DNA of 64,000 bases. It comes from Pseudofrankia inefficax (GTDB lineage: Bacteria; Actinomycetota; Actinomycetes; Frankiales; Frankiaceae). The position numbers and the translations under genes are program-made. This document shows positions 1 to 64,000 of this stretch, one piece after another. The stretch covers positions 4,154,001-4,218,000 of the forward strand of contig NC_014666.1 of NCBI RefSeq assembly GCF_000166135.1, in the 5' to 3' direction. The notes beneath the pieces were generated by a model. The model was not told the DNA's origin and did not search any database. It saw nothing but the letters and a program-made list of their open reading frames with translations. The stretch's first letter is position 1. Every line of letters starts with the position of its first letter.

Positions 1-22
1 TTATCGGCGGCCGTCCGCGAGG

Positions 23-859
23 TCACTGGAGCAGGCCGGACCGGCGGGCCACGGTGACGGCCGCGGTCCGGTTGCTGACTCCGAGCTTGCTGCGAATGCT
101 GCGCAGGTAGGCCTTGACCGTCTCCGGGCTGACGACGAGCCGCTGCGCGGCCTCCGCGTTGGACAGGCCTTCGGCCACCAGTCCCAGTACCTCCAGTTCG
201 CGCTGCGTGAGGGCGTACCCCGCCTCCTGAGCCGGCACGGCCTCGAGCACGCTGCTCTCGATCAGGTCGCGGATGGCGGCGATCCGAGCCTTGGCCGCCG
301 GCGAGGCCATCTCCAGGGACAGCGCCACCAGCTCGCTGTCGATCCGCATGAGCGCCCCTTCGTCGACCTGCCACCGCCGCGGCGCGTCGATCTTGTGTGC
401 CCGCGCGGCCTGGGCCACGAAGGACTCCAGCTGCCGGACGAACGACAGCGCGGACCTCGTCGTCGAGGTGCCGATCGGCTTGTCGGACCGCCCTGCCAGG
501 TACAGGACATACAGCACACGGCCGTCCAGCCGCAGCGGCATGGCGAGCACGGAGCGGACGTGCTCCTGGCAGCTGGCCCGCCGCCGGGCGCGGGAACCCC
601 CGACCGGCGCGCCGCCATAGTCAGCCAGCACGTACCGGCCAAGCGTGACGGCCCGGCCGCCGGTGCCCCGCCCGGCTGGCACGGTCATGCCCAGGCAGGC
701 GTCGGTCCGCGCGCCGTCGACGCTGCGGATGGTCAGCGTCTTGGTCCGCGGATGCACCTGGCCGGCAAGGGTGAGATCGGCGCCGGTACGGTCGCGCAGC
801 CGGGACGCGACCTTGGTGAGAAACTCGTCGGCGACATTGTCGGCGCATGGTTCTGGCAT
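23..859 (-). CDS. GAF-domain LuxR-family transcriptional regulator
   Basis: 278-residue predicted DNA-binding regulator. Residues about 10-185 look like a GAF sensor domain (GRGTGGRAV, then a VRSVLAMPLRLDGRVLYVLY strand pair). The last 65 residues are a LuxR-type helix-turn-helix with LTQRELEVLGLVAEGLSNAEAA and SPETVKAYLRSIRSKLGV. I start it at 859, not at the longer in-frame ATG at 1171, because GAGGAGGAC lies just upstream of 859 and the extra 104 residues are arginine-rich and domain-free. There is no receiver domain, so it probably senses a ligand through GAF rather than being phosphorylated. It stands alone, divergent from the hydrolase gene after a 900-base gap. The target genes and ligand are unknown. 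Confidence 0.85.
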   Translation of the reverse strand: MPEPCADNVADEFLTKVASRLRDRTGADLTLAGQVHPRTKTLTIRSVDGARTDACLGMTVPAGRGTGGRAVTLGRYVLADYGGAPVGGSRARRRASCQEHVRSVLAMPLRLDGRVLYVLYLAGRSDKPIGTSTTRSALSFVRQLESFVAQAARAHKIDAPRRWQVDEGALMRIDSELVALSLEMASPAAKARIAAIRDLIESSVLEAVPAQEAGYALTQRELEVLGLVAEGLSNAEAAQRLVVSPETVKAYLRSIRSKLGVSNRTAAVTVARRSGLLQ

Positions 860-1770
860 GATTCGTCCTCCTCGACGATCCCGCTGCAGCGGTACACGGG
901 ATATCGGCGGCCTGAGCGCTGGATCCGAGCGGAACGAGACACACGTTCCGCCAGGCACCGCCGGCCTGTGGCTTCGCCTCCGCGCGGACGGTCGCCAGAA
1001 CCCGCCCACGCGCACATACCTGGTCTCGCGGAAACCGAATGGAAGGTGGCCCGCACGGCCGTCCCCAGTGGCCAAGCGGGCGGTCGCCGACGTTTTGTCG
1101 ACGGCGTCCGCGAGATTGTCAGCAACATTTTTCAGTTGTTCGAGCGGACGGCTGCTCCATGCGCCGACCACGCTCCAACGGTGCGCCCGAAGCCGGCCGT
1201 CCGAAGTTGTGCGACCAGGTCATTTCCGACTGAACCTGATCAACGCCTCCCAGGGGTCAGGGTACGGCCACGGTCGGCTCCAGGGCAACCGAAACCCCCG
1301 AAAGGGTGAACTTCATCGATGCTTCACCGCAAGCGCCCGCGTATTAGCCCCGACCGGGCCGTCGACGTTCCCGCCCACGGCGCCCAGGCCGCTCCGGGAA
1401 GTGGGCGGGGTAAAATAACAGTTGGTACGCAGAGCACTCTCGCCCCGGCAGGCTCCCGCTGGTGTTCGGCTGGCGCCCCGGGCTCGTACTGTTCACCCGA
1501 CGACAGGGCCGTGGAGCTCGTCGCGCGATCTGGGCCTCCTCGGGCCGCGCGCGCCACGTCGATCCTGGACGGTGAATGGGCCGGACAGATCTTCGTCCGG
1601 GCTGGCGCGAGATCTGGTGGCGCCGTGCCGCGCGCTGGCACCGGCGCTACCCGCTGCCGGGCCGTGCCCGCGGTCCGCGCGGTGCCGAGGCCGCCCGATG
1701 ATCGCCAGCGACGCCGCCGCGAACGGGCTGTCTGCCCCGATTTGCTCGATTTGGCCCTAATCCGGGGGTA
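860..1770. other. long intergenic region, no supported gene
   Basis: About 900 bases between the divergent LuxR regulator and the CocE-type lipoprotein. Several overlapping reading frames cross it on both strands, but they are rich in Arg, Pro and Ala, show no domain and have no convincing ribosome binding site. It probably holds the two divergent promoters. A small A/T-rich patch (TAAAATAACA, around 1411) stands out in otherwise GC-rich sequence. I could not assign a specific site. Confidence 0.5.
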
Positions 1771-3549
1771 ATGCGGGTATACGGCCATGTCTTAGCTTCG
1801 CGAGTCATGTTGTCTCACCCGATGTCTGGGAAAGAGGGCTCGGCCGGCCGCTGGCGGACGGCGCTCGTCCTGCTCGCCGCGACGGCGGCGGTCGCGGCCT
1901 GTGGCCCCACCGCCGGCGCGCAGCCCGGCGATGACGCCGCCTCCGGCCAGACCGCGCCGGCCGCCGAACCGTCGCCGGTCGTGAACCCGGCCGCCGGCCC
2001 AGCCGGAGCCGGCTCGCCGCAGGCCACCACACCGACCCCCGCGACCCCCAGCGGTACGCCCGCCCCACTGAAGATCACCGCCCGGGACGGTACGGCGCTG
2101 ACCGGCAACGTCGTCACGCCGCCGGGGTCCGGTGCTCATCCGCTCGCGGTGATCCCCGCCGCCTGGGGATTTCAGGACACGACGTTCGAGTCCGAGGCCG
2201 AGGCGTTGTCCAAGCGCGGTTACGTCGTGGTCACCTACAACACCCGGGGATTCTTCGGCTCGGGCGGGACCGTCGACGTGGCGGGCCCCCTTGACGTCTC
2301 GGACGTCTCCGACGTCATCACCTGGGCGCTCGGGCACACCCCGGCGGACCCGGGGCGCATCGGCGTCGCCGGCCTGTCCTACGGCGCGGGCATCGCGCTT
2401 CTCGCCTCCGCCGCCGATCCGAGGATCAAGGCCGTCGGCTCCCTGAGCGGATGGACGGACTTCGGGTACTCCCTCTATGCCGCGAACACCCGCCACAAGG
2501 CAGCGGTGAACCTCCTGACCACGACCCAGCAGCTCACCGGCGGCCGCAGCGGCACGGAGTTCACCACCTTCCTCGACGACTACTCCGCCTTCCGGAACAT
2601 GCCGGCCGTGCTCGCCTGGGCGAGGATCCGCGGCGCGGGCACCTACCTCGACGCGGTCAACGAGCACCACCCCGCGATCTTCATGGCGGCCGCGTACGGC
2701 GACAACTACTTCTCGCCCAACCCGCAGATCGACTTCTTCACCGCGCTGACCGGGCCGAAGACACTGCGGCTCGCCCCCGGCGACCACGGCACCAACGAGA
2801 TCGGCGGCGTCCTCGGGCTGCCGAACTCGGTCTGGTCCGCGGCCTGGGACTGGTTCGACCGCTACCTGCGTCCCGGCTCGCCCGCGGCGACAGCCGCCGC
2901 GCCGGCACCGGTCCAGCTCACGACCGACGACGGAGCCGTCGAGACCTATCCGAACTGGGCCGCCGTGACCCGGTCGACGAGCACGCTGCGCCTCGGCCCC
3001 GCCTTCCTGGGAACCGGCGAGCTGTCGCCCACGGCCGCCACCGGAGCCTGGTCGACCACGATCAGGTCCGGCACGGACACCACCGCGAACGCCGGAACGA
3101 TCCTGGTCACCAAGGCCCTTCAGGGAATCACCCATCTGCCACCGGCCCTGCGACTCGACACCGTCGACCGGCGTGACGGCGCGGTCTGGCAGTCCGCCCC
3201 GAACTTCTGGCCGCAGCGCCTACGCGGCATTCCTGCTTTGCGGCTCAACGTCACCCCGAACCTCGCCACGGGGACCGTGGTCGGCTATCTCTACGACACC
3301 GGTCCTACCGGCAGTTCGACGCTGATCAGCAAGGCTGTCTACACCTATCTCGACGCCAAGCCCGGCACCGCGCTGGCCGCGACGCTCACCTTCGATCCGG
3401 TCGCGCGTGACGTGGCGATCGGGCACCGCCTGTCGCTGGTCATCGACACCAAGGACGACCTCTACTACGACCTGGACGGCGCCGGCGGGACCGTCGCGTT
3501 CGGGTCACCGGACGGCGAGCCGTCCCAGCTGACCGTGCCACTGGGCTGA
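1771..3549 (+). CDS. CocE/NonD-family alpha/beta-hydrolase lipoprotein
   Basis: 592-residue predicted exported esterase or X-Pro-dipeptidyl-peptidase-like hydrolase. A lipoprotein signal lies near the N-terminus (hydrophobic LVLLAATAAVAAC, Cys of the lipobox about residue 44), followed by a Pro/Ala/Thr-rich linker to about residue 95. The hydrolase core has the nucleophile elbow GLSYGAG (Ser), a likely acid in AAYGDNYFSP and a His in PGDHGTNE. The last 200 residues match the jelly-roll C-terminal domain of the CocE/PepX group. The start is uncertain: ATG 1771 follows GGGGGT, but the downstream ATG at 1822 gives a more typical signal peptide. The substrate is unknown; ester, amide or acyl-transfer activity are all possible in this family. 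Confidence 0.8.
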   Translation: MRVYGHVLASRVMLSHPMSGKEGSAGRWRTALVLLAATAAVAACGPTAGAQPGDDAASGQTAPAAEPSPVVNPAAGPAGAGSPQATTPTPATPSGTPAPLKITARDGTALTGNVVTPPGSGAHPLAVIPAAWGFQDTTFESEAEALSKRGYVVVTYNTRGFFGSGGTVDVAGPLDVSDVSDVITWALGHTPADPGRIGVAGLSYGAGIALLASAADPRIKAVGSLSGWTDFGYSLYAANTRHKAAVNLLTTTQQLTGGRSGTEFTTFLDDYSAFRNMPAVLAWARIRGAGTYLDAVNEHHPAIFMAAAYGDNYFSPNPQIDFFTALTGPKTLRLAPGDHGTNEIGGVLGLPNSVWSAAWDWFDRYLRPGSPAATAAAPAPVQLTTDDGAVETYPNWAAVTRSTSTLRLGPAFLGTGELSPTAATGAWSTTIRSGTDTTANAGTILVTKALQGITHLPPALRLDTVDRRDGAVWQSAPNFWPQRLRGIPALRLNVTPNLATGTVVGYLYDTGPTGSSTLISKAVYTYLDAKPGTALAATLTFDPVARDVAIGHRLSLVIDTKDDLYYDLDGAGGTVAFGSPDGEPSQLTVPLG

Positions 3550-3629
3550 GCCCGCGCGCTCGGCGGCGCCACGCGAACGGGGTTCCACGAATCGTCCTGG
3601 AGGGGGATCCGAGATGAGGAGACAACAGA

Positions 3630-4451
3630 ATGCCAACCGACCAGCCGACCGACAGGATGGAAGACAGCGCGCGCGAAGTTCGGCCTAGTGGCACGGCGGA
3701 CCGACTGCCCTTAGCGTCGACCGAAGATCCCGGCCTGTCCCGCGACGGGCTCCGTTACCGGATCTTCTATCGGCTCCTGAGAATCCTGATCGGCCCTGTT
3801 CTGAGGTTCCTGGGCAGGCCGCGGGTCTACGGCCTGCACAACATACCCCCGCAGGGTGGAGCGATCCTGGCCAGCAATCATCTGTCCTTCCTGGATTCGC
3901 CTTTCCTGGCTCTCGTGCTGCGGCGTCGCGTCACCTTTCTCGCCAAGAGCGAGTACTTCACGACACCTGGCCTCCGAGGCAGCGTCAAACGAGCCTTCTT
4001 CACCGCCTCCGGTCAGATCTCGATCGACCGCAACAACGAGAGGCGTGCGTCCGAAGGCATCCGGCAGGCGATCGGCCTGCTCCGGCAGGGTGAGCTGGTC
4101 GGGATCTACCCCGAGGGCACCCGCTCGCCCGACGGACGGCTCTACCGCGGCAAGACCGGTGTCGCCCGCGTCGCCGCGACGGCCCCGGCACCGGTGATAC
4201 CCGTCGCGATGATCGACACGTCCCACGTGCTGCCGCCCGGCCGGCGGCTGCCACGCCGCGGGCGTGTCGAGGTCCGCATCGGGCCGCCGCTCGACCTGGG
4301 CACCCGCGGCGGCGACCCGATGGACATGCGCGAGTACCGAGCCCGCACCGACGAGATCATGAAGGCGATCGGAGCGCTCTCGGACCAGATCTACGTCGAC
4401 CTCTACGCCCAGCAGGTCAAGGCGAAACTCGGCCTCGCCAAGAGGCGATAG
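3630..4451 (+). CDS. 1-acyl-sn-glycerol-3-phosphate acyltransferase-like protein
   Basis: 273 residues, PlsC/LPLAT family, which transfers an acyl group from acyl-CoA or acyl-ACP to lysophosphatidate or a related acceptor at the membrane. Motif I is NHLSFLDSPF (the NHx4D catalytic pair) near residue 78. Motif II-like SIDRNNERR follows, and motif III is YPEGTRSPDG near residue 160. GAGGAGA sits about 8 bases before the ATG. The first 30 residues are polar and have no signal. It lies 80 bases after the CocE hydrolase and may share its transcript. It may act in phospholipid or glycolipid assembly; the acceptor cannot be read from sequence. Confidence 0.85.
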   Translation: MPTDQPTDRMEDSAREVRPSGTADRLPLASTEDPGLSRDGLRYRIFYRLLRILIGPVLRFLGRPRVYGLHNIPPQGGAILASNHLSFLDSPFLALVLRRRVTFLAKSEYFTTPGLRGSVKRAFFTASGQISIDRNNERRASEGIRQAIGLLRQGELVGIYPEGTRSPDGRLYRGKTGVARVAATAPAPVIPVAMIDTSHVLPPGRRLPRRGRVEVRIGPPLDLGTRGGDPMDMREYRARTDEIMKAIGALSDQIYVDLYAQQVKAKLGLAKRR

Positions 4452-4598
4452 TCGCGCCTCCAGTCAGGGACGGCACCGCCCCACCACCTGGCCCCGCCGG
4501 CGTGAACCGGTCGTGCCACGGGTTGGGTGGTGAAGGTGCCGCCCCTGCTGGAGGCTGACCCGGCGAGGCCTGCGTTTGCGACGTTTCCGCCCGCGCGA

Positions 4599-4636
4599 AC
4601 GTCGCGCCGGAGACTGGTACGTCTCCGGCGCGACGT
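4599..4636. terminator. bidirectional hairpin terminator between convergent genes
   Basis: A perfect 16-bp stem (4599-4614 with 4621-4636) with a 6-base loop TGGTAC lies between the acyltransferase and the convergent P450. No strong U-tract follows, which is common in actinobacteria. A second, imperfect inverted repeat (4456-4477 with 4535-4555) sits just upstream and may assist. Confidence 0.7.
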
Positions 4637-4648
4637 CGGCAGCGAGGT

Positions 4649-5908
4649 TCAGGACGTGGTGGCCGCGAGAGCTGGCTCGGGAGTGAAGAGGATCGGCAGC
4701 TGGACGACGCCGCGAACCTGGCTGCCGTGCGAGACAACCGGTCGGTCAGGGTCGAGGCGGTAGTCCGGAATCCGGCGCAGAAGCTCCTCCAGCGCGACCT
4801 GGAGCTCGATGCGAGCAAGGTGCGACCCGAGGCAGCGATGGACCCCCACGCCGAAGGAAAGATGCCGGTTGGGCGACCGGTCGATGCGCACCTCGACGGG
4901 CTCGTCGAACTCGTGTTCGTCCCGGTTGGCCGCGGCGAGCAGGACGAGCACCTGGTCACCGGCCTTGAGCTCCACGTCGGAGAGCGAGGTGTCACGGGTC
5001 ACCCGCCGGCCCATCGCCACGGCGGCCTCGATCCGCAGCAGCTCCTCGACGGCTCCCTTGAGGAGACTCGGGTCGTCGAGGAGGCGCTGTCGCTGGTCGG
5101 GGTTGGCGGCCAGGTGCACGAGGCTCCAGGCCAGCGAGCCCTGGACGGTGTGCAGCCCGGCGACGAGCAGAAGGAAGAACATGTTGCACAGCTCGGCGTC
5201 GGTGAGCTGCCTGGGCCCGTCGGCGAAGGGCACGGGCGTCTCGATGATCGCGGCCGTGACGTCGCTGTCGGGACTGCTGCCACCCCGTCTGGTCGCGACG
5301 ACGTTGGCGAAGTAGCCGAAGAGCTGCTGTTGCGCCTGCAGTCTGGCCGCGTTCGACTCCTCCTCGGTTCCGCCGGGCACGCCGAGCAGGATGGCGTCGG
5401 TGGCCGTGGTGAACATCGGGGCGTCATCGAGCGGCCAGCCCATCAGCGCGAGGAACACGCGGGTCGGCAGTTCGTGGGCGAACTGGGCGACGAACTCGGC
5501 TCCGCCACTGGAGGCGAAGCCGTCGATCAGGTCACCGGCGATCGTGCGGATCTGGTCCTCGAGTGCGCGCATCCGGGTCGGGGCGAACAGCGGCTGGAGC
5601 GCGTGCCGGAACGCCGTGTGGTCCGGCGGATCGATCTCGAGCGGGATCATCGGGACACCCGCGTCCCGGAGCACCAGGTTGTTGGGCCAGCTGGAGAAGG
5701 TCTCGTGGTCGCGCAGCACGCTGTGCGCCTCGGCGTAACCGGTGACGACCCAGTGCCCGCCGTACGCGCTGGACCAGACCACGGGTCCGCGCGCCGCGAG
5801 GCCGGCCATCGTCTCCTGCATGACGTCGACCGGGGCGGCCAGCGCCGGGTCGTAGATGTCGAAGTCCACCCGCAGTCTGTCCGGGACCGCGGCGGGAATT
5901 GTCGTCAT
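4649..5908 (-). CDS. cytochrome P450 with atypical I-helix
   Basis: 419-residue soluble bacterial P450 that would hydroxylate a hydrophobic substrate with electrons from a ferredoxin; none is encoded here. The haem-binding loop is FGVGVHRCLG with the Cys ligand at residue 359. The K-helix ExxR is E289-R292. The I-helix motif is AGLHT (250-254) where AG-x-[D/E]-T is usual, so His253 replaces the conserved acid that helps proton delivery. CAGGAGCG precedes the ATG. It is downstream of, and probably co-transcribed with, the SDR dehydrogenase (70-base gap), which suggests hydroxylation followed or preceded by alcohol/ketone chemistry on the same compound. Confidence 0.9.
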   Translation of the reverse strand: MTTIPAAVPDRLRVDFDIYDPALAAPVDVMQETMAGLAARGPVVWSSAYGGHWVVTGYAEAHSVLRDHETFSSWPNNLVLRDAGVPMIPLEIDPPDHTAFRHALQPLFAPTRMRALEDQIRTIAGDLIDGFASSGGAEFVAQFAHELPTRVFLALMGWPLDDAPMFTTATDAILLGVPGGTEEESNAARLQAQQQLFGYFANVVATRRGGSSPDSDVTAAIIETPVPFADGPRQLTDAELCNMFFLLLVAGLHTVQGSLAWSLVHLAANPDQRQRLLDDPSLLKGAVEELLRIEAAVAMGRRVTRDTSLSDVELKAGDQVLVLLAAANRDEHEFDEPVEVRIDRSPNRHLSFGVGVHRCLGSHLARIELQVALEELLRRIPDYRLDPDRPVVSHGSQVRGVVQLPILFTPEPALAATTS

Positions 5909-5977
5909 GTCAGCGTCGCTCCTGTCCTTGCCTGCTACGACGAGGTGAGGGTGAGGTGTGCGCGGAACGCGCCCTCG

Positions 5978-6844
5978 TCAGACCGACGACTCGGGCAGGT
6001 CCTCCGGGAACTGCATGGCGACGCGCGAGAGGGTGCCGCCGTCGGTGGCCGGCAGGATCACGCCGGAGACGTAGGCGGACTCGTCGGAGACCAGGAACAA
6101 CGCGGCGTGGGCGTTGTCGAGCAGGGACGGCGGCCGGTTGAGCTTCAGCGGGATCGGCGAGACCTTCGGGTCCCACGGGCCCGCGACCTCCTCGTAGGAC
6201 TGGCCGACGACGGGTGTGCCCTGCTCCATGAGGAAGTTCGGTGACATGCCGTGGGTGGGAGCGAGGGCGTTGACCCGGATCCCGAACTTGCCGAGGTCGA
6301 GCGACAGGCCGCGCACGAGACCGTTGACGCCGGCCTTCGTCGCCATGTACGGGGAAATGCTGTGGTAGGCCGCCAGCGACGCCGCCGAGGACGTCATGAG
6401 GATGACGCCGCCGCCGTTCGCGCGCATCGGCCCCACCGCGTGCTTGGCGCACAGGAACGGCCCGACGAGGTTGACGCCGACGACCTTGTGGAAGTCCTCC
6501 AGCGGGAAGTCCTGGAAGGCGAGCTGTTCGCCGCCCAGGACGGACGGGACGCCACCGCGCGAGACGATGCCCGCGTTCGCCCACATGATGTCGAGCTTGC
6601 CGAACTCGCTCAGCGCGGTTTCCACCGTGCGCGCGACGTCGTCCTCCTGGGTGGTGTCCGCCTGCACCGCCACGGCGACGCCGCCGTCACCCGTCACTAA
6701 CTTGACGGTCTCCTCGGCACGGTCGCCGAGGATGTCCATGACGACGACCTTGGCGCCCTCGGCGGCGAACAGGCGCGACGCCTGCCGGCCCAGGCCTGAT
6801 CCCGCCCCGGTGATGACAGCGACCTTGTCCCGCAGCCTAGGCAT
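5978..6844 (-). CDS. SDR-family NAD(P)-dependent oxidoreductase
   Basis: 288-residue classical short-chain dehydrogenase, alcohol/ketone oxidoreductase. The nucleotide-binding TGAGSGLG is at residues 12-19, NAG at 90-92 and the active-site Asn in VGVNLVG near 125. Ser152/153 and Tyr166-Met-Ala-Thr-Lys170 complete a normal tetrad. Asp37 after the second strand hints at NAD rather than NADP. The start at 6844 has GGAAGGA seven bases upstream; the open frame continues to 7279 but that part crosses the operator region. It is the first gene of an SDR-P450 transcript, divergent from the ABC importer, with copies of the CCTAA-N5-TTAGG repeat between them. Confidence 0.88.
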   Translation of the reverse strand: MPRLRDKVAVITGAGSGLGRQASRLFAAEGAKVVVMDILGDRAEETVKLVTGDGGVAVAVQADTTQEDDVARTVETALSEFGKLDIMWANAGIVSRGGVPSVLGGEQLAFQDFPLEDFHKVVGVNLVGPFLCAKHAVGPMRANGGGVILMTSSAASLAAYHSISPYMATKAGVNGLVRGLSLDLGKFGIRVNALAPTHGMSPNFLMEQGTPVVGQSYEEVAGPWDPKVSPIPLKLNRPPSLLDNAHAALFLVSDESAYVSGVILPATDGGTLSRVAMQFPEDLPESSV

Positions 6845-6943
6845 GGCGGAGTCCTTCCAGGAAGAAGAAACGCGGGGGTAAGTCAGCCCGCGGTGCGATG
6901 TTGATGGGCCCGCCCGACACGCCGGCGCGACCGACGCCGACAA

Positions 6944-6958
6944 CCTAAAGGATTTAGT
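6944..6958. promoter_or_regulatory. operator repeat CCTAA-N5-TTAGG, copy 1
   Basis: CCTAAAGGATTTAGT, a near-perfect inverted repeat (CTAAA/TTTAG arms around GGA) about 100 bases upstream of the SDR start. Confidence 0.65.
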
Positions 6959-7169
6959 CCACCTGGTCAACCGGTGTCGAACGCGCTGTCGACGCGTTGG
7001 CCCGGCGTCGTGAGGTGGGCGTACGCGGCCTGCCTGGGCCGGGCCCGAGGTCGAGTGAGTGACCTCGGGCGACGGCCTATCTCGGGTCGTAGCGGCCACG
7101 TCTCGATCTTCGCCGCGAGGTGGGTGCTCATGGTGTTGACAGCGATCGGGAGTCCTGTAGGCTCGCCAG

Positions 7170-7184
7170 CCTAAATACTTTAGG
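7170..7184. promoter_or_regulatory. operator repeat CCTAA-N5-TTAGG, copy 2
   Basis: CCTAAATACTTTAGG, a perfect palindrome with 6-base arms and a 3-base centre, 115 bases upstream of the binding-protein ATG. It is the best-matching copy of the family in this window. Confidence 0.75.
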
Positions 7185-7298
7185 TTCGACCGCCGGTCAA
7201 TCTGTTGAGCCATCGTCTCCACGCACCGGCGCCCGTGCCCCCGACGTGTTCCCTGCAGCCTTTCGGCCATCCGCCGCACCTATACCCGGAGAACACAG

Positions 7299-8486
7299 AT
7301 GAGTGAACCGCGCACCAGGCATGACCGGCTACGCCGACCGCGGGCCGGATTACGATCGGCCTTTGCCGTGGGGGCCCTGGCCGGGCTTCTGCTGGCGACG
7401 GCCGCGTGCGGGAGCTCCGGCTCCAGCGGGGGTACGCAACCGGCCGCAGGCTCGTCGGCCCCGGCGCCGGCCGCCGTCGCGAGCGCCCAGGCGGTGGTCG
7501 ACCAGCTGCTGAAGCCACCGACGTCGCTCGGCGTGACCGACCGCCTCACGAAGGCGCCCACCGGCGGCACCTTCGTCTACCTGTCCTGCGAGCTGGCGCT
7601 GTGCCAGATCCTCAACAAGAACATGAGCGAGGCGGCGAGTGCGGCGGGCCTGGGCTTCAAGTCCATACCGATCAAGTCGGCCGACCCGGCGACGCTGATC
7701 GCCGGAATGCAGCAGGCCCTCACGCTGAGCCCGCCACCGGTCGGTGTCTCGTTCGCCGGCCTTCCCGAGGCGGTCTGGGGCAGCCAGGTCGCCGCCTTCG
7801 CCGCCGCGGGCGTGCCGCTCATCCCGGTTGGGGCCGGAGAGACCAGCAAGAGCCCCGCGGTTCCGGCGGGCAGCCTCAACGGGCCCGCCGACATCACCGC
7901 CCAGGCGAAGGCCATCGCGAGCTATTTCGTCGCGAACTCCGGCGGCCGTGGCAAGGCACTGGTCCTCAACGTCCCGGACATCGGAGCGTTCAAGCAGTTC
8001 ACCGGGGACTTCTCCAGCCAGGTCGCGTCCGCCTGCCCGGGCTGCTCGGTCAAACAGGTGGACATCACCCTGGCCCAGACGGCAAGCAACGGGGTAGTGC
8101 CGGCCGTCGTCTCGGCGCTGCAACGTGACCCGTCGATCGACTATGTCGTGACCGTCGAAGGTGAATGGACCGCGGGGCTCGTCCCGGCCGCGAAGGCCGC
8201 TGGACGCTCGGGCATCCACATCATCGGCATCAATCCCACCAGCGTCGACCAGCAGGCGATTCTCGCCGGCACGGAGACGGCGTTCGTCAACATTCCCCTG
8301 AAGATCACGTCCTGGAAGGCCGTCGACGTCGCGCTTCGCTACGCGCAGAAGATGCCGATCGCGGACGGCGACGGGGCGACGCCCTACCTGCTGCTGACCA
8401 AGGCGACGGTCACGAAGCCCGAGGACTCGGTCGACGCGCCCAGCGACTACGTGGCCCAGTTCAGGAAGCTGTGGGGCCTCGGTTGA
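7299..8486 (+). CDS. sugar-type ABC transporter substrate-binding lipoprotein
   Basis: 395-residue extracytoplasmic binding protein of the periplasmic-binding-protein type 1 (ribose/RbsB-like) group. A twin-arginine-free lipoprotein signal ends in LLATAACG with the lipobox Cys near residue 38, followed by a Gly/Ser/Ala/Pro linker. The body shows the alternating Rossmann-like pattern of this group (YVVTVEGEWTAGLVPAAKAAG, IHIIGINP). GGAGAA lies before the ATG. It overlaps the ATPase start by 4 bases. Although the family is named for sugars, its position among P450, SDR and CoA-ligase genes suggests a hydrophobic acid or its glycoside; that is inference. Confidence 0.85.
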   Translation: MSEPRTRHDRLRRPRAGLRSAFAVGALAGLLLATAACGSSGSSGGTQPAAGSSAPAPAAVASAQAVVDQLLKPPTSLGVTDRLTKAPTGGTFVYLSCELALCQILNKNMSEAASAAGLGFKSIPIKSADPATLIAGMQQALTLSPPPVGVSFAGLPEAVWGSQVAAFAAAGVPLIPVGAGETSKSPAVPAGSLNGPADITAQAKAIASYFVANSGGRGKALVLNVPDIGAFKQFTGDFSSQVASACPGCSVKQVDITLAQTASNGVVPAVVSALQRDPSIDYVVTVEGEWTAGLVPAAKAAGRSGIHIIGINPTSVDQQAILAGTETAFVNIPLKITSWKAVDVALRYAQKMPIADGDGATPYLLLTKATVTKPEDSVDAPSDYVAQFRKLWGLG

Positions 8487-10048
8487 GCACCAGTACCTCC
8501 GACGCGGCGGCCCGGGAGATCCCGGGCCGCCGTGCTCCGGTGCTGGAGGTGTCGGACCTGCGGATGACCTTCGGGCCGACCGTGGCGCTCGACGGCGTGG
8601 CGTTGACCGTCGAACGCGGCCAGGTGCACGCGCTGCTCGGCGAGAACGGCTCGGGAAAGTCGACGCTGATCAAGATTCTGGCCGGCTACCACCGGCCCGA
8701 CCCCGGCGGCCGGGTCCTCGTCGCCGGTCGACCGCTGCCGTTCGGCAACCCGACGGTCGCCGATTCCCACGGGTGCCGGTTCGTCCACCAGGACCTCGGT
8801 CTGGTGGACAGCCTGTCCGTCGTCGAGAACCTCTTCCTCACGTCTGGCTTCCCCTCGCGGTGGGGGACCATCCGCTGGCCGCGACTGCTGCGCGCGGCCA
8901 GGGAGGATCTGGCCCGCGTCGGGCTCGACCTGGACCCGCGCCGGCCCGTCGCGGGCCTGAGCCCGGCGGTCCGGACCGGCCTGGCGGTCGCTCGCGCGCT
9001 GCGCCCGGGCGCCGCCGAGGTGGCACTGCTGGTGCTGGACGAGCCGACGGCGACGCTCCCCGACGACGAGGTGCGCCAGCTGCTGGACATCGTCCGCGCG
9101 GTGGCCGCCGCCGGCACCGGGGTCCTCTACGTCACCCACCACCTCGACGAGGTGTTCGACGTGGCCGACGTGGCCACCGTCCTGCGCGACGGGCGGGTCG
9201 TCGCGACGACGCCGGTGCCCGACCTGACCCGAGGCCGCCTGGTGAACCAGTTGCTGGGCAGCGAGCTCGACGAGGCGCACGCCTCGTCGCAGGCGCTGCC
9301 CGCGCCGAGGGCGCGCGCTGTCCTGAAGGTCCGCGACGTCGCGGCCGGGCCGCTTCGATCGCTGTCCGTCCAGGTCCGGGCCGGCGAGCTGGTGGGCATC
9401 GCCGGTCTCACCGGGTCTGGCCGGGAGAGCGTCCTCGCCGCGGTCTTCGGGATGCTGCGTGCCGAGCGCGGCGAGGTGATGGTCAACGACGTGTCCCTGC
9501 GGCCGGGAGATCCGCGTCGCGCCATCGACGCGGGCGTCGCGTATCTGCCGGCGAACCGCAAGACGCACGGCGGGATCATGAACCTCACGGGGGCCGCGAA
9601 CCTCACGCTTCCTGACCTGGGGCCGCTGTGGCGCCCGCCGTTGCTGCGGCTGGGCGAGGAGCGGACGGTGGCCCGCACCTGGTTCGCGAAGCTGGATGTG
9701 CGGCCGGCGGCGGCGGTCCACCTCCCGTTGGCCGCCCTCAGCGGGGGCAACCAGCAGAAGGTGCTGCTGGCCAAGTGGCTGCGGTGCCGCCCGCGCGTCC
9801 TTCTTCTCGACGAGCCGACGCAGGGCGTCGACATCGGCGCGAAGGCGCAGATCCACCAGCAGATCGTGGCCGCCGCCGACGGCGGAGCCGCCGTGGTCGT
9901 GAGCTCGGCCGACGTCGACGAACTGGTGGCGTTGTGCCACCGGGTCGTCGTCCTGCGGGGCGGTCACGCGGTGGCGGAGCTTTCCGGCGAGGCCCTGTCG
10001 GTTCCCGCGGTCAACAGGGCGGCGCTCGCCGCCGAAAGGACGACCTGA
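8483..10048 (+). CDS. sugar-type ABC transporter ATPase with two ABC domains
   Basis: 521-residue RbsA-like ATPase that powers the importer encoded on both sides. The first domain has Walker A GENGSGKST (about residue 54) and Walker B LLVLDEPTA, with a degenerate signature (LSPAVRTGLA). The second has a poor Walker A (GLTGSGRES) but good LSGGNQQK and VLLLDEPTQGVD. One active and one weak site is usual for this family. I use the TTG start at 8483 because it overlaps the previous stop (TTGA) and precedes the first conserved strand; the open frame upstream to 8165 overlaps the binding protein. It ends in TGATG overlap with the permease. Confidence 0.9.
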   Translation: MSTSTSDAAAREIPGRRAPVLEVSDLRMTFGPTVALDGVALTVERGQVHALLGENGSGKSTLIKILAGYHRPDPGGRVLVAGRPLPFGNPTVADSHGCRFVHQDLGLVDSLSVVENLFLTSGFPSRWGTIRWPRLLRAAREDLARVGLDLDPRRPVAGLSPAVRTGLAVARALRPGAAEVALLVLDEPTATLPDDEVRQLLDIVRAVAAAGTGVLYVTHHLDEVFDVADVATVLRDGRVVATTPVPDLTRGRLVNQLLGSELDEAHASSQALPAPRARAVLKVRDVAAGPLRSLSVQVRAGELVGIAGLTGSGRESVLAAVFGMLRAERGEVMVNDVSLRPGDPRRAIDAGVAYLPANRKTHGGIMNLTGAANLTLPDLGPLWRPPLLRLGEERTVARTWFAKLDVRPAAAVHLPLAALSGGNQQKVLLAKWLRCRPRVLLLDEPTQGVDIGAKAQIHQQIVAAADGGAAVVVSSADVDELVALCHRVVVLRGGHAVAELSGEALSVPAVNRAALAAERTT

Positions 10049-11100
10049 TGAGTTCCCGCCGACTCCCCGGCCTCGGCCTCGACAGGTTCAGCGGGCTGTA
10101 CCTGTGGGCGCTGTTCATCGCGGTCTTCGCGGTCTGGGTCCCACGGCTGTTCCTGACGGCCGGGACGTTGCACGCGGTGGCCGCTCAGCAGGCCATCGCC
10201 GCGATCGTCGCGATCGCCGTCCTCGTGCCGCTCGCCGGCGGCGCCTACGACCTCTCCGTCGGGGCGACCGTCAACTTCTCGACCATCATGGTCACCGTTC
10301 TGCAGAGCAACCATGGCTGGCCGATGTGGCCCGCGATCGGCGCGACCATCGCGCTCTGTGCCCTGATCGGTGCCATCAACGGTTTCCTCGTCGTGGTGTG
10401 CCGGGTCAACTCGTTCATCGCGACCCTGGGCAGCGCGTCCGTCATCGGCGCCTTCCAGGCCATCACGGCCGGACAGGCCCAGCCACTGCCGCCGAGCTCC
10501 ACGGCCTGGAGCTCCCTGACCCAGCACGAGGTCCTGGGCTTCCAGGTCATCGTCTTCTACATGCTGGCCATCGCCGTCGTGGCCTGGTGGGGCCTCGCGC
10601 GCACCCCCGCCGGCCGCTACCTCTACGCCGTCGGAGGCAACGCGGAGGCCGCCCGGCTCTCCGGCGTCCGCACCGGCCGGTGGACCTGGCTGGCGCTGAT
10701 CGCGTCGGCCACCCTCTGTGGCGTGGCCGGGGTCTTCTACGCCTCCCTGTCGGGACCGTCGCTCACGTTCGGCGGCGCGCTGCTGCTCCCGGCCTTCGCC
10801 GCCGTCTTCCTGGGCTCCACCCAGCTGACCCCGGGCCACGTGAACGTGTGGGGGACGCTGATCGCGCTGTACGCGCTGGCGACCGGAATCAAGGGGCTTC
10901 AGCTCGTCACCGGCGTCCAGTGGCTTCCCGACATGTTCAACGGACTCGCGTTGCTGATCGCCGTTTCCTTCGCGGTCTGGCGCCAGCAGGGCCGCGGCCG
11001 CGACCGGCCGCGCCCGGTGGACGGCGCCACAGCGGGGGAGGCCACGACGACCGAGCCTCCCGCGGTGGTGACGCCGCAAGAACTCCCGGTGAACCAGTAA
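10048..11100 (+). CDS. sugar-type ABC transporter permease
   Basis: 350-residue inner-membrane permease of the RbsC/AraH type. About eight to ten hydrophobic segments are visible, and the family signature region GGAYDLSVGATVNFSTIMV lies near residue 70. Another conserved block is YAVGGNAEAARLSGVRTGR near 200. The start overlaps the ATPase stop. GAAAGGA lies upstream. The last 40 residues are a charged cytoplasmic tail. With the two preceding genes it forms a complete ABC importer. Confidence 0.9.
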   Translation: MSSRRLPGLGLDRFSGLYLWALFIAVFAVWVPRLFLTAGTLHAVAAQQAIAAIVAIAVLVPLAGGAYDLSVGATVNFSTIMVTVLQSNHGWPMWPAIGATIALCALIGAINGFLVVVCRVNSFIATLGSASVIGAFQAITAGQAQPLPPSSTAWSSLTQHEVLGFQVIVFYMLAIAVVAWWGLARTPAGRYLYAVGGNAEAARLSGVRTGRWTWLALIASATLCGVAGVFYASLSGPSLTFGGALLLPAFAAVFLGSTQLTPGHVNVWGTLIALYALATGIKGLQLVTGVQWLPDMFNGLALLIAVSFAVWRQQGRGRDRPRPVDGATAGEATTTEPPAVVTPQELPVNQ

Positions 11101-11135
11101 CGCTGCGCCGCCCGAAGATTGTCTTCACGACGTGT

Positions 11136-11170
11136 GCGGGCCGGAGAGACGTCTCGTCTCTCCGGCCCGC
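11136..11170. terminator. strong bidirectional hairpin terminator
   Basis: A perfect 15-bp GC-rich stem (11136-11150 with 11156-11170), loop GTCTC, followed by AAAA on the plus strand. It separates the importer operon from the convergent CoA-ligase gene. Confidence 0.8.
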
Positions 11171-11190
11171 AAAACCCGCTCTTTCCCGGT

Positions 11191-12711
11191 TCAGCGGACT
11201 CTGGCGTACCGCCGCTCGACGTCGGCGTATTCGGCGCGGATGGCGGGCTTCGCGAGTTTCCCGTTCGGGAGCCGCGGTAGCGGCGCCTCCCGGACCACGA
11301 CATAGCGTGGAACCTTGTAGGCGGCCATCTGCGACACGCAGGCGGCCACGATCGCCGCCTCGTCCACCTCGGCGCTGACCCGCACGATGGCCGCCGGAGT
11401 CTCGCCGAACTTCTCGTCCCGCGCGGCGATGACGGCGACCTCCTCGACGCCGGGGAGCTGAGCGATGACGAGCTCGATCTCGACCGGCGAGATGTTGATG
11501 CCGCCGGAGATGATGAGGTCCTTGAGCCGGTCGGCGAACCGGATGCGCCCGGACTCGTCCCGGGTGCCCAGATCGCCGCTGTGCAGCCAGCCGTCGCGCA
11601 GCGCGGTCGCCGTCGTCGCCGGGTCGTTCCAGTAGCCGGGGGTGACGCCGGGGCCGCGCACGACGATCTCGCCCGGCTCGCCAGGCGCGCACTCGGTGCC
11701 GTCAGCGCGGATCACCCTGAGGTCGGTGAAGACCGAACCGACCCCGCAGGAGTCCGGATGTGTCTGCGCCTCCTCGGGAAGGTTCGCCGTGGCCACGCCG
11801 CCGGCCTCCGTCATGCCGTAGATCTGGCGGAGGCTGACGCCCTTGGCCGCCCAGGCCCGCAGCAGCGGCATCGAGACCGCCGCGCCGCCGACGATCGCCG
11901 AGTTCAGCGCCGAGAGGTCCGCGGCGGCGAACTCCGGAGCCCGGGCCATCGACTCGTAGATCAGGGGAACACCGAAGACGGCCTGGATCCGGTGCCGCTC
12001 CAGCAGGCCCACGGCCTTCGCGGGGTCGAACCCGTTCTCCACCACGAGGGTGCCGCCCAGGACGCCCGTCATCACCAGCCCGTAGACCAGGCCTGGGGTG
12101 AAACAGAGCGGCAGTACCAGCAGGGTCCGCACGCCGGTGCCGAGCCCGTCCTCGCGCAGCGACGCCTCGAAGACGATGTCGAGCAGCGACCGGTTCGTGC
12201 AGATCACGCCCTTGGACAGGCCGGTGGACCCGCTGGTGAACAGCACGGCGACCGGGTCGGCGGGATCCAGGTCGATCCGGACGTGGTCCTGGAGGGCGCC
12301 GTCCCGCAGGGCCGCCACCTCGTCCATGCCGATCGTCCAGAACTGGCCGCCCCGCTCGCCGGCGTCCTTCAGGGCGATCTCGACCGAGCCGTCGGCGAGG
12401 ACGCCGACGGCGGCCGAGTCGCCGAGGACCCGGTGGACCTCGGCGCCGACGAGCCGGGGGTTGACGGGAACCAGCACCGCCCCCGCGCGCAGCACACCAA
12501 GCGAGGCGGCGGCCCAGGGGGCACAGTTGTCGCCAGCCACGGCCACCCGGTCACCGGCGCGGACGCCGGCTTCCCCGAGGCGGGCGGCGACCCGGCTCGA
12601 CCACGCGGCTAATAACCGATAGCTGACGGCGTCCTCGCCGAAGACCAGTGCCGTTCGTTCGGGCGCGGTCCGAGCCCACCAGTCAAAGGCCGACATGATC
12701 GACGTAGCCAT
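11191..12711 (-). CDS. AMP-dependent acyl-CoA synthetase/ligase
   Basis: 506-residue ANL-superfamily ligase that activates a carboxylic acid to its CoA thioester through an acyl-adenylate. The P-loop is LFTSGSTGLSKGV (about residue 178), the A5-like motif YGMTEAG lies near 298, and the hinge region GRIRFADRLKDLIISGG is near 400. The C-terminal catalytic Lys is in PNGKLAKPAIR near 487. GAGGAG precedes the ATG. It sits divergent from the enoyl-CoA hydratase operon across a region with three operator copies, so both probably respond together. It is the likely entry enzyme of the catabolic pathway. The acid is unknown. Confidence 0.9.
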   Translation of the reverse strand: MATSIMSAFDWWARTAPERTALVFGEDAVSYRLLAAWSSRVAARLGEAGVRAGDRVAVAGDNCAPWAAASLGVLRAGAVLVPVNPRLVGAEVHRVLGDSAAVGVLADGSVEIALKDAGERGGQFWTIGMDEVAALRDGALQDHVRIDLDPADPVAVLFTSGSTGLSKGVICTNRSLLDIVFEASLREDGLGTGVRTLLVLPLCFTPGLVYGLVMTGVLGGTLVVENGFDPAKAVGLLERHRIQAVFGVPLIYESMARAPEFAAADLSALNSAIVGGAAVSMPLLRAWAAKGVSLRQIYGMTEAGGVATANLPEEAQTHPDSCGVGSVFTDLRVIRADGTECAPGEPGEIVVRGPGVTPGYWNDPATTATALRDGWLHSGDLGTRDESGRIRFADRLKDLIISGGINISPVEIELVIAQLPGVEEVAVIAARDEKFGETPAAIVRVSAEVDEAAIVAACVSQMAAYKVPRYVVVREAPLPRLPNGKLAKPAIRAEYADVERRYARVR

Positions 12712-12781
12712 GAGTCTCCTCTGTCGGCATGGGAACGTTTTTCAGCACCGGAAGGGCCCGGGCGTATGAGGGTGAAGGCTG

Positions 12782-12796
12782 CCTATAACATTTAGG
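12782..12796. promoter_or_regulatory. operator repeat CCTAA-N5-TTAGG, copy 3
   Basis: CCTATAACATTTAGG, one mismatch between arms, 71 bases upstream of the ligase start. Confidence 0.6.
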
Positions 12797-12965
12797 GTAG
12801 CGGCCGCCCGCCTCCCGTCAACACTCCCGTCGACGGTCGTGGCTGCGGTGGTGTAGGCACACTAGGCGCTGCGTCGACCCGGGGCGAGTGGTTCGTGGCC
12901 TGCGCGGCCCGCGATGTCCCTGTCGGGCTGGGTGCCGACCGAGATCGACAATGGGTGTCCGCCAG

Positions 12966-12980
12966 CCTAATGATGTTAGG
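12966..12980. promoter_or_regulatory. operator repeat CCTAA-N5-TTAGG, copy 4
   Basis: CCTAATGATGTTAGG, perfect 5-base arms, in the middle of the ligase-hydratase divergent region. Confidence 0.7.
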
Positions 12981-13050
12981 TTTCCGGTCGACGCCCGCTC
13001 GACGCGTTCGGTTCGCAGGATTCTGTTGACGACCGAGACGAACCACTTCT

Positions 13051-13069
13051 AACCTATAGGTTGTAGGTT
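13051..13069. promoter_or_regulatory. operator repeat, copy 5, overlapping a 12-bp palindrome
   Basis: CCTATAGGTTGTAGG (13053-13067) has the CCTA-N7-TAGG spacing of the other copies. It overlaps the perfect palindrome AACCTATAGGTT (13051-13062), so two overlapping half-site pairings are possible. It lies about 120 bases before the hydratase start. Confidence 0.5.
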
Positions 13070-13189
13070 TTCGATGGCCGCTCTGACCCGATCCCGGGCG
13101 CAGACCTCATCGATCTGTCGCGTGGTCCGGTCCGGAACACCCGCGCCGCCCACTGACCCAGCTCGCCCCTCGATGAGGAAGGCGCACCC

Positions 13190-14014
13190 TTGACGACCGA
13201 CACGGCCCCCGGCATCCCCGTCACCGGAGCCGGCGCGGATGCCGCGCTCTTCGAACGGCGCGGACATGTCGCCGTCGTGACGTTGAACCGTCCCGGCGCC
13301 CTCAACGCCGTCAACTCCGCGCTCGCCACGGCCGCCGGTGCCGCCCTGGAACGGGCCGAGAACGACCCGGACGTGCGGGTCGTCGTGGTCACCGGGGCCG
13401 GCCGGGCGTTCTGCGCCGGCGCCGACCTCAGGGAGATCGCCAGCGGCAACCGGGTGGACGCACCAGAACACCCCGACTGGGGCTTCGCCGGCCTCGTCCA
13501 ACACTGGGTGGCCAAGCCGACGGTCGCCGCCGTCAACGGCTTCGCCCTCGGGGGCGGAACCGAGATCGTCCTGGCCTGTGACCTGGCCGTGATGGACGAG
13601 ACGGCCGCGCTCGGCCTCCCCGAGGTCCGCCGTGGCCTGTTCGCCGCGGCGGGCGGAGTGATCCGCCTGCAGCGCCAGATCCCGCTCAAGATCGCGCTCG
13701 AGATCGCGCTGGCCGGCGAGTCCGTCCCGGCGGCGCGGGCCCTGGAACTCGGCCTGGTCAACCTGGTCGCTCCGGCGGGAACGGCGCTCGCGGTGGCGCT
13801 GGACCTGGCCGAGCGGATCGCCGCCAACGCCCCGCTGGCGGTACAGGCGAGCAAGCGCGTCGTGCATCGGACCTACTCGGCCGGCTCCGACTGGGACGAC
13901 GCGGTCTGGAGGGTCAACGCGGAGGCTGCGCGAGAGGTGTTCGGCAGCCGTGACGCGCGCGAGGGCGCCCGCGCGTTCGCCGAGAAACGCCAGCCGCGCT
14001 GGGAAGGACGATGA
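13190..14014 (+). CDS. enoyl-CoA hydratase
   Basis: 274-residue crotonase-fold enzyme that hydrates trans-2-enoyl-CoA in beta-oxidation. The oxyanion-hole motifs are AFCAGADL and FALGGGTE. Both catalytic glutamates of true hydratases are present, in GGTEIVLACD and in LGLPEVRRG. The start is TTG at 13190 with GAGGAA nine bases upstream; the nearby ATG at 13173 is out of frame. It is the first gene of a tightly coupled four-gene operon, and its stop overlaps the next start (ATGA). Confidence 0.88.
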   Translation: MTTDTAPGIPVTGAGADAALFERRGHVAVVTLNRPGALNAVNSALATAAGAALERAENDPDVRVVVVTGAGRAFCAGADLREIASGNRVDAPEHPDWGFAGLVQHWVAKPTVAAVNGFALGGGTEIVLACDLAVMDETAALGLPEVRRGLFAAAGGVIRLQRQIPLKIALEIALAGESVPAARALELGLVNLVAPAGTALAVALDLAERIAANAPLAVQASKRVVHRTYSAGSDWDDAVWRVNAEAAREVFGSRDAREGARAFAEKRQPRWEGR

Positions 14015-15201
14015 CCGGCCAGGAGCCGGCCGCCATCGCCGGGCTGGGGATCACCGAGCTCGGCAAGGTCTACGGCCGCACGTCGACGAGCCTGGCCGCC
14101 GAGGCCGTCCGGCTGGCACTGGCGGACGCCGGCCTGGCCCTGGCCGACCTCGACGGGCTGCTCGTCAGCGGCGGCCTCCGCCAGGACGTCGGACTCAGCC
14201 TCGCGGGCGTGCTGAGCACCGGGCCGCTCGGTCTGCTCGCGCAGGTCAACGCGTTCGGCGCGAGCGCGGGGGCGATGGTGGCACAGGCCGCGCAGGCCAT
14301 CGCCTCGGGCGCCGCGCGCACCGTCGCCTGCGTCTTCGCGGACACCCCGCTGCGACCGAAGCGCCCCGCGGGGGCGGCCTGGGGCGCGCCGGGAGCCGGG
14401 GCCGGCGCCCCGGCCGGGCTCGCCGGCTGGCAGCTCGCCTCGGGCGCCACCAACCCGAACATCCTCTACGCGCTGGCCACGCGCCGGCACATGGAGCGCT
14501 ATGGCACTCGCGGCGAGCAGCTCGCCGAGGTGGCCGTCGCCCAGCGCGCCTGGGCCGCGGGCAACCCGCTCGCCGCGATGCGCGAGCCACTGACCGTCGA
14601 GCGGCACCAGACGTCCCGGTGGATCGCCGAGCCCCTGCGCCTGCTGGACTGTTGCCTGGTCTCCAACGGCGCGGTGGCTGTCGTCGTGACCTCCGCCGAC
14701 CGCGCCGCGGACCTCCGCCAGCCTCCGGTGCACCTGTGGGGCTACGGGCAGGCGCATCAGCCCCGCCGCATGCTGGCCGGCTCCGACTGGGGCCTGGTGA
14801 CGCCCGCGGCCCGGTCCGGCCCCCAGGCGATGCGGATGGCCGGCGTCGGCGTCGAGGACATCGACATCTGCGAGCTCTACGACTGCTACACCTACACCGT
14901 CCTCGTCACGCTGGAGGACTACGGATTCTGCGCCAAGGGCGAGGGCGGCCCGTTCGTGGCCGACGGCCGGCTCGCCCCGGGCGGGAAGCTCGCCTGCAAC
15001 ACCGGCGGTGGTCAGCTCTCCGGCTACTACATGTGGGGGATGACGCCGCTGTCCGAGGCGGTCATCCAGGCCCGTGGCCAGGGCGGGCAGCGCCAGGCTC
15101 CCCGCAACGACGTCATCCTGGTCAGCGGCAACGGTGGCATCCTGGAGCACCACGCGACCGTCGTGCTCAGTCCGCACCCCCGGCACCGGGGCGCCCCATG
15201 A
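14011..15201 (+). CDS. thiolase-fold protein without the nucleophilic Cys (Ltp2-like aldolase candidate)
   Basis: 396 residues with the two-layer thiolase fold seen in SCP-x/lipid-transfer proteins. Where thiolases carry the acyl-accepting Cys, this protein reads VNAFGASAGAM, with no Cys. The C-terminal part keeps CELYDCYTYTVLVTLEDYGFC and the Gly-rich NTGGGQLSGYYM. Known relatives of this type, such as steroid Ltp2, are retro-aldolases that need a DUF35 partner; such a partner is encoded next, overlapping by 4 bases. I therefore infer C-C cleavage of a beta-hydroxyacyl-CoA rather than thiolysis. A conventional acyl-transfer role cannot be excluded. Confidence 0.75.
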   Translation: MTGQEPAAIAGLGITELGKVYGRTSTSLAAEAVRLALADAGLALADLDGLLVSGGLRQDVGLSLAGVLSTGPLGLLAQVNAFGASAGAMVAQAAQAIASGAARTVACVFADTPLRPKRPAGAAWGAPGAGAGAPAGLAGWQLASGATNPNILYALATRRHMERYGTRGEQLAEVAVAQRAWAAGNPLAAMREPLTVERHQTSRWIAEPLRLLDCCLVSNGAVAVVVTSADRAADLRQPPVHLWGYGQAHQPRRMLAGSDWGLVTPAARSGPQAMRMAGVGVEDIDICELYDCYTYTVLVTLEDYGFCAKGEGGPFVADGRLAPGGKLACNTGGGQLSGYYMWGMTPLSEAVIQARGQGGQRQAPRNDVILVSGNGGILEHHATVVLSPHPRHRGAP

Positions 15202-15722
15202 GCGGGCCGGACCCGGTCGCGGGTCCCGCGTTTCCCGCGGTCCGGCGGGACGACGCGAGCGCGTCGTTCTTCGACGCGGCCGCCCGCGGCCAGCTGCTGG
15301 TCCGCCGGTGCCGGGCCGGCGGCGACGTGCTCGGGCCCGAGGCGAGAACCTGCCCCAGCTGCGGGTCCGCCGACCTTGACGACGTCTTGGTGTCGGGCCG
15401 AGGCACGCTGGTCAGCTGGGCCGTCGTGCACCAGGCGCCGGTGCCGTCGCTCGCCGCCGCCGTGCCCTACGTCAGCGTCGTCGTGGAGCTCGCCGAGGGC
15501 CCCTGGCTGCTGGCGCGACTGGTCGAGTCCGACGCGTCCGGGCTGCGCGCCGGCACCGAGGTCGAGGTCCGCTTCGTCCAGTCGGGCGAGCCGCTCGGGG
15601 TGCCGGCGGGCGAGGTGCTCCCGGCGTTCGCGGTCGCCTCGCGGCTGGGGGAGCCGGTCTCGTCGCCGGCCGAGATGGCGTCCGGAACCCCGGCAGCCGG
15701 TGGCGGAGGGACGAGCGCATGA
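15198..15722 (+). CDS. DUF35 OB-fold protein (partner of thiolase-like protein)
   Basis: 174 residues. An N-terminal helix (ASFFDAAARGQLLVRRC) is followed by a zinc-ribbon-like segment and an OB-fold (VSWAVVHQAPVPS, VPYVSVVVELAEG). The ribbon is degenerate: the first knuckle reads CRAGG instead of CxxC, while the second, CPSC, is intact. DUF35 proteins bind thiolase-fold enzymes and complete their acyl-CoA site. The gene overlaps its thiolase-like neighbour (ATGA) and the CoA-transferase (ATGA), so the products are probably made in step. Confidence 0.8.
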   Translation: MSGPDPVAGPAFPAVRRDDASASFFDAAARGQLLVRRCRAGGDVLGPEARTCPSCGSADLDDVLVSGRGTLVSWAVVHQAPVPSLAAAVPYVSVVVELAEGPWLLARLVESDASGLRAGTEVEVRFVQSGEPLGVPAGEVLPAFAVASRLGEPVSSPAEMASGTPAAGGGGTSA

Positions 15723-18229
15723 CCCTTCCCCTCACGGGTGTGCGGATCGTCGAGCTGACCGACGGCCTGGCCGACGGGTGCGGCCGGTATCTCGCGGACC
15801 TGGGCGCCGAGGTCGTGAAGGTGGAGCCGCCGGGCGGCGCGGCCTCCCGCCGGGCCGGGCCGAGGCCCGGCGACAGCCTTCCGTTCCTGCTGCGCAACGC
15901 GAACAAGCTCGGCGTCGTGCTCGACCTCGAGACTCCGGCCGGCCGGGACCGGCTGCGCGAGCTGGTCTCCCGGGCTGACATCGTCGTCGAGTCGGCGCCG
16001 CCCGGGCACCTCGACGCGCTCGGAGTCGGGCCGCGGGACCTGCTCGCGGGCAACCCGGGCCTGGTCGTCGTGTCCGTGACCGGCTTCGGGCGGACCGGTC
16101 CCTACCGGAGCTGGTCGGCGACCGAGGCGGTGCTGGCCGGGCTCGGCGGGGTGCTGTCGCGGTCCGGACGCCCCGGCGAGGCGCCGCTGCTGCCCCCGGA
16201 CGGGCTGGTGGAGTCCACGGTGGCGGTGCTCGCGGCCTGGTCCGCGCTGGTCGCCTACGCCAAACGGCTGCGGACCGGCGTCGGAGAGCTGGTCGACCTG
16301 GCCGCGTTCGAGGCCGTCGTCCATGGCTTCGACCCGGCCTTCGGCACGCAGGGCACGGCGGCCGCGGGCCGGACGGAGGACTTCCCGCGCGGCCGCCCGG
16401 ACGCGGCCGACTTCTATCCGGTGTTCGCCGCGCGCGATGGCCACGTCCGGCTCTGCCTGCTCGCGAAGCGGCAGTGGCGAGCGATGTTCGGCTGGCTGGG
16501 GGAGCCGCCGGAGTTCGCCGACCCCCGCTTCGACACGATCCCCGCCCGGTTCCGGGCCGCGGACCGGCTGCACCCACGGATCGCGGCGCTGTTCCGCGAC
16601 CGGCCCTGCGCCGAGCTGGTGGCCGAGGGCGCCCGTCGCGGGGTCCCGGTCGCCGCGGTGCTCACCCCGGCGCAGGTGCTCGCCACCGAGCAGTTCGCCG
16701 TCACCGGCGCGCTGGTCGACGTCGAGATCGCGCCGGGAATCCGGGCCAGGATCCCGTCGGGCTACGTCCGGGTCGACGGTGAGCGGGCCGGCTTCCGTCG
16801 GCGCGCGCCGCTTCCGGGCGAGCATGACGACCTCGTGTTCGGCTCGGCGGCGGGCGCGTCCGGCGCGGACGGACCCGCCGCCTGCGCGCGGGGCGCCGCC
16901 CGCGGCGGTCCGGCCGGCGTGGGAGCGCGGCCGTTGGAGGGCGTCCGCGTGCTGGATCTCGGGGTCATCGTGTTCGGCGCCGAGCTGGGCCGGCTGTTCG
17001 CCGACCAGGGCGCCGACGTGATCAAGATTGAGAACGTCGCGTTCCCGGACGGGCTGCGCCAGTCGCGCGGCGGCGCCGCGATGAGCGCGTCCTTCGCCTG
17101 GGGCCACCGCAACAGGCGCGGCCTCGGTCTCGACCTTCGGGACCCGCGCGGCTCCGAGATCTTTCGAGCACTGGTGGCGCGTTCCGACCTCGTGCTCGCG
17201 AACTTCAAGCCGGGCACGCTGGAGGCGCTCGGTGCCTCACCCAACGCGCTGGCCGCGATCAACCCGGGTGTCATCGTCTCGGACAGCAGCGCCTTCGGTG
17301 GGCAGGGGCCCTGGAGCGCACGGATGGGGTACGGCCCTCTGGTGCGAGCCTGCGCCGGTGTCTCCGCGCTGTGGCGTGTGCCCGGCACCGACGACGCCTA
17401 CTGCGACGGCTCGACGGTGTATCCCGACCATGTCGCGGCGTATGCCTCGGCCGTCGCACTGCTCGCCGCGCTGATCGGCCGCCTCCGCTCGGCGGCGGCC
17501 GGCGGCGTCGCGCTCGGAGCGACGGTCACCGGTGCGCAGGTGGACGCCGCGCTGGTAGCGCTGGGCGCGCGGCTCGCGGCACAGTCGCTCGCCGGCGACG
17601 GCGGACCGGAGCCGGACGCCGGCGACCACCTGGCGGCGGACGACGCGATCCACGGCGTGTACCCCTGCGCCGGAGATGACGAATGGTGTGTCGTGTCCCT
17701 CCGCGGTGACGATGACTGGCTGCGGCTCTGCCAGGTCGCTGGGCGCCCGGATCTCGCGGACGCGCCGGCCTTCCGCACCGCGGCGGCACGTGCCCGTCGG
17801 CGGCCCGAGGTGGACGCCGTCGTCGCAGCCTGGACGCGGCGGCATCCGCCGCGCGACGTGATGACGAGGCTCCAGGACGCGGGCGTCCCGGCGGGGGTCA
17901 TGCTGCGCCTGCCGGAGGAGCTCACCGATCCTCAGCTGCTCGCTCGGGAGTCGTTCGCGACGCTGCGCCACGACGCGCTGCCGGGACCGATGGCGGCGAA
18001 CGCCCGGGTCGCTCGGTTCTCCGGCATTCCCGACCCGGAGCTGCGCCCGGCCCCCTTCCAGGGCGAGCACACCCGGGAGATCTGCGCGTCGCTCCTCGGC
18101 CTGGCCGACGACCAGATCGACGAGCTCGTGCGCGACGCTGTGCTACAGCCCGCTCCCGACGACCCTGCCCTGCGCGCGGCGGCCTCTGCCGGGATCCGAC
18201 GCGACGTCGCGATGCGAGCCGGGGCCTGA
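15719..18229 (+). CDS. tandem CaiB/BaiF family III CoA-transferase
   Basis: 836 residues containing two family III CoA-transferase (or acyl-CoA racemase-like) units in one chain, about residues 1-375 and 405-800. Each starts with the typical LxGVRxxxL and GAEVVKVEPP or GADVIKIEN motif. The catalytic Asp that carries CoA in this family lies after the GP-Y/W block. Here the first half reads SATEAVLAGLGG and the second GYGPLVRACAG, so neither has an obvious Asp. The protein may move CoA between acids, may be a racemase or may have lost activity. It ends a four-gene operon and stops five bases from the convergent TetR gene. Confidence 0.82.
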   Translation: MTLPLTGVRIVELTDGLADGCGRYLADLGAEVVKVEPPGGAASRRAGPRPGDSLPFLLRNANKLGVVLDLETPAGRDRLRELVSRADIVVESAPPGHLDALGVGPRDLLAGNPGLVVVSVTGFGRTGPYRSWSATEAVLAGLGGVLSRSGRPGEAPLLPPDGLVESTVAVLAAWSALVAYAKRLRTGVGELVDLAAFEAVVHGFDPAFGTQGTAAAGRTEDFPRGRPDAADFYPVFAARDGHVRLCLLAKRQWRAMFGWLGEPPEFADPRFDTIPARFRAADRLHPRIAALFRDRPCAELVAEGARRGVPVAAVLTPAQVLATEQFAVTGALVDVEIAPGIRARIPSGYVRVDGERAGFRRRAPLPGEHDDLVFGSAAGASGADGPAACARGAARGGPAGVGARPLEGVRVLDLGVIVFGAELGRLFADQGADVIKIENVAFPDGLRQSRGGAAMSASFAWGHRNRRGLGLDLRDPRGSEIFRALVARSDLVLANFKPGTLEALGASPNALAAINPGVIVSDSSAFGGQGPWSARMGYGPLVRACAGVSALWRVPGTDDAYCDGSTVYPDHVAAYASAVALLAALIGRLRSAAAGGVALGATVTGAQVDAALVALGARLAAQSLAGDGGPEPDAGDHLAADDAIHGVYPCAGDDEWCVVSLRGDDDWLRLCQVAGRPDLADAPAFRTAAARARRRPEVDAVVAAWTRRHPPRDVMTRLQDAGVPAGVMLRLPEELTDPQLLARESFATLRHDALPGPMAANARVARFSGIPDPELRPAPFQGEHTREICASLLGLADDQIDELVRDAVLQPAPDDPALRAAASAGIRRDVAMRAGA

Positions 18230-18234
18230 CAACG

Positions 18235-18867
18235 TCAGCCGCCGCGTGCTTCCTGGTTCGCGAGCACGCCGGCGAGGAAGGCGCGGATCGACTCGACGAA
18301 GAGCTGCTCGGCGTCCAGCGCGTTCTGCGTGAGCGCCGCGGTCAGCGTCGGCTGGGCCTCCGCGGAGGCGTTCGGGAACGGTCCGTCGGCCTCGGGGGAG
18401 GCCGCCGCCTCCAGCAATGCGGATCCCAGCCCGATGCGGTCCATTCCGTCGAGGACGAGGATGCGGCTGGACGGCGCCAGTTCGTCAGCCTGGTCCAGCA
18501 CCTGCGCGGCCGTTTCGTAGAGCGGCGTGAGGACGTCGCGGGGCAGGAACTGCAGGAGGATCGGGGCGGCGTTGCGATGGCGCAGGATCGTGCGCCGGAA
18601 GTTGACGGCCAGTGTCACGAAGTACTCGGTCCAGTGAGCCGACGGCGCGATACGTGGCAGGTCGGTTTCCAGGACGATGGTCCGGGCGATCTCGGTCAGA
18701 ATGTCCGCGCGGTCGCGGAAGTGATGGTAGAGCGACGCCGTCCGCACCCCGAGCTCGTCGCCGAGCCGGGGCATGGTGAACGCCGCGTAGCCGTCTCGTT
18801 CCACCATCGTCAACGCAGTCCTGACGATCGCCTGGCGGGTCAGTGAGGGCGCGGACTGGCGGGACAT
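18235..18867 (-). CDS. TetR-family regulator (candidate master repressor of the catabolic region)
   Basis: 210-residue TetR protein. The N-terminal helix-turn-helix is SLTRQAIVRTALTMVERDG, then MPRLGDELGVRTASLYHHFRDRADIL; the rest is the all-helical ligand-binding and dimer domain. I chose the start at 18867 because the N-terminus then has normal length; the frame is open to 18912 with another ATG. It is divergent from the Rieske operon, whose promoter has a perfect CCTAA-N5-TTAGG copy about 140 bases from this start. That makes it the best candidate to bind the repeat family. Acyl-CoA thioesters are common effectors of such regulators (inference). Confidence 0.85.
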   Translation of the reverse strand: MSRQSAPSLTRQAIVRTALTMVERDGYAAFTMPRLGDELGVRTASLYHHFRDRADILTEIARTIVLETDLPRIAPSAHWTEYFVTLAVNFRRTILRHRNAAPILLQFLPRDVLTPLYETAAQVLDQADELAPSSRILVLDGMDRIGLGSALLEAAASPEADGPFPNASAEAQPTLTAALTQNALDAEQLFVESIRAFLAGVLANQEARGG

Positions 18868-19007
18868 GCCCAGATTATGGCAGTACTCCGCCACTACGGG
18901 CGGGCGTGGCATCTCGGCTGGCGTGTCCGGGTGTGACCGGCGTCATAGTCCGGCGGCATTGTTGACAGGTCCTCCTGGTGCGGTTTCGGCCAGGTCTGCC
19001 GGTTCAA

Positions 19008-19022
19008 CCTAAAAGTGTTAGG
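19008..19022. promoter_or_regulatory. operator repeat CCTAA-N5-TTAGG, copy 6
   Basis: CCTAAAAGTGTTAGG, perfect 5-base arms, 60 bases upstream of the Rieske start and between it and the divergent TetR gene. Confidence 0.72.
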
Positions 19023-19081
19023 CTGAGGATCGAGCGCCCGGGTGGTGAACATTGCGGGCCTTCGGGACCAGGGAGGCGGGC

Positions 19082-20245
19082 ATGACCCAGCTGACGGCGC
19101 CGCGGGAGACACGGATCGGGCGGGCGTTGGAGCATCTGCGCAACGGTTCGACCGACGAGTTCGACGTCGTGACACCATTCGACGCCGTCGAGTACACGGA
19201 CCCGCGGCTTGCCGCGCGTGAGCGGAACCTGGTGTTCGGCAGAGTTCCGTCGATCGTCGCGCACGGCTCCGAGGTGGCGCGCGCCGGCGACTTCGTCACG
19301 CTGCAGATGCCGCGTAACAAAGTCATCGTGGTCCGACAGGCTGACGGTGTGGTGAAGGCCTTCGTGAATCTGTGTCGGCACCGCGGGGCATTGCTGGAAG
19401 AGCAGGAGAAGGGTAGTTGCCGAGTGTTCTCCTGTGGATACCACAGGTGGGCCTACGGCACGGACGGCTCCCTGCGGGCGATCACGCGAGACGCGACGTT
19501 CGGCAAGGTGGACCGCGCGCGCTACGGCCTCGTCGAGCTGCCCTGCGAGGAGCGCCACGGCTTCGTCTGGCTGGTCGACGACGCTACCCAGCAGATCGAC
19601 GTCGCGGCCTGGCTCGGCTCTCCCATGGACGAGATTCTTGGCGGCTATGGCCTTCCGGATCTTGTCTGCTACCGGGCCGAGGGGTTCGACGAGCCGGTCA
19701 ACTGGAAGATCATGCAGGACGCATTCCTGGACGGCTATCACATCCAGTACGCCCATGCGAATACCGCCGCGAGGCACATCCATACCAACGTGATGGCGGC
19801 GGAGGACTTCGGCCGGCACTGTCGGTTCATCGCGCCGCGGAAGTCCATCGACCGCTGGCTCGACGAGGACCCAAATGGGACCAGCCTTGCCCCGCACGTC
19901 ACCGAGACGCATTTTCTGCTGCCCAACAGCACTTTGCTGCGTCAGCCAGACCATTTCGAGCTCCTGACGTTCCGTCCGCACCCGAAGGATCCGGGCCGCA
20001 GCCGCATGGAGATGCGGTTGCTGGTGCCGGCTGTGGAAGCGAGCGGCATGTCCGACGCCGCGTGGACGAACCTCTGGGACAAGAACTGGCAGATCCTGCT
20101 GGATGTTCTTCACGCCGAGGACTTCCCCCTGCTGCGCAGCTCGCAGGCCGGCCTGGAAAGCGCGGACGCGGGCGGCATGCTGCTCGGACGAAACGAGCTG
20201 GCCAATCAGGTCTTCCGTCGCGAGCTGGGCCGGCTCGTCTCCTGA
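19082..20245 (+). CDS. Rieske non-haem iron oxygenase, alpha subunit
   Basis: 387-residue ring-hydroxylating-type oxygenase. The Rieske [2Fe-2S] ligands are Cys98/His100 (CRHRG) and Cys118/His121 (CGYH). The mononuclear iron site has D217-x2-H220-x4-H225 in FLDGYHIQYAH and a likely third acidic ligand in HAEDFPLL. GGGAGG precedes the ATG at 19082; 10 more in-frame residues upstream are not needed. No beta subunit, ferredoxin or reductase gene is adjacent, so it is probably an alpha-only enzyme using general electron-transfer partners. It heads an operon with aldehyde dehydrogenase, acyl-CoA dehydrogenase and an enoyl-CoA hydratase-like gene. Confidence 0.9.
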   Translation: MTQLTAPRETRIGRALEHLRNGSTDEFDVVTPFDAVEYTDPRLAARERNLVFGRVPSIVAHGSEVARAGDFVTLQMPRNKVIVVRQADGVVKAFVNLCRHRGALLEEQEKGSCRVFSCGYHRWAYGTDGSLRAITRDATFGKVDRARYGLVELPCEERHGFVWLVDDATQQIDVAAWLGSPMDEILGGYGLPDLVCYRAEGFDEPVNWKIMQDAFLDGYHIQYAHANTAARHIHTNVMAAEDFGRHCRFIAPRKSIDRWLDEDPNGTSLAPHVTETHFLLPNSTLLRQPDHFELLTFRPHPKDPGRSRMEMRLLVPAVEASGMSDAAWTNLWDKNWQILLDVLHAEDFPLLRSSQAGLESADAGGMLLGRNELANQVFRRELGRLVS

Positions 20246-20327
20246 CCGCGGACGCGCTGGTCGCCCTGATACCCACGCCGCGCGTCTGCGGCCGATCCGT
20301 GCACTCGGGCTGGAAACGGAGGCCGGG

Positions 20328-21749
<1,422 letters not shown>

Positions 21750-21864
21750 CGGGAGTCATCCGGACGCCTGGCCGGTCGTGACCGGTCCGGCACAGTCATC
21801 CCCTCGCCGACCTCGATGTTGCTCGCGACGTTCGGCGAGATTCACAACCTGCGCGGGAGCGTTC

Positions 21865-23013
21865 ATGGAGACGGACCTTTACGAGGCGGATCACGAGGCC
21901 TACCGGACGACGGCCAGGGAGTTCATGCGACGGGAGGTCGTGCCGCGCCTGGGCGACTGGGATGTGCGGCGCGAGGTCGACCGCGACACCTGGACGAAGG
22001 CGGGGGCCGCCGGGCTGGTCGGCCTCGCGGTTCCGGAGCGGTTCGGCGGCGCGGGCATGAACGACTACCGCTACCGCTTCGTCGTGTCGGAGGAGATCGC
22101 GGACGCGGGGGCGGCGGCCCTGCAGTCGGCATTCGCGGTCAACGACGACATCGTGCTGGGCTACCTGCTCGCACAGGCCACCGAGGAACAGAAGGCACGG
22201 TGGCTGCCGGGCTTCGCGTCGGGCGAGACGATCAGCGCGATCGCGATGAGTGAGGCGGAGGCCGGCAGCGACCTGCGCGGGATCGCCACCCAGGCGGTCC
22301 GCAAGGGGGACCGCTGGCTGCTGAACGGGTCGAAGACGTTCATCAGCAACGGGATCACCGCCGATCTGGTGATCGTGTTCGCCAGGACCGACGCGGCGGA
22401 AGGCGCCGGCGGCTACAGCCTTTTCGTCGTCGAACGCGGCATGCCCGGTTTCGAGCGGGGCCGCAAGCTGGACAAGATCGGACTGGCCGCCCAGGACACC
22501 GCCGAGCTGTTCTTCCACGACGTCGAGGTGCCCGCGGACAACCTGTTGGGCAGCGCCGGCGCGGGCCTGCGGTCACTGATGGAGAACCTCCCACGCGAGC
22601 GCATGGGAATCGCCGTCGCGGCGCAGTGCTCGGCGGAGGCCTCCCTGCGCTGGACGGTGGACTACGTACGGCAGCGGCGGGCGTTCGGCAAGGCCGTCGC
22701 CGAGTTCCAGACCGTCGGTTTCACGCTGGCCGAGCTGCGTACGCAGGTCGAGGTGACGCGGGCCTATCTCGACCGTTGCGTCCGCCAGCTCAACGCCGGG
22801 GCGTTGTCCGCGGTGGACGCGGCGAAGGCGAAATGGTGGGCCACCGATGTGCAGTGGAAGGTCATTGATGCCGGCGTCCAGCTGCACGGTGGCTACGGCT
22901 ACATGACCGAGTACCCGATCGCCCGCGCGTTCATGGATGCCCGGGTGCAGCGGATCTACGGCGGCACGAACGAGATCATGAAGGAGATCATCAGCCGGGA
23001 CCTGCTGCGTTGA
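21865..23013 (+). CDS. acyl-CoA dehydrogenase
   Basis: 382-residue FAD-dependent acyl-CoA dehydrogenase that makes the 2,3-enoyl-CoA. It has the family signatures IAMSEAEAGSDL, SKTFISNG and QRRAFGKAVAEFQ. The C-terminal YGGTNEIMKEI has Gly where MCAD-like enzymes have their catalytic Glu. The base is therefore probably Glu in LPRERMGIA, as in isovaleryl- and long-chain types. It starts at ATG 21865 with GGGAG upstream. It sits between aldehyde dehydrogenase and enoyl-CoA hydratase-like genes, a normal beta-oxidation neighbourhood. Confidence 0.9.
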   Translation: METDLYEADHEAYRTTAREFMRREVVPRLGDWDVRREVDRDTWTKAGAAGLVGLAVPERFGGAGMNDYRYRFVVSEEIADAGAAALQSAFAVNDDIVLGYLLAQATEEQKARWLPGFASGETISAIAMSEAEAGSDLRGIATQAVRKGDRWLLNGSKTFISNGITADLVIVFARTDAAEGAGGYSLFVVERGMPGFERGRKLDKIGLAAQDTAELFFHDVEVPADNLLGSAGAGLRSLMENLPRERMGIAVAAQCSAEASLRWTVDYVRQRRAFGKAVAEFQTVGFTLAELRTQVEVTRAYLDRCVRQLNAGALSAVDAAKAKWWATDVQWKVIDAGVQLHGGYGYMTEYPIARAFMDARVQRIYGGTNEIMKEIISRDLLR

Positions 23014-23052
23014 GGGCTGTCACGGGATCGGCGGGCGGAAGGAACCAGGGCG

Positions 23053-23868
23053 ATGGCTGACACCGTGATCGAGATCGAGGAGCCGCGGCCCGGCATCACG
23101 CTGGTCCGGCTCAACCGTCCTGAGGTGCTCAACGCCATCACCGCGGAGCTGATCCAGGGGCTTCGGGACGTACTGCGCGGGATTCAGGATGACGCACAGG
23201 TGCGCGCGGTGGTGCTCACGGGCGCCGGCCGGGCCTTCTGCGCGGGCCTGGACCTGCGCGGCTACGGCGACCTGCCCGGGTCGCCGGAGCACGGCGAAGG
23301 CGTTCCCCAGACCGGCCTGCGGGGACAGCGCCATGTGTCCGAGCTGGTTGAGGACTTCCGCAGGGTGCGGGCTCCGATCATCGCGGCCGTCAACGGCCCG
23401 GCGGCCGGGGCCGGGCTGTCGATCTCGCTGCTGTGTGACATCAGGCTGGCCGCGCGGTCGGCGTCCTTCCACGCGTCCTTCATCAGGCGCGGCCTGTCCG
23501 GGTGCGACATCGGCGTCAGCTGGCTGCTGCCCCGCGCCATCGGGTTCGCCCGAGCCGCCGACCTGCTGCTGACCGGCGGATCGCTGGACGCCGCGGAGGC
23601 CGAACGGGTCGGGCTGGTCAGCGCGGTCATCCCGGACGAGGAGCTCCTCGACGCCGCGGTGGAGCGAGCCCGCGCGATCGCGGAGCTCAGCCCGTTCGGG
23701 GTCTGGCAGACCAAGGAGCTGCTGTGGGCGAACCAGGAGATCGGTGGGCTGCGGGCGGCGGTGGCGCTGGAGGACCGGACCCAGGCCCTCGCCGGAATGA
23801 CCGAGGACCACCGGGAGGCGGTGGCCGCGTTCCTGGAGAAACGCCCGGCGATCTACCGTGACCGGTGA
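23053..23868 (+). CDS. enoyl-CoA hydratase/isomerase family protein
   Basis: 271-residue crotonase-fold protein. The oxyanion loop AFCAGLDLRGYG is normal, but the two hydratase glutamates are absent: the first position reads AGAGLSISLLCD, and the second region has FIRRGLSGCDIGVSW with an Asp. That pattern is seen in delta-isomerase or dienoyl-CoA isomerase types, so double-bond isomerisation is more likely than hydration. It is 40 bases after the acyl-CoA dehydrogenase and ends the Rieske operon, convergent with the binding-protein gene. Confidence 0.85.
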   Translation: MADTVIEIEEPRPGITLVRLNRPEVLNAITAELIQGLRDVLRGIQDDAQVRAVVLTGAGRAFCAGLDLRGYGDLPGSPEHGEGVPQTGLRGQRHVSELVEDFRRVRAPIIAAVNGPAAGAGLSISLLCDIRLAARSASFHASFIRRGLSGCDIGVSWLLPRAIGFARAADLLLTGGSLDAAEAERVGLVSAVIPDEELLDAAVERARAIAELSPFGVWQTKELLWANQEIGGLRAAVALEDRTQALAGMTEDHREAVAAFLEKRPAIYRDR

Positions 23869-23901
23869 GAGCCCGCGTCCGACCCCTGCGCCGGCTGACG
23901 A

Positions 23902-23925
23902 GCCGGGCTCGCGAGCTGGCCCGGC
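23902..23925. terminator. possible weak hairpin between convergent genes
   Basis: A 7-bp stem GCCGGGC/GCCCGGC (23902-23908 with 23919-23925) around a CTCGCGAG palindrome, in the 90-base gap between the isomerase gene and the convergent binding protein. Confidence 0.3.
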
Positions 23926-23957
23926 CCGCGGCCGCCGTCGACGCGGGCGCCCCGCGC

Positions 23958-25202
23958 TCAGGTGAGCGGGTTCCCGCAGCGGGCGACGGGCTGCAGCGGG
24001 ATGAACCGGCTGCCGTCGTCGCTGACGCGCACGAAGTCCCAGCAGCTGCTGAGCTGGCCACGGTTGACGGCGAAGTCGACAGAATGCGGAAGAAGGCCGC
24101 CTCCGTCGTAGTCACGAACCGCGCGCAGGCCACGGATGAAGGACTCGCGCGTGGGGCACGGACCGGCGGCCTGCAGGCCGCGCAGGAACATGTCCGCGGA
24201 CAGCCAGCCGAACGCGGCACTCTCCTGCGCCGGGGGCTGGACCTGGGGTGCGTAGGTCTCCATCGCGGAGACCAGCTGGCTGTGCGCGGCGGTGTTCAGC
24301 TCGAACGGCACGAAGTCGAGGTACATGACCGTGTGCGCGAGGGCCGGGCCCATCAAGGCGAGAAGCGTCGGGTCGTAGCCCAACGGAGCCAGCACGACCT
24401 TCAGGTTGACCCCCGCCGCGCGCGCGGCTGGCAGGATCCGCGCGAGCGCGTCGGGGAAGACGGAACCGGTGAGCGTGTCGATGTGAGCGGCCTTCATACG
24501 CTGGGCCAGGGAATCGAAGTTCGTCATTCCAGCGGTGACGTCGAAGGTCTGATCAATGTCGACGCCGGCCGACCTGAGACTCTCCGAGAGCTGGCGGTGG
24601 AAGTTCTGGGTGGCGTCGCCCGCAGCCGAGTTGATGAGCACGGCGCGCGTACCGCCCTGGCTGCGGATGAAGTCCCCCCAGACACTGTTGGAACCAGTCC
24701 TGGTGGTGTAGTAGCTCCACGCGAACATATTGGCGTGCTCGGTCCAGGCGATCTCTCCACCGACCCCGACGACCGGAATTGCCTGGCCGTCCAGATACTG
24801 CGCGGAGCCAGCGGCCACGGTAGTACCCTCGATGACGCCGAACACTCCGTCCGCTTGAACGAGGTTCTGTGCCCCGACGAGGTTCTGCGCCGGGTCGGAG
24901 GCGTCGTCGCGCCAGCTGTACACGATTTTGCGGCCGTCGATCCCACCGGTGGCGTTGGCGATTCCAAGGCGGGCGTCCACCCCGCCGCGATACGCTCCGA
25001 AAGCGGACTGGCCAGCCCCGCTGTCGCTGAACAGAAGGCCGGCCTTTATCTCTGTCCTGGTTACTCCTGGCGCCGTGCACGACGACGCGGCCGAGTGCCC
25101 ACCGGCGCCTCCTGGGCCGTCGCAGGCGCTCAGTATGGCCAGGCCGCTGGCGGCGGCGACCACTGTGGCCGTTCGCGCCAACGATCGACTGCGTAAGAAC
25201 AT
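23958..25202 (-). CDS. orphan branched-chain-amino-acid-type substrate-binding lipoprotein
   Basis: 414-residue extracytoplasmic solute-binding protein of the LivJ/Peripla_BP_6 group. The lipobox is ILSAC near residue 27. The mature part starts with TRTEIKAGLLFSDSGAGQSAFGAYRGGVDARL, typical of the group, and contains GGIDGRKIVYSW. AAGGAG precedes the ATG. No permease or ATPase of this type lies nearby; the only such set is 33 kb away at 56-61 kb. It could serve that system, or act as a ligand sensor. It is divergent from the aldehyde dehydrogenase operon, sharing a promoter region with one operator copy. Confidence 0.85.
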   Translation of the reverse strand: MFLRSRSLARTATVVAAASGLAILSACDGPGGAGGHSAASSCTAPGVTRTEIKAGLLFSDSGAGQSAFGAYRGGVDARLGIANATGGIDGRKIVYSWRDDASDPAQNLVGAQNLVQADGVFGVIEGTTVAAGSAQYLDGQAIPVVGVGGEIAWTEHANMFAWSYYTTRTGSNSVWGDFIRSQGGTRAVLINSAAGDATQNFHRQLSESLRSAGVDIDQTFDVTAGMTNFDSLAQRMKAAHIDTLTGSVFPDALARILPAARAAGVNLKVVLAPLGYDPTLLALMGPALAHTVMYLDFVPFELNTAAHSQLVSAMETYAPQVQPPAQESAAFGWLSADMFLRGLQAAGPCPTRESFIRGLRAVRDYDGGGLLPHSVDFAVNRGQLSSCWDFVRVSDDGSRFIPLQPVARCGNPLT

Positions 25203-25654
25203 GAAAGGTCTCCTTTTGGCCGCGTCAAAACCCGCTCCGGACGGCCTCGAAGCGGGAGTGTCGACGCGTGTCCATTGGCGCTGGCCGTCCTTTGACCGGC
25301 GCCGGTGATCGTGAGGCGGCGGCGACTGTACACCTCATCCCTGGAGGTCGGACGGGGTGCCCGTCACTCGCGGCGAGCGGCTCGACGGTCTGGCCCCAGC
25401 TCCGCTCTTGACGTGTGAGCCCCCTCGGTGTGACGCTGGACACCCCCAGCCTAATAGTTGTAGGGTATCGCTCGTCGACGATAGTCCGGTGGGCGGACGG
25501 TGACCGCGAGGTAGGCGTGAAGGCCGCCCGCTACTCGCGTTCCCCGGCGGGTCCCAGGTGGGCTGGACGGCGTGCCCGCGGACACCTCGAAGCCGGCGCG
25601 CGATACGGCGCCGTCAGCACACGCCTCGCACGCTTCTCCAGAGAGGGACGAAAA
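25203..25654. promoter_or_regulatory. divergent promoter region for binding protein and ALDH operon
   Basis: About 450 bases without a supported gene. The aldehyde dehydrogenase frame remains open upstream to 25415, but its ribosome binding site is at 25645. The region holds operator copy 7. Confidence 0.5.
25450..25464. promoter_or_regulatory. operator repeat CCTAA-N5-TTAGG, copy 7
   Basis: CCTAATAGTTGTAGG, one mismatch between the 5-base arms, between the divergent binding-protein and aldehyde dehydrogenase genes. Confidence 0.6.
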
Positions 25655-27109
25655 GTGATCACCCGTGATCGGCTGCTGATCGATGGTGAGTGGCGAACGG
25701 CGAAATCGTCGGGTCGTATTCCGGTGACGTCGCCGTCGACGGGCCTGGTGATCGGCGAGGCACCCGACGCCACCGTTGACGAGATCAACGCCGCGGCGAT
25801 GGCGGCCCGGCGCTCGTTCGACGAGGGAACCTGGCGACTGAAATCAGTCGAGGAACGCGCCGAGGTTCTCGACGCGGCGATGACTCTTCTCGAGTCGAAT
25901 CTCGACGAGATCGGCCGGCTGGTGACGTCCGAGATGGGCCTGCCGACCTCGATCGCGCAGGTGCAGATTCCTGGCGCTCTCGCCACGGGCAGGTACTTCC
26001 TCGACGTCGCGAAGAAGGACTCGCCCAGCGAGATGCGGAATACCGTGTATGGCCCGGCGGCCGTGGTGAAGGAACCGGTCGGTGTCGTCGCCTCGATCGC
26101 GCCGTGGAACGGCCCGTTCAACATGGCGATCTCGAAGATCGTGCCTGCTCTGGTGGCTGGCTGCAGCGTTGTCTACAAACCGGCCGAGGAGACGCCGCTG
26201 GACGGGTTCTTCATCGCGGAGGCGCTGGTCGAAGCCGGAGTGCCGGCCGGGGTGTTCAACTACCTCACGGGCGACCGCGACACCGGCCGGGCCCTCGTCG
26301 CGCACCAGGAGGTCGACAAGGTCAGTTTCACCGGCTCCACGATGGCGGGCCGGGAGATCGCCACGGAGTGCGGCGCGAGCTTCAAGCGGCTGACGCTCGA
26401 GCTGGGTGGAAAGTCCGCGGCGATCGTGCTCGATGACGCGGACATCGCGACGACGATGGTCGGGCTGGCGATCGGGTCCTTCTTCAACACCGGGCAGGTA
26501 TGCGCGTCCTATAGCCGGGTGCTCGTCCCCCGTAGCCGCCTCGACGAGATCGTCGGCGCGCTCGTCGCGACCGCCGAGTCCTTCGTCGTCGGGAACCCGT
26601 TCGACCCGTCCACCACGATGGGGCCGCTGGTGTCCCGACGCCACCAGCACCGCGTGCTGTCGTATATCGAGAACGGCAGGTCGGCGGGAGCCACCGTGGC
26701 GACCGGCGGCGCGGTACCCGCGGGCCTGGAGCATGGCTGCTACGTCCAGCCGACGGTCTTCACGAACGCGGACAACGCGATGCGCATCGCCCGCGAGGAG
26801 ATCTTCGGGCCGGTCGTCGTGGTGCTTCCCTACGACACGGTCGACGAGGCGGTGGCCATCGCCAACGACTCGGACTACGGCCTGCACGGAGCTGTGTTCA
26901 CCACCGACCCTCAGCGGGCCGCTGACGTGGCACGCCGGGTCCGGACCGGGACCTTCAGTGTCAACTCCTTCACCTACAACACCGAGGCGCCGTTCGGCGG
27001 GGTGAAGTGCTCGGGCGTCGGGCGCGACACCGGCCCCGAGGCGGTGCAGGCCTACTACGAGCTCAAGACGATCAACCTCACGCAGAACATGGAGCACCTC
27101 TTCGCGTGA
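25655..27109 (+). CDS. NAD(P)-dependent aldehyde dehydrogenase
   Basis: 484-residue aldehyde dehydrogenase. The Cys nucleophile is in NTGQVCASYS, the Glu in TLELGGKSAAI, the Asn in APWNGPF and the cofactor loop is FTGSTMAGR. The C-terminal block FGGVKCSGVGRDTG is typical. The GTG start at 25655 has GAGAGGGA upstream. It is followed by the NTF2-like, NTF2-DUF35 and thiolase-like genes, so it may handle the aldehyde released by a retro-aldol cleavage (inference). Confidence 0.9.
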   Translation: MITRDRLLIDGEWRTAKSSGRIPVTSPSTGLVIGEAPDATVDEINAAAMAARRSFDEGTWRLKSVEERAEVLDAAMTLLESNLDEIGRLVTSEMGLPTSIAQVQIPGALATGRYFLDVAKKDSPSEMRNTVYGPAAVVKEPVGVVASIAPWNGPFNMAISKIVPALVAGCSVVYKPAEETPLDGFFIAEALVEAGVPAGVFNYLTGDRDTGRALVAHQEVDKVSFTGSTMAGREIATECGASFKRLTLELGGKSAAIVLDDADIATTMVGLAIGSFFNTGQVCASYSRVLVPRSRLDEIVGALVATAESFVVGNPFDPSTTMGPLVSRRHQHRVLSYIENGRSAGATVATGGAVPAGLEHGCYVQPTVFTNADNAMRIAREEIFGPVVVVLPYDTVDEAVAIANDSDYGLHGAVFTTDPQRAADVARRVRTGTFSVNSFTYNTEAPFGGVKCSGVGRDTGPEAVQAYYELKTINLTQNMEHLFA

Positions 27110-27159
27110 CCGCGGTACCTCAAGGTCACAGCCGGCCCGGCACGAGGAGGTCAGGTCCG

Positions 27160-27468
27160 ATGCCGCAGCATCCCCCGGAATTCGAGGCGCTCTACCGACG
27201 GCATGTCGAGTTCGTCCTCGCGGGTGACCTTGAGGCCGTCCTCGCGGACATGGTGAACCTGCCGCGGATCCTCGAAGGCGTCATCGCTCCCCGCAGGGTC
27301 ACCGCGTACACGGTCATGGACATCCGGTCCGAGGGAGAGACCTGCGTGGGGGAGACGGTCTACGACACCCCGAAGGGGCGGATCGGGCTGCGGTCCGTCT
27401 GGGAGCTGCGGGACGGGGCCTGGAAGGCCGCCGCGTTGGAGAACTTCCCGCCGCCGGCCACCGGCTGA
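27160..27468 (+). CDS. small NTF2-like protein
   Basis: 102 residues. It has a helical start (EALYRRHVEFVLAGDLEAVLADM) and then a curved-sheet pattern ending RSVWELRDGAWKAAALENF, typical of NTF2/SnoaL-like domains. GAGGAGG precedes the ATG. It aligns along its length with residues about 10-105 of the next protein (LAGD-AVLAD, then a W-x-A/R-EN-P ending), so the two genes carry paralogous domains. NTF2-like domains include dehydratases, isomerases and non-catalytic partners. Its role with the DUF35 fusion is discussed in the findings. Confidence 0.75.
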   Translation: MPQHPPEFEALYRRHVEFVLAGDLEAVLADMVNLPRILEGVIAPRRVTAYTVMDIRSEGETCVGETVYDTPKGRIGLRSVWELRDGAWKAAALENFPPPATG

Positions 27469-27553
27469 TGACCTCGTCACTCGGCCGGGAATCCGGGCTC
27501 CGATATCTCTCGACAGTAGGTGGGACTGGCCGACACCGCAGGGGAGCGCTGAG

Positions 27554-28342
27554 ATGACGGGTGCGACGACGGCGGCCGACGTCGATGAGGTGAGGCAGCG
27601 GGCGCGGCGACACGCACGCGCACTGCTGGCCGGTGACCGCGGCGCGGTGCTGGCCGATCTGTTGCCGGACCGCTGGCAGCAGATCCTCGGTTCGCTCGAC
27701 CTGCCCGCGCCGCTGGTCCAGGCGGAGGTCACGGAGGTCCGCGCCGGCGCTGGGGCCTTCGTCGAGACGCGGCTGCGCTGCGTCGGCGTGGGTGCGGACG
27801 CTCGCGAGGTACGCCTGCGCTGGGTCGCGTACGAGGGTTCCTGGCGTGTCCGCGAGGCCCGCAACGTGCCGTCGCGCCTGCCGGAGCCTGTCTTCCTCGC
27901 CGAGGAGTATCCCCGCGTCGAGGCCGAGCACTGGGAGGCCATGAACCGGGGCGAGTTGCGGGTCCAGCGCTGCGTCGCCTGCCGGACCTGGATCTGGGGG
28001 CCCCGCCACCTGTGCCCGAGCTGCCGCGGCTTCGAGCTGGCCTTCCAGCCCGTCGCCGCCGAGGGCGTCGTGTACTCCTGGACCCGGACGGTGCAGTCCT
28101 TCGAAGCGACGATGGTCGGTCGGGTGCCGTTCGTGGTTGCCCTCGTCACGCTGCCGCACGCAGGCGACGTCCGCGTGGCCGCCGTGCTGGAGCCGACCCC
28201 CGGCGAGGCCGACCCGGCGATCGGGCAGGCCGTCGACGGAGTGTTCGTCCCCTTCGGCGACCACGACCGCAAGATCCTTCGCTGGCGCCTGCGTGAGCGG
28301 ACCAACGAGGCACGGACGGCAGGAGACAGCGGTGCCCACTGA
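27554..28342 (+). CDS. NTF2-like-DUF35 fusion protein
   Basis: 262 residues. Residues about 10-105 are an NTF2-like domain similar to the preceding small protein. Residues about 125-255 are a DUF35 unit: a helix (AEHWEAMNRGELRVQRC), a complete zinc ribbon CVAC...CPSC and an OB-fold (VYSWTRTVQSF, PFVVALVTLP). The gene overlaps the thiolase-like gene downstream by 11 bases. In steroid degradation the DUF35 domain of ChsH2 is fused to a hot-dog hydratase domain and docks on the Ltp2 aldolase; here the fused domain is NTF2-like instead. A hydratase-plus-docking role is inferred. Confidence 0.8.
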   Translation: MTGATTAADVDEVRQRARRHARALLAGDRGAVLADLLPDRWQQILGSLDLPAPLVQAEVTEVRAGAGAFVETRLRCVGVGADAREVRLRWVAYEGSWRVREARNVPSRLPEPVFLAEEYPRVEAEHWEAMNRGELRVQRCVACRTWIWGPRHLCPSCRGFELAFQPVAAEGVVYSWTRTVQSFEATMVGRVPFVVALVTLPHAGDVRVAAVLEPTPGEADPAIGQAVDGVFVPFGDHDRKILRWRLRERTNEARTAGDSGAH

Positions 28343-29513
28343 ACGCGAGCGCGGGTTCCGCGGCGCCGCCGCGGTCGTCGGCGTCGGCGAGACGGAGCTC
28401 TACCGGCGCGGCACCAGCCCGTACTCGGGCATGCAACTGGCCGCGATGGCCGTCATCGGGGCCTGCGAGGACGCCGGGGTGTCCCCGACGGCGGTGGACG
28501 GGTTCTCGTCCTACGCCCATGACTCGAACGAGGGGCTGCGCCTCGGCGCGAACCTCGGCGTCGAGGAGATCCGGTTCTCGCAGCTGGTGTTCGGCGGGGG
28601 AGGCGGCGGGGTCGCGGCGGCTGTCAACGCCGCGGCGGCGGCGGTCGCCAGCGGCCAGGCGGACTGCGTCGCGGTCTACCGCTCGATCACCCAGGCCGAC
28701 GACGGCCGGGGTTCCTACGTCCAGCATCACCTCGGGCCGTTGTATACGGCGCATGGGCTGTTCACCGCCGCGCAGTTCTGCGCGCTGAGAACCCAGCGGA
28801 TGCTCGAGAACGACGGCGTCCCGGCCGAGGCGATGGCGGCCGTCGCGCTCGCCGGCTACCACCACGCGCAGCGCAACCCGAGAGCGATCGCATACGGCCA
28901 GCCGCTCACGGCCGAGAAGTACTCGGACTCCCGCTGGGTGTCCTCGCCGCTGCGGCTGTTCGACTGCTCCCGGGAGAACGACGGCGCCGCCGCGCTGCTC
29001 GTCGTCCCCGCCGAGCACGTCGAGCGCTACCGTGGCCGGCCCGCCTACATCCTCGCCGGGGTCCAGGGCGGCGGCCGGGGCTGGTCGGAGTCGCTGGAGA
29101 ACGAGACCGCCTACACCAGCGCCGGCTTCCATCCCGCGATGGTGCAGCGGCTCTGGGCCGCCGCGGGCATCGGCCCCGACGACGTCGATGTCGTCCAGCT
29201 CTACGAGAACTTCACCGGCCCGGCGGTCGCCTCGATGATCGACTTTGGGCTGTGTGAGCCCGGTCCCTCCGCCGTGAAGACGCTCCATCTCGACAACCTG
29301 ATCGTCGACGGCGGCAGGCTGCCGATCAACACCGCCGGCGGCAACCTCGCCGAGGGGTTCGTTCACGGCATCAACCTCGTCCTGGAGGCGGTCCGGCAGC
29401 TGCGCGGCGGGTCGCCGAACCCGGTCCCCGGCGCCGGCGTCTCGCTGCTGGTCGGCGGCCCGGCGGCGCCGCTGGTCAGCGCGACCGTCTTCGGCGCCAC
29501 GCCCGGCACCTGA
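28332..29513 (+). CDS. thiolase-fold protein without the nucleophilic Cys (Ltp2-like aldolase candidate)
   Basis: 393 residues, second thiolase-like/lipid-transfer protein of the window. The position of the thiolase Cys falls in a Gly/Ala stretch (FGGGGGGVAAAVNAA) with no Cys. The C-terminal half has QLYENFTGPAVASMIDFGLCEPG and NTAGGNLAEGFVHG. The GTG start at 28332 has AGGAGAC upstream and overlaps the DUF35 fusion. Its pairing with a complete DUF35 protein supports a retro-aldolase complex. It is only distantly similar to the thiolase-like protein at 14 kb, so the region has two such complexes with different partners. Confidence 0.78.
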   Translation: MPTERERGFRGAAAVVGVGETELYRRGTSPYSGMQLAAMAVIGACEDAGVSPTAVDGFSSYAHDSNEGLRLGANLGVEEIRFSQLVFGGGGGGVAAAVNAAAAAVASGQADCVAVYRSITQADDGRGSYVQHHLGPLYTAHGLFTAAQFCALRTQRMLENDGVPAEAMAAVALAGYHHAQRNPRAIAYGQPLTAEKYSDSRWVSSPLRLFDCSRENDGAAALLVVPAEHVERYRGRPAYILAGVQGGGRGWSESLENETAYTSAGFHPAMVQRLWAAAGIGPDDVDVVQLYENFTGPAVASMIDFGLCEPGPSAVKTLHLDNLIVDGGRLPINTAGGNLAEGFVHGINLVLEAVRQLRGGSPNPVPGAGVSLLVGGPAAPLVSATVFGATPGT

Positions 29514-29613
29514 CCGGGGAGCGCCGAGGTGGCACCCGGCCCGGAACCGATATCCCGGCCCGGTGACGGGAGGCTGACCGTTCCCTCGGGCCGTTCCCTC
29601 GGGCCGGGGTCCG

Positions 29614-30267
29614 TCAGCCGCCGACCGGTCCGCCTGCCGGCAGCGGCCGCCGGTTCTCGTCGACGATCCCGCGCAGGAACGCCCGGATGGCCTCGGCCCA
29701 CAGCTCCTCAGGGCTGTGCTCGTTCGCGATGACCGCTCGGTAGAGGACGGGCTCCTGGTCCGGATGCACGTGCGGGAACACCTCGCCACGGTCGGACGGA
29801 GGCTTGATCGCCTCGGTGAGTGCCGCGCCCAGGGTGAGCTTGTCCATCCCATCCATGATCAGCACTTGCAGACGCAGCGGAATACCGATCTCGGTCAGAA
29901 ACGCGGCATAGGCGTCATAGACCTCGGCGAACACGTCGCGGGGCATGAACTGCAGCAGGACGGGAGCCGCGTTGGCGTGCCGGAGCACCGTCCGGCGGAA
30001 GTTCAGGCTCTGCTCGACGAAGAACTCCATCCAGGTCGCCGCCGAGCGCTCCCTCGGCCGCGGCGTCTCCAGCACGATCGCCCGCGCGACCGCCCGCAGG
30101 ATCTCCGCCTTGTCCTGGAAATGGTGGTACAGCGACGGCGCGCGCACGTTCATCTCGCGCGCCAGCCGCGGCAGGCTGAAGGCGTCGAGCCCTTCTACGT
30201 CGATGATCCTCAGTGCCGTGACCACGACGGAGTCGTAGTCGAGCAGGGGCTGCGGCGGGCGAGGCAT
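29614..30267 (-). CDS. TetR-family transcriptional regulator
   Basis: 217-residue TetR protein. The DNA-binding part is DYDSVVVTALRIIDVEGLDAFSLPRLAREMNVRAPSLYHHF. It resembles the TetR at 18.2 kb in the ligand domain (RRTVLRHANAAPVLLQFMPRDV versus RRTILRHRNAAPILLQFLPRDV), so the two are paralogues. The start at 30267 has AAGGA upstream. I see no copy of the CCTAA-N5-TTAGG repeat at its own promoter. It may read a related ligand or share targets with its paralogue. Confidence 0.85.
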   Translation of the reverse strand: MPRPPQPLLDYDSVVVTALRIIDVEGLDAFSLPRLAREMNVRAPSLYHHFQDKAEILRAVARAIVLETPRPRERSAATWMEFFVEQSLNFRRTVLRHANAAPVLLQFMPRDVFAEVYDAYAAFLTEIGIPLRLQVLIMDGMDKLTLGAALTEAIKPPSDRGEVFPHVHPDQEPVLYRAVIANEHSPEELWAEAIRAFLRGIVDENRRPLPAGGPVGG

Positions 30268-30392
30268 GTGCCAATCCTTCACGGCCAGCGGCGCAGGCCG
30301 CACCGCGGGACGTCCCGATACGGACGCCGCGGACCGGCAGCCGCCGATCCCCGAGACGGGTCAGTACGGCTGGAGGAGCCTGAGACCGTCGA

Positions 30393-31016
30393 TCACCAGC
30401 GGTCGTGGTGCACGACCTCGTCCAGAGGCTTGCGGGTCAGCGGTCCGAAGGGGACGGCCGGCCACCCGATCGGCATCGTGACTCCCAGAAACCGGTCGTC
30501 GGGGATGCGAAGCACCGCGCGCACCTCCGGCTCGACTCGCTCGTGCAAGGTCGTGAAGGCCGCGCCAAGCCCGACCGTTCGTGCCGCCACGAGAAGGTTC
30601 TGCGCCGCCGCGTAGACGGCCGAGTACATGGGGTCCATGCGGTCGGAGCCCGCGCGGACGAGACGGGTTCCGCAGATGAAGACCATGACCGGGACCTCGC
30701 CGAAGTGCTCGATGAGGTGCAGGCCTCCCGTGTAGGTCCTGCGCGTGGTCGGGTCGATCTCGGGAGAGACCGGACTTGGCCTGCCTGAGGTCAACGTCGC
30801 GATGAGGCCGCCGAGGCGCGCTCGTACCTCGGCGTCCTGAACGACGATGAAGTCCCACGGCTGAAGGTTGTTCGGGTTCGTCGCCCGGGTGGCCGCCCAC
30901 AGGACCTTCTCCAGCAGGGGCCACGGGACGGGATCGGGCCTGAACCACCGCATGGCGCGAGCGCTTCCCATCACGTCGAGCACGCCCATATCGGCCGTCG
31001 TATCCGCGAATGCCAT
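30393..31016 (-). CDS. nitroreductase-family FMN oxidoreductase
   Basis: 207 residues, FMN-dependent NAD(P)H oxidoreductase. The N-terminal FMN-binding pattern is SARAMRWFRPDPVP, then NPNNLQPWDFIVVQD, and a C-terminal VTMPIGWPAVPFGPLTRKPLDEVV, typical of the family. The ATG at 31016 has an AAGGTGAGG region upstream. It is the last gene of a minus-strand run with the two acyl-CoA dehydrogenases, 70 bases away. The substrate could be an enone or quinone rather than a nitro compound. Confidence 0.85.
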   Translation of the reverse strand: MAFADTTADMGVLDVMGSARAMRWFRPDPVPWPLLEKVLWAATRATNPNNLQPWDFIVVQDAEVRARLGGLIATLTSGRPSPVSPEIDPTTRRTYTGGLHLIEHFGEVPVMVFICGTRLVRAGSDRMDPMYSAVYAAAQNLLVAARTVGLGAAFTTLHERVEPEVRAVLRIPDDRFLGVTMPIGWPAVPFGPLTRKPLDEVVHHDRW

Positions 31017-31087
31017 GCTTGCCTCACCTTGCTTGCCGTTGGGAGTTGAGGGAGTGGACAGGTCTGCGTACGCTCCGGCGAGGCCGG

Positions 31088-32266
31088 CTACTGCCGGGGA
31101 CGGGTGCGGGGCAGGCCGAGGCGCCTCTCGGCGATGATCTCTCGCAGGATCTCACTCGATCCCCCGCGGATGGTCTCCACCACCGCCGACCGGAAGCCGG
31201 CCTCGAACAGCCCGGCGTCGGGCGCCCCAGGCGCGCCTGGGGCGAGTATCCCGTCGGCACCGAGGATGTCGAGCGCGTCGCTGTGGTGACGCTGAGCGGC
31301 CTCGGTCCGGAACAGTTTCGCCATGGCACCTTCCACCGCGGGGGGTTCTCCGCGTTCCGAGGTCGCGCGGACCTGCAGGGCCAGGAGGCGCGCGACCTCT
31401 TCCTCGACGGCCATCCGACCGATCCGTTCGGCGACCAGCGGATCATCCAGCGGGGTGGTGCCGTCCGAATCCCGCGGGCCGCGCGCCCAGCGAGCCAGGT
31501 CCGAGGACACCCGGGTCTCCACGAACTCAAGGTTGTCCGAGCCGCGTTCGTGGACGAGGGCGACCTTCATGACGCGCCAGCCCTCGTCGACGCCACCGAT
31601 GAGGGCCGAGTCGGGAACCTGGACGTCCGAGTAGTAGGTGGCACACGTCTGCTGGCCGCCGAGCGTGTGAATCGGTCGCAGGTCGAAGCCGGGATCGTCG
31701 GTGCGGACCAGGAACAGGGACAGCCCGCGATGCTTCGGAACCCCGGGGTTGGTGCGGGCCAGCACGAAGACGTGGCTACAGCACTGGGCAGTGCTCGTGA
31801 ACAGCTTCTGGCCGTTGATCAGCCAGCCTGCCTCGTTCCGAACGGCCGTGGTCTTCGCGGCCGCCACGTCGGACCCGGATTCCGGCTCCGTGTAGCCGAG
31901 GGCGATCAGTATTTCGCCGCGTAGCGCGCCGCCGATGTACTCCCGCTTCTGCGACTCGGTGCCGACCTCGTTGATCGTGTTGATGACCATGAGCGTCGTC
32001 GACCAGCCGTCGGCCGCCAGACCGAAGCGGGAGATCTCCGAGTGCAGGGCTCGGGCGAACTCGGGCACGACCTCCGTGCCGCCGTGGGCCGCGGGCCAGC
32101 CCGCGCCGAGGATGCCGTCCCGCGCGAGCAGGCGATGGAGTTCCATGGTCTGATGGACGCCCGTCCGGTACTGCTCCTCCACCCAGGCGGGACGGACGTT
32201 GTCGACGACCCACTGCCGGGCGGCGTCGCGGTGAGCGGCGAGCTCGTCGGTCACGGAGAAGTCCAC
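31088..32266 (-). CDS. acyl-CoA dehydrogenase, FadE28-type subunit
   Basis: 392-residue acyl-CoA dehydrogenase with YTEPESGSDVAAAKTTAV, LINGQKLFTSTAQ and a C-terminal IRGGSSEILREIIAERRLGLPR. The GTG start at 32266 is one base after the stop of the preceding gene, so the pair is translationally coupled. Paired genes of this type form alpha2beta2 acyl-CoA dehydrogenases specialised for steroid side-chain CoA esters in mycobacteria (ChsE1-ChsE2). This is the likely FAD-carrying, longer subunit. The steroid link is by analogy only. Confidence 0.85.
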   Translation of the reverse strand: MDFSVTDELAAHRDAARQWVVDNVRPAWVEEQYRTGVHQTMELHRLLARDGILGAGWPAAHGGTEVVPEFARALHSEISRFGLAADGWSTTLMVINTINEVGTESQKREYIGGALRGEILIALGYTEPESGSDVAAAKTTAVRNEAGWLINGQKLFTSTAQCCSHVFVLARTNPGVPKHRGLSLFLVRTDDPGFDLRPIHTLGGQQTCATYYSDVQVPDSALIGGVDEGWRVMKVALVHERGSDNLEFVETRVSSDLARWARGPRDSDGTTPLDDPLVAERIGRMAVEEEVARLLALQVRATSERGEPPAVEGAMAKLFRTEAAQRHHSDALDILGADGILAPGAPGAPDAGLFEAGFRSAVVETIRGGSSEILREIIAERRLGLPRTRPRQ

Positions 32267-32267
32267 G

Positions 32268-33314
32268 TCAGAAACCGTCCCGTTCGGTGAGCTGGCGAGC
32301 GAGGTCGGCGTACTGCGCGCGCGGATCGCCGGCCTGCGCGGGCCAGGCCTTGGCCCTGCGGAAGTACAGCTGGATGTCGTACTCGAGGGTGTAGCCGTAG
32401 CCTCCATGGAAGTGGAGGCTCTCCGAAGCCGTCCTGAAGGCGGTCTCCGAGGCGAACAGGAACGCCATCGTCGCCAGCCGCTCGGCGTCGGGGCGGTTCG
32501 AGTCCGCTGCCCAGGACGCCTCGAAGGCCAGCAGTCGTGCCCCGTCGAGCGCGGTCGCGTTGTCGGCCAGCCGGTGCTGGATCGTCTGGAAACTGGCGAT
32601 CGTGATCCCGAACGCGCGGCGCTGCTGGACGTAGTCGATCCCGATCTCCAGGGCCCTGCGCCCCAGCCCGACGAGGGCCGCGGCGGTCAGTGCCTTCCAT
32701 CGACACACCGCCCGCCGGTGCAGCGCCACCGCCAGCTCGCCGTCAGCGAGCACGGTGACCTCGTCGGCGCGCAGGTCGCAGTGGCCCAAGGGTAGGGACC
32801 CGAGGTTCGGGATCGGCTGCCCAGGCCGGTCGGGCCCAAGATCCGACCGTCGTCTGGCGACGAGACGGTCCCCATCCAGCGCGATCACCAGGTTGGCGAC
32901 CGCTCCGGCCGGTACGAGCCGGGCGAGGCCACCGGCTGCCGGGTGCAGCGCCACTGTTCCGAGCAGGTCGCCGGCCACGACCTCAGCGGCCAGCGCCGCG
33001 GCGGACGGATCGGTCGCGTCCAAGGTCATCAGCAGGTCGTTCACGACGGCTGCCTCGACGACGGGAACCGCCGCCAGGTGTGCTCCGAAGCACTCGGCCG
33101 CGATGGCGACGTCGAGCTGGCCACCTCCGCCACCGCCCTGGCCTTCCGGAACTCCGATCGTGGGGATGCCTAACTGGGTTACCTTCCGCCACAGGTTCCC
33201 GTCGAAGCCGAGTGGTTCCGACGCCCGCACGGACGTTGTCGTCGACTCCTTCTCCAGGAGTTGAACGAGGCTGTCGCGCAGTGCTGACTGATCGGCGGAT
33301 GGGCTGAGGTCCAC
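32268..33314 (-). CDS. acyl-CoA dehydrogenase, FadE29-type subunit
   Basis: 348 residues, shorter than the usual 380 of a homotetrameric enzyme. It keeps the C-terminal QQRRAFGITIASFQTIQHRLAD and FHGGYGYTLEYDIQLYFRRAK blocks but has a reduced middle domain and no clear central sheet signature such as xxSEPxAGSD. This fits the partner subunit of a heteromeric acyl-CoA dehydrogenase, made together with the preceding entry. The first 60 bases upstream contain CCTAGCTAGTAGG (33327-33339), a shorter version of the operator family that I do not count. Confidence 0.85.
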   Translation of the reverse strand: MDLSPSADQSALRDSLVQLLEKESTTTSVRASEPLGFDGNLWRKVTQLGIPTIGVPEGQGGGGGGQLDVAIAAECFGAHLAAVPVVEAAVVNDLLMTLDATDPSAAALAAEVVAGDLLGTVALHPAAGGLARLVPAGAVANLVIALDGDRLVARRRSDLGPDRPGQPIPNLGSLPLGHCDLRADEVTVLADGELAVALHRRAVCRWKALTAAALVGLGRRALEIGIDYVQQRRAFGITIASFQTIQHRLADNATALDGARLLAFEASWAADSNRPDAERLATMAFLFASETAFRTASESLHFHGGYGYTLEYDIQLYFRRAKAWPAQAGDPRAQYADLARQLTERDGF

Positions 33315-33423
33315 GGTTGCGACCGCCTAGCTAGTAGGGCTTCGTCAGGTGATTCCTAAGAAAGCGCCGGCGCCTCTTGGAGAGCCGAGCAACGCCCGCC
33401 CATGCCCGCGGGCCGCGTGGGCC

Positions 33424-34620
33424 TCAGCCGAGGAAGGCAGGTAGACGTCTCCAGCCACGGGTCGTCGACGTGCGGTCCATCGTGGCGTTCTCCGAATCGA
33501 TCTCCCATTCACTCCAGCGCCTCAGGATCTCGTCGAGGGCGACGCGGCCCTCCAGCCGGGCGAGCGCGGCGCCGAGGCAGAAATGGATGCCGTAGCCGAA
33601 GCTGAGGTGGCGGTCGATCCTGCGGTGGATGTCGAAGTGGTCGGCGTCGGGGAAGTGCCGGTCGTCGCGGTTCGCGGAGGCGTTGAGCAGGGTCATGATG
33701 CTGCCGGCGGGAACGGTCTGGCCGTAGAGCTCGACGTCGCGGGCCACGTACCGGGCCTGGATCGGCGACGGCGCCTCGTACCGGAGGATCTCCTCGATCG
33801 CGTTCGGGACCAGCGACCGGTCCGCCGCGAGTTCCCGGCGCTGGTCCGGGTGCTCGGCGAGCAGCTTGCCGGTCCAGCCGATGAGGCGGGTGGTTGTCTC
33901 GTTTCCGGCGCCGGAGAGCAGGGTGACGTAGGTGAGGACCTCGTCGCGGGTCAGCTTTCGGAGGGTTCCGGTCTCGTCGGTGAACTCGGCGGTGAGCAGT
34001 TCGGTCATCAGGTCGTCGGAGGGGTTGTTCGCGCGCCAGTCGATGTAGTCGACGAACATCGAGCTGTCCACCGTCACGGCCTGGTAGAGGTCCGCGGACT
34101 CCTGCCCGCCGGTCAGGCTCCGGGCCTGCCGGTCGCGGATCGCCTCCTGGTCGCTCTCCGGGATGCCGAGCAGGTAGCCGATGGTGCGCATCGGCATCTG
34201 GGCGCCCAGGTCGGCGACGAAGTCGAAGGTGCCGGACCCGACGAACGGGTCGAGGCAACGCGCGGTGAACTCCCGGACCTTGGGCTCGAGAGCGAGCATC
34301 TTCTTCGGCGTGAAGACCCGGGCGAGCAGCGCTCTGTGTAGGTCGTGCCGCGGCGGGTCCTCGAAGAGGATCATGCCGGACGGTATGTCGATGTTGGCCC
34401 GGATGACCTCGAGGATGGACCCTCGCCCGGAGCGGTAGGTCTGCCAGTCGGTGAGCGCGGCGGAGGCGTCCTCGTACCGGCTCAGCGCGTAGAACTTGTA
34501 CAACTCGTTGTAGTAGAGCGGTTGTTCATCGCGCATCCGTCGCCAGACCGGGTACGGATCGGTGTCGATCTCGAAATCGAACGGGTCGTAGTAGAGCTCG
34601 CTGCCACCGCTGACCGTCAC
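33424..34620 (-). CDS. cytochrome P450 (copy A)
   Basis: 398-residue P450. The haem loop is FGYGIHFCLGAALARLE, the I-helix is GAGNETTT and the ExxR is EEILRYE. The GTG start at 34620 follows GAGGGC and gives the same N-terminal SDxYYDPFDFEI block as its paralogue at 47-48 kb. The longer open frame to 34791 has no conserved sequence. Positions 33497-34070 are 99% identical to 47125-47698 (six differences by direct comparison), while the rest differs much more. It is divergent from SDR-A, mirroring the P450-SDR association at the second locus. Confidence 0.92.
   Translation of the reverse strand: MTVSGGSELYYDPFDFEIDTDPYPVWRRMRDEQPLYYNELYKFYALSRYEDASAALTDWQTYRSGRGSILEVIRANIDIPSGMILFEDPPRHDLHRALLARVFTPKKMLALEPKVREFTARCLDPFVGSGTFDFVADLGAQMPMRTIGYLLGIPESDQEAIRDRQARSLTGGQESADLYQAVTVDSSMFVDYIDWRANNPSDDLMTELLTAEFTDETGTLRKLTRDEVLTYVTLLSGAGNETTTRLIGWTGKLLAEHPDQRRELAADRSLVPNAIEEILRYEAPSPIQARYVARDVELYGQTVPAGSIMTLLNASANRDDRHFPDADHFDIHRRIDRHLSFGYGIHFCLGAALARLEGRVALDEILRRWSEWEIDSENATMDRTSTTRGWRRLPAFLG
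33497..34070 (-). repeat. conversion tract shared with P450-B, copy A
   Basis: 574 bases matching 47125-47698 with six mismatches and no gaps. Identity drops sharply on both sides within the same two genes. It covers the part coding for the I-helix to just after the haem loop. Confidence 0.9.
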
Positions 34621-35228
34621 GCTTGATGCCCTCTCAGTCGCGCCCTCGCCCGGGCGGTGGCCGCCGACCTGACGCCGTCGGAGGCTCGGCGTCGAACGCG
34701 GCGGGAACAGGCGTTCGCCGACGCCCAGTGGTTCCGCCACCCGTCCTGACCCCTCGCCGCCGTGACGGGCATCCGGACCATACCGCACCAACTTAACGAT
34801 GTTAAATTATGCGCGTCGGGCGTGGAACGAACCCTGATCCTGTGTCGCAGGCTCGACCGCCGTGATCAGAGGAGGCCAGCGGTGCGAGTGTCGGATCAGC
34901 CCCCGTGCCGCTGGGGCGACGGCTGGCACGACCCACCTGCTGGCCGCGGGTGCCCGGTGCCAGGTCCTCGTCGTCCGCTCGCGCCTCGGCGGCCCGCCGT
35001 CGAGGCGCAGGCGGCACCCGAGGCACTCATCGGCCCCGCCCTGACCCCGGCAGGCCGATGACCCAGGACCAACGTCATCGCCGTCTCGGCCCTGACGTTC
35101 CTCACTGCCGACTATCTGACCGTGCACAGACTTCCTGTGGTCTCCGCCAGCCGAACTGGTCCCGTCCACGCCGGCGTTCGGCCAGACACCGCCTTATTCG
35201 ACTCGTTCAAGACAGCAAGGAGTATGAG
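34621..35228. promoter_or_regulatory. divergent promoter region between P450-A and SDR-A
   Basis: About 600 bases without a supported gene. Several short Arg/Pro-rich frames cross it. It holds an inverted repeat at 34791-34807 (listed separately) and a ribosome binding site AAGGAG just before SDR-A. Confidence 0.5.
34791..34807. promoter_or_regulatory. second operator type ACTTAAC-N3-GTTAAGT, copy 1
   Basis: ACTTAACGATGTTAAAT, 7-base arms with one mismatch around GAT, in the P450-A/SDR-A divergent region. It is similar to the site before the VOC gene. Confidence 0.6.
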
Positions 35229-36071
35229 ATGAATGAAGGTACCGGCGCGACCCCTGGCACGGTCGTGATCACCGGAGGAGGTACGGGAATCGGCCAGGCG
35301 GCCGCTCAGAAATTCGCCGTTCTCGGATGGAGAGTCGTCGTGGGCGGCCGGCGGGAGGCCAAGCTGGCGGAGACCGCGGCACTCGTCGAAAAGGAGGGCG
35401 GCTCCTGTCTGACGCACAGGCTTGACGTGACGGATGGCGAGTCCGTTGAGCGGTTCTTCGACGCGGCCGAGGCCACGTTCGGTACAGTGACCGCGGTCGT
35501 GAGTAACGCCGCCAACGCGCGGTACGGCCCCCTCGAGGATTTCTCGCCGGACGAGATACACCGCGAGGTCGCGACAAAGCTCGTCGGCGGGCTGTACGTG
35601 GCCGGCCGGGCGATCCGGGGGCTACGCGCGGCCGGCGTCGGCGGTGACATTCTCTTCATGACGTCGCTCGCCGGCGCGCAACCGTGGCCGCTTCACCTTC
35701 CGTACGCCGCGGCGAGCGCTGGCCTGGAGCATGCCGCCAGGACGTTACGCATGGAGCTGGAAGGAACCGGCATCCGCGTCACCACCTTGCGCTGCGGCGA
35801 GACCATGGGCACGGACTTCAGCACCACCGAGCGTGAGAGTGGCCGTATCCAGTCCGCTAACGAACTGTGGTTCCGGCGAGGCCTGTTGCGCCACACCGGC
35901 CTGATGACGCCGGCAAGAGTGGCGGACGCGATCGTCGCAGCGATCACGCTGCCTGCCGACTACCAGTACGACAACCTGACGGTGATTCCGACCGCTCCGG
36001 TCGGCGACCTGCCTCACAGTCACGAGGAATGGGGCGCTGCGATGATGGAACGCTACCTCCCCTCATCGTGA
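35229..36071 (+). CDS. SDR-family protein with rearranged catalytic residues (copy A)
   Basis: 280-residue SDR with a normal cofactor motif TGGGTGIG (15-22) and Arg41/Arg42 after the second strand, suggesting NADP. The catalytic Ser146 and Tyr159 are in place, but the expected Lys four residues after Tyr is Ser163 (PYAAASAG), and the expected Asn in the fourth helix is Lys117 (ATKLVGG). The same change occurs in its paralogue at 49.8 kb, so it is not an error. AAGGAG precedes the ATG at 35229. It may be an oxidoreductase with a relocated Lys, or a member that has changed chemistry. Confidence 0.82.
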   Translation: MNEGTGATPGTVVITGGGTGIGQAAAQKFAVLGWRVVVGGRREAKLAETAALVEKEGGSCLTHRLDVTDGESVERFFDAAEATFGTVTAVVSNAANARYGPLEDFSPDEIHREVATKLVGGLYVAGRAIRGLRAAGVGGDILFMTSLAGAQPWPLHLPYAAASAGLEHAARTLRMELEGTGIRVTTLRCGETMGTDFSTTERESGRIQSANELWFRRGLLRHTGLMTPARVADAIVAAITLPADYQYDNLTVIPTAPVGDLPHSHEEWGAAMMERYLPSS

Positions 36072-36485
36072 TTCGACCGGGAACCGGCGCCGTCGACCGA
36101 GAGGGGAAACGACCCCTGGCATCGGAGCTTCCGGAAGCGAGGATCGATCCCGTAGGCCGCCAGACGTACCGGATCCGGCCCGGGCGATGCCGTCGTGGGT
36201 TGGCCCGGCCGTGCCGTGGGAGCCTCCGCGGCGTGACCGGGTCGCCGGGTCGGGCCGTGCGCCGCAGGTGACAGGTACATGTCGCGGTGAGCGCGCACAA
36301 GAGGCTCGATACTGTCTTCGTGTGCAGTGTGGCGACGTTCGGTCCCGGAAAGTGCGGGGAGGCCGTCGCGGTGACCTGGCTCCCGCCGATCGCCCCACGG
36401 GTACGTGAAGGACGATCTGTGTGCGACGGGCGCCGACGTCGCGCCACATGACGGCGCAGGGTCCGGAGCCGGAGGACATTGACGT
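36072..36485. other. intergenic region, no supported gene
   Basis: 414 bases between SDR-A and the TetR gene. I see no gene and no copy of either operator family. GGAGGAC just before 36486 is the TetR ribosome binding site. Confidence 0.5.
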
Positions 36486-37109
36486 ATGGGACGCCCGACT
36501 GCGCCGCTGGTCGATCGCGATGACGCGATCTCCAGGGCCCTCGACATCATCGATCGTGATGGACTCAAGGCGCTGAGTCTGCGCAGACTCGGCAGTGATC
36601 TCGGCGTCAGCGCGGCTGCGCTCTACCATCATTTCGCCGACAAGCAGGAAATTCTGCGTGGAGTGGTCGATCTCGTCTTCGCGACCGAGATTGTCACACC
36701 AGTCGAAAGCGAATCGTGGGAGGAGCACGTTCTGCATTCGATCGCCCGCTATCGTGCCGCCCTGGTTGCCCATCCCAATGCGGCACCCTTGATGACGCTC
36801 GGTGGGCCGTCCGCCCCGCCTCTCGACAACGTGCCCCGTGAGTTCATCGTGAGAAAGATGCTGAAGGAGGGAGTGCCAGAACGCTACTGCTACCCGATCA
36901 TCGAGAGTGCCGCGATGCTGGCGTTCGGCTCCGCGATGATGAATCCAAAGCAACTGTCTCCCGCCGAGCGGTTCCAGTTGGACGAGTCGACGAAGGTGGC
37001 CGGTCTGCGGCGGGTCATCGATGGAACGTATGAGACCGCGACCGAGCTTTTCTCTCTTGAACTGAGAGCATTGATCCGAGGCTGGCGGGCGATCCTCGAA
37101 GAGGATTGA
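36486..37109 (+). CDS. TetR-family transcriptional regulator
   Basis: 207 residues. The helix-turn-helix is LVDRDDAISRALDIIDRDGLKALSLRRLGSDLGVSAAALYHHFADKQEIL, and the ligand domain follows to the end. GGAGGAC lies about ten bases upstream. It lies between SDR-A and the VOC gene and is the nearest regulator to the two ACTTAAC-type sites, so it probably represses P450-A, SDR-A and the VOC gene. Base composition is slightly less GC-rich than its neighbours. Confidence 0.85.
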   Translation: MGRPTAPLVDRDDAISRALDIIDRDGLKALSLRRLGSDLGVSAAALYHHFADKQEILRGVVDLVFATEIVTPVESESWEEHVLHSIARYRAALVAHPNAAPLMTLGGPSAPPLDNVPREFIVRKMLKEGVPERYCYPIIESAAMLAFGSAMMNPKQLSPAERFQLDESTKVAGLRRVIDGTYETATELFSLELRALIRGWRAILEED

Positions 37110-37326
37110 CTGAGTTCGCCCGCCGGCGGGCGACCGCAGGTTTCTCGTCGGGTTTATCGGAGGTCCTCGGCAATGCGTAGTGTGTCGCCGGTGTCGACGA
37201 CGAAGGCCGGTCGTGTCTGGTTGAGGAGGCGGCGCTCGATCTTGTCGCGGAACCGGGCTTCCCTGGCTTCCTGTCGGCGGTCGTCGCGGCCACCAGCACG
37301 GCTCCGCCGCCGACCCGCCCGGCCGG

Positions 37327-38289
37327 TCAGGCGTTCAACGCCGTCAGTGAGAACTCGAAGAGTCCCGGGACCGAGCTGTCCCCGGTGTCGACCCTTAACG
37401 TCGCGCCGTGGCGCGGATCGGGGTGGGTCGTGAAAGCCGTCCCACGCCGCCGAAGGTCCTCCGCTTTCGCGGGCACGTCGTTCACGCCGATCCGGATCGC
37501 CCAGGAGCCTGGGCCCCAGCTGTCGAGCGAGTCCTTCACCTCGCCGGCCACGACCGGCTCTAGCAGCTCCAGCTCGGCGCTTCGTGGATGGGCGAACGCG
37601 AAAACCGCCCGCAGGCATCCGGTGGCCGGGTCGCGGTCGGGGCCCAGAACCGGGCGCCAACCGAGACTGCGGTCGAGCGCCGAGAGCGTGTAGCGAAGAT
37701 CCTCGACGATCCAGCTGCGGCTCAGTACCCGGGTCATGGTTCCCGGCGGCAGAGCCGTGTCGGCCGGCGGATCCCAGAAGCTCTGTCGGGGTGCGATCGC
37801 GGCCGTTTCGCAGATCTCCAGGAAGAGGCCGCCGTCGACGTCCGGCTGGTAGGCCCCCGGTTCCTTTTCTGTCCAGCCGAGCCAGAGACGGTCGTGTGGC
37901 GTGGGCGGTACGCCGGGCATCGTGTAGAAGCGGCAGCCGAGCTCGTCGAGACGTCGCGCGACGCGCCGAATATCCGAGGTGGCGACCTCATTCGCGTGAA
38001 CCTTCCACGGCCGGTCGCCCTGGGCCGCGAGTAACTGCGGAAGGAAGGTGATAGTGAGCGCGGGGTCGATGACGGGGTCGACCGGTGCCACGGCCATCGC
38101 CTCGACGCGGGTTGGCGACATCGCCATGGACGGGTGCACCCGGGCGAAAAGCCAGGTGAATCCGTACCCCGGGGCTTTGCCGCTCCAGGAGGCTCGTTGT
38201 TCGGGAAAACCGAGCCGGTCCACGAAGACGCGTTCGGCGACGGCGACGTCGTCGACGAAGACCTCGGCGTTGATCAGAAAGTCGAACAT
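37327..38289 (-). CDS. VOC-superfamily protein (glyoxalase/dioxygenase fold)
   Basis: 320 residues with two vicinal-oxygen-chelate modules, about 1-165 and 185-320, typical in length of extradiol dioxygenase or related proteins. The first begins FLINAEVFVDDVAVAERVFVDRLGF and the second SRSWIVEDLRYTLSALDRSLGW. Candidate metal ligands (His in DPRHGATLR, Glu in ELELLEP and LFEFSL) are present, but I cannot define a full 2-His-1-Glu site with confidence. GAGGTT lies upstream of the ATG. It may be a ring-cleavage enzyme, an isomerase or a binding protein. Confidence 0.72.
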   Translation of the reverse strand: MFDFLINAEVFVDDVAVAERVFVDRLGFPEQRASWSGKAPGYGFTWLFARVHPSMAMSPTRVEAMAVAPVDPVIDPALTITFLPQLLAAQGDRPWKVHANEVATSDIRRVARRLDELGCRFYTMPGVPPTPHDRLWLGWTEKEPGAYQPDVDGGLFLEICETAAIAPRQSFWDPPADTALPPGTMTRVLSRSWIVEDLRYTLSALDRSLGWRPVLGPDRDPATGCLRAVFAFAHPRSAELELLEPVVAGEVKDSLDSWGPGSWAIRIGVNDVPAKAEDLRRRGTAFTTHPDPRHGATLRVDTGDSSVPGLFEFSLTALNA

Positions 38290-38334
38290 CTGAAACCTCG
38301 CGCATCCGGCATGGGCGGCGGGAGCCTGCCGAGT

Positions 38335-38351
38335 ACTTAACGGTGTTCAGT
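38335..38351. promoter_or_regulatory. second operator type ACTTAAC-N3-GTTAAGT, copy 2
   Basis: ACTTAACGGTGTTCAGT, one mismatch between 7-base arms, 46 bases upstream of the VOC gene start. It matches the 34791-34807 site at 14 of 17 positions. Confidence 0.6.
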
Positions 38352-38449
38352 AAACCTATCATCCGGCGTGTCGACGCGGCCGTCGTCGTGCCCTCGGCGA
38401 CGACAGGGAGGCCGTGGGCGTCGGGTCTGGGACGCCCGCGGCCCGCCGG

Positions 38450-38842
38450 TCAGCAGTTGCGCAGGGTCGGGGACTGGTTGAGCAACTGCCCGCGGGGTGA
38501 GGTGAAGGCCTGGTAGCGGTCGCCGCCGACGGCTGCGAGCCGGAACGCGGCGACGCGGTGGCAGTTCTGGAAAGCGAGCTTCACGCCGAAGTGCCGCTCC
38601 AGGCCGGCGCGGATCGCGTCGCTGGCCAGTGCCCGCAGCAGCTGGCCCCGCTCCGCCTCGCTCGGCGGCGTGACGGCGTGGTCGGCGAACTCCCCGTCAC
38701 TCGTGCGCAGGTCGGTGGCGACCTGGCTGACGACGCTCCAGGCGTAGGGCAGGGACTGCCGTACGCAGTCGACGAACTCGGCGTCGGCGACGGGCCCGGA
38801 CTCGGCCTTCTCCAGCAGTGCGGTGGGGACGTCGAGGGACAT
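38450..38842 (-). CDS. SCO5389-family protein
   Basis: 130-residue actinobacterial protein of unknown function, recognised by MSLDVPTALLEKAE, FVDCVRQSLPYAWS and LLNQSP-T-RNC near the C-terminus. It is cytoplasmic, with no signal peptide or membrane segment. The start at 38842 has AGGAGG upstream. It is divergent from the SpoIIE-type phosphatase. The family is widespread in actinobacteria and conserved in length; I know of no assigned activity. Confidence 0.8.
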   Translation of the reverse strand: MSLDVPTALLEKAESGPVADAEFVDCVRQSLPYAWSVVSQVATDLRTSDGEFADHAVTPPSEAERGQLLRALASDAIRAGLERHFGVKLAFQNCHRVAAFRLAAVGGDRYQAFTSPRGQLLNQSPTLRNC

Positions 38843-39180
38843 GGCATTCCTCCTGAGGACGCGGAAGATCACTGTCGGGTGGGCGTGGACGGCCGTGGTC
38901 CTGCCGCGGCCGGCCCTCCTCGCAAGCGCTCTTCACGATGGGCACTCCGGGTCACGGCTTCGTCGCCGAGACGCCTTATCCGATATCGTAACGACAACCA
39001 TTTTCAATAACACGGCGAATCGCCGAACGTCCGCCGATCGCCCCGCTCGACCCGCCGAGCGCTTCAGGGGTGGGTGGCGTGTCTGCGGGGGCCACGCGGG
39101 GGGTAGCCCTCGGTGGAAGGCCCGCCTCGCTGCGCGTTCGGCCCGTCCGCTCGGGGGGCCGCCTCGTGGGGGGAGACGGT
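38843..39180. promoter_or_regulatory. divergent promoter region with a Zur-like box
   Basis: 338 bases between the SCO5389-family gene and the phosphatase. An A/T-rich patch at 38981-39010 contains ACGACAACCATTTTCAA (38991-39007); its reverse complement resembles the zinc-regulator Zur box (TGAAAATGATTTTCA) at 11 of 15 positions. Nothing else is recognisable. Confidence 0.4.
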
Positions 39181-40314
39181 GTGAGCAGTCAGTCCACAGG
39201 CTCCGCGCCCCCACGCGACCCGGCCGCGGGACGGTGGCCGGGGGTCAGGCGGTGGGCTGCGCGGCTCACGCCCCTGGCCGTGCTCGCGGTGGTCATCGCT
39301 GTCGACCTGACCGCGCGGCGTAACTGGACCCTTCTTGAGCTGCTGGTCCTCTGCCCCCTGGTGGCGGCGACCCTCGTCCGGCCGTGGCTCACCGCCGTGT
39401 ACGCGGCCCTGGCGGTCATCAGCGCGGTCCTGCTGGGCCTCGACGAAGATCTCTACAGTCCGGAGAACCGGGGACTGCTGGCCCAGTTCCTGCGCGTCGG
39501 CGGGGTCGCGCTCGGCGGCGTCATCGCGGTCCTCGTCAGCGGCTACCACGCCCGCCGTGAGCGAAAACTTCGAACCGTGACCCACGTGGCGCAGGTGGCG
39601 CAGCGCGCCATCCTCGCGCCGCTCGCCCCGGTCATCGACGGCGTACGACTCGCCGGGCACTACGAGAGCGCCGCGCGGGAGGCGACCGTCGGCGGTGACC
39701 TCTACGAGGCCACCGAAAGCCCCTGGGGCCTGCGCCTGATCATCGGCGACGTGCGCGGCAAGGGACTCGACGCGGTCCATCTCGCGAGCCGCGTGCTCGG
39801 CGGCTTCCGGATGGCCGCCGCCCGCGCCGAGCACCTCAGCGACGTCGTCGCCGACCTCGATACCGAGGTCGCGAAGGCCAGCGGCCTCGACGACTTCGTC
39901 ACCGCGGCCGTCCTACAGATCAAGGGCCGCCGCCTCACGTTGGCGAACGCCGGGCATCCGGACCCGATCCTGTTGGAGGACGACGCCGCGCGCCCGCTCG
40001 CACCGGCAGGACGACAGCCACCCCTCGGCCTCGGCGCCGACGGCACCAACACGATCGCCGTGTCGGCCCGGCCCGGCAGCCGCCTCCTCCTCTACACCGA
40101 CGGCCTCGCCGAGGCACGCCAGCCGGGTACCGGCGAGTTCATCCCCCTCCTGTCCTGCGTGCGGGGCGCGTTCACCCACCGCACGCTGGACGCCGGCCTC
40201 GACGAGCTCGTACGCCAGCTCCGCGACTGGACCGAGAACACCCTCAGCGACGACGTGGCGCTCATCGCCGTCGAGATCCCCGGACCAGGCCCACCCGCCG
40301 ACCCGCCCGCGTGA
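39181..40314 (+). CDS. membrane-bound SpoIIE/PP2C-type serine phosphatase
   Basis: 377 residues. Four hydrophobic segments (LTPLAVLAVVIAVDL, LLELLVLCPLVAATLV, WLTAVYAALAVISAVLLG, VGGVALGGVIAVLVSGY) take up residues about 25-125. The cytoplasmic SpoIIE domain (about 165-365) has the metal-binding Asp residues in VGGDLYEA and VIGDVRGKGLDAV-like IIGDVRGKG, and DDVALIAVE at the end. It would dephosphorylate a Ser/Thr protein, often an anti-sigma factor antagonist. The GTG start at 39181 has GGGGGAGA upstream. No partner kinase or antagonist is adjacent; the Ser/Thr kinase at 44.2 kb is a different type. Confidence 0.88.
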   Translation: MSSQSTGSAPPRDPAAGRWPGVRRWAARLTPLAVLAVVIAVDLTARRNWTLLELLVLCPLVAATLVRPWLTAVYAALAVISAVLLGLDEDLYSPENRGLLAQFLRVGGVALGGVIAVLVSGYHARRERKLRTVTHVAQVAQRAILAPLAPVIDGVRLAGHYESAAREATVGGDLYEATESPWGLRLIIGDVRGKGLDAVHLASRVLGGFRMAAARAEHLSDVVADLDTEVAKASGLDDFVTAAVLQIKGRRLTLANAGHPDPILLEDDAARPLAPAGRQPPLGLGADGTNTIAVSARPGSRLLLYTDGLAEARQPGTGEFIPLLSCVRGAFTHRTLDAGLDELVRQLRDWTENTLSDDVALIAVEIPGPGPPADPPA

Positions 40315-40382
40315 CGGATGAGGCCGGTGCTCTCGCGCGATCATGGTGATGGGATGGCGCTCGGCGGTGCCCTCGGTTCGCG

Positions 40383-41897
40383 TTATCCGGGTGGGAAGAC
40401 GTTGGGTCCGAGTGCGAACCAGTCGGTCCACTGGCCTGGCCGGTTGGGGTCGGGGAAGAATTTCGTCCAGACCTGGCTGCCGTGGTTTCCTGAACCGTCG
40501 TCGGCGTTGGGCAGTCCCATGACGTAGAGGCTTGTCTCGCCGGGGCCTGTGCTCAAGGCGGTGACGGTGGAGCCGGGTGGGAAGACGTTGGGTCCGAGTG
40601 CGAACCAGTCGGTCCACTGGCCTGGCCGGTTGGGGTCGGGGAAGTATCTGGTCCAGACCTGGCTGCCGTGGTTTCCTGAACCGTCGTCGGCGTTGGGCAG
40701 TCCCATGACGTAGAGGCTTGTCTCGCCGGGGCCTGTGCTCAGCGCGGTCACGGTGGAGCCGGGTGGGAACACGTTGGGTCCGAGCGCGAGCCAGTCGGTC
40801 CACTGGCCTGGCCGGTTGGGGTCGGGGAAGAATTTCGTCCAGACCTGGCTGCCGTGGTTTCCTGAACCGTCGTCGGCGTTGGGCAGTCCCATGACGTAGA
40901 GGCTTGTCTCGCCGGGGCCTGTGCTCAAGGCGGTGACGGTCGAGCCGGGTGGGAACACGTTGGGTCCGAGCGCGAGCCAGTCGGTCCACTGGCCTGGCCG
41001 GTTGGAGTCAGGGAAGAACTTGGTCCAGACCTGGCTGCCGTGGTTTCCCGCGCCGTCGTCGGCGTTGGGCAGTCCCGTCACGTAGAGGCTTGTCTCGCCG
41101 GGGCCCGTGCTCAGCGCGGTCGCCGTCGAGCGCAGCGCCCGCAGGGGAAAGGGGTTGTCGAGGTTCCCGCCGGTGATGGTCGAGGTGCCGGGGAAGTAGG
41201 TGTCGACCAGGCTCTTGAAGGCCGGGAAAGGATCGGCCGTGTCGCCGGTGAGCTTCCGGTAGACGCCCCCGAGGGTCGGAGCCCCCGCCGCGACGATGGC
41301 CTCGACCGTGAAGCCGAGCTGGGAGAAGAGGTAGTAGAGGAAAAGCAGGCTGCAGCCGGTCGCCTCGTCGGGCCCGTCGTCCGACCCGTTGATGTTGTTC
41401 ACGAAGTCGGCGCGGGAACCGGCCAGCCACGCGTTGCTGTTGCCGTAGCCGGCCGGCGTGTCCCCGAGACCATTGGTCGCCAGGAACTGGGCGGCGAGGA
41501 ACCGTGAGAGGCCCTCGCCCTCGCTCCCTTCGGTGCCTGACCCGAACCAGCCCCGCTGTTGGGCTCGCATGAACTGCTCGACCATCTCCGATACCAGAAG
41601 GTATCGGATCAGCGTGGAGTCACCTCCGCCCGGTTTTATCGTGATAGTCAGATCCTTGCCGGAGAGGCTCCAGCCCGCGCCGCCGTCGTTCTGGGTGACG
41701 TTGACCGGTATCGGTGTGATGACGTCGAGCTCGATGCCGCGGAACCACTTGCTCAGCTGGTCGAAGTCCCGTTCGCAGGCGTCCACGACCTCCTTCGTCC
41801 GTGCCGGTTCGAGCCCGCCCTGCAGCGAATCGTCGTACTGAAACCGATAGTGGAGGGTCTGGCCGCTGTTCGGCAGATCCTTCGAGGTCAGTGTCAT
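40383..41897 (-). CDS. protein with four tandem 62-residue repeats
   Basis: 504 residues with no signal peptide. Residues 1-255 form a unique N-terminal domain I cannot assign. It has a helical segment LLVSEMVEQFMRAQQRGW and EGLSRFLAAQF, which recalls a metallopeptidase-like helix pair without an HExxH. Residues 257-504 are four near-identical units (STVTALSTGPGETSLYVMGL...WTDWLALGPNVFPPG) of 62 residues, each with three Trp and a Tyr/Phe core, resembling beta-propeller blade or lectin-like sequence. The protein stops right at the end of the fourth unit. AGGAAG precedes the ATG. The function is unknown. Confidence 0.82.
   Translation of the reverse strand: MTLTSKDLPNSGQTLHYRFQYDDSLQGGLEPARTKEVVDACERDFDQLSKWFRGIELDVITPIPVNVTQNDGGAGWSLSGKDLTITIKPGGGDSTLIRYLLVSEMVEQFMRAQQRGWFGSGTEGSEGEGLSRFLAAQFLATNGLGDTPAGYGNSNAWLAGSRADFVNNINGSDDGPDEATGCSLLFLYYLFSQLGFTVEAIVAAGAPTLGGVYRKLTGDTADPFPAFKSLVDTYFPGTSTITGGNLDNPFPLRALRSTATALSTGPGETSLYVTGLPNADDGAGNHGSQVWTKFFPDSNRPGQWTDWLALGPNVFPPGSTVTALSTGPGETSLYVMGLPNADDGSGNHGSQVWTKFFPDPNRPGQWTDWLALGPNVFPPGSTVTALSTGPGETSLYVMGLPNADDGSGNHGSQVWTRYFPDPNRPGQWTDWFALGPNVFPPGSTVTALSTGPGETSLYVMGLPNADDGSGNHGSQVWTKFFPDPNRPGQWTDWFALGPNVFPPG
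40386..41129 (-). repeat. four tandem 186-bp repeats within a gene
   Basis: Exactly four in-frame 186-base units (744 bases). The first three from the left differ by only a few bases from each other, while the fourth (coding the first unit of the protein) is more diverged. The pattern indicates recent copy-number change. Confidence 0.92.
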
Positions 41898-42147
41898 TTC
41901 TTCCTGCTCTTTCGAAGACAGAAACGACCCACCCTGCGGGGCAGGTCGACGCTCGGCGTCACGGGAACGGACACATTGGTTGGGGTTTCCAAGGCCACAT
42001 TGCCGGCCCGGTAGACACCTATCACGCCGGTCTGCCAGACGGGCGCGTCACCGCCGAATGCGGGCCGGAGTCGTTTTTCTGACAGGCAAGAAGAAATCCG
42101 AGAGCAGCGTTCGTCATCAGGCGTTGGGCGTCCGCGCCTGACGACGG

Positions 42148-43824
42148 TCAGGCGCTGGTGACCGGGAGGACGAGGCGGGAGCCGCAGAGCTGGACGACGC
42201 GCGCCGAGGGTCGAAGGGCGATGCTCGTGGCCGGATCGGCGTCGGTGCCGAGGTTGCGTTCCCAGTGTGGGAAGGAGCCGCCGGCGACGAGAAGCCGAAT
42301 GCGGCTGCCGGCGGCGAACCGATGGTCCATGGGGTCGAGCGTCACGCGCACCGTTCCGGTCGTCTCATCGGGGGAGAGCCGGACGAATCCGTCGCTGACG
42401 TTGCGCGAGCGGCCCTTGCGGTCGACCTCGCTCACCCGGACGAACAGATCCGCGTGCGGGTTGTCGCAGGAGTGCGCCAGCTCGACAACCGGGAGGCCCG
42501 CCACCGCCAGCGGCTCGGTCAGGGCGGGACCGGTGAAGGTGAGCACGTCGGCGCGCCGGGCGAGCGCGGTGTCGTCCTGGTAGCCGGCGGAGCGGGGCGA
42601 GCTTCCCCGGCCGCCGCGGGTCGGCGTCGGGTCGGCTGGGTCGTAGGTGAACGACGCCGTGGCGCCGTCGTCGGCGGCGTGGCTGCCGAGGCTCCCGTCG
42701 GGATGGGGGTACAGCACGTGGTCCCGCGCGGGTGGCGGCCAGGCGGGCAGGTCGCGCCACTGCCCGCTCCCGGTGGTGACGACGTGCACCGGCTGGGGCC
42801 GGCGGCGCTGGGCGTCCTGGGCGAGGTGCTCCGCCAGCCAGTCCAGGGACTCGGGCGCCACGATCCGGGAGCCGCGGGTCGCTATCCCGAGGTGCGTCCA
42901 CGGCCCGACGGTGAGCGCCACGTCGAGGCCCCGGCCACGCAGGTGCTCGTACTGCTCGATGGTCTGCTGGAGGAACATGTCCTGCCAGCCGGTCTGCAGC
43001 AGCACGGGCACCTGGACGCGGTCGAGGGCGGCGGACAGCCGCATCGGGGCCCAGAAGGGGTCGTCCAGGTCGCGGCGGGTCGTCCAGTCCTGGAACCATG
43101 CCGCGCGTCCGTCGCAGATCTCGTCCGAGCAGGTCGCCACCGGGAGCCGAGCCACCGCCTCGGTCGCCCGCCGGTCCGCCGTCGCCCGCCGTCGTAGCGA
43201 GGTGAGCAGGCCCGTCTCCTCCTGGTGCGCGATGCTGTCGCTCCAGCTCAGGAAGTCGAACAGGGTGAAGGCGCCGCCCAGGTACGCCACCCGGCCGAAG
43301 TCGTGCGGTGCCACCTGGATCAGGGCGGCCGCGAGCTCCGGGGGCGGGTCCGTGAGCAGCGCCCACTGGGTGAAGCCCAGATAGGAGCCGCCCGCGGTCG
43401 CGAACCGGCCGCCGAACCAGGGCTGGTCCCGCAGCCAGGCGACGGTGTCGGCCGCGTCGTCGATCTCGGTGACCATCGGGTCGAACGTGCCGCCGGACCC
43501 GAACGTGCCCCGGCAGCGGACCAGCAGCACGTCGAAGCCGCGCGACGCGTAGAGCCCACCGGTCAGGGCGGTCACCACGGTGTCGAAGCCGTACGGGCCA
43601 CGGACGAGGACGGTGCCGCGGCTCGCGCCGACGGGCGCCAGATGGTCGGCCAGCAGGACGACGCCGTCCCGCATCGGGATTCGCAGGTCGCTGATGACGC
43701 GGTAGTCGGTCGTGACCGCGTGTGGCCCCTTTAGCCGGCCGTGGGTCAGGCTGTCGAGGAGGCGCTGGCGCCGGGAGCGGCGCCGGGGCCGCGCGGTCGC
43801 CGCCGCGGGCGAGGTCTTCGGCAT
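42148..43824 (-). CDS. CocE/NonD-family hydrolase
   Basis: 558-residue alpha/beta-hydrolase with a C-terminal X-Pro-peptidase-like jelly-roll domain. The nucleophile elbow is AGGSYLGFTQW, the acid Asp lies in TGWQDMFLQQ and the His in GPWTHLG. The N-terminal 35 residues are Arg-rich and non-signal, so unlike the hydrolase at 1.8 kb this one appears cytoplasmic. The start at 43824 has GAGGAG upstream. It shares the family of cocaine esterase and alpha-amino acid ester hydrolases; the substrate here is unknown. Confidence 0.85.
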   Translation of the reverse strand: MPKTSPAAATARPRRRSRRQRLLDSLTHGRLKGPHAVTTDYRVISDLRIPMRDGVVLLADHLAPVGASRGTVLVRGPYGFDTVVTALTGGLYASRGFDVLLVRCRGTFGSGGTFDPMVTEIDDAADTVAWLRDQPWFGGRFATAGGSYLGFTQWALLTDPPPELAAALIQVAPHDFGRVAYLGGAFTLFDFLSWSDSIAHQEETGLLTSLRRRATADRRATEAVARLPVATCSDEICDGRAAWFQDWTTRRDLDDPFWAPMRLSAALDRVQVPVLLQTGWQDMFLQQTIEQYEHLRGRGLDVALTVGPWTHLGIATRGSRIVAPESLDWLAEHLAQDAQRRRPQPVHVVTTGSGQWRDLPAWPPPARDHVLYPHPDGSLGSHAADDGATASFTYDPADPTPTRGGRGSSPRSAGYQDDTALARRADVLTFTGPALTEPLAVAGLPVVELAHSCDNPHADLFVRVSEVDRKGRSRNVSDGFVRLSPDETTGTVRVTLDPMDHRFAAGSRIRLLVAGGSFPHWERNLGTDADPATSIALRPSARVVQLCGSRLVLPVTSA

Positions 43825-44212
43825 GGCGGGCTCCTCGGGCGTGCCGTCCGCGACGGTCCGGAGGTCCGGGCGTGCGCGGAGCCTAGAAGCGATCGGATTC
43901 GATCGCGAAGCGCCGAATTCCGCTGAGTGAAACGAGGTGCCCGCCGCGGACGAGCAGGGGCAGGGCCTGCGCGAGATGGGCGTGCCAGAAGGCGCCGAGC
44001 ACGGTCGGACCGGCGCCGCGACCGTCGCCTGGGCGACCCGGCGGGAACCTCCCAGACGCGAGGGAGATTCGCCCGGTCTACCGCGCTCGCGGTACATGCG
44101 GATGACCGCGCTGGAGGGACGCCGTCGTCGCGCCGGCGAGCGATGGTGACTGCGCCAGCCCGTCGGACGCGCGGGCCTGGCCTACGCCGCCCGGCATCGA
44201 GGAGTACTCGTC
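43825..44212. other. intergenic region, no supported gene
   Basis: 388 bases between the divergent CocE hydrolase and the Ser/Thr kinase. Only short Arg-rich frames cross it. It must hold two promoters, but I cannot point to specific sites. Confidence 0.45.
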
Positions 44213-45724
44213 GTGAATGGCTCCAGCACAGAGCAGGTGAGCCCGACCGGCCCCGGCCTGTCACTTCAGGCCCACGATCCGACAACCGTCGGTCAGTACT
44301 CCGTGCTGCGCCGGCTCGGCGCGGGCGGCATGGGCACCGTCTATCTCGGCCGCGGGCCGGCTGACAGCCTGGTCGCGATCAAGGTGATCCGGCCCGATCT
44401 GGCCCTCGATCAGGAGTTCCGCCGCCGCTTCCGGCGGGAGATCGAGGCGGCTCGCAGTGTCGCGCCGTTCTGCACCGCGGAGGTCCTGGACGCCGACCCG
44501 GACGCGGCGGCGCCCTACCTGGTGACCGAGTTCATCGAGGGCACCCGGCTCGACGAGGCGGTCGAGGCCGCCCCCCTCAGCCCGTCGACGCTCACCGGGC
44601 TGGCCATCGGCGTCGCGACCGCGCTGGCCGCGATCCACCGCGCTGGCCTGGTGCATCGTGACCTCAAGCCCAGCAACGTCATCCTGTCGCTGTCGGGCCC
44701 CAGGGTCATCGACTTCGGCATCGCCCAGGTGCTCGACGGCGGGATCGCGAAGCCGACGGCCTGGGGATTCGGCTCCACAGGATGGATGGCACCCGAGCAG
44801 ATCAACGGCCAGGCGATCGGGCCGGCCGCCGACGTGTTCGCCTGGGGCCTGCTCGTCGCCTACGCGGCCAGCGGCTGCCACCCGTTCGGGAGCGACACCG
44901 ACCTGGGCCTCGCCCGCCGGATCGCCAACGCCGAACCGGTGCTGATCGGCCTGCCCGCGGACCTGGCTGAGATTGTCCGCGCCGCGCTCGCGAAGGACCC
45001 CGCGAACCGCCCCAGCGCCCGAGACCTCCTGCTGCGTCTCGTCGAACGCGAACCGGGCGGTGGCGCCGAACCGGCCCTGCGACTGTTGGCCCCCACCCGC
45101 GCGCAGCCACGATCCGGCGCGACGCCACAGTCGCGGCGACGGCTGGTCGCCGGGCTCGCCGCCCTCACGCTCGCGTTGGTCGCGCTGACCGGGATCTGGT
45201 GGGCCGTGGGCCGGCCTGGCGGTGGCCAGCCCGATCCTGCGGCCATGGCCACGGCGCCCCCGGTGGGCGCCTCCTCGACGCCCAGTTCGGCGACGCCGAG
45301 CTCGTCGACGCCGAGTGCCGCGCAGAGACCGAGCGCTTCACCGACGCCCCGCGGCTTCGCCGACGGGTCGTTGCGGTTCAGCGTCGACGGAGTCGAATGC
45401 GGCGTCACTGGCCTGGGTGTGGGCCTGCTGACGGGTCAGAGCGACGGTCACTTCTGCCTCGTCACGATGACGGTCCGCAACACCGGCGCCGCGCCGCGGC
45501 AGCTCGACAACGGCGACCAATACGCCTTCGACTCCCTCGGTGAACGACACACCGCCGACTACACGGCACGTTTCTACCTGCCCGGCGGGATCATCTGGGC
45601 GACCGTGAACCCCGGCGGGTCGGTCCACGGAACGATGGCCTTCGACGTCCCGGACGGAGCGCGGCTGACACGACTGGAGCTTCACACGACCACGGGCACC
45701 AGCGGAGTATCGATTCCCGTGTGA
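44213..45724 (+). CDS. transmembrane Ser/Thr protein kinase
   Basis: 503 residues. The kinase domain (about 28-280) has the Gly loop LGAGGMGTVY, VAIKVI Lys, HRDLKPSNV catalytic loop, DFGIA and the APE-equivalent MAPEQ. A single membrane helix, AGLAALTLALVALTGIWWAVG, lies near residue 325. The extracellular part is a Ser/Thr/Pro linker and a C-terminal beta-sandwich domain (about 385-503) with two Cys (VECGVTG and HFCLVT), like DUF4352 or similar sensing domains. The GTG start at 44213 has GAGGAG upstream. It probably senses an outside cue. Confidence 0.9.
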   Translation: MNGSSTEQVSPTGPGLSLQAHDPTTVGQYSVLRRLGAGGMGTVYLGRGPADSLVAIKVIRPDLALDQEFRRRFRREIEAARSVAPFCTAEVLDADPDAAAPYLVTEFIEGTRLDEAVEAAPLSPSTLTGLAIGVATALAAIHRAGLVHRDLKPSNVILSLSGPRVIDFGIAQVLDGGIAKPTAWGFGSTGWMAPEQINGQAIGPAADVFAWGLLVAYAASGCHPFGSDTDLGLARRIANAEPVLIGLPADLAEIVRAALAKDPANRPSARDLLLRLVEREPGGGAEPALRLLAPTRAQPRSGATPQSRRRLVAGLAALTLALVALTGIWWAVGRPGGGQPDPAAMATAPPVGASSTPSSATPSSSTPSAAQRPSASPTPRGFADGSLRFSVDGVECGVTGLGVGLLTGQSDGHFCLVTMTVRNTGAAPRQLDNGDQYAFDSLGERHTADYTARFYLPGGIIWATVNPGGSVHGTMAFDVPDGARLTRLELHTTTGTSGVSIPV

Positions 45725-45775
45725 ATGCGGTGCCGTCGTTCTGCGTCGGCCGGCGTGGTAGTCGGAGCGGTCCGC

Positions 45776-45803
45776 CAGGGGGAGCGGAGCGGCTCGCCCC
45801 CTG
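45776..45803. terminator. hairpin terminator between convergent genes
   Basis: CAGGGGG (45776-45782) pairs with CCCCCTG (45797-45803), with GAGC/GCTC-type inner pairing possible. It lies in the gap between the kinase and the convergent CaiB gene. Confidence 0.5.
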
Positions 45804-45834
45804 ACGGCCCGCGCTGTCCGGTCCGCGGGCTCCG

Positions 45835-47052
45835 TCAGGCGACCACCCCGCGCACCTTCAGGTCCACGATCGCGTCCCAGTCCAGGCCGAGGCCGGCGAG
45901 GATCTCCTCGCCGTGCTCGTTGAACTCCGGCGCGCGGCGCGGGACGGCCGGCTCGCTGTCGTACTGCACGGGCACGGCCACGAGGTGGAACGGCGTGCCG
46001 TCCGCGGCGTGGCATTCCTGCAGGTAGCCGTTGGCGACGGTCTGCGGATCCTCGGCCGCCTCCAGGGTGTGCTGCACGGCCGCCCACTGGCCGGTGAACG
46101 GTTCCAGGCGCTGGCGCCACTCGTCGAGGGTCGCCGCTGCGAAGACCGGCTCCAGGATCGCGACGGCCTCGGTCGTGTGGGTGATCAGTGCCTCGTGGCT
46201 GGCGAAGCGCGGGTCGGTCGTGAGCTCGGGCCGGCCGATGATCTCGCAGAGCGGCGCCCAGTACGCGCCGGCCTGCAGGCAGGTGAGCATGAGCTGGCGG
46301 CCGTCCTGGGTCTCGTACGTCCGGACCAGCGGATTGTTGGTGATCTGGTCCGCGGGCGGCACCGTCCACGGCGTCTTCAGCAGCAGCGACAGGGCGATGG
46401 CCTGGCCCATCGCCCACAGCCCGGTCCCGAGCAGCGAGATGTCGACGGTCGTCGGCTCGCCGGTGCGTTCCCGGTGGAACAGCGCCCCCATGATGCCGCC
46501 GGCGATGGTCATACCGCCGAGCGAGTCGCCGTAGCCGGGGCCGGGTGGGTTCGGGAGCAGGTCGTACTCGGGCCGTTTGACGCCCATCGCGGTGCCGGAA
46601 CGCGCCCAGAACGCGAGGGAGTCGTACGACCCCTTGTCGGCGTCCGGCCCGCGTTCTCCCTGTCCTGTCCCGGAGACATAGATGATTTTCGGGTTGGCCT
46701 TCCGGATCTGGTCGACGTCGAACCGCAGCTTCGCGCGGACGCGGGGCAGCTTGTTGGTCAGGAACACATCCGACGTCGCCGCGAGCCTGTAGAGGATCTC
46801 CTGGCCGTCGGTCGAGGTCAGGTCGAGGCCCAGGCTGCGCTTGCCACGGTTGGAGTGTTCGAGCAGCGCGTGGACGGAGCCCGTGGTCGCCATCATGCCG
46901 GTGGACGCCAGGCCGCGCATCGCGTCGCCGCGTTCGACGTGCTCGATTTTGATCACGTCCGCGCCCAGGTCGGCGAGCACGGCGGAGGCGGCCGGGACGA
47001 AGGTGTGCTCGGCGACCTCGAGAATGCGGACACCGCGCAGGATCGCGGTCAT
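45835..47052 (-). CDS. CaiB/BaiF family III CoA-transferase
   Basis: 405 residues, single-unit family III CoA-transferase. Motifs are LRGVRILEVAEHTFVP, GADVIKIEH and the catalytic region GSYDSLAFWARSG with the Asp that should form the CoA/acyl intermediate (unlike the double protein at 15.7 kb). The ATG at 47052 overlaps the P450-B stop (ATGA), so I use that start and not the longer frame to 47136. It would activate an acid by CoA exchange, probably the product made by the P450-ALDH-SDR genes upstream in the transcript. Confidence 0.85.
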   Translation of the reverse strand: MTAILRGVRILEVAEHTFVPAASAVLADLGADVIKIEHVERGDAMRGLASTGMMATTGSVHALLEHSNRGKRSLGLDLTSTDGQEILYRLAATSDVFLTNKLPRVRAKLRFDVDQIRKANPKIIYVSGTGQGERGPDADKGSYDSLAFWARSGTAMGVKRPEYDLLPNPPGPGYGDSLGGMTIAGGIMGALFHRERTGEPTTVDISLLGTGLWAMGQAIALSLLLKTPWTVPPADQITNNPLVRTYETQDGRQLMLTCLQAGAYWAPLCEIIGRPELTTDPRFASHEALITHTTEAVAILEPVFAAATLDEWRQRLEPFTGQWAAVQHTLEAAEDPQTVANGYLQECHAADGTPFHLVAVPVQYDSEPAVPRRAPEFNEHGEEILAGLGLDWDAIVDLKVRGVVA

Positions 47053-48266
47053 CTGCCCACCGTTGCCGGCAGGCGATCCCAGCCGCGCGTGGTCGAGGTG
47101 TGGGCGAGTTTCGCGTTTGTCCAGTCGATCTCCCATTCACTCCAGCGCCTCAGGATCTCGTCGAGGGCGACGCGGCCCTCCAGCCGGGCGAGCGCGGCGC
47201 CGAGGCAGAAATGGATGCCGTAGCCGAAGCTGAGGTGGCGGTCGATCCTGCGGTGGATGTCGAACCGGTCGGCGTCGGGGAAGTGCCGGTCGTCGCGGTT
47301 CGCGGAGGCGTTGAGCAGGGTCATGATGCTGCCGGCGGGAACGGTCTGGCCGTAGAGCTCGACGTCGCGGGCCACGTACCGGGCCTGGATCGGCGACGGC
47401 GCCTCGTACCGGAGGATCTCCTCGATCGCGTTCGGGACCAGCGACCGGTCCGCCGCGAGTTCCCGGCGCTGGTCCGGGTGCTCGGCGAGCAGCTTGCCGG
47501 TCCAGCCGATCAGGCGGGTGGTTGTCTCGTTTCCGGCGCCGGAGAGCAGGGTGACGTAGGTGAGGACCTCCTCGCGGGTCAGCTTTCGGAGGGTTCCGGT
47601 CTCGTCGGTGAACTCGGCGGTGAGCAGTTCGGTCATCAGGTCGTCGGAGGGGTTGTTCGCGCGCCAGTCGACGTAGTCGACGAACATCGAGCCGTCCATG
47701 AACCCGTCCTGGTAGAAGTCCTCGGACGACTCCAGGCTCAGGCCCTTGTCGAGCTGGTCGCGGATGGCCTCCTGGTCGCTTTCCGGAATCCCGAGCAGGA
47801 AGCCGATGGTGCGCATCGGCATCTCGGCGCCCAGCTGCCGGACGAAGTCCAGCTCACCGGAGCCGACGAGCGGGTCCAGGCACCGCGCGGTGAACTCGCG
47901 GACCTTCGACTCCAGGGCGAGCATCTTCTTCGGCGTGAAGACGCGGGCGAGCAGCGCGCGGTGCAGGTCGTGGCGCGGCGGGTCCTCGAAGAGGATGACG
48001 CCCGGGGGAACCTCGATGTTCGCCTTGATGATCTCGAGGACGGAACCCCGGCCGGACTGGTACGTCTCCCAGTCGGTAAGAGCGGGGGAGACGTCCTCGT
48101 AGCGGCTCAGGGCGAAGAACTCGTGCCGCTCGTTGTAGTACAGCGGCCTCTCGTCCCGTAACCGCCGCCAGACCGGGTAGGGGTCGCTGTCGATCTCGAA
48201 GTCGAACGGGTCGTAGTACACGTCGCTGTCGCTGGTGACTGTCACCGGACCTGCCTTCTCGCTCAC
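47049..48266 (-). CDS. cytochrome P450 (copy B)
   Basis: 405 residues, paralogue of P450-A at 33.4 kb with the same haem loop, I-helix and ExxR. The GTG at 48266 overlaps the aldehyde dehydrogenase stop (GTGA); an alternative GTG is at 48245. The stretch 47125-47698 is nearly identical to copy A while the substrate-recognition part upstream (for example SLESSEDFYQDGFMDG versus the corresponding SLTGGQESADLYQAVTV) is diverged. The two enzymes would thus differ in substrate but share the catalytic core. Confidence 0.92.
   Translation of the reverse strand: MSEKAGPVTVTSDSDVYYDPFDFEIDSDPYPVWRRLRDERPLYYNERHEFFALSRYEDVSPALTDWETYQSGRGSVLEIIKANIEVPPGVILFEDPPRHDLHRALLARVFTPKKMLALESKVREFTARCLDPLVGSGELDFVRQLGAEMPMRTIGFLLGIPESDQEAIRDQLDKGLSLESSEDFYQDGFMDGSMFVDYVDWRANNPSDDLMTELLTAEFTDETGTLRKLTREEVLTYVTLLSGAGNETTTRLIGWTGKLLAEHPDQRRELAADRSLVPNAIEEILRYEAPSPIQARYVARDVELYGQTVPAGSIMTLLNASANRDDRHFPDADRFDIHRRIDRHLSFGYGIHFCLGAALARLEGRVALDEILRRWSEWEIDWTNAKLAHTSTTRGWDRLPATVGR
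47125..47698 (-). repeat. conversion tract shared with P450-A, copy B
   Basis: 574 bases matching 33497-34070 with six mismatches and no gaps. Confidence 0.9.
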
Positions 48267-49729
48267 GCCTTCGGCCACGCGACGGCCTTGGTCTCCAGGT
48301 ACTGCTCGAATCCGTACGCGCCGTTCTGGCGGCCCAGGCCGCTGTGCTTGTAGCCGCCGAACGGGACGTCGGGGCCGAACGCGTAGCCGCCGTTGACGTT
48401 GACGGCGCCGGCCCGGATCCGCCGGGCGACGTTCAACGACCGGTCGAGCGAGCCGGAGGTGACCGCTCCCGCGAGCCCGTACCTGCTCTCGTTGGCGATG
48501 CGGACCGCGTCGTCGTCGTCCTCGAACGGGATCACGACGAGGACCGGCCCGAAGATCTCCTCCTGCGCGATCGTCATCGTGTTGTCGACGTCCGTGAACA
48601 GCGTCGGCTCGACGTACCAGCCCCTGGGCAGGTGGTCGGGGCGGCCACCGCCGAGCGCCAGCGTGGCGCCCTCGTCGACGCCGGCGCGGATGAGCCCTTG
48701 CACCCGGTCGCGCTGTTTCGCCGAGACCAGCGGGCCCATCAGCACGTCGGGGCGCTGCGGGTCGCCGTAGGGCACGTTCGCCAGGGCAGCCGCCACGATC
48801 TCGACGCCCTCGTCGTAGCGCGACCGGGGCAGCAGCAGCCTGGTGGGGATGGCGCAGCCCTGGCCTGCGTGGAAACAGACGGTGATGCCCGCCATCGCCG
48901 CCGCCGACAGGTCGGCGTCGTCCAGGAAGATCGTGGCGGACTTGCCGCCGAGCTCCAGGAACAGCCGCTTCATCGTCGCCGCGCCCTTCTCGGCGATGCG
49001 CTTGCCGACCGCGGTCGAGCCGGTGAACGAGATGAGGTCGACCTTCGGGGAGAGCGTCAGCTCCTCGCCGACGAGATGGTCGGCCGACGTCACCACGTTC
49101 AGCACGCCGGCGGGGATGTCCGTGCGCTCGGCGACGAGACGGCCCAGCCGGGTCGCGTTCCAGGGCGTGTCGGGCGCCGGTTTGAGGACGACGGTGTTGC
49201 CGGTCGCCAGCGCCTGGCCGAGCTTGTTGAGGATCACCTCGAACGGGAAGTTCCACGGCGTGATCGCTCCGACGACGCCGACGGCCTCCTTCCAGACCTG
49301 CCGGATGCCGGGCTGGCCCAGGGGGTCGGTGGCCTCGGGGAGCTCGGCCGTCCAGGCGAACTCGTCGATGTACTTGGCCGGCCAGCGGATCGAGTCCGCC
49401 AGCGGATCGTCCAGCTGCGGGCCCTGGGTCACCAGCCGGGGCGCGCCGGCTTCGAGGATCAGCTCCTCCCGGAGGGCCTCACGTTCCGCTTCCAGGGCCT
49501 CCTGAAGCTGCTCCAGGCACCGCTTGCGGAAACGGTGGTTGGTCGACCAGTCGGTCTCGTCGAAAGCCCGCCGGGCCGCGTCGATCGCGCGGTGCATGTC
49601 GCCCGCCGCCGCGTCGGCGACATCACCGAGGACGTCCTCGGTGGCCGGGTTGATGTTCTCGAATGTCCTTCCGGACTCGGCGAGGGTGAGCTCGCCGTCG
49701 ATGAGCATCCTGCGCTCGCCTTGCGACAT
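48263..49729 (-). CDS. NAD(P)-dependent aldehyde dehydrogenase
   Basis: 488 residues. The Cys nucleophile is in HAGQGCAIPT, the Glu in FLELGGKSATI, the Asn in TPWNFPF and the cofactor loop is FTGSTAVGK. The start at 49729 has GAAGGGA upstream; the frame stays open far beyond because of high GC. It lies between SDR-B and P450-B in one transcript, so it may oxidise an aldehyde from alcohol oxidation. Confidence 0.9.
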   Translation of the reverse strand: MSQGERRMLIDGELTLAESGRTFENINPATEDVLGDVADAAAGDMHRAIDAARRAFDETDWSTNHRFRKRCLEQLQEALEAEREALREELILEAGAPRLVTQGPQLDDPLADSIRWPAKYIDEFAWTAELPEATDPLGQPGIRQVWKEAVGVVGAITPWNFPFEVILNKLGQALATGNTVVLKPAPDTPWNATRLGRLVAERTDIPAGVLNVVTSADHLVGEELTLSPKVDLISFTGSTAVGKRIAEKGAATMKRLFLELGGKSATIFLDDADLSAAAMAGITVCFHAGQGCAIPTRLLLPRSRYDEGVEIVAAALANVPYGDPQRPDVLMGPLVSAKQRDRVQGLIRAGVDEGATLALGGGRPDHLPRGWYVEPTLFTDVDNTMTIAQEEIFGPVLVVIPFEDDDDAVRIANESRYGLAGAVTSGSLDRSLNVARRIRAGAVNVNGGYAFGPDVPFGGYKHSGLGRQNGAYGFEQYLETKAVAWPKA

Positions 49730-49800
49730 TCCTGGACGTCCCTTCGTCACGCGGTCAGGTTTCGTCGCACAGTGGGGTTTCGTCGTGCTGTCGGGTGTGG

Positions 49801-50640
49801 TCAGGAGGCGCCGTAGCGGCTCATCACGTCCGCTCCCCAGGCCTCGAACGTGCGCGGAAGCTCGCCCCTGGGGGCGGTGGGAATGACGGTGAGATTCTCG
49901 TACTGGTATCCGCGCGGCAGGCTGATCGCGGCGACCATGGCATCGGCCACCATGTCGGGCGTCATCGTGCCGCCGTGCCGCAGCAGGCCCCGGCGGAACC
50001 ACAGCTCGAAGGCGGGCATCGCCCGGCCGTTCGCGTCCTCGACGGTGTTGAAGTCCGTGCCCAGGGTGTCGCCGCAGCGCAGCGCCGTGACCCGGATTCC
50101 GGTGCCCTCGAGCTCCAGGCGCAGGATGCGGGCGGCATGCTCCACCCCCGCGTTCGCCGCGGCGTACGGCAGGTGGTGTAGCCACTGCGTGCCCGCGCTC
50201 AGCGACGTGATGAAAAGGATGTCGCCGGGCTTCTCGGCCGCGAGCAGCGCGCGGACACCCCGGCGGGCCATGTACAGCCCGCCGACGAGCTTCGTGGCGA
50301 TCTCGGTGTGGATCTCCTCGGGAGAGAAGCTCTCCAGCGGTCCATAACGGCCGGTGGCCGCGTTGTTGATGACCGCGGTGACGGTCCCGAACCTCTCCTC
50401 GGCGGCGTCGAAGAAACGGTCCACGGACTCCGCGTCGGTGACGTCGAGCGGGTGCGCGAGGCACTCGCCGCCGGCCTTCTCGACAAGCGCCACCGTCTCG
50501 GCGAGCTTCTCGGCCCGGCGGCCGCCGACGACGACGCGCCACCCTAACTCGCCGAATTTCTGCGCCGTCGCCTGCCCGATTCCAGTTCCCGCGCCGGAGA
50601 TCGCGACGACACCGGCGGCCTGCTCCTTGGGCTCACTCAC
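49801..50640 (-). CDS. SDR-family protein with rearranged catalytic residues (copy B)
   Basis: 279 residues, aligned without gaps to SDR-A over its length. Cofactor motif SGAGTGIG is at 15-22. Ser146 and Tyr159 are kept, the usual Lys is Asn163 (PYAAANAG) and the usual Asn is Lys117 (ATKLVGG): compared with the classical N-S-Y-K set, Asn and Lys have swapped places. The GTG start at 50640 has GGGAG upstream. It is the first gene of a minus-strand operon with aldehyde dehydrogenase, P450-B and CaiB, and is insulated from the binding protein upstream by a long hairpin. Confidence 0.82.
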   Translation of the reverse strand: MSEPKEQAAGVVAISGAGTGIGQATAQKFGELGWRVVVGGRRAEKLAETVALVEKAGGECLAHPLDVTDAESVDRFFDAAEERFGTVTAVINNAATGRYGPLESFSPEEIHTEIATKLVGGLYMARRGVRALLAAEKPGDILFITSLSAGTQWLHHLPYAAANAGVEHAARILRLELEGTGIRVTALRCGDTLGTDFNTVEDANGRAMPAFELWFRRGLLRHGGTMTPDMVADAMVAAISLPRGYQYENLTVIPTAPRGELPRTFEAWGADVMSRYGAS

Positions 50641-50693
50641 TGGCTGCTCCCTACTGCTACGCAACGTGGGTAAAGAAGGGCGTGGCTGCGTCG

Positions 50694-50756
50694 CCGAGAT
50701 CGGGCCGGCGAGGCGCACGACACGCGCGCGCGGCAGGCTCGCCGGCCCGATCTCGG
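50694..50756. terminator. long perfect hairpin after the binding-protein gene
   Basis: A perfect 19-bp inverted repeat (50694-50712 with 50738-50756) with a 25-base loop, 12 bases after the binding-protein stop on the minus strand. It probably ends that transcript before SDR-B. Confidence 0.7.
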
Positions 50757-50767
50757 CTTGGGGGCGG

Positions 50768-52018
50768 TCAGGAGGCCGCGGCGACCGTCTTGCCGGGAAC
50801 CAGATCTCCGCACATGGGGGTGGCGCCCGGGACCAGCTTGAAGGTCGATCCCTCAAGCTTCGTGATCCAGCTGCAGTTGTTGGCGCCTCCGACGATGTTC
50901 TCGCGGTCGTTGATGTCGACCTTGTGGCCGCCGAACAGGCCCATGGCGTCCCAGTCGTGGATGCCGGAGAGGGCGGTGATCAGCGAGGACTGGGACGGGT
51001 TCGCGCCGGCCGCCTTCAGCGCGCGGACAAGCAGGCCGGTGGACACGTAGCCGTTGTACGAGGCGTAGGTGGCCGCGGTGGTGACGCCGCCGGCCTTCAG
51101 GTCGGACTCGAAGGCCTTGGTGGCGGCCGTCCGCATCTCGATGGGCTCGTAGTAGAGGGTGAAGTAGACCCCCTGCGCCTCGTTGAGCGCGCCCTGGCCG
51201 GCCTGGAGCAGGTCGCCGCCGTAGCCGGTGGGCAGCAGCGCGGCCTTGAGGCTCACGCCCTGGTCACGCAGGCCGCTGATCAGCGCGAAGGCCGTGTCCG
51301 GGTCGACCGTCGGGTACAGGCCGTCGATCCCCGCGGACTTCATCGCCAGCACCTCGGGCCCGACGTTGGTGCTGCCGAACGCGAACTTGGCGTTCAGATA
51401 GCCGACCTTGAGCCCGGCCACCTCCGCCGAGAGGGCTCCCGAGCCGGCGGCCTCCGAGGACACCGGCGAGGAACCGTAGCCGAGCGCTGCCAGGTTGGAG
51501 ACGCCCAGCAGCTTGAAGATCTTGCCGTAGGTCGTGGCGACCTTCGTCTGCTGCAGCGGGCCGGTCACCGAGAACATGTTCTTGCTCGCGGCCCACTCGG
51601 GACCGTCCTGGCTGATGCCGATGACCGGGACGTTGTGCGCGGTCAGGTAGTTCGACGCGGTGAACATCAGCGCCGACTCGCCGAGGACGGCCAGCACGTG
51701 GTCCTGGGTGACGAGCTTCTGCGCGGCCGTCAGCGCGGTCGTCGGGTTGGACGCCGTGTCCGCGACCACGTATTTGATCGTGTAGCCGTTGCGGGAGGCG
51801 TAGACCGTCCCGGCCTTGACGCCGTCGACGAACGTCTTGTTTCCCGACGCGGCCGGCCCCGTGACGTCGGTCAGCACACCGACGGTGATGGTCCTGTTCG
51901 TGGCTCCCGCGGTCGAGCCCGCATTGCTGGGCTGGGACGAGCCGCCGCAGCCGGCGGCTAAGAGCACCGCCGCGGCGCAGGTGAGGCCGGCTAACCAGCT
52001 GGTTCGGTTCCGAATCAT
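50768..52018 (-). CDS. orphan branched-chain-amino-acid-type substrate-binding lipoprotein
   Basis: 416 residues, Peripla_BP_6 group. The lipobox is LLAAGCGG near residue 22. The mature start is RTITVGVLTDVTGPAASGNKTFVDGVKAGTV, and AQKLVTQDHVLAVLGES is family-typical. The start at 52018 has GGAGAG upstream. No transporter genes of this type are adjacent, the next set being at 56-61 kb. It probably serves that system or another importer. A likely operator half-site lies 270 bases upstream, shared with the nearby TetR gene. Confidence 0.87.
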   Translation of the reverse strand: MIRNRTSWLAGLTCAAAVLLAAGCGGSSQPSNAGSTAGATNRTITVGVLTDVTGPAASGNKTFVDGVKAGTVYASRNGYTIKYVVADTASNPTTALTAAQKLVTQDHVLAVLGESALMFTASNYLTAHNVPVIGISQDGPEWAASKNMFSVTGPLQQTKVATTYGKIFKLLGVSNLAALGYGSSPVSSEAAGSGALSAEVAGLKVGYLNAKFAFGSTNVGPEVLAMKSAGIDGLYPTVDPDTAFALISGLRDQGVSLKAALLPTGYGGDLLQAGQGALNEAQGVYFTLYYEPIEMRTAATKAFESDLKAGGVTTAATYASYNGYVSTGLLVRALKAAGANPSQSSLITALSGIHDWDAMGLFGGHKVDINDRENIVGGANNCSWITKLEGSTFKLVPGATPMCGDLVPGKTVAAAS

Positions 52019-52289
52019 GGTCTCTCCGTAGCTTCGTTGTTGCTGAGGCCTCACGCCGGGCGACGTCGTCGCCGGCCTCTCTCGAATCACGTGCGGGCTC
52101 GGAGGTCGCGCCGCCAGGCCGTCCCGTCGCGGGCCTCCCGGGGCGGGGGCGCCGCGACGTGTGCCTGGACCGCGGTCCAGCGCCGACCGGCACCGGCGAC
52201 CCGCTGGCGGGCCGGGCGGAGATGCACGTCCACCACCTGCGTCTCCTCCACGTGGGCCAGCGAGGTGTCGCGACGATAAAATAGATGGA

Positions 52290-52300
52290 GTGTCTAGTCA
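52290..52300. promoter_or_regulatory. TetR operator half-site, copy 1
   Basis: GTGTCTAGTCA, upstream of the binding-protein gene. Its reverse complement TGACTAGACAC matches the site at 53355-53365 in 10 of 11 bases. TAGA-N7-TCTA symmetry around 52283-52297 suggests a full operator. Confidence 0.5.
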
Positions 52301-52478
52301 ATGCGTCTGCTGTCGCATTGTCAGTCAGACTGTCGGCGCGTGGACCTGGGCCTCCTGGGCGTCACCGGGCGCGACGACAGTGGCCGCTGGGGTCGCGGCG
52401 GCGGCCCGTCCCGGCGGGGAACCCGTGATCGGTCGGGTGGCACGGTCGGTTCGCCGGAGGGCGGCTCTTGAGAAACGC

Positions 52479-52610
52479 GGGCGCCACGGTGGGCGGGCGC
52501 CACGGTGGACTGAGCCGGCCCTCGCCAGCTCTCGGCGTCAGGCGCCAAACGCGGGCGTCAGAGCGCCGAAGCCGGACGTCAGACCGCCAGGTCGGGCGTC
52601 AGGCGGTCGC
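52479..52610. repeat. two short direct-repeat series in a gene-free region
   Basis: GGGCGCCACGGTGG occurs at 52479-52492 and again at 52495-52508 (16-base period). About 30 bases on, a unit of the form GGRCGTCAG with period 20-21 occurs four times (CGTCA at 52536, 52556, 52577 and 52597). Confidence 0.7.
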
Positions 52611-52618
52611 GGGCCGCG

Positions 52619-53326
52619 CTACGCCTGCTGCGAGCCGGCGTCCCTGATGACGGAGATCCAGGCGGAGGTCAGCACGGCGATCATCCGCTCGGGGTCCCCG
52701 AGCTGTCCCCGGACGTAACGTTCGAAGAAGCGCCGCAGCGTCGTGAGCAGGATTTCGGCCGTGAGCTCGGCGTCGTCCGGCCGCAGGTTCTCGCGTGCCG
52801 CCAGCAGCGCCTCGGCGAGAATGCGAACCTGCTGCTCGTACCCCTGCTCGACCACGACCCGGATGTCCTGGTCGATGGCCGCGCCGTCCCACAGCGGCGC
52901 GACGAGGTGACGGGCCTGGGGCCAGACCTCCACCTGCCGGTGGAACCAGCCCCGGACGGCGGCCGGCGTGGGGTCGCGCGCGATGGCGCCCAGCTCGCCG
53001 AACATGCCGTCGAAGATGGCCAGGGTCCGCTCGTTCAGCTCGACGAGGATGTCCGTCTTCGTGCGGAAGTGCAGGTAGAACGTGGCCCGGGTGGCGCCCG
53101 CCCGGGAGACGATGTCGTCGATCGTGGTCCGCGCGTACCCCCGCTCGGCGAACTCCAGGACGGCCGAGTCGATGAACCTGGCGCGGGTGAACGCGCGCTG
53201 AGCGGCTCGCAGGCTGCCCTTCCGCGCGGGGCGTGGGTTGGCGGGCGCCACGGCGTCGTCCGCCGGTGCGCTCGGATCGGCAGCCCGACCGTCACCCTGC
53301 GGGCGCGCGGAGGTCGGCCTGGGCAT
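52619..53326 (-). CDS. TetR-family transcriptional regulator
   Basis: 235 residues with a 40-residue Pro/Ala-rich N-terminal extension before the helix-turn-helix (SLRAAQRAFTRARFIDSAVLEFAERGYARTTIDDIVSRAGATRATFYLHF). The start at 53326 (MPRPTSARPQ) has GGAGGTG five bases upstream and leaves the operator-like site outside the gene; in-frame ATGs at 53368 and 53398 are possible. It probably represses itself and the binding protein at 50.8 kb through the shared TGACTRGACAC sites. Confidence 0.85.
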   Translation of the reverse strand: MPRPTSARPQGDGRAADPSAPADDAVAPANPRPARKGSLRAAQRAFTRARFIDSAVLEFAERGYARTTIDDIVSRAGATRATFYLHFRTKTDILVELNERTLAIFDGMFGELGAIARDPTPAAVRGWFHRQVEVWPQARHLVAPLWDGAAIDQDIRVVVEQGYEQQVRILAEALLAARENLRPDDAELTAEILLTTLRRFFERYVRGQLGDPERMIAVLTSAWISVIRDAGSQQA

Positions 53327-53354
53327 CGGGCACCTCCACGCCATCGCTGTCTGC

Positions 53355-53365
53355 TGACTGGACAC
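53355..53365. promoter_or_regulatory. TetR operator half-site, copy 2
   Basis: TGACTGGACAC, 30 bases upstream of the TetR start, within a wider inverted repeat (CTGGA at 53358-53362 with TCCAG at 53376-53380). Confidence 0.5.
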
Positions 53366-53503
53366 CATATTTACCATCCAGACGGCGCGCCGCCTCACGC
53401 TGGTGCGATCCGTACCCGGCGTGCGGGCCGGTCCGGCGCCGGTCTCTTCGTCCCCCTACGGACGCTTGCGCGCGCTAGTCGGCGATGGTAGCTTCCGTCC
53501 AGT

Positions 53504-53513
53504 GTGCTAGCAC
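53504..53513. promoter_or_regulatory. palindrome upstream of the glycosidase operon
   Basis: GTGCTAGCAC, a perfect 10-base palindrome 55 bases before the GH2 start, followed by CACGTG. Its place suggests an operator for the glycoside operon, but no regulator of the usual LacI type is encoded nearby. Confidence 0.4.
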
Positions 53514-53567
53514 GTGATAGTGCGCGGGGCCCGAAGATACATCCCAACAATCGCGACAGGAGAGCCG

Positions 53568-56066
53568 GTGATTCGTCGTTCCTTCAACGAGGGCTGGCTT
53601 TTCCGCCCCAAGGCTGACGCTTTCCTGGACATTCTTGGCCGGGCCGACGCGCCGTGGGAGCCGGTCACGCTGCCGCATGACGCGATGGTGGCGCAGGAAC
53701 GCGACGGCTCCGACACGGCTTCGAGCCAGCGCGGGTACTTCCCAGCCGGGGCCTACGAGTACCGGAAGACCTTCTTCGTCCCGGAAAGCTATCGCGACCA
53801 ACGGGTCCTGGCCGAGTTCGAAGGGGTCTACCGCTACGCCCGGGTCTTCGTGAACGGTGATTTCGCCGGCTGGTGCGCGAACGGCTACACGAATTTCCAC
53901 GTCCAGCTCGACCGGTTCCTCCGGTACGGCGCCGAGAACGAGATCCGGGTCGAGGCGCGCAGCCAGGAGGACACCCGCTGGTACTCCGGCGGCGGGATCT
54001 ACCGCAACGTCAAGCTGATCGTGGGCGGGCTCGTCCACGTCGCGGCCGACGGCGTGCGGATCACGACCCCGGAGATCGACGCCGAGCTGGCCGTGGTCGC
54101 GGTTTCCACCGAGATCCGGAACGTGTCGGCCGTCGGCCGCACCGTCGAGGTCACCACCGAGATCGTCGACGCCGCCGGCGCGGTGGTCGCCACGAGCGTC
54201 GCCCCGGTGACCGTCCATGCCGGCGAGCCGGCGGTGCTGCGACAGCGCCTCGCGGTCGCCGGACCGGAGCTGTGGGATCTCGACCGGCCGTCTCTTTACT
54301 CCTGCCGGACCGCCGTCACCGCCGGCGACGAGGTCCTCGACACGGAGATCAGCCGGTTCGGGATCCGCTCGGTGAGTGTGGACCCGATCCGGGGCCTGCG
54401 GATCAACGGAAACCCGGTCAAGCTGCGCGGCGCGTGTATTCACCACGACAACGGGGTGATCGGCGCCGCGACGGTGGACCGGGCCGAGCACCGCCGGGTC
54501 GAGATCCTCCGGCAGGCCGGCTTCAACGCGATCCGCAGCTCCCACAACCCGGCCAGCAAGGCGCTGCTCGACGCGTGTGACGAGCTGGGCGTCCTCGTCG
54601 TCGACGAGCTGTTCGACGCGTGGACCCGGTCGAAGGTGGGGCTCGACTACGCGGTCGACTTCGCCGAGTGGTGGGAGTCCGACGTCGAGGCGATGGTCGC
54701 GAAGGACTTCAACCACCCCAGCGTCATTCTCTACTCGATCGGCAACGAGATTCCCGAGGTCGGCACCCCGGCCGGCGCCGCGCTCGGCCGCACGATCGCG
54801 GAGAAGGTGCGCGCGCTGGACGGCACCCGGCTGGTCACCAACGCCGTGAACGCGCTGCTGGCGACCGGCCCGGACCTGTTCGCCTCCCTGGGCGACAGGG
54901 CACGGCCCGGCGCGGACGACGGGGCGGAACAGGGCGGCGACGTCAACGACGCGATGACCCGGTTCCGGGAGTACCTGCCCATTCTCATGACCTTCGAGAT
55001 CGTCGGCACGAAGACCGCGGAGGCGATGGCCTACCTGGATGTCGCCGGCTACAACTACCTGGACTCCCGGTACGAGATGGACCGGGCCCTGTTCCCGAAC
55101 CGGGTGATCCTCGGTACCGAGACCTACCCGTCGGACATCGACAAGAACTGGCGGCTGGTCACCGACCACAGTCATGTGATCGGCGACTTCACCTGGACCG
55201 GCTGGGACTATCTCGGCGAGCCGGGAACGGGCCGGATCAGCTACGAGGGCGACGTCGAGTCCGTGGGCGCGCTCAGCCACCAGGGGGGCTACCCCTGGCT
55301 GGCGGCCTGGTGCGGCGACGTCGACCTCACCGGCCACCGGCGGCCCGCGTCCTACTACCGGGAGATCGTGTTCGGCCTGCGGGCCGAGCCCTATCTGGCG
55401 GTGCACCGGCCCGACCGCCACGGCCAGCCGGTGCGGGTCGCGATGCCGTGGTCGTGGAGCGACTCGATCTCCAGCTGGAGCTGGACGGGCCACGAGAGCC
55501 GCCCGATCCGGGTGGATGTCTACGCGGCCGCTGACGAGGTCGAGCTCCTCGTCAACCGACGGTCCGTCGGCCGGGCGCCGGCGGGGGAGAAGAACCGCTT
55601 CACCGCCACCTTCGAGACGGTCTACGAGCCCGGCGAGATCGTCGCCGTCGCCTACACCGACGGCGTGGAGACCGGCCGTACCTCGCTGCGGTCGGCGGCC
55701 GGCGCGGTCCGCCTGGACGTCGCCGTCGACCGGGACCTGATCGCCGCCGACGACGCGGATCTCGCGTTCGTCACCGTGACCCTGGTCGACGGGGCCGGCC
55801 ACCTGTTCAACACCGCGGACCGTCCCGTAGCGGTAGCCGTGACCGGGCCCGGTGCGCTGCTCGGCTTCGGCAGCGCCGATCCCCGGCCGACGGAGAACTT
55901 CTTCGACACCGTTCGCACGACCTTCGACGGCCGGGCCCTGGCCGTGATCCGGCCGACCGGTCCCGGCGCGATCACCGTGTCGGTCACCGCCGAGGGATGC
56001 GAGCCCGCCACCGTCCGCATCGAGGCGCAGGCCGCGTCGCTCGTGCCCGGATTACCCCAATCGTGA
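53568..56066 (+). CDS. glycoside hydrolase family 2 (beta-galactosidase/beta-glucuronidase-like)
   Basis: 832 residues with the GH2 plan: sugar-binding jelly roll (about 1-170), immunoglobulin-like domain, TIM barrel (about 265-560) and beta-sandwich tail domains. The acid/base Glu is in YSIGNEIPEVG and the likely nucleophile Glu in ILGTETYPSD. KLRGACIHHDNG is a GH2 signature. The GTG start at 53568 has AGGAGA upstream; the frame runs back to 53514 across the palindrome. There is no signal peptide, so it acts in the cytoplasm after uptake. It could remove galactose, glucuronic acid or another beta-linked sugar from an aglycone. Confidence 0.9.
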   Translation: MIRRSFNEGWLFRPKADAFLDILGRADAPWEPVTLPHDAMVAQERDGSDTASSQRGYFPAGAYEYRKTFFVPESYRDQRVLAEFEGVYRYARVFVNGDFAGWCANGYTNFHVQLDRFLRYGAENEIRVEARSQEDTRWYSGGGIYRNVKLIVGGLVHVAADGVRITTPEIDAELAVVAVSTEIRNVSAVGRTVEVTTEIVDAAGAVVATSVAPVTVHAGEPAVLRQRLAVAGPELWDLDRPSLYSCRTAVTAGDEVLDTEISRFGIRSVSVDPIRGLRINGNPVKLRGACIHHDNGVIGAATVDRAEHRRVEILRQAGFNAIRSSHNPASKALLDACDELGVLVVDELFDAWTRSKVGLDYAVDFAEWWESDVEAMVAKDFNHPSVILYSIGNEIPEVGTPAGAALGRTIAEKVRALDGTRLVTNAVNALLATGPDLFASLGDRARPGADDGAEQGGDVNDAMTRFREYLPILMTFEIVGTKTAEAMAYLDVAGYNYLDSRYEMDRALFPNRVILGTETYPSDIDKNWRLVTDHSHVIGDFTWTGWDYLGEPGTGRISYEGDVESVGALSHQGGYPWLAAWCGDVDLTGHRRPASYYREIVFGLRAEPYLAVHRPDRHGQPVRVAMPWSWSDSISSWSWTGHESRPIRVDVYAAADEVELLVNRRSVGRAPAGEKNRFTATFETVYEPGEIVAVAYTDGVETGRTSLRSAAGAVRLDVAVDRDLIAADDADLAFVTVTLVDGAGHLFNTADRPVAVAVTGPGALLGFGSADPRPTENFFDTVRTTFDGRALAVIRPTGPGAITVSVTAEGCEPATVRIEAQAASLVPGLPQS

Positions 56067-56076
56067 GGAATCGACG

Positions 56077-58311
56077 ATGACGTCTGACGCCCCACCCGCC
56101 GAGACCGACGCGCCGTCGCGGACGTCGATGGCTGGGATCGCGGCCGAGATGATCGACGCCGAGGCGGAACGCCGCGCCCTGCAGGCGAAGGACGAGCAGG
56201 AGACGCTGTTCGCCGACGACCTGCTGCCCGGCGTCGGCGGCGGGGAGAAGCGCCTGTCGCTGCGGCAGGGGCTGGCCGCCGGCGGGTCGGTGACCTTCCT
56301 GACGCTGATGACGCTCGGCGCCCTGGACGAGCTCGAGTCGGCCACGCTGCAGACGCTTGCGCCGAACATCCGCGACTCGTTCCACCTCAGCGACGGCGCC
56401 ATCACGGTGATCTCGGCGGCGTCGGGGGCCTTCCTGGTGCTCGGCGCGCTGCCGATGGGGTGGCTGGCCGACCGGTTCCGCCGCAGCCGGGTGATCGGCT
56501 GGGCCGGTGTGATCTTCTCGGCGATGGTGTTCGCCTCCGGCCTCGCTGGCAACGCGTTCCTGTTCTTCCTGGCCCGCTTCGGGGTCGGGATCGCGAAGTC
56601 GAGCAACCAGGCGGTCCACGGCTCGCTGCTGGCCGACACCTACCCGATCGGCGTGCGCGGGCGGATCGCCTCGACGAACTACGGGGCAGCCAGAGCCGCG
56701 GGAGCACTGAGCCCGGCGGTAGTCGGCGGTATCGCCGCGCTGGCCGGCGGCGCGGATGGCTGGCGCTGGCCCTATCTGCTGCTCGGTTTCCCGGCCCTGG
56801 CCGTGGCGATCTTCGCGTTCCGGCTGCCCGAGCCGCCCCGGGGCCAGCACGAGATGCAGTCGGTGCTGGGCGAGGTGATCGAGGACGCCAAGCCGCTGCC
56901 GATCTCGATCGAGGCGGCGTTCGCCCGCCTCATGCGGATCCGGACGATCAAGACGTCGATCCTGGCCTTCTCCGCCCTGGGGTTCAGCCTGTTCTCCAGC
57001 GGCGTCCTGCAGAACCTGTGGGCCGACGACCACTTCCACATGTCGACGTTCCAGCGCGGCTTGTGGGGGTCGATCGGCGGCGCGTCGATCCTGCTGGCGC
57101 TGCCGTTCGTCGGGCCGCGCTACGACGACCTGTACCACCGGGAGCCCGCGAAGGCGCTGCGGCTGCTGGGCCTGTGCATCCTGCCCACCGCGGTGCTGCT
57201 GCCGGTCCAGTGGTTCATGCCCAACGGCGTCCTGTTCATGATCGCCGGAATCCCGGGCGTGATGGCGTCGTCGGTGGCGTTCTCGATGATCAGCCCTGTT
57301 CTCCAGTCGGTGACGCCCTACCGGCTGCGCGGGCTCGGCCTGGCGCTCTCGGCGATCTACGTGTTCTTCATCGGGGCCACCGGCGGAGCGCTGCTGTCCG
57401 GCCTGATCAGCAACGCCTACGACCCGCGGGTCGCGGTCCTGGTGATCGGTATCCCGGCCTCGGCGATCGGCGGCTGGCTGATGATCCGCGGTGCCTCGTT
57501 CATCAGGAACGACCTGTCGCTGGTCGTGGCGGACCTGCGCGAGGAGCTGGAGGAGCGCGACCGGCAGGTGGCGGACCCGGCGAACATCCCGCTGCTCCAG
57601 GTCAACAACATCGACTTCTCCTACGGCCACGTCCAGGTGCTGTTCGGGGTCGCCTTCGAGGTCCGCAGGGGAGAGACGCTCGCGCTGCTCGGCACGAACG
57701 GCGCCGGCAAGTCCACCATCCTGAAGGTCATCGCCGGGCTGGGGACGCCGTCGCGGGGCGTCGTACGGATGAACGGCCGCACGATGACCTACGTCTCGCC
57801 GGAACAGCGCGGCCGGTACGGCATTCATCTGCTGCCGGGCGGCAAGGGCGTGTTCGCGTCGATGACGATCCGGGACAACCTGGAGATGGCCGCGTTCCGG
57901 ATGCGCAAGGACACGGCCGACCGCGACCGCCGCTTCGCCTACGTGCTGGACCTGTTCCCGGACCTGGCCGCGCGGCAGAACCAGCGGGCCGGGTCGCTGT
58001 CCGGCGGGCAGCAGCAGATGCTCGCCCTGGCCATGGTCCTGCTGCAGGACCCCGAGGTCCTCCTGATCGACGAGCTGTCGTTGGGCCTGGCCCCGGTGGT
58101 GGTCCAGGATCTGCTGGCCATCGTCGAACGCCTCAAGCGCGACGGAATGACGATCATCATCGTCGAACAGTCCCTCAACATCGCCCTCGCGATCGCCGAC
58201 CGGGCCGTGTTCCTGGAGAAGGGCCAGGTCCGGTTCTCCGGGCCGGCCCGCGAGCTGGCCGAACGCGACGACCTGGCACGGGCCGTGTTCCTGGGCCGGG
58301 AAGGCGGCTGA
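56077..58311 (+). CDS. MFS transporter fused to a LivF-like ABC ATPase
   Basis: 744 residues. Residues about 60-480 are a major-facilitator transporter with many hydrophobic segments and the loop motif GWLADRFRRSR after the second one. Residues about 505-744 are an ABC ATPase: Walker A GTNGAGKST near 538, LSGGQQQM near 640 and Walker B LLIDELSLGLAP near 661, where Leu replaces the usual Pro after DE. The ATPase half matches LivF of branched-chain-amino-acid importers. The two halves are continuous in one frame with no stop or frameshift. It starts 11 bases after the GH2 stop and ends six bases before the LivHMG fusion. Confidence 0.9.
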   Translation: MTSDAPPAETDAPSRTSMAGIAAEMIDAEAERRALQAKDEQETLFADDLLPGVGGGEKRLSLRQGLAAGGSVTFLTLMTLGALDELESATLQTLAPNIRDSFHLSDGAITVISAASGAFLVLGALPMGWLADRFRRSRVIGWAGVIFSAMVFASGLAGNAFLFFLARFGVGIAKSSNQAVHGSLLADTYPIGVRGRIASTNYGAARAAGALSPAVVGGIAALAGGADGWRWPYLLLGFPALAVAIFAFRLPEPPRGQHEMQSVLGEVIEDAKPLPISIEAAFARLMRIRTIKTSILAFSALGFSLFSSGVLQNLWADDHFHMSTFQRGLWGSIGGASILLALPFVGPRYDDLYHREPAKALRLLGLCILPTAVLLPVQWFMPNGVLFMIAGIPGVMASSVAFSMISPVLQSVTPYRLRGLGLALSAIYVFFIGATGGALLSGLISNAYDPRVAVLVIGIPASAIGGWLMIRGASFIRNDLSLVVADLREELEERDRQVADPANIPLLQVNNIDFSYGHVQVLFGVAFEVRRGETLALLGTNGAGKSTILKVIAGLGTPSRGVVRMNGRTMTYVSPEQRGRYGIHLLPGGKGVFASMTIRDNLEMAAFRMRKDTADRDRRFAYVLDLFPDLAARQNQRAGSLSGGQQQMLALAMVLLQDPEVLLIDELSLGLAPVVVQDLLAIVERLKRDGMTIIIVEQSLNIALAIADRAVFLEKGQVRFSGPARELAERDDLARAVFLGREGG

Positions 58312-58316
58312 ACCCC

Positions 58317-61217
58317 ATGGTCATGCCCACCACACAGCTGTGGTTCGACGGACTCGTGACCGGCCTGGTGATCGGCCTGCTGGCCGTCGGCATCGTGCTG
58401 GTGCACCGGTCGACCCGCGTCATCAACTTCGCGGTCGCGAACATGGGCCTGATCGGCTCGGTGCTGTTCGCGCTGCTCGTCGTCCGCTGGCACGTGCCCT
58501 ACTGGATCGGCCTGGTCATCGCCCTGGTCATCGGCGCGGTCTTCGGCGCGATCGTGGACGGCGTCGTGATCCGGCGGCTGTTCAGCGCCCCGCGCGTGAT
58601 CGTGCTGGTCGCGACCGTCGGCGTGGCGCAGCTCGCCCAGACGATCGTCCTGGCGCTGCCCAAGATGGACGACAACGTCACGGACTCCTACCCGGTGCCG
58701 TGGGGCGGGACCTGGTCCCCGGTGCACGGCCTGCGGATCACCGGGGCCGCGCTGAGCGTCGTCGTCGCGGTGCCCCTGGTCGCGCTCGCGCTGGGGCTGT
58801 TCCTGAGCCGGACCGCGCTGGGCAAGGCGGTCGCGGCGTCGGCCGACAACCCGGAGCTCGCCCGCCTGCAGGGCATCAGCCCGAAGGCGGTCTCCACCGC
58901 GGTCTGGGCGGCGGCGGGGCTGATCGGCACCCTGTGCCTGATCCTGATCTCCGCGCAGAACCAGTCGCTCACCCAGCTCACCACGCTCGGGCCGACAACC
59001 CTGCTGCGCGCCCTGGCCGCCGCGGTGATCGCCCGGATGACCTCGCTGCGGGCCGCCCTGGCCGCCGGGGTGTTCCTCGGCCTGCTGCAGACCGTCATCC
59101 AGTTCAACTGGCTGGACACCCCGGGCCTCACCGAGGCGATCATCCTGCTGCTGGTGCTGGCCGCGGTGTTCCTGGCCAGCCGGGGCCGCGACGTCGAGGC
59201 GTCGTCGTTCTCGTTCGCCCCGAAGGTCCGGCCCATTCCGGACCGGCTGCGCGGGACCTGGTGGGTCCGCTACGCCGAGCGCACCCCGCTGCTGCTGTTC
59301 GGCCTGCTCGCCGTCATCCTGCCGCTGCTGGTGACCCAGCCGTCCCGGCAGCTGCTCTACACGGTGATCCTCGGCTACGCGATCTGCGGCGCCTCGGTCA
59401 CGGTCCTCACCGGCTGGGCCGGCCAGCTGTCGCTGGGGCAGATGGCGTTCGCCGGGATCGGCGCGCTCGTCGCCGCCGCCCTCGACCGGGGCACCCAGCT
59501 GACGTTCGGGTCGACCACCGTGTCGCTCAACGCGCTGCCGTTCCCTGCGGCCGTCGCGATCGCGGCGCTCGTCGCCGCGGTGGTCGCCGGGGTCGTCGGG
59601 GTCGGCGCGTTACGCGTGCGCGGCCTGCTGCTGGCGGTCTCGACGTTCGCGTTCGCCGTCGCCGCCGACCAGTACCTCTACCGCCTGTCGTTCCTGCACG
59701 ACACCGACGCGACCACCGCGACGTTCCCCCGCACGACCGTGTTCGGCATCGACGTCTCCGGGCAGCGCGCCTACTACTACCTCGTGCTGATCGTCACGGT
59801 GGTCGTGCTCGCCGTGGTCGCCCGGCTGCGCCGCTCGGGCGTGGGGCGCACGACGATCGGCGTCCGGGACAACCCCGCGACCGCCGCGGCCTACACGGTC
59901 AACGCGACCCGGGTGAAGCTGCGGGCGTTCGCGCTGGCCGGCGGGATCGCCGGCGTCGGGGGAGCACTGCTCGCCGCGGCCGGCCAGTCGGTGCCCTACG
60001 CGGACAAGTACTTCCTGTCCGCCGACTCGCTGGTCATCGTCTCCGTCGTCGTCATCGGCGGTCTGGGCTCGGTCACCGGGCCGGTCCTCGGCGCGCTGTG
60101 GGTCATCGGCCTGCCCAGCTTCTTCCCGGGCAACAAGGTCGTCCCGCTGCTGACGTCCAGCCTGGGCCTGCTCGTCCTGCTGCTGTACTTCCCGGGCGGG
60201 CTGGTCCAGCTCGGGTACAGCGCCCGCGACGCGCTGCTGTCCTGGGCCGACCGGCGCCTCGGCGGCACGCCCGCGACGAAGGCGACCACGACGGCACCGC
60301 CCGCGCTGACCCGGTCCGCCCGCCCGGCCGCGGCCGTCGACACGCCGATCCTGCGGGCCGCCGACGTGCGGGTCCGCTTCTTCGGGCGCACCGTCGTCGA
60401 CGCCGTCTCGCTGCGGGTGAACCCGGGCGAGATCGTCGGTCTCATCGGCGCCAACGGGGCCGGGAAGTCCACCCTGATGAACGCCATCGGCGGCTACGTC
60501 CCGTCGACCGGCGCGGTCGAGTTGCTCGGCCGCGACCTGACCGGTGACGGCGCGGCCGCGCGGGCCCGGGCCGGCCTCGGCCGGACCTTCCAGGCCGCGA
60601 CGCTGTTCCCCGAGCTGACCGTCCGCGAGACCGTCCAGGTCGCGCTGGAGGCGCGTGGCCGCACGGGGCTGCTCGCCACCGCGCTGCACCTGCCGCACAC
60701 GTTCACCCGGGAGCGGGCGAAGCGCTCGGACGCCGACGAACTGATCGGCTTCCTCGGCCTCGGCCGCTACGCCGACGCGTTCATCGGCGACCTGTCGACC
60801 GGCACCCGGCGCATCGTCGAGCTCGCCGGCCTGCTCGCGCTGGACGCCCGGCTGCTCTGCCTGGACGAGCCCACCGCCGGGGTGGCCCAACGCGAGACCG
60901 AGGCCTTCGGCCCGCTCATCCAGGAGATCCGCCGCGAGCTCGACGCCTCGATGATCGTCATCGAGCACGACATGCCGCTGATCATGAACATCTCCGACCG
61001 CGTCTACTGCCTGGAGACCGGCGGCGTCATCGCCGAGGGCGAGCCCGACGCGGTCCGTAACAACCCCAAGGTCGTCGCGAGCTATCTCGGCACCGACGAA
61101 CGGGCCATCACCCGCAGCGGAGCCGCCCCGTCGGCCGCGGCGGGCCCGACGCCCGGGCCGGGCGAGGAGTCCCAGCCGCCGGCCCGGCCCGAGAGCGAGC
61201 CCAGCGTTCCCGCCTGA
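58317..61217 (+). CDS. LivH-LivM-LivG fusion: two permeases and an ABC ATPase in one chain
   Basis: 966 residues. About 1-290 is a LivH-like permease (LVTGLVIGLLAVGIVLVHRS, VINFAVANMG). About 315-640 is a LivM-like permease (VTVLTGWAGQLSLGQMAFAGIGALV). About 675-930 is a LivG-like ATPase with GANGAGKST near 712, DLSTGTRR signature and LLCLDEPTAGV Walker B. The C-terminal 40 residues are Pro/Gly/Ser-rich. ATG 58317 (or 58323) is six bases after the previous stop. With the ATPase on the MFS fusion and the binding protein downstream it makes a complete importer from three chains. Confidence 0.92.
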   Translation: MVMPTTQLWFDGLVTGLVIGLLAVGIVLVHRSTRVINFAVANMGLIGSVLFALLVVRWHVPYWIGLVIALVIGAVFGAIVDGVVIRRLFSAPRVIVLVATVGVAQLAQTIVLALPKMDDNVTDSYPVPWGGTWSPVHGLRITGAALSVVVAVPLVALALGLFLSRTALGKAVAASADNPELARLQGISPKAVSTAVWAAAGLIGTLCLILISAQNQSLTQLTTLGPTTLLRALAAAVIARMTSLRAALAAGVFLGLLQTVIQFNWLDTPGLTEAIILLLVLAAVFLASRGRDVEASSFSFAPKVRPIPDRLRGTWWVRYAERTPLLLFGLLAVILPLLVTQPSRQLLYTVILGYAICGASVTVLTGWAGQLSLGQMAFAGIGALVAAALDRGTQLTFGSTTVSLNALPFPAAVAIAALVAAVVAGVVGVGALRVRGLLLAVSTFAFAVAADQYLYRLSFLHDTDATTATFPRTTVFGIDVSGQRAYYYLVLIVTVVVLAVVARLRRSGVGRTTIGVRDNPATAAAYTVNATRVKLRAFALAGGIAGVGGALLAAAGQSVPYADKYFLSADSLVIVSVVVIGGLGSVTGPVLGALWVIGLPSFFPGNKVVPLLTSSLGLLVLLLYFPGGLVQLGYSARDALLSWADRRLGGTPATKATTTAPPALTRSARPAAAVDTPILRAADVRVRFFGRTVVDAVSLRVNPGEIVGLIGANGAGKSTLMNAIGGYVPSTGAVELLGRDLTGDGAAARARAGLGRTFQAATLFPELTVRETVQVALEARGRTGLLATALHLPHTFTRERAKRSDADELIGFLGLGRYADAFIGDLSTGTRRIVELAGLLALDARLLCLDEPTAGVAQRETEAFGPLIQEIRRELDASMIVIEHDMPLIMNISDRVYCLETGGVIAEGEPDAVRNNPKVVASYLGTDERAITRSGAAPSAAAGPTPGPGEESQPPARPESEPSVPA

Positions 61218-61276
61218 GCCGCCGCGCCGCCGTCCGCCCGCACGAATCCACCCACGCCTGTGATCAGGAGCAGAAC

Positions 61277-62581
61277 ATGACACCACGCCGCGCCCGGCGC
61301 CTGGCGGCGTTGCTCGCGACGGTGACCGCCGTTGCTGTCGCCGGCTGTAGCACCACCTCGACGAAGAACACCCCGGCCCCGCCCGCGCCCTCGGCCACGC
61401 TGCGGGCGGCGCCGGCGCCGGCGATCTCGCCAGGCGTCACGGCCGACAGCATCAAGGTCGGTTTCGTCTATCCGGACCTGTCCGTCGTCAGGCAGTACGT
61501 GAACGTCGACCACGGCGACTACCAGGCGGTGTTCACGGCGCTGGTCGACAAGGTCAACGCCTCCGGCGGTATCAACGGCCGCAAGATCGTGCCGGTGTTC
61601 GGAGCGGTCGACGTCATCTCGCCGGCCGGTGCCCAGGACACCTGCGTGAAGCTGACGCAGGACGAGAAGGTCTTCGCCGTCCTGGGCAGCCTCAACGCGG
61701 ACGACGCGCTCTGCTACGTCCAGACCCACAAGACCCTGACCGTCGGGGGTGACCTGAATGCCGCCCGGTACCTCAAGGCGCAGGCGCCGTGGTTTTCCGA
61801 CCTGCGCGGCGGTGACGCGGCCGGCGACGGGCTGAAGCAGTTCGACAACGGTGGCCTGGCCGGAAAGAAGGTCGCGGTCATCGGCTACACCGCCGACCAG
61901 TACACGATGAACAGCGTGGTCGCCCCGGCGCTGAAGAAGCTCGGCGTGACACCGGTCGCGACCGCCGTGATGGACGCTCCGATCACCGACCCCGCCGCCG
62001 TCGCGCAGCAGACCGGGGTGTTCGTCCAGAAGTTCCAGTCCGTCGGGGCCGACGCGGTCATCGTCGTCGGCGGGGCGGCCGGCTCGTTCCCGGCGCAGCT
62101 GGAGAAGGTCTCCTACCGGCCCCAGCTGCTGTTCACCGACCAGGCCCAGGCCAGTTCGTACTCCCTCAGCAGCGGCAAGCACGACTTCAGCACGCTGAAC
62201 AACGCGGAGTCGCTCGCCATCGGCACCGACTGGAACAACCCGCCGAACCAGGCCTGCATCGACACCATCGAGGCGGCCATCCCGTCGCTGAAGGGCAAGC
62301 TGGTCGACCCGAGCACCGTGGCCTCCGGCCAGCCCACGCTGGGCACGTCCGAGAGCGTCGCCTGCCGCTACCTCGACCTGTTCACCGCCATCGCCAAGAA
62401 GGCCGGCAAGGACCTCACCTACGCGAGCTTCCAGCAGGCCGGCTCGTCGCTCGGCACGCTCCAGCTGCCCACGTACACCGACAAGGCGAACTACACCGCC
62501 GGTAACCCCGGTGGCGCGATTCCGCTGCGGGTGTGGAAGTACGACGCGGCGAAGGGGACCTGGGTCCTGACCGCGAACTGA
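61277..62581 (+). CDS. branched-chain-amino-acid-type substrate-binding lipoprotein
   Basis: 434 residues. The lipobox is VAVAGCST near residue 21. The mature part begins TADSIKVGFVYPDLSVVRQYVNVDHGDY with GGINGRKIVPVFG and AQDTCVKLTQDEKVFAVLGS, typical of the LivJ group. GAGCAGAAC precedes the ATG, a modest ribosome site. It lies 60 bases after the LivHMG fusion and is its cognate binding protein. The neighbouring glycosidases suggest that the ligand is a glycoside. Confidence 0.9.
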   Translation: MTPRRARRLAALLATVTAVAVAGCSTTSTKNTPAPPAPSATLRAAPAPAISPGVTADSIKVGFVYPDLSVVRQYVNVDHGDYQAVFTALVDKVNASGGINGRKIVPVFGAVDVISPAGAQDTCVKLTQDEKVFAVLGSLNADDALCYVQTHKTLTVGGDLNAARYLKAQAPWFSDLRGGDAAGDGLKQFDNGGLAGKKVAVIGYTADQYTMNSVVAPALKKLGVTPVATAVMDAPITDPAAVAQQTGVFVQKFQSVGADAVIVVGGAAGSFPAQLEKVSYRPQLLFTDQAQASSYSLSSGKHDFSTLNNAESLAIGTDWNNPPNQACIDTIEAAIPSLKGKLVDPSTVASGQPTLGTSESVACRYLDLFTAIAKKAGKDLTYASFQQAGSSLGTLQLPTYTDKANYTAGNPGGAIPLRVWKYDAAKGTWVLTAN

Positions 62582-62682
62582 CGGTCGGTTCGCGACAGAG
62601 GCAGGATTCCTCGCTGGCCGGCCCTGGCGGGAAACGCTCGGGCCGGCCCTGGAACGCCGTCACGCGCCGACTGGAGGGCGAC

Positions 62683-64000
62683 ATGGACAACGCGGAAACG
62701 GGGAGTCTGTCCCGCGAGGAGAAGGTGTCGCTGCTGTCCGGTCAGGACCTGTGGCGGACCAAGGCGCTGCCCGCGGCGGGCATCCGGTCGATCACGCTGA
62801 CCGACGGTCCCCACGGACTGCGCTACCAGGGCGAGGCGGGTGACCACCTGGGCCTCACCGGCTCCCAGCCGGCCACGTGCTTCCCGCCCGCGGTCGCGGT
62901 CGGCTCCAGCTGGGACCCCGCCGTCGCCCGGGCGATCGGCGCCGCCCTGGCGGCGGAGGCCACCGCGCTGGGGGTCGACGTCGTCCTCGGCCCGGGCGTC
63001 AACATCAAACGCAGCCCGCTGTGCGGACGGAACTTCGAGTACTACTCGGAGGACCCGCTGCTGTCCGGCGTGCTCGGCGCGGCCCACGTCCGGGGCCTGG
63101 AGGACAACGGCGTCGGCTCCTCGGTGAAGCACTTCGCGGCGAACAACCAGGAGACCGACCGGATGAGCGTCAGCGCCGAGGTCGACGAGCGGACGCTGCG
63201 CGAGATCTACCTGCCGGCCTTCGAACGGGTGGTCACCGAGGCACGCCCGGCCACCGTCATGTGCGCGTACAACAGGCTCAACGGCACCTTCGCCGCCGAG
63301 CACCCCTGGCTGCTGACCCGCGTGCTCCGGGAGGAGTGGGGTTTCGACGGTGTCGTCGTGTCGGACTGGGGAGCCGTGCACGACCGGGTGGCGGCGCTCG
63401 CCGCCGGCCTGGACCTGCAGATGCCCTACGACGGCGGTGCCGGCGACGAGGCGGTGGTGGACGCGTTGCGCCGAGGCGAGATCGGCGACGACACGGTCGA
63501 TGTCGCTGTGGGACGCCTGCTGAGACTGGTTCGGCGAGGTGAACGGACCGCGGCGCCCGTCGACTGGGACGCGCACCACGCGCTGGCCCGGAGCCTGGGC
63601 CCGCCGTGCATGGTGCTGCTGAAGAACGAGGGTCCTGTCCTGCCGCTGCGGGGCGGGGAGACCGTCGCCGTCGTCGGCGCGTTCGCGACGCGGCCTCGGT
63701 TCCAGGGCGGCGGGAGCTCCAAGGTCGCGCCGGCCCGGGTGGACGTCCCACTGGACGAGATCACGGCGGCGGCGGTGGCGCGCGGCGGCCGGGTCGTCCA
63801 CGCGCCCGGCTTCCCGGCGCACGCGGCCGAGGCGGACGTGGCGGCCCGCGACGAGGCGGTCGCCCTGGCCGGCACGGCTGCCGTGACGGTCGTGTTCGCC
63901 GGGCTGCCCGACGGCGCGGAGTCCGAGGGGTACGACCGGCGGTCCCTCGAGCTCCCGGCCGCTCAGGTCGCGTTGATCCGCGCCGTGGCCGCGGCCGCCC
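62683..64000 (+). CDS. glycoside hydrolase family 3 (beta-glucosidase-like), partial
   Basis: The first 439 residues of a GH3 enzyme; the gene runs off the window. The N-terminal barrel has LTDGPHGLRYQ, CFPPAVAVGSSWDP, GPGVNIKRSPLCGRNFEYYSEDP and KHFAANNQE. The catalytic nucleophile is the Asp in VVSDWGAV near residue 227. The second domain begins with LLKNEGPVLPL. There is no signal peptide, so it is cytoplasmic. ATG 62683 has GGAGGG five bases upstream. It is 100 bases after the binding protein and likely closes or continues the operon. Confidence 0.9.
   Translation, partial: MDNAETGSLSREEKVSLLSGQDLWRTKALPAAGIRSITLTDGPHGLRYQGEAGDHLGLTGSQPATCFPPAVAVGSSWDPAVARAIGAALAAEATALGVDVVLGPGVNIKRSPLCGRNFEYYSEDPLLSGVLGAAHVRGLEDNGVGSSVKHFAANNQETDRMSVSAEVDERTLREIYLPAFERVVTEARPATVMCAYNRLNGTFAAEHPWLLTRVLREEWGFDGVVVSDWGAVHDRVAALAAGLDLQMPYDGGAGDEAVVDALRRGEIGDDTVDVAVGRLLRLVRRGERTAAPVDWDAHHALARSLGPPCMVLLKNEGPVLPLRGGETVAVVGAFATRPRFQGGGSSKVAPARVDVPLDEITAAAVARGGRVVHAPGFPAHAAEADVAARDEAVALAGTAAVTVVFAGLPDGAESEGYDRRSLELPAAQVALIRAVAAAA

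Follow-up and report, generated by a model that had tools for sequence, protein, structure and literature searches.

A stretch of 64,000 nucleotides from Pseudofrankia inefficax (NC_014666.1, positions 4,154,001 to 4,218,000; hereafter referred to as the window) encodes, in direct succession, a single-domain NTF2-like protein (P0001), an NTF2-like–DUF35 fusion (P0002) and a thiolase-fold protein (P0003). This order raises the question of whether the three proteins constitute a hydratase–aldolase assembly like ChsH1–ChsH2–Ltp2, which acts on the C3 steroid side chain in actinobacteria, with an NTF2 fold where that system has MaoC. The original prediction had proposed such an analogue, and the coordinates and sizes that it gave, the 102-residue NTF2-like reading frame before the fusion and the 11-base overlap were all correct (Table 1). 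Domain content and gene order are confirmed: P0002 is an NTF2–DUF35 protein, and its gene is followed by that of a thiolase-fold protein lacking the nucleophilic cysteine. The GTG start of P0003 lies at an identical position in a 95%-identical Frankia copy.

Table 1. Positions, within the window, of the NTF2–DUF35–thiolase stretch and of neighbouring genes.
Feature	Position	Strand	Remark
Cytochrome P450	4649..5908	-	63% identical to P450 of Mycobacterium sp. M26 cluster
SDR	5978..7279	-	match to mycobacterial cluster SDR covers 5990-6910, 62% identical
AMP-binding CoA ligase	11191..12711	-	56% identical to ligase after thiolase gene in Mycobacterium sp. M26
CoA-transferase family III protein	15719..18229	+	
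Rieske oxygenase alpha subunit	19085..20245	+	
Second aldehyde dehydrogenase	20103..21749	+	domain from about residue 88 of the ORF
Acyl-CoA dehydrogenase	21778..23013	+	
Enoyl-CoA hydratase (crotonase family)	23053..23868	+	
Aldehyde dehydrogenase	25415..27109	+	immediately upstream of P0001
P0001, single-domain NTF2-like protein	27160..27468	+	102 aa
P0002, NTF2-like domain (residues ~7-106) and DUF35 (residues ~121-246)	27554..28342	+	262 aa
NTF2-like domain of P0002 (residues 7-106)	27572..27871	+	fold model
DUF35 of P0002 (residues 121-246)	27914..28291	+	zinc ribbon C140-x2-C143-x10-C154-x2-C157 and OB fold
Overlap of P0002 end and P0003 start (GTG)	28332..28342	+	11 bases
P0003, thiolase-fold protein without nucleophilic Cys	28332..29513	+	393 aa
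Y291-E-N-F motif of P0003	29202..29213	+	Y294-D-H-F in Ltp2, Y302-D-C-Y in Sal
F343 of P0003	29358..29360	+	aligned with Ltp2 proposed general acid Tyr344

AlphaFold models (pLDDT 90.6 and 82.0 for the P0001 and P0002 set) were compared with solved structures by Foldseek and VIA-align. Against NTF2/cystatin-like structures, the best Z was 10.1 for P0001 and 10.8 for residues 3–108 of P0002; a Z of about 10 is modestly above the tool's background of 7–8, and the majority of the matches listed are NTF2-like. P0001 and the N-terminal domain of P0002 are thus predicted to belong to the NTF2-like superfamily, with its NTF2/cystatin-like alpha+beta cone fold. Neither P0001 and P0002 nor any of the 17 domain sequences in our alignment matched an NTF2-type Pfam family; for the aligned sequences the Pfam scan returned just three families, all unrelated and none with an E below 0.14. 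P0001 matched no NTF2-type family in NCBIfam and Pfam scans, and gave only chance-level matches in a PDB sequence search (best E 0.69). The two domains resemble each other weakly in direct BLASTP (E 0.009, 25% identity) and firmly in a profile–profile comparison (E 5.9e-10, 96.6%), and P0001 matched, at E 1e-7, the NTF2 domain of a fusion from another genome in a search within a 21-kb locus (L069). By these comparisons they are true paralogues. Both the fold and the kinship that had been proposed for them are borne out. Residues H20, D28, D35, R40, Q43, R75, R87, W90, R103 and N104 of P0002 are invariant in all 29 distinct fusions (shared genomes taken once). H20 might occupy the place of Tyr14 of KSI, a possibility on which no conclusion is based.

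The C-terminal domain of P0002 is a DUF35 domain (zf-ChsH2 plus OB_ChsH2_C), as had been anticipated. It matches PF12172 (zf-ChsH2) above the cut-off (E 8.5e-11) and PF01796 (OB_ChsH2_C) just under it (E 1.2e-5; 25.6 versus 27.1 bits), and its model matches DUF35 folds at Z 15.0 (6ok1_B), 14.9 (6htj_B) and 14.2 (9myr_B). The nearest solved structures include ChsH2 and Shy, and both 6ok1_B and 9myr_B were solved in complex with a thiolase-fold aldolase. All four zinc-ribbon cysteines (C-x2-C-x10-C-x2-C) are invariant in the 29 fusions. This domain very probably docks on P0003, in a complex of the two proteins.

The best solved match of P0003 is Ltp2 (6ok1_A, E 1.6e-56); at 6.82 Mb the P. inefficax genome encodes another protein that is more closely related to Ltp2 (6ok1_A, E 1.5e-131). 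Residues 88–93 of P0003 are all glycine. The cysteine of the CASG stretch of 7yvy, which we take to be its nucleophile, falls on G89 in the HMMER alignment, and that of two paralogues falls on G91 in the MAFFT alignment; by either alignment, the nucleophilic thiolase cysteine is replaced by glycine in P0003, in agreement with the claim that the nucleophile is lost. Tyr291 of the YENF motif, the putative base, is kept in all 17 NTF2- and SCP2-linked copies, together with glycine at the cysteine site, and the motif tyrosine in 23 of 23 mycobacterial copies, with eight genomes common to both sets. In Ltp2 the base is Tyr294 and the proposed general acid Tyr344, according to the excerpted text of PMC12329534. 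The position of the latter is phenylalanine (Phe343 in P0003) in all 18 clade members and all 23 mycobacterial copies, which makes 33 of 33 distinct copies when shared genomes are counted once, and tyrosine in all eight near relatives that were checked. The position of the catalytic Cys304 of Sal is Asn293. With phenylalanine at the Tyr344 position, the mechanism of Ltp2 cannot be carried over unaltered to P0003.

In all 12 named loci the fusion gene immediately precedes the thiolase gene, and the two genes are adjacent in each of the 23 mycobacterial neighbourhoods, eight of these genomes being also among the 12. The fusion gene, present in 23 of the 297 sampled mycobacterial genomes and, within the order to which the window belongs, in five of 35 genomes, marks out a conserved actinobacterial cluster. 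In a tree of 44 thiolase tips, the sister of the NTF2-linked clade is an SCP2-linked clade (support 0.988), deeper relatives have DUF35 alone, and the clade with MaoC-linked Ltp2 lies outside this nesting. In three genomes of one genus, an SCP2 gene is directly upstream of a free DUF35 gene; the one SCP2 protein scanned matched PF02036 (E 1.1e-8) and shares 84% and 98% identity with its two counterparts. The thiolase motif of these loci is the same as in the NTF2 clade, and no NTF2 domain, crotonase or MaoC match was found in them. Because the NTF2 clade is nested among DUF35-alone and SCP2 relatives, it is more likely that NTF2 was added than that it was swapped for MaoC; the earlier idea of a replaced hydratase fold runs contrary to the tree. 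Plasmid searches returned relatives of the DUF35 domain and of the thiolase; neither P0001 nor the P0002 NTF2 domain had a match there, and viral contigs scanned with the thiolase alignment held no relative. Plasmid clusters of Delftia, Burkholderia and Variovorax carry a Rieske gene that is not an orthologue (26–31% over 84–101 residues).

A chance origin of the P0001 reading frame is rejected on its in-frame conservation at 87% and 67%; the differences at codon positions 1, 2 and 3 (9, 6 and 16 in 102 codons) are most frequent at the third, a modest signal. As far as the search extended, a separate P0001 adjoins the fusion in three genomes, all Frankia. In genome G511 (locus L110), which is outside the counts, a P0001-type NTF2 homologue is spread across two reading frames close to the end of a contig. 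Among the 12 other genomes searched (15 further mycobacterial genomes lie outside this set), 11 have the fused copy only, and the twelfth, of SCP2 type, has no NTF2 copy whatsoever. The partner would therefore not be needed for the basic function of the family, and the heterodimer does not stand as part of a conserved plan, as the original prediction had it. P0001 of the three Frankia lacks R40, Q43, R75 and R103, which all 14 aligned fusions keep, and shares H, D, R, W and N with them. P0001 is probably a later, degenerate duplicate that, in these three Frankia alone, may pair with the NTF2 domain of P0002; whether the two proteins form a heterodimer there is evenly balanced. That they instead form an obligate heterodimeric hydratase like ChsH1–ChsH2, with paralogues sharing one active site, is very doubtful: gene adjacency, paralogy and the split of residues, as expected of a specialised pair, speak for it, but besides the 11 genomes with a lone fusion, the mapping is reversed, since the full conserved set is in the fused copy here, whereas the free ChsH1 is the catalytic subunit in the known pair, as the excerpt of PMC11321319 describes it.

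The NTF2–DUF35–thiolase unit is accompanied by Rieske and usually P450, SDR, CoA ligase and aldehyde dehydrogenase (ALDH) genes. Close Rieske homologues (66–97% identical) occur in 14 of the 17 family loci and P450 homologues (at least 43% identity) in 12, and in F. nepalensis a homologue of the second ALDH of the window directly follows the thiolase gene. An ALDH gene is present in 15 of the 17 family loci, compared with 7 of 20 control loci taken from the genome of the window (Fisher p 0.002, for family loci that are related and control stretches that partly overlap). Loci L066, L067 and L075 were left out of this count as they come from the same genomes as L065, L064 and L063, and L108 was scored as lacking the gene despite a short ALDH-like reading frame. 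The predicted ALDH neighbour is accordingly present and enriched; as specific proof of aldehyde release it is weakened by the controls. Searched with ChsH1 and ChsH2 from one plasmid set, the window and the 17 family loci gave matches at E 0.01 to DUF35 parts only. Crotonase matches occur in one of nine Mycobacterium/Pseudonocardia loci and in four of four Frankiaceae clusters, which have their own hydratase of this family; an acyl-CoA dehydrogenase match is missing from eight of the nine, and a local source of enoyl-CoA is thus missing.

The overall plan, a partner domain with a C-terminal DUF35 next to a Cys-less thiolase-fold protein whose nearest solved relative is Ltp2, is upheld, and comparison with described systems locates the differences. 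ChsH1–ChsH2–Ltp2 likewise has a C-terminal DUF35 with a C4 zinc ribbon on a two-domain partner, and a thiolase-fold enzyme without the nucleophilic cysteine that keeps the base tyrosine (294 there, 291 here). However, its partner domain is MaoC rather than NTF2-like, the free second NTF2 copy is lacking in the 11 other fusion genomes searched, and Tyr344 and His296 of Ltp2 correspond to Phe343 and Asn293. Shy–Sal, of proteobacterial bile acid degradation, also has one fused partner–DUF35 protein without a separate inert partner and a thiolase-fold aldolase, but with MaoC, Cys304 (YDCY) instead of Asn293 (YENF), and a C3H1 zinc site in place of the C4 site of all 29 fusions. The aldolase Atf1 of Mycolicibacterium neoaurum is encoded with a DUF35 protein, ChsH4, which unlike P0002 is DUF35 only and has no partner domain, according to the excerpt of PMC10398937. 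The steroid dehydratases SteC and BaiE, which remove water from steroid hydroxyls, have an NTF2 fold (excerpt of PMC13101464); no sequence link was found, and that excerpt mentions no DUF35 fusion. AtzH (DUF3225, NTF2 superfamily) shares first place among the structural matches of P0001 (Z 10.1, 3.2 Å, 99 residues); the excerpted part of PMC6219798 describes it as an NTF2 protein that is encoded in a catabolic operon and has a pocket rich in arginine. The differences are an identity of 14% to P0001 and a proposed role as decarboxylating amidohydrolase in cyanuric acid breakdown.

The best reading of the locus is a retro-aldolase docked through DUF35 to a partner whose NTF2 domain handles the substrate, a reading founded on the folds, the paralogy, the DUF35 type, the cysteine loss and the conserved linkage, as established by sequence or model. 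Retro-aldol cleavage of a beta-hydroxyacyl-CoA is the probable reaction of P0003. Tyr291 would serve as the base, the acid would be neither Tyr344 of Ltp2 nor Cys304 of Sal, and the neighbouring ALDH would take the aldehyde or ketone released. Against this, Phe343 and Asn293 remove both known general acids, which also favours another C–C reaction on CoA esters, such as hydrolytic retro-Claisen cleavage or Cys-less acyl transfer, with the ALDHs serving other steps. DUF35 domains of PhlABC, MucABC and benzoylsuccinyl-CoA thiolase and the frequency of ALDH genes near control loci fit such a non-aldolase, which is nonetheless improbable, as the closest solved relative of P0003 is an aldolase and the base tyrosine is kept in the whole clade and its nearest tree neighbours.

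Within the retro-aldolase reading, the NTF2 domain of P0002 would handle a bulky acyl-CoA just before cleavage. Its single most likely role is enoyl-CoA hydration in a polar pocket, which is possible but falls somewhat short of probable, with a carrier role nearly as likely. The nine polar residues invariant in all fusions (the above set without W90) argue for hydration, as do the lack of a MaoC match in the window and the 17 family loci and the existence of the NTF2-fold steroid dehydratases SteC and BaiE; in three other NTF2 families, missing conserved polar residues were taken as an argument against catalysis (excerpt of PMC3924330). On the other side, the SCP2 sister clade and the DUF35-alone relatives imply that the core enzyme can do without an NTF2 hydratase, a local source of enoyl-CoA is missing from eight of the nine Mycobacterium/Pseudonocardia loci, the hydroxyl could come from P450 or Rieske enzymes, and the Frankiaceae clusters have a crotonase hydratase of their own. 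The SCP2 sister clade, with its shared thiolase motif, would suit a non-enzymatic module that binds or gates hydrophobic acyl-CoA and hands it to the aldolase, as the SCP2 protein would in the sister loci, the beta-hydroxyl being set by the P450 or Rieske oxygenase instead of by hydration; the spread of P450 and Rieske genes over the family loci, the lack of MaoC matches, the single crotonase match among the nine Mycobacterium/Pseudonocardia loci and the non-catalytic ligand binders of the NTF2 superfamily, to which the excerpt of PMC3924330 attests, point the same way. Taken singly, this carrier is somewhat unlikely: strict conservation of polar residues exceeds the needs of a plain lipid pocket, although they could bind CoA phosphates, and a slot common to SCP2 and NTF2 is no proof of a common role. 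The whole chain of docking, retro-aldol cleavage and NTF2 hydration is tentative. A still more far-reaching version is unlikely, namely an independent machine in which an NTF2-fold enoyl-CoA hydratase is DUF35-tethered to a third kind of thiolase-fold aldolase, without the Tyr–Tyr pair of Ltp2 or the Tyr–Cys pair of Sal, SCP2 takes the same slot in the sister lineage, and DUF35 is a general socket for exchangeable substrate-handling modules.

In the open-licence PMC literature searched, we found no description of the NTF2–DUF35–thiolase architecture, nor of the actinobacterial cluster of SDR, P450, Rieske oxygenase, CoA ligase, NTF2–DUF35 and thiolase genes. DUF35-docked thiolase-fold aldolases are already known, and the new variant is the NTF2 domain in place beside DUF35 and thiolase. 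The P0003 clade lacks the residue proposed as general acid in Ltp2, so its own catalytic acid must be found anew. Collectively, our findings suggest that a thiolase-fold enzyme docked by DUF35 has an exchangeable partner slot, holding MaoC, NTF2, an SCP2 protein or nothing, and with such a slot natural variation offers a test of why a hydratase and an aldolase should be tethered.

The three genes have the positions and sizes given in the original prediction, including the 11-base overlap between P0002 and P0003, and lie in a genome of 8.8 Mb in one contig. The AlphaFold models of P0001 (pLDDT 90.6) and of residues 3–108 of P0002 (mean pLDDT 82.0 for the whole protein) match NTF2 or cystatin-like chains with Z scores of up to 10.1 and 10.8, respectively, in agreement with the predicted NTF2-like fold of both. 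Although the direct BLASTP match between the two domains is weak (E = 0.009), profile comparison indicates that they are homologous (E = 5.9e-10), as had been proposed. In the P0002 model, residues 110–251 resemble DUF35 in both ChsH2 (Z = 15.0 to 6ok1_B, 3.0 Å over 128 residues) and Shy (Z = 14.2 to 9myr_B, 2.8 Å over 132 residues); the archaeal translation recovery factor 6htj_B ties with these two as a match (Z = 14.9).

Positions of the genes and other features
Feature	Sequence	Positions	Length (aa)	Description
P0001	window	27160-27468	102	NTF2-like
P0002	window	27554-28342	262	NTF2-like + DUF35
P0003	window	28332-29513	393	thiolase-fold
P450, SDR, CoA ligase genes	window	4649-12711		minus strand, ABC transporter genes in between
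second thiolase-like gene	window	14011-15201		YDCY motif, like Sal
second DUF35 gene	window	about 15270-15722
Ltp2 relative with free DUF35	L078	9639-11194		genome position ~6.82 Mb
SCP2, free DUF35, thiolase	L107	8706-9522
GNAT-like gene	L068	8281-9252		between Rieske and NTF2-DUF35 genes
GNAT-like gene	L077	8386-9240		between Rieske and NTF2-DUF35 genes
GNAT-like gene	L107	4280-4867		after Rieske gene
P0001-type homologue	L110	3500-4075		split over two frames, contig end

Ltp2 is the best PDB match of P0003 (6ok1_A; E = 1.6e-56), and the closest matches in named genomes are from Frankia sp. AgB1.9 (95% identical) and Frankia nepalensis (86%). In both alignments used, Gly occupies the position of the Cys nucleophile, bearing out its predicted absence. 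According to the available text of PMC12329534, Ltp2 uses Tyr294 of a YDHF motif as the base and Tyr344 as the acid, and Sal has Tyr302 and Cys304 in a YDCY motif; by contrast, P0003 has Y291-E-N-F and, for Tyr344, Phe343. YENF occurs in all 17 thiolase copies whose partner is NTF2 or SCP2, and a mycobacterial set has it throughout (23 of 23). Phe stands at the Tyr344 site in these 23 as well and in 18 of 18 members of the clade, namely the 17 and L109, whose motif is YVNF; with 8 mycobacterial genomes shared by the two sets, this makes 33 distinct copies. All 8 near relatives checked outside the clade (three proteobacterial plasmid copies, L040, L041, L111, L112 and L113) have Tyr, and the site is variable, mostly Arg, in more distant paralogues of the window's genome. 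Given this conservation, the P0003 clade, as judged from sequence, is one in which Tyr291 is retained and neither known general acid is present.

The fusion and thiolase form a conserved unit. A pattern-limited scan of a genome collection (84,980 species) with the thiolase alignment yielded 12 loci, all with the fusion directly upstream; in 11 of them a gene closely related to the Rieske oxygenase gene of the window is nearby, the exception being an 8.6-kb contig. Of 35 genomes in the window's order, 5 carry a fusion, as do 23 of 297 in the M. triplex genus, where the thiolase gene always adjoins (23/23) and Rieske and GNAT-like genes lie on the other side in 22 of 23 neighbourhoods (within the ~1.5 kb covered). 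The GNAT-like gene is placed between the Rieske and fusion genes in Mycobacterium and after the Rieske gene at the SCP2-type loci; its protein had no family match above cut-off, and neither the window nor the Frankiaceae loci gave a match to it.

The NTF2-like pair, predicted to be part of the plan, is not conserved. A free P0001 homologue was found beside the fusion only in AgB1.9 and F. nepalensis; an NTF2 profile search of 12 other genomes, among them 8 of the 23 mycobacterial fusion genomes, matched only the fusion, once, in 11 and nothing in the twelfth (G439, SCP2 type). Across a class-wide sample of 393 genomes, six had matches: five Frankiaceae and G511, whose homologue (L110) neighbours ORFs resembling, by eye, alcohol dehydrogenase and tripartite transporter genes, which suggests that proteins of the P0001 type are not confined to DUF35 neighbourhoods. 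In an alignment of 17 NTF2-like domains, the three P0001-type proteins lack R40, Q43, R75 (in a gap) and R103, kept by all 14 fusions, and retain H15, D23, D30, R78, W81 and N95. Because of this distribution and these losses, P0001 is best seen as a lineage-specific, partly degenerate duplicate.

A FastTree tree of thiolase-fold proteins, with 44 tips of which two are the same gene, groups all 14 NTF2-DUF35-linked copies in a single clade (support 0.938). Its sister, joined to it with support 0.988, comprises three thiolases of one genus that have a separate DUF35 gene and, directly upstream of that, an SCP2 protein gene (PF02036, E = 1.1e-8). Branching next are a single copy (0.993) and then three from proteobacteria (0.999), all accompanied by DUF35 alone; the clade with Ltp2 of L111, the plasmid ChsH2-ChsH1-Ltp2 set used as a yardstick, falls outside. 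With L111 ChsH1 and ChsH2 as queries (E 0.01), MaoC was not found in the window or the 17 family loci. The tree therefore makes it more likely that the NTF2 domain joined a free DUF35 than that it was exchanged for MaoC, contrary to the proposed replacement of the hydratase fold. The SCP2-type loci L106, L107 and L108, from three genomes of one genus, carry an SCP2 sterol-carrier gene, then a free DUF35 gene and the orthologous thiolase, and recall eukaryotic SCPx, an SCP2-thiolase fusion.

Other DUF35-thiolase pairs were also observed. The second pair in the window adjoins CoA-transferase III and crotonase genes, so that the window holds two different pairs. The L078 protein, a closer Ltp2 relative (6ok1_A, E = 1.5e-131), has YENF and Tyr at the Tyr344 site; within 9 kb, the only MaoC trace is a weak ChsH1 match (E = 0.009, 69 residues).

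The window's SDR, P450 and CoA ligase are 62%, 63% and 56% identical to counterparts in a Mycobacterium sp. M26 cluster, giving six common, rearranged genes (SDR, P450, Rieske, NTF2-DUF35, thiolase and ligase), and the Frankia cluster may span about 4.6–31 kb. ALDH homologues occur at 15 of 17 family loci versus 7 of 20 control loci, which surround other such thiolases of the window's genome, and Rieske homologues at 14 of 17 versus none of 20, counts for which Fisher values are only a guide because control stretches overlap and come from one genome and the family loci are related. Mce permease (YrbE) genes near three of the 17 (L068, L073 and L074), with an Mce4_CUP1 protein at L068, hint at a lipid substrate.

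On account of the DUF35 and thiolase parts, the leading reading is that the DUF35 domain of P0002 would dock on P0003, which would cleave by retro-aldol chemistry; the NTF2 domain would either hydrate or carry the substrate, and the evidence pulls both ways. Nine residues (H20, D28, D35, R40, Q43, R75, R87, R103 and N104) are invariant in all 29 distinct fusions (from 33 sequences, four of which repeat others except at their ends), and there are known dehydratases of the NTF2 fold that act on steroids (available text of PMC13101464). Both count for catalysis, yet the SCP2 protein of the sister clade, outgroups without a partner domain and the presence of oxygenases able to introduce the hydroxyl would fit a carrier. 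We regard hydration as a tentative possibility, somewhat short of even, and a carrier role as slightly less probable. Since no earlier description of the NTF2-DUF35-thiolase architecture was found in the portions of literature searched on NTF2/SnoaL with DUF35, steroid degradation and the cluster genes, the unit would, from its sequences and models, represent a new architecture within the already known DUF35-docked thiolase-fold complexes.
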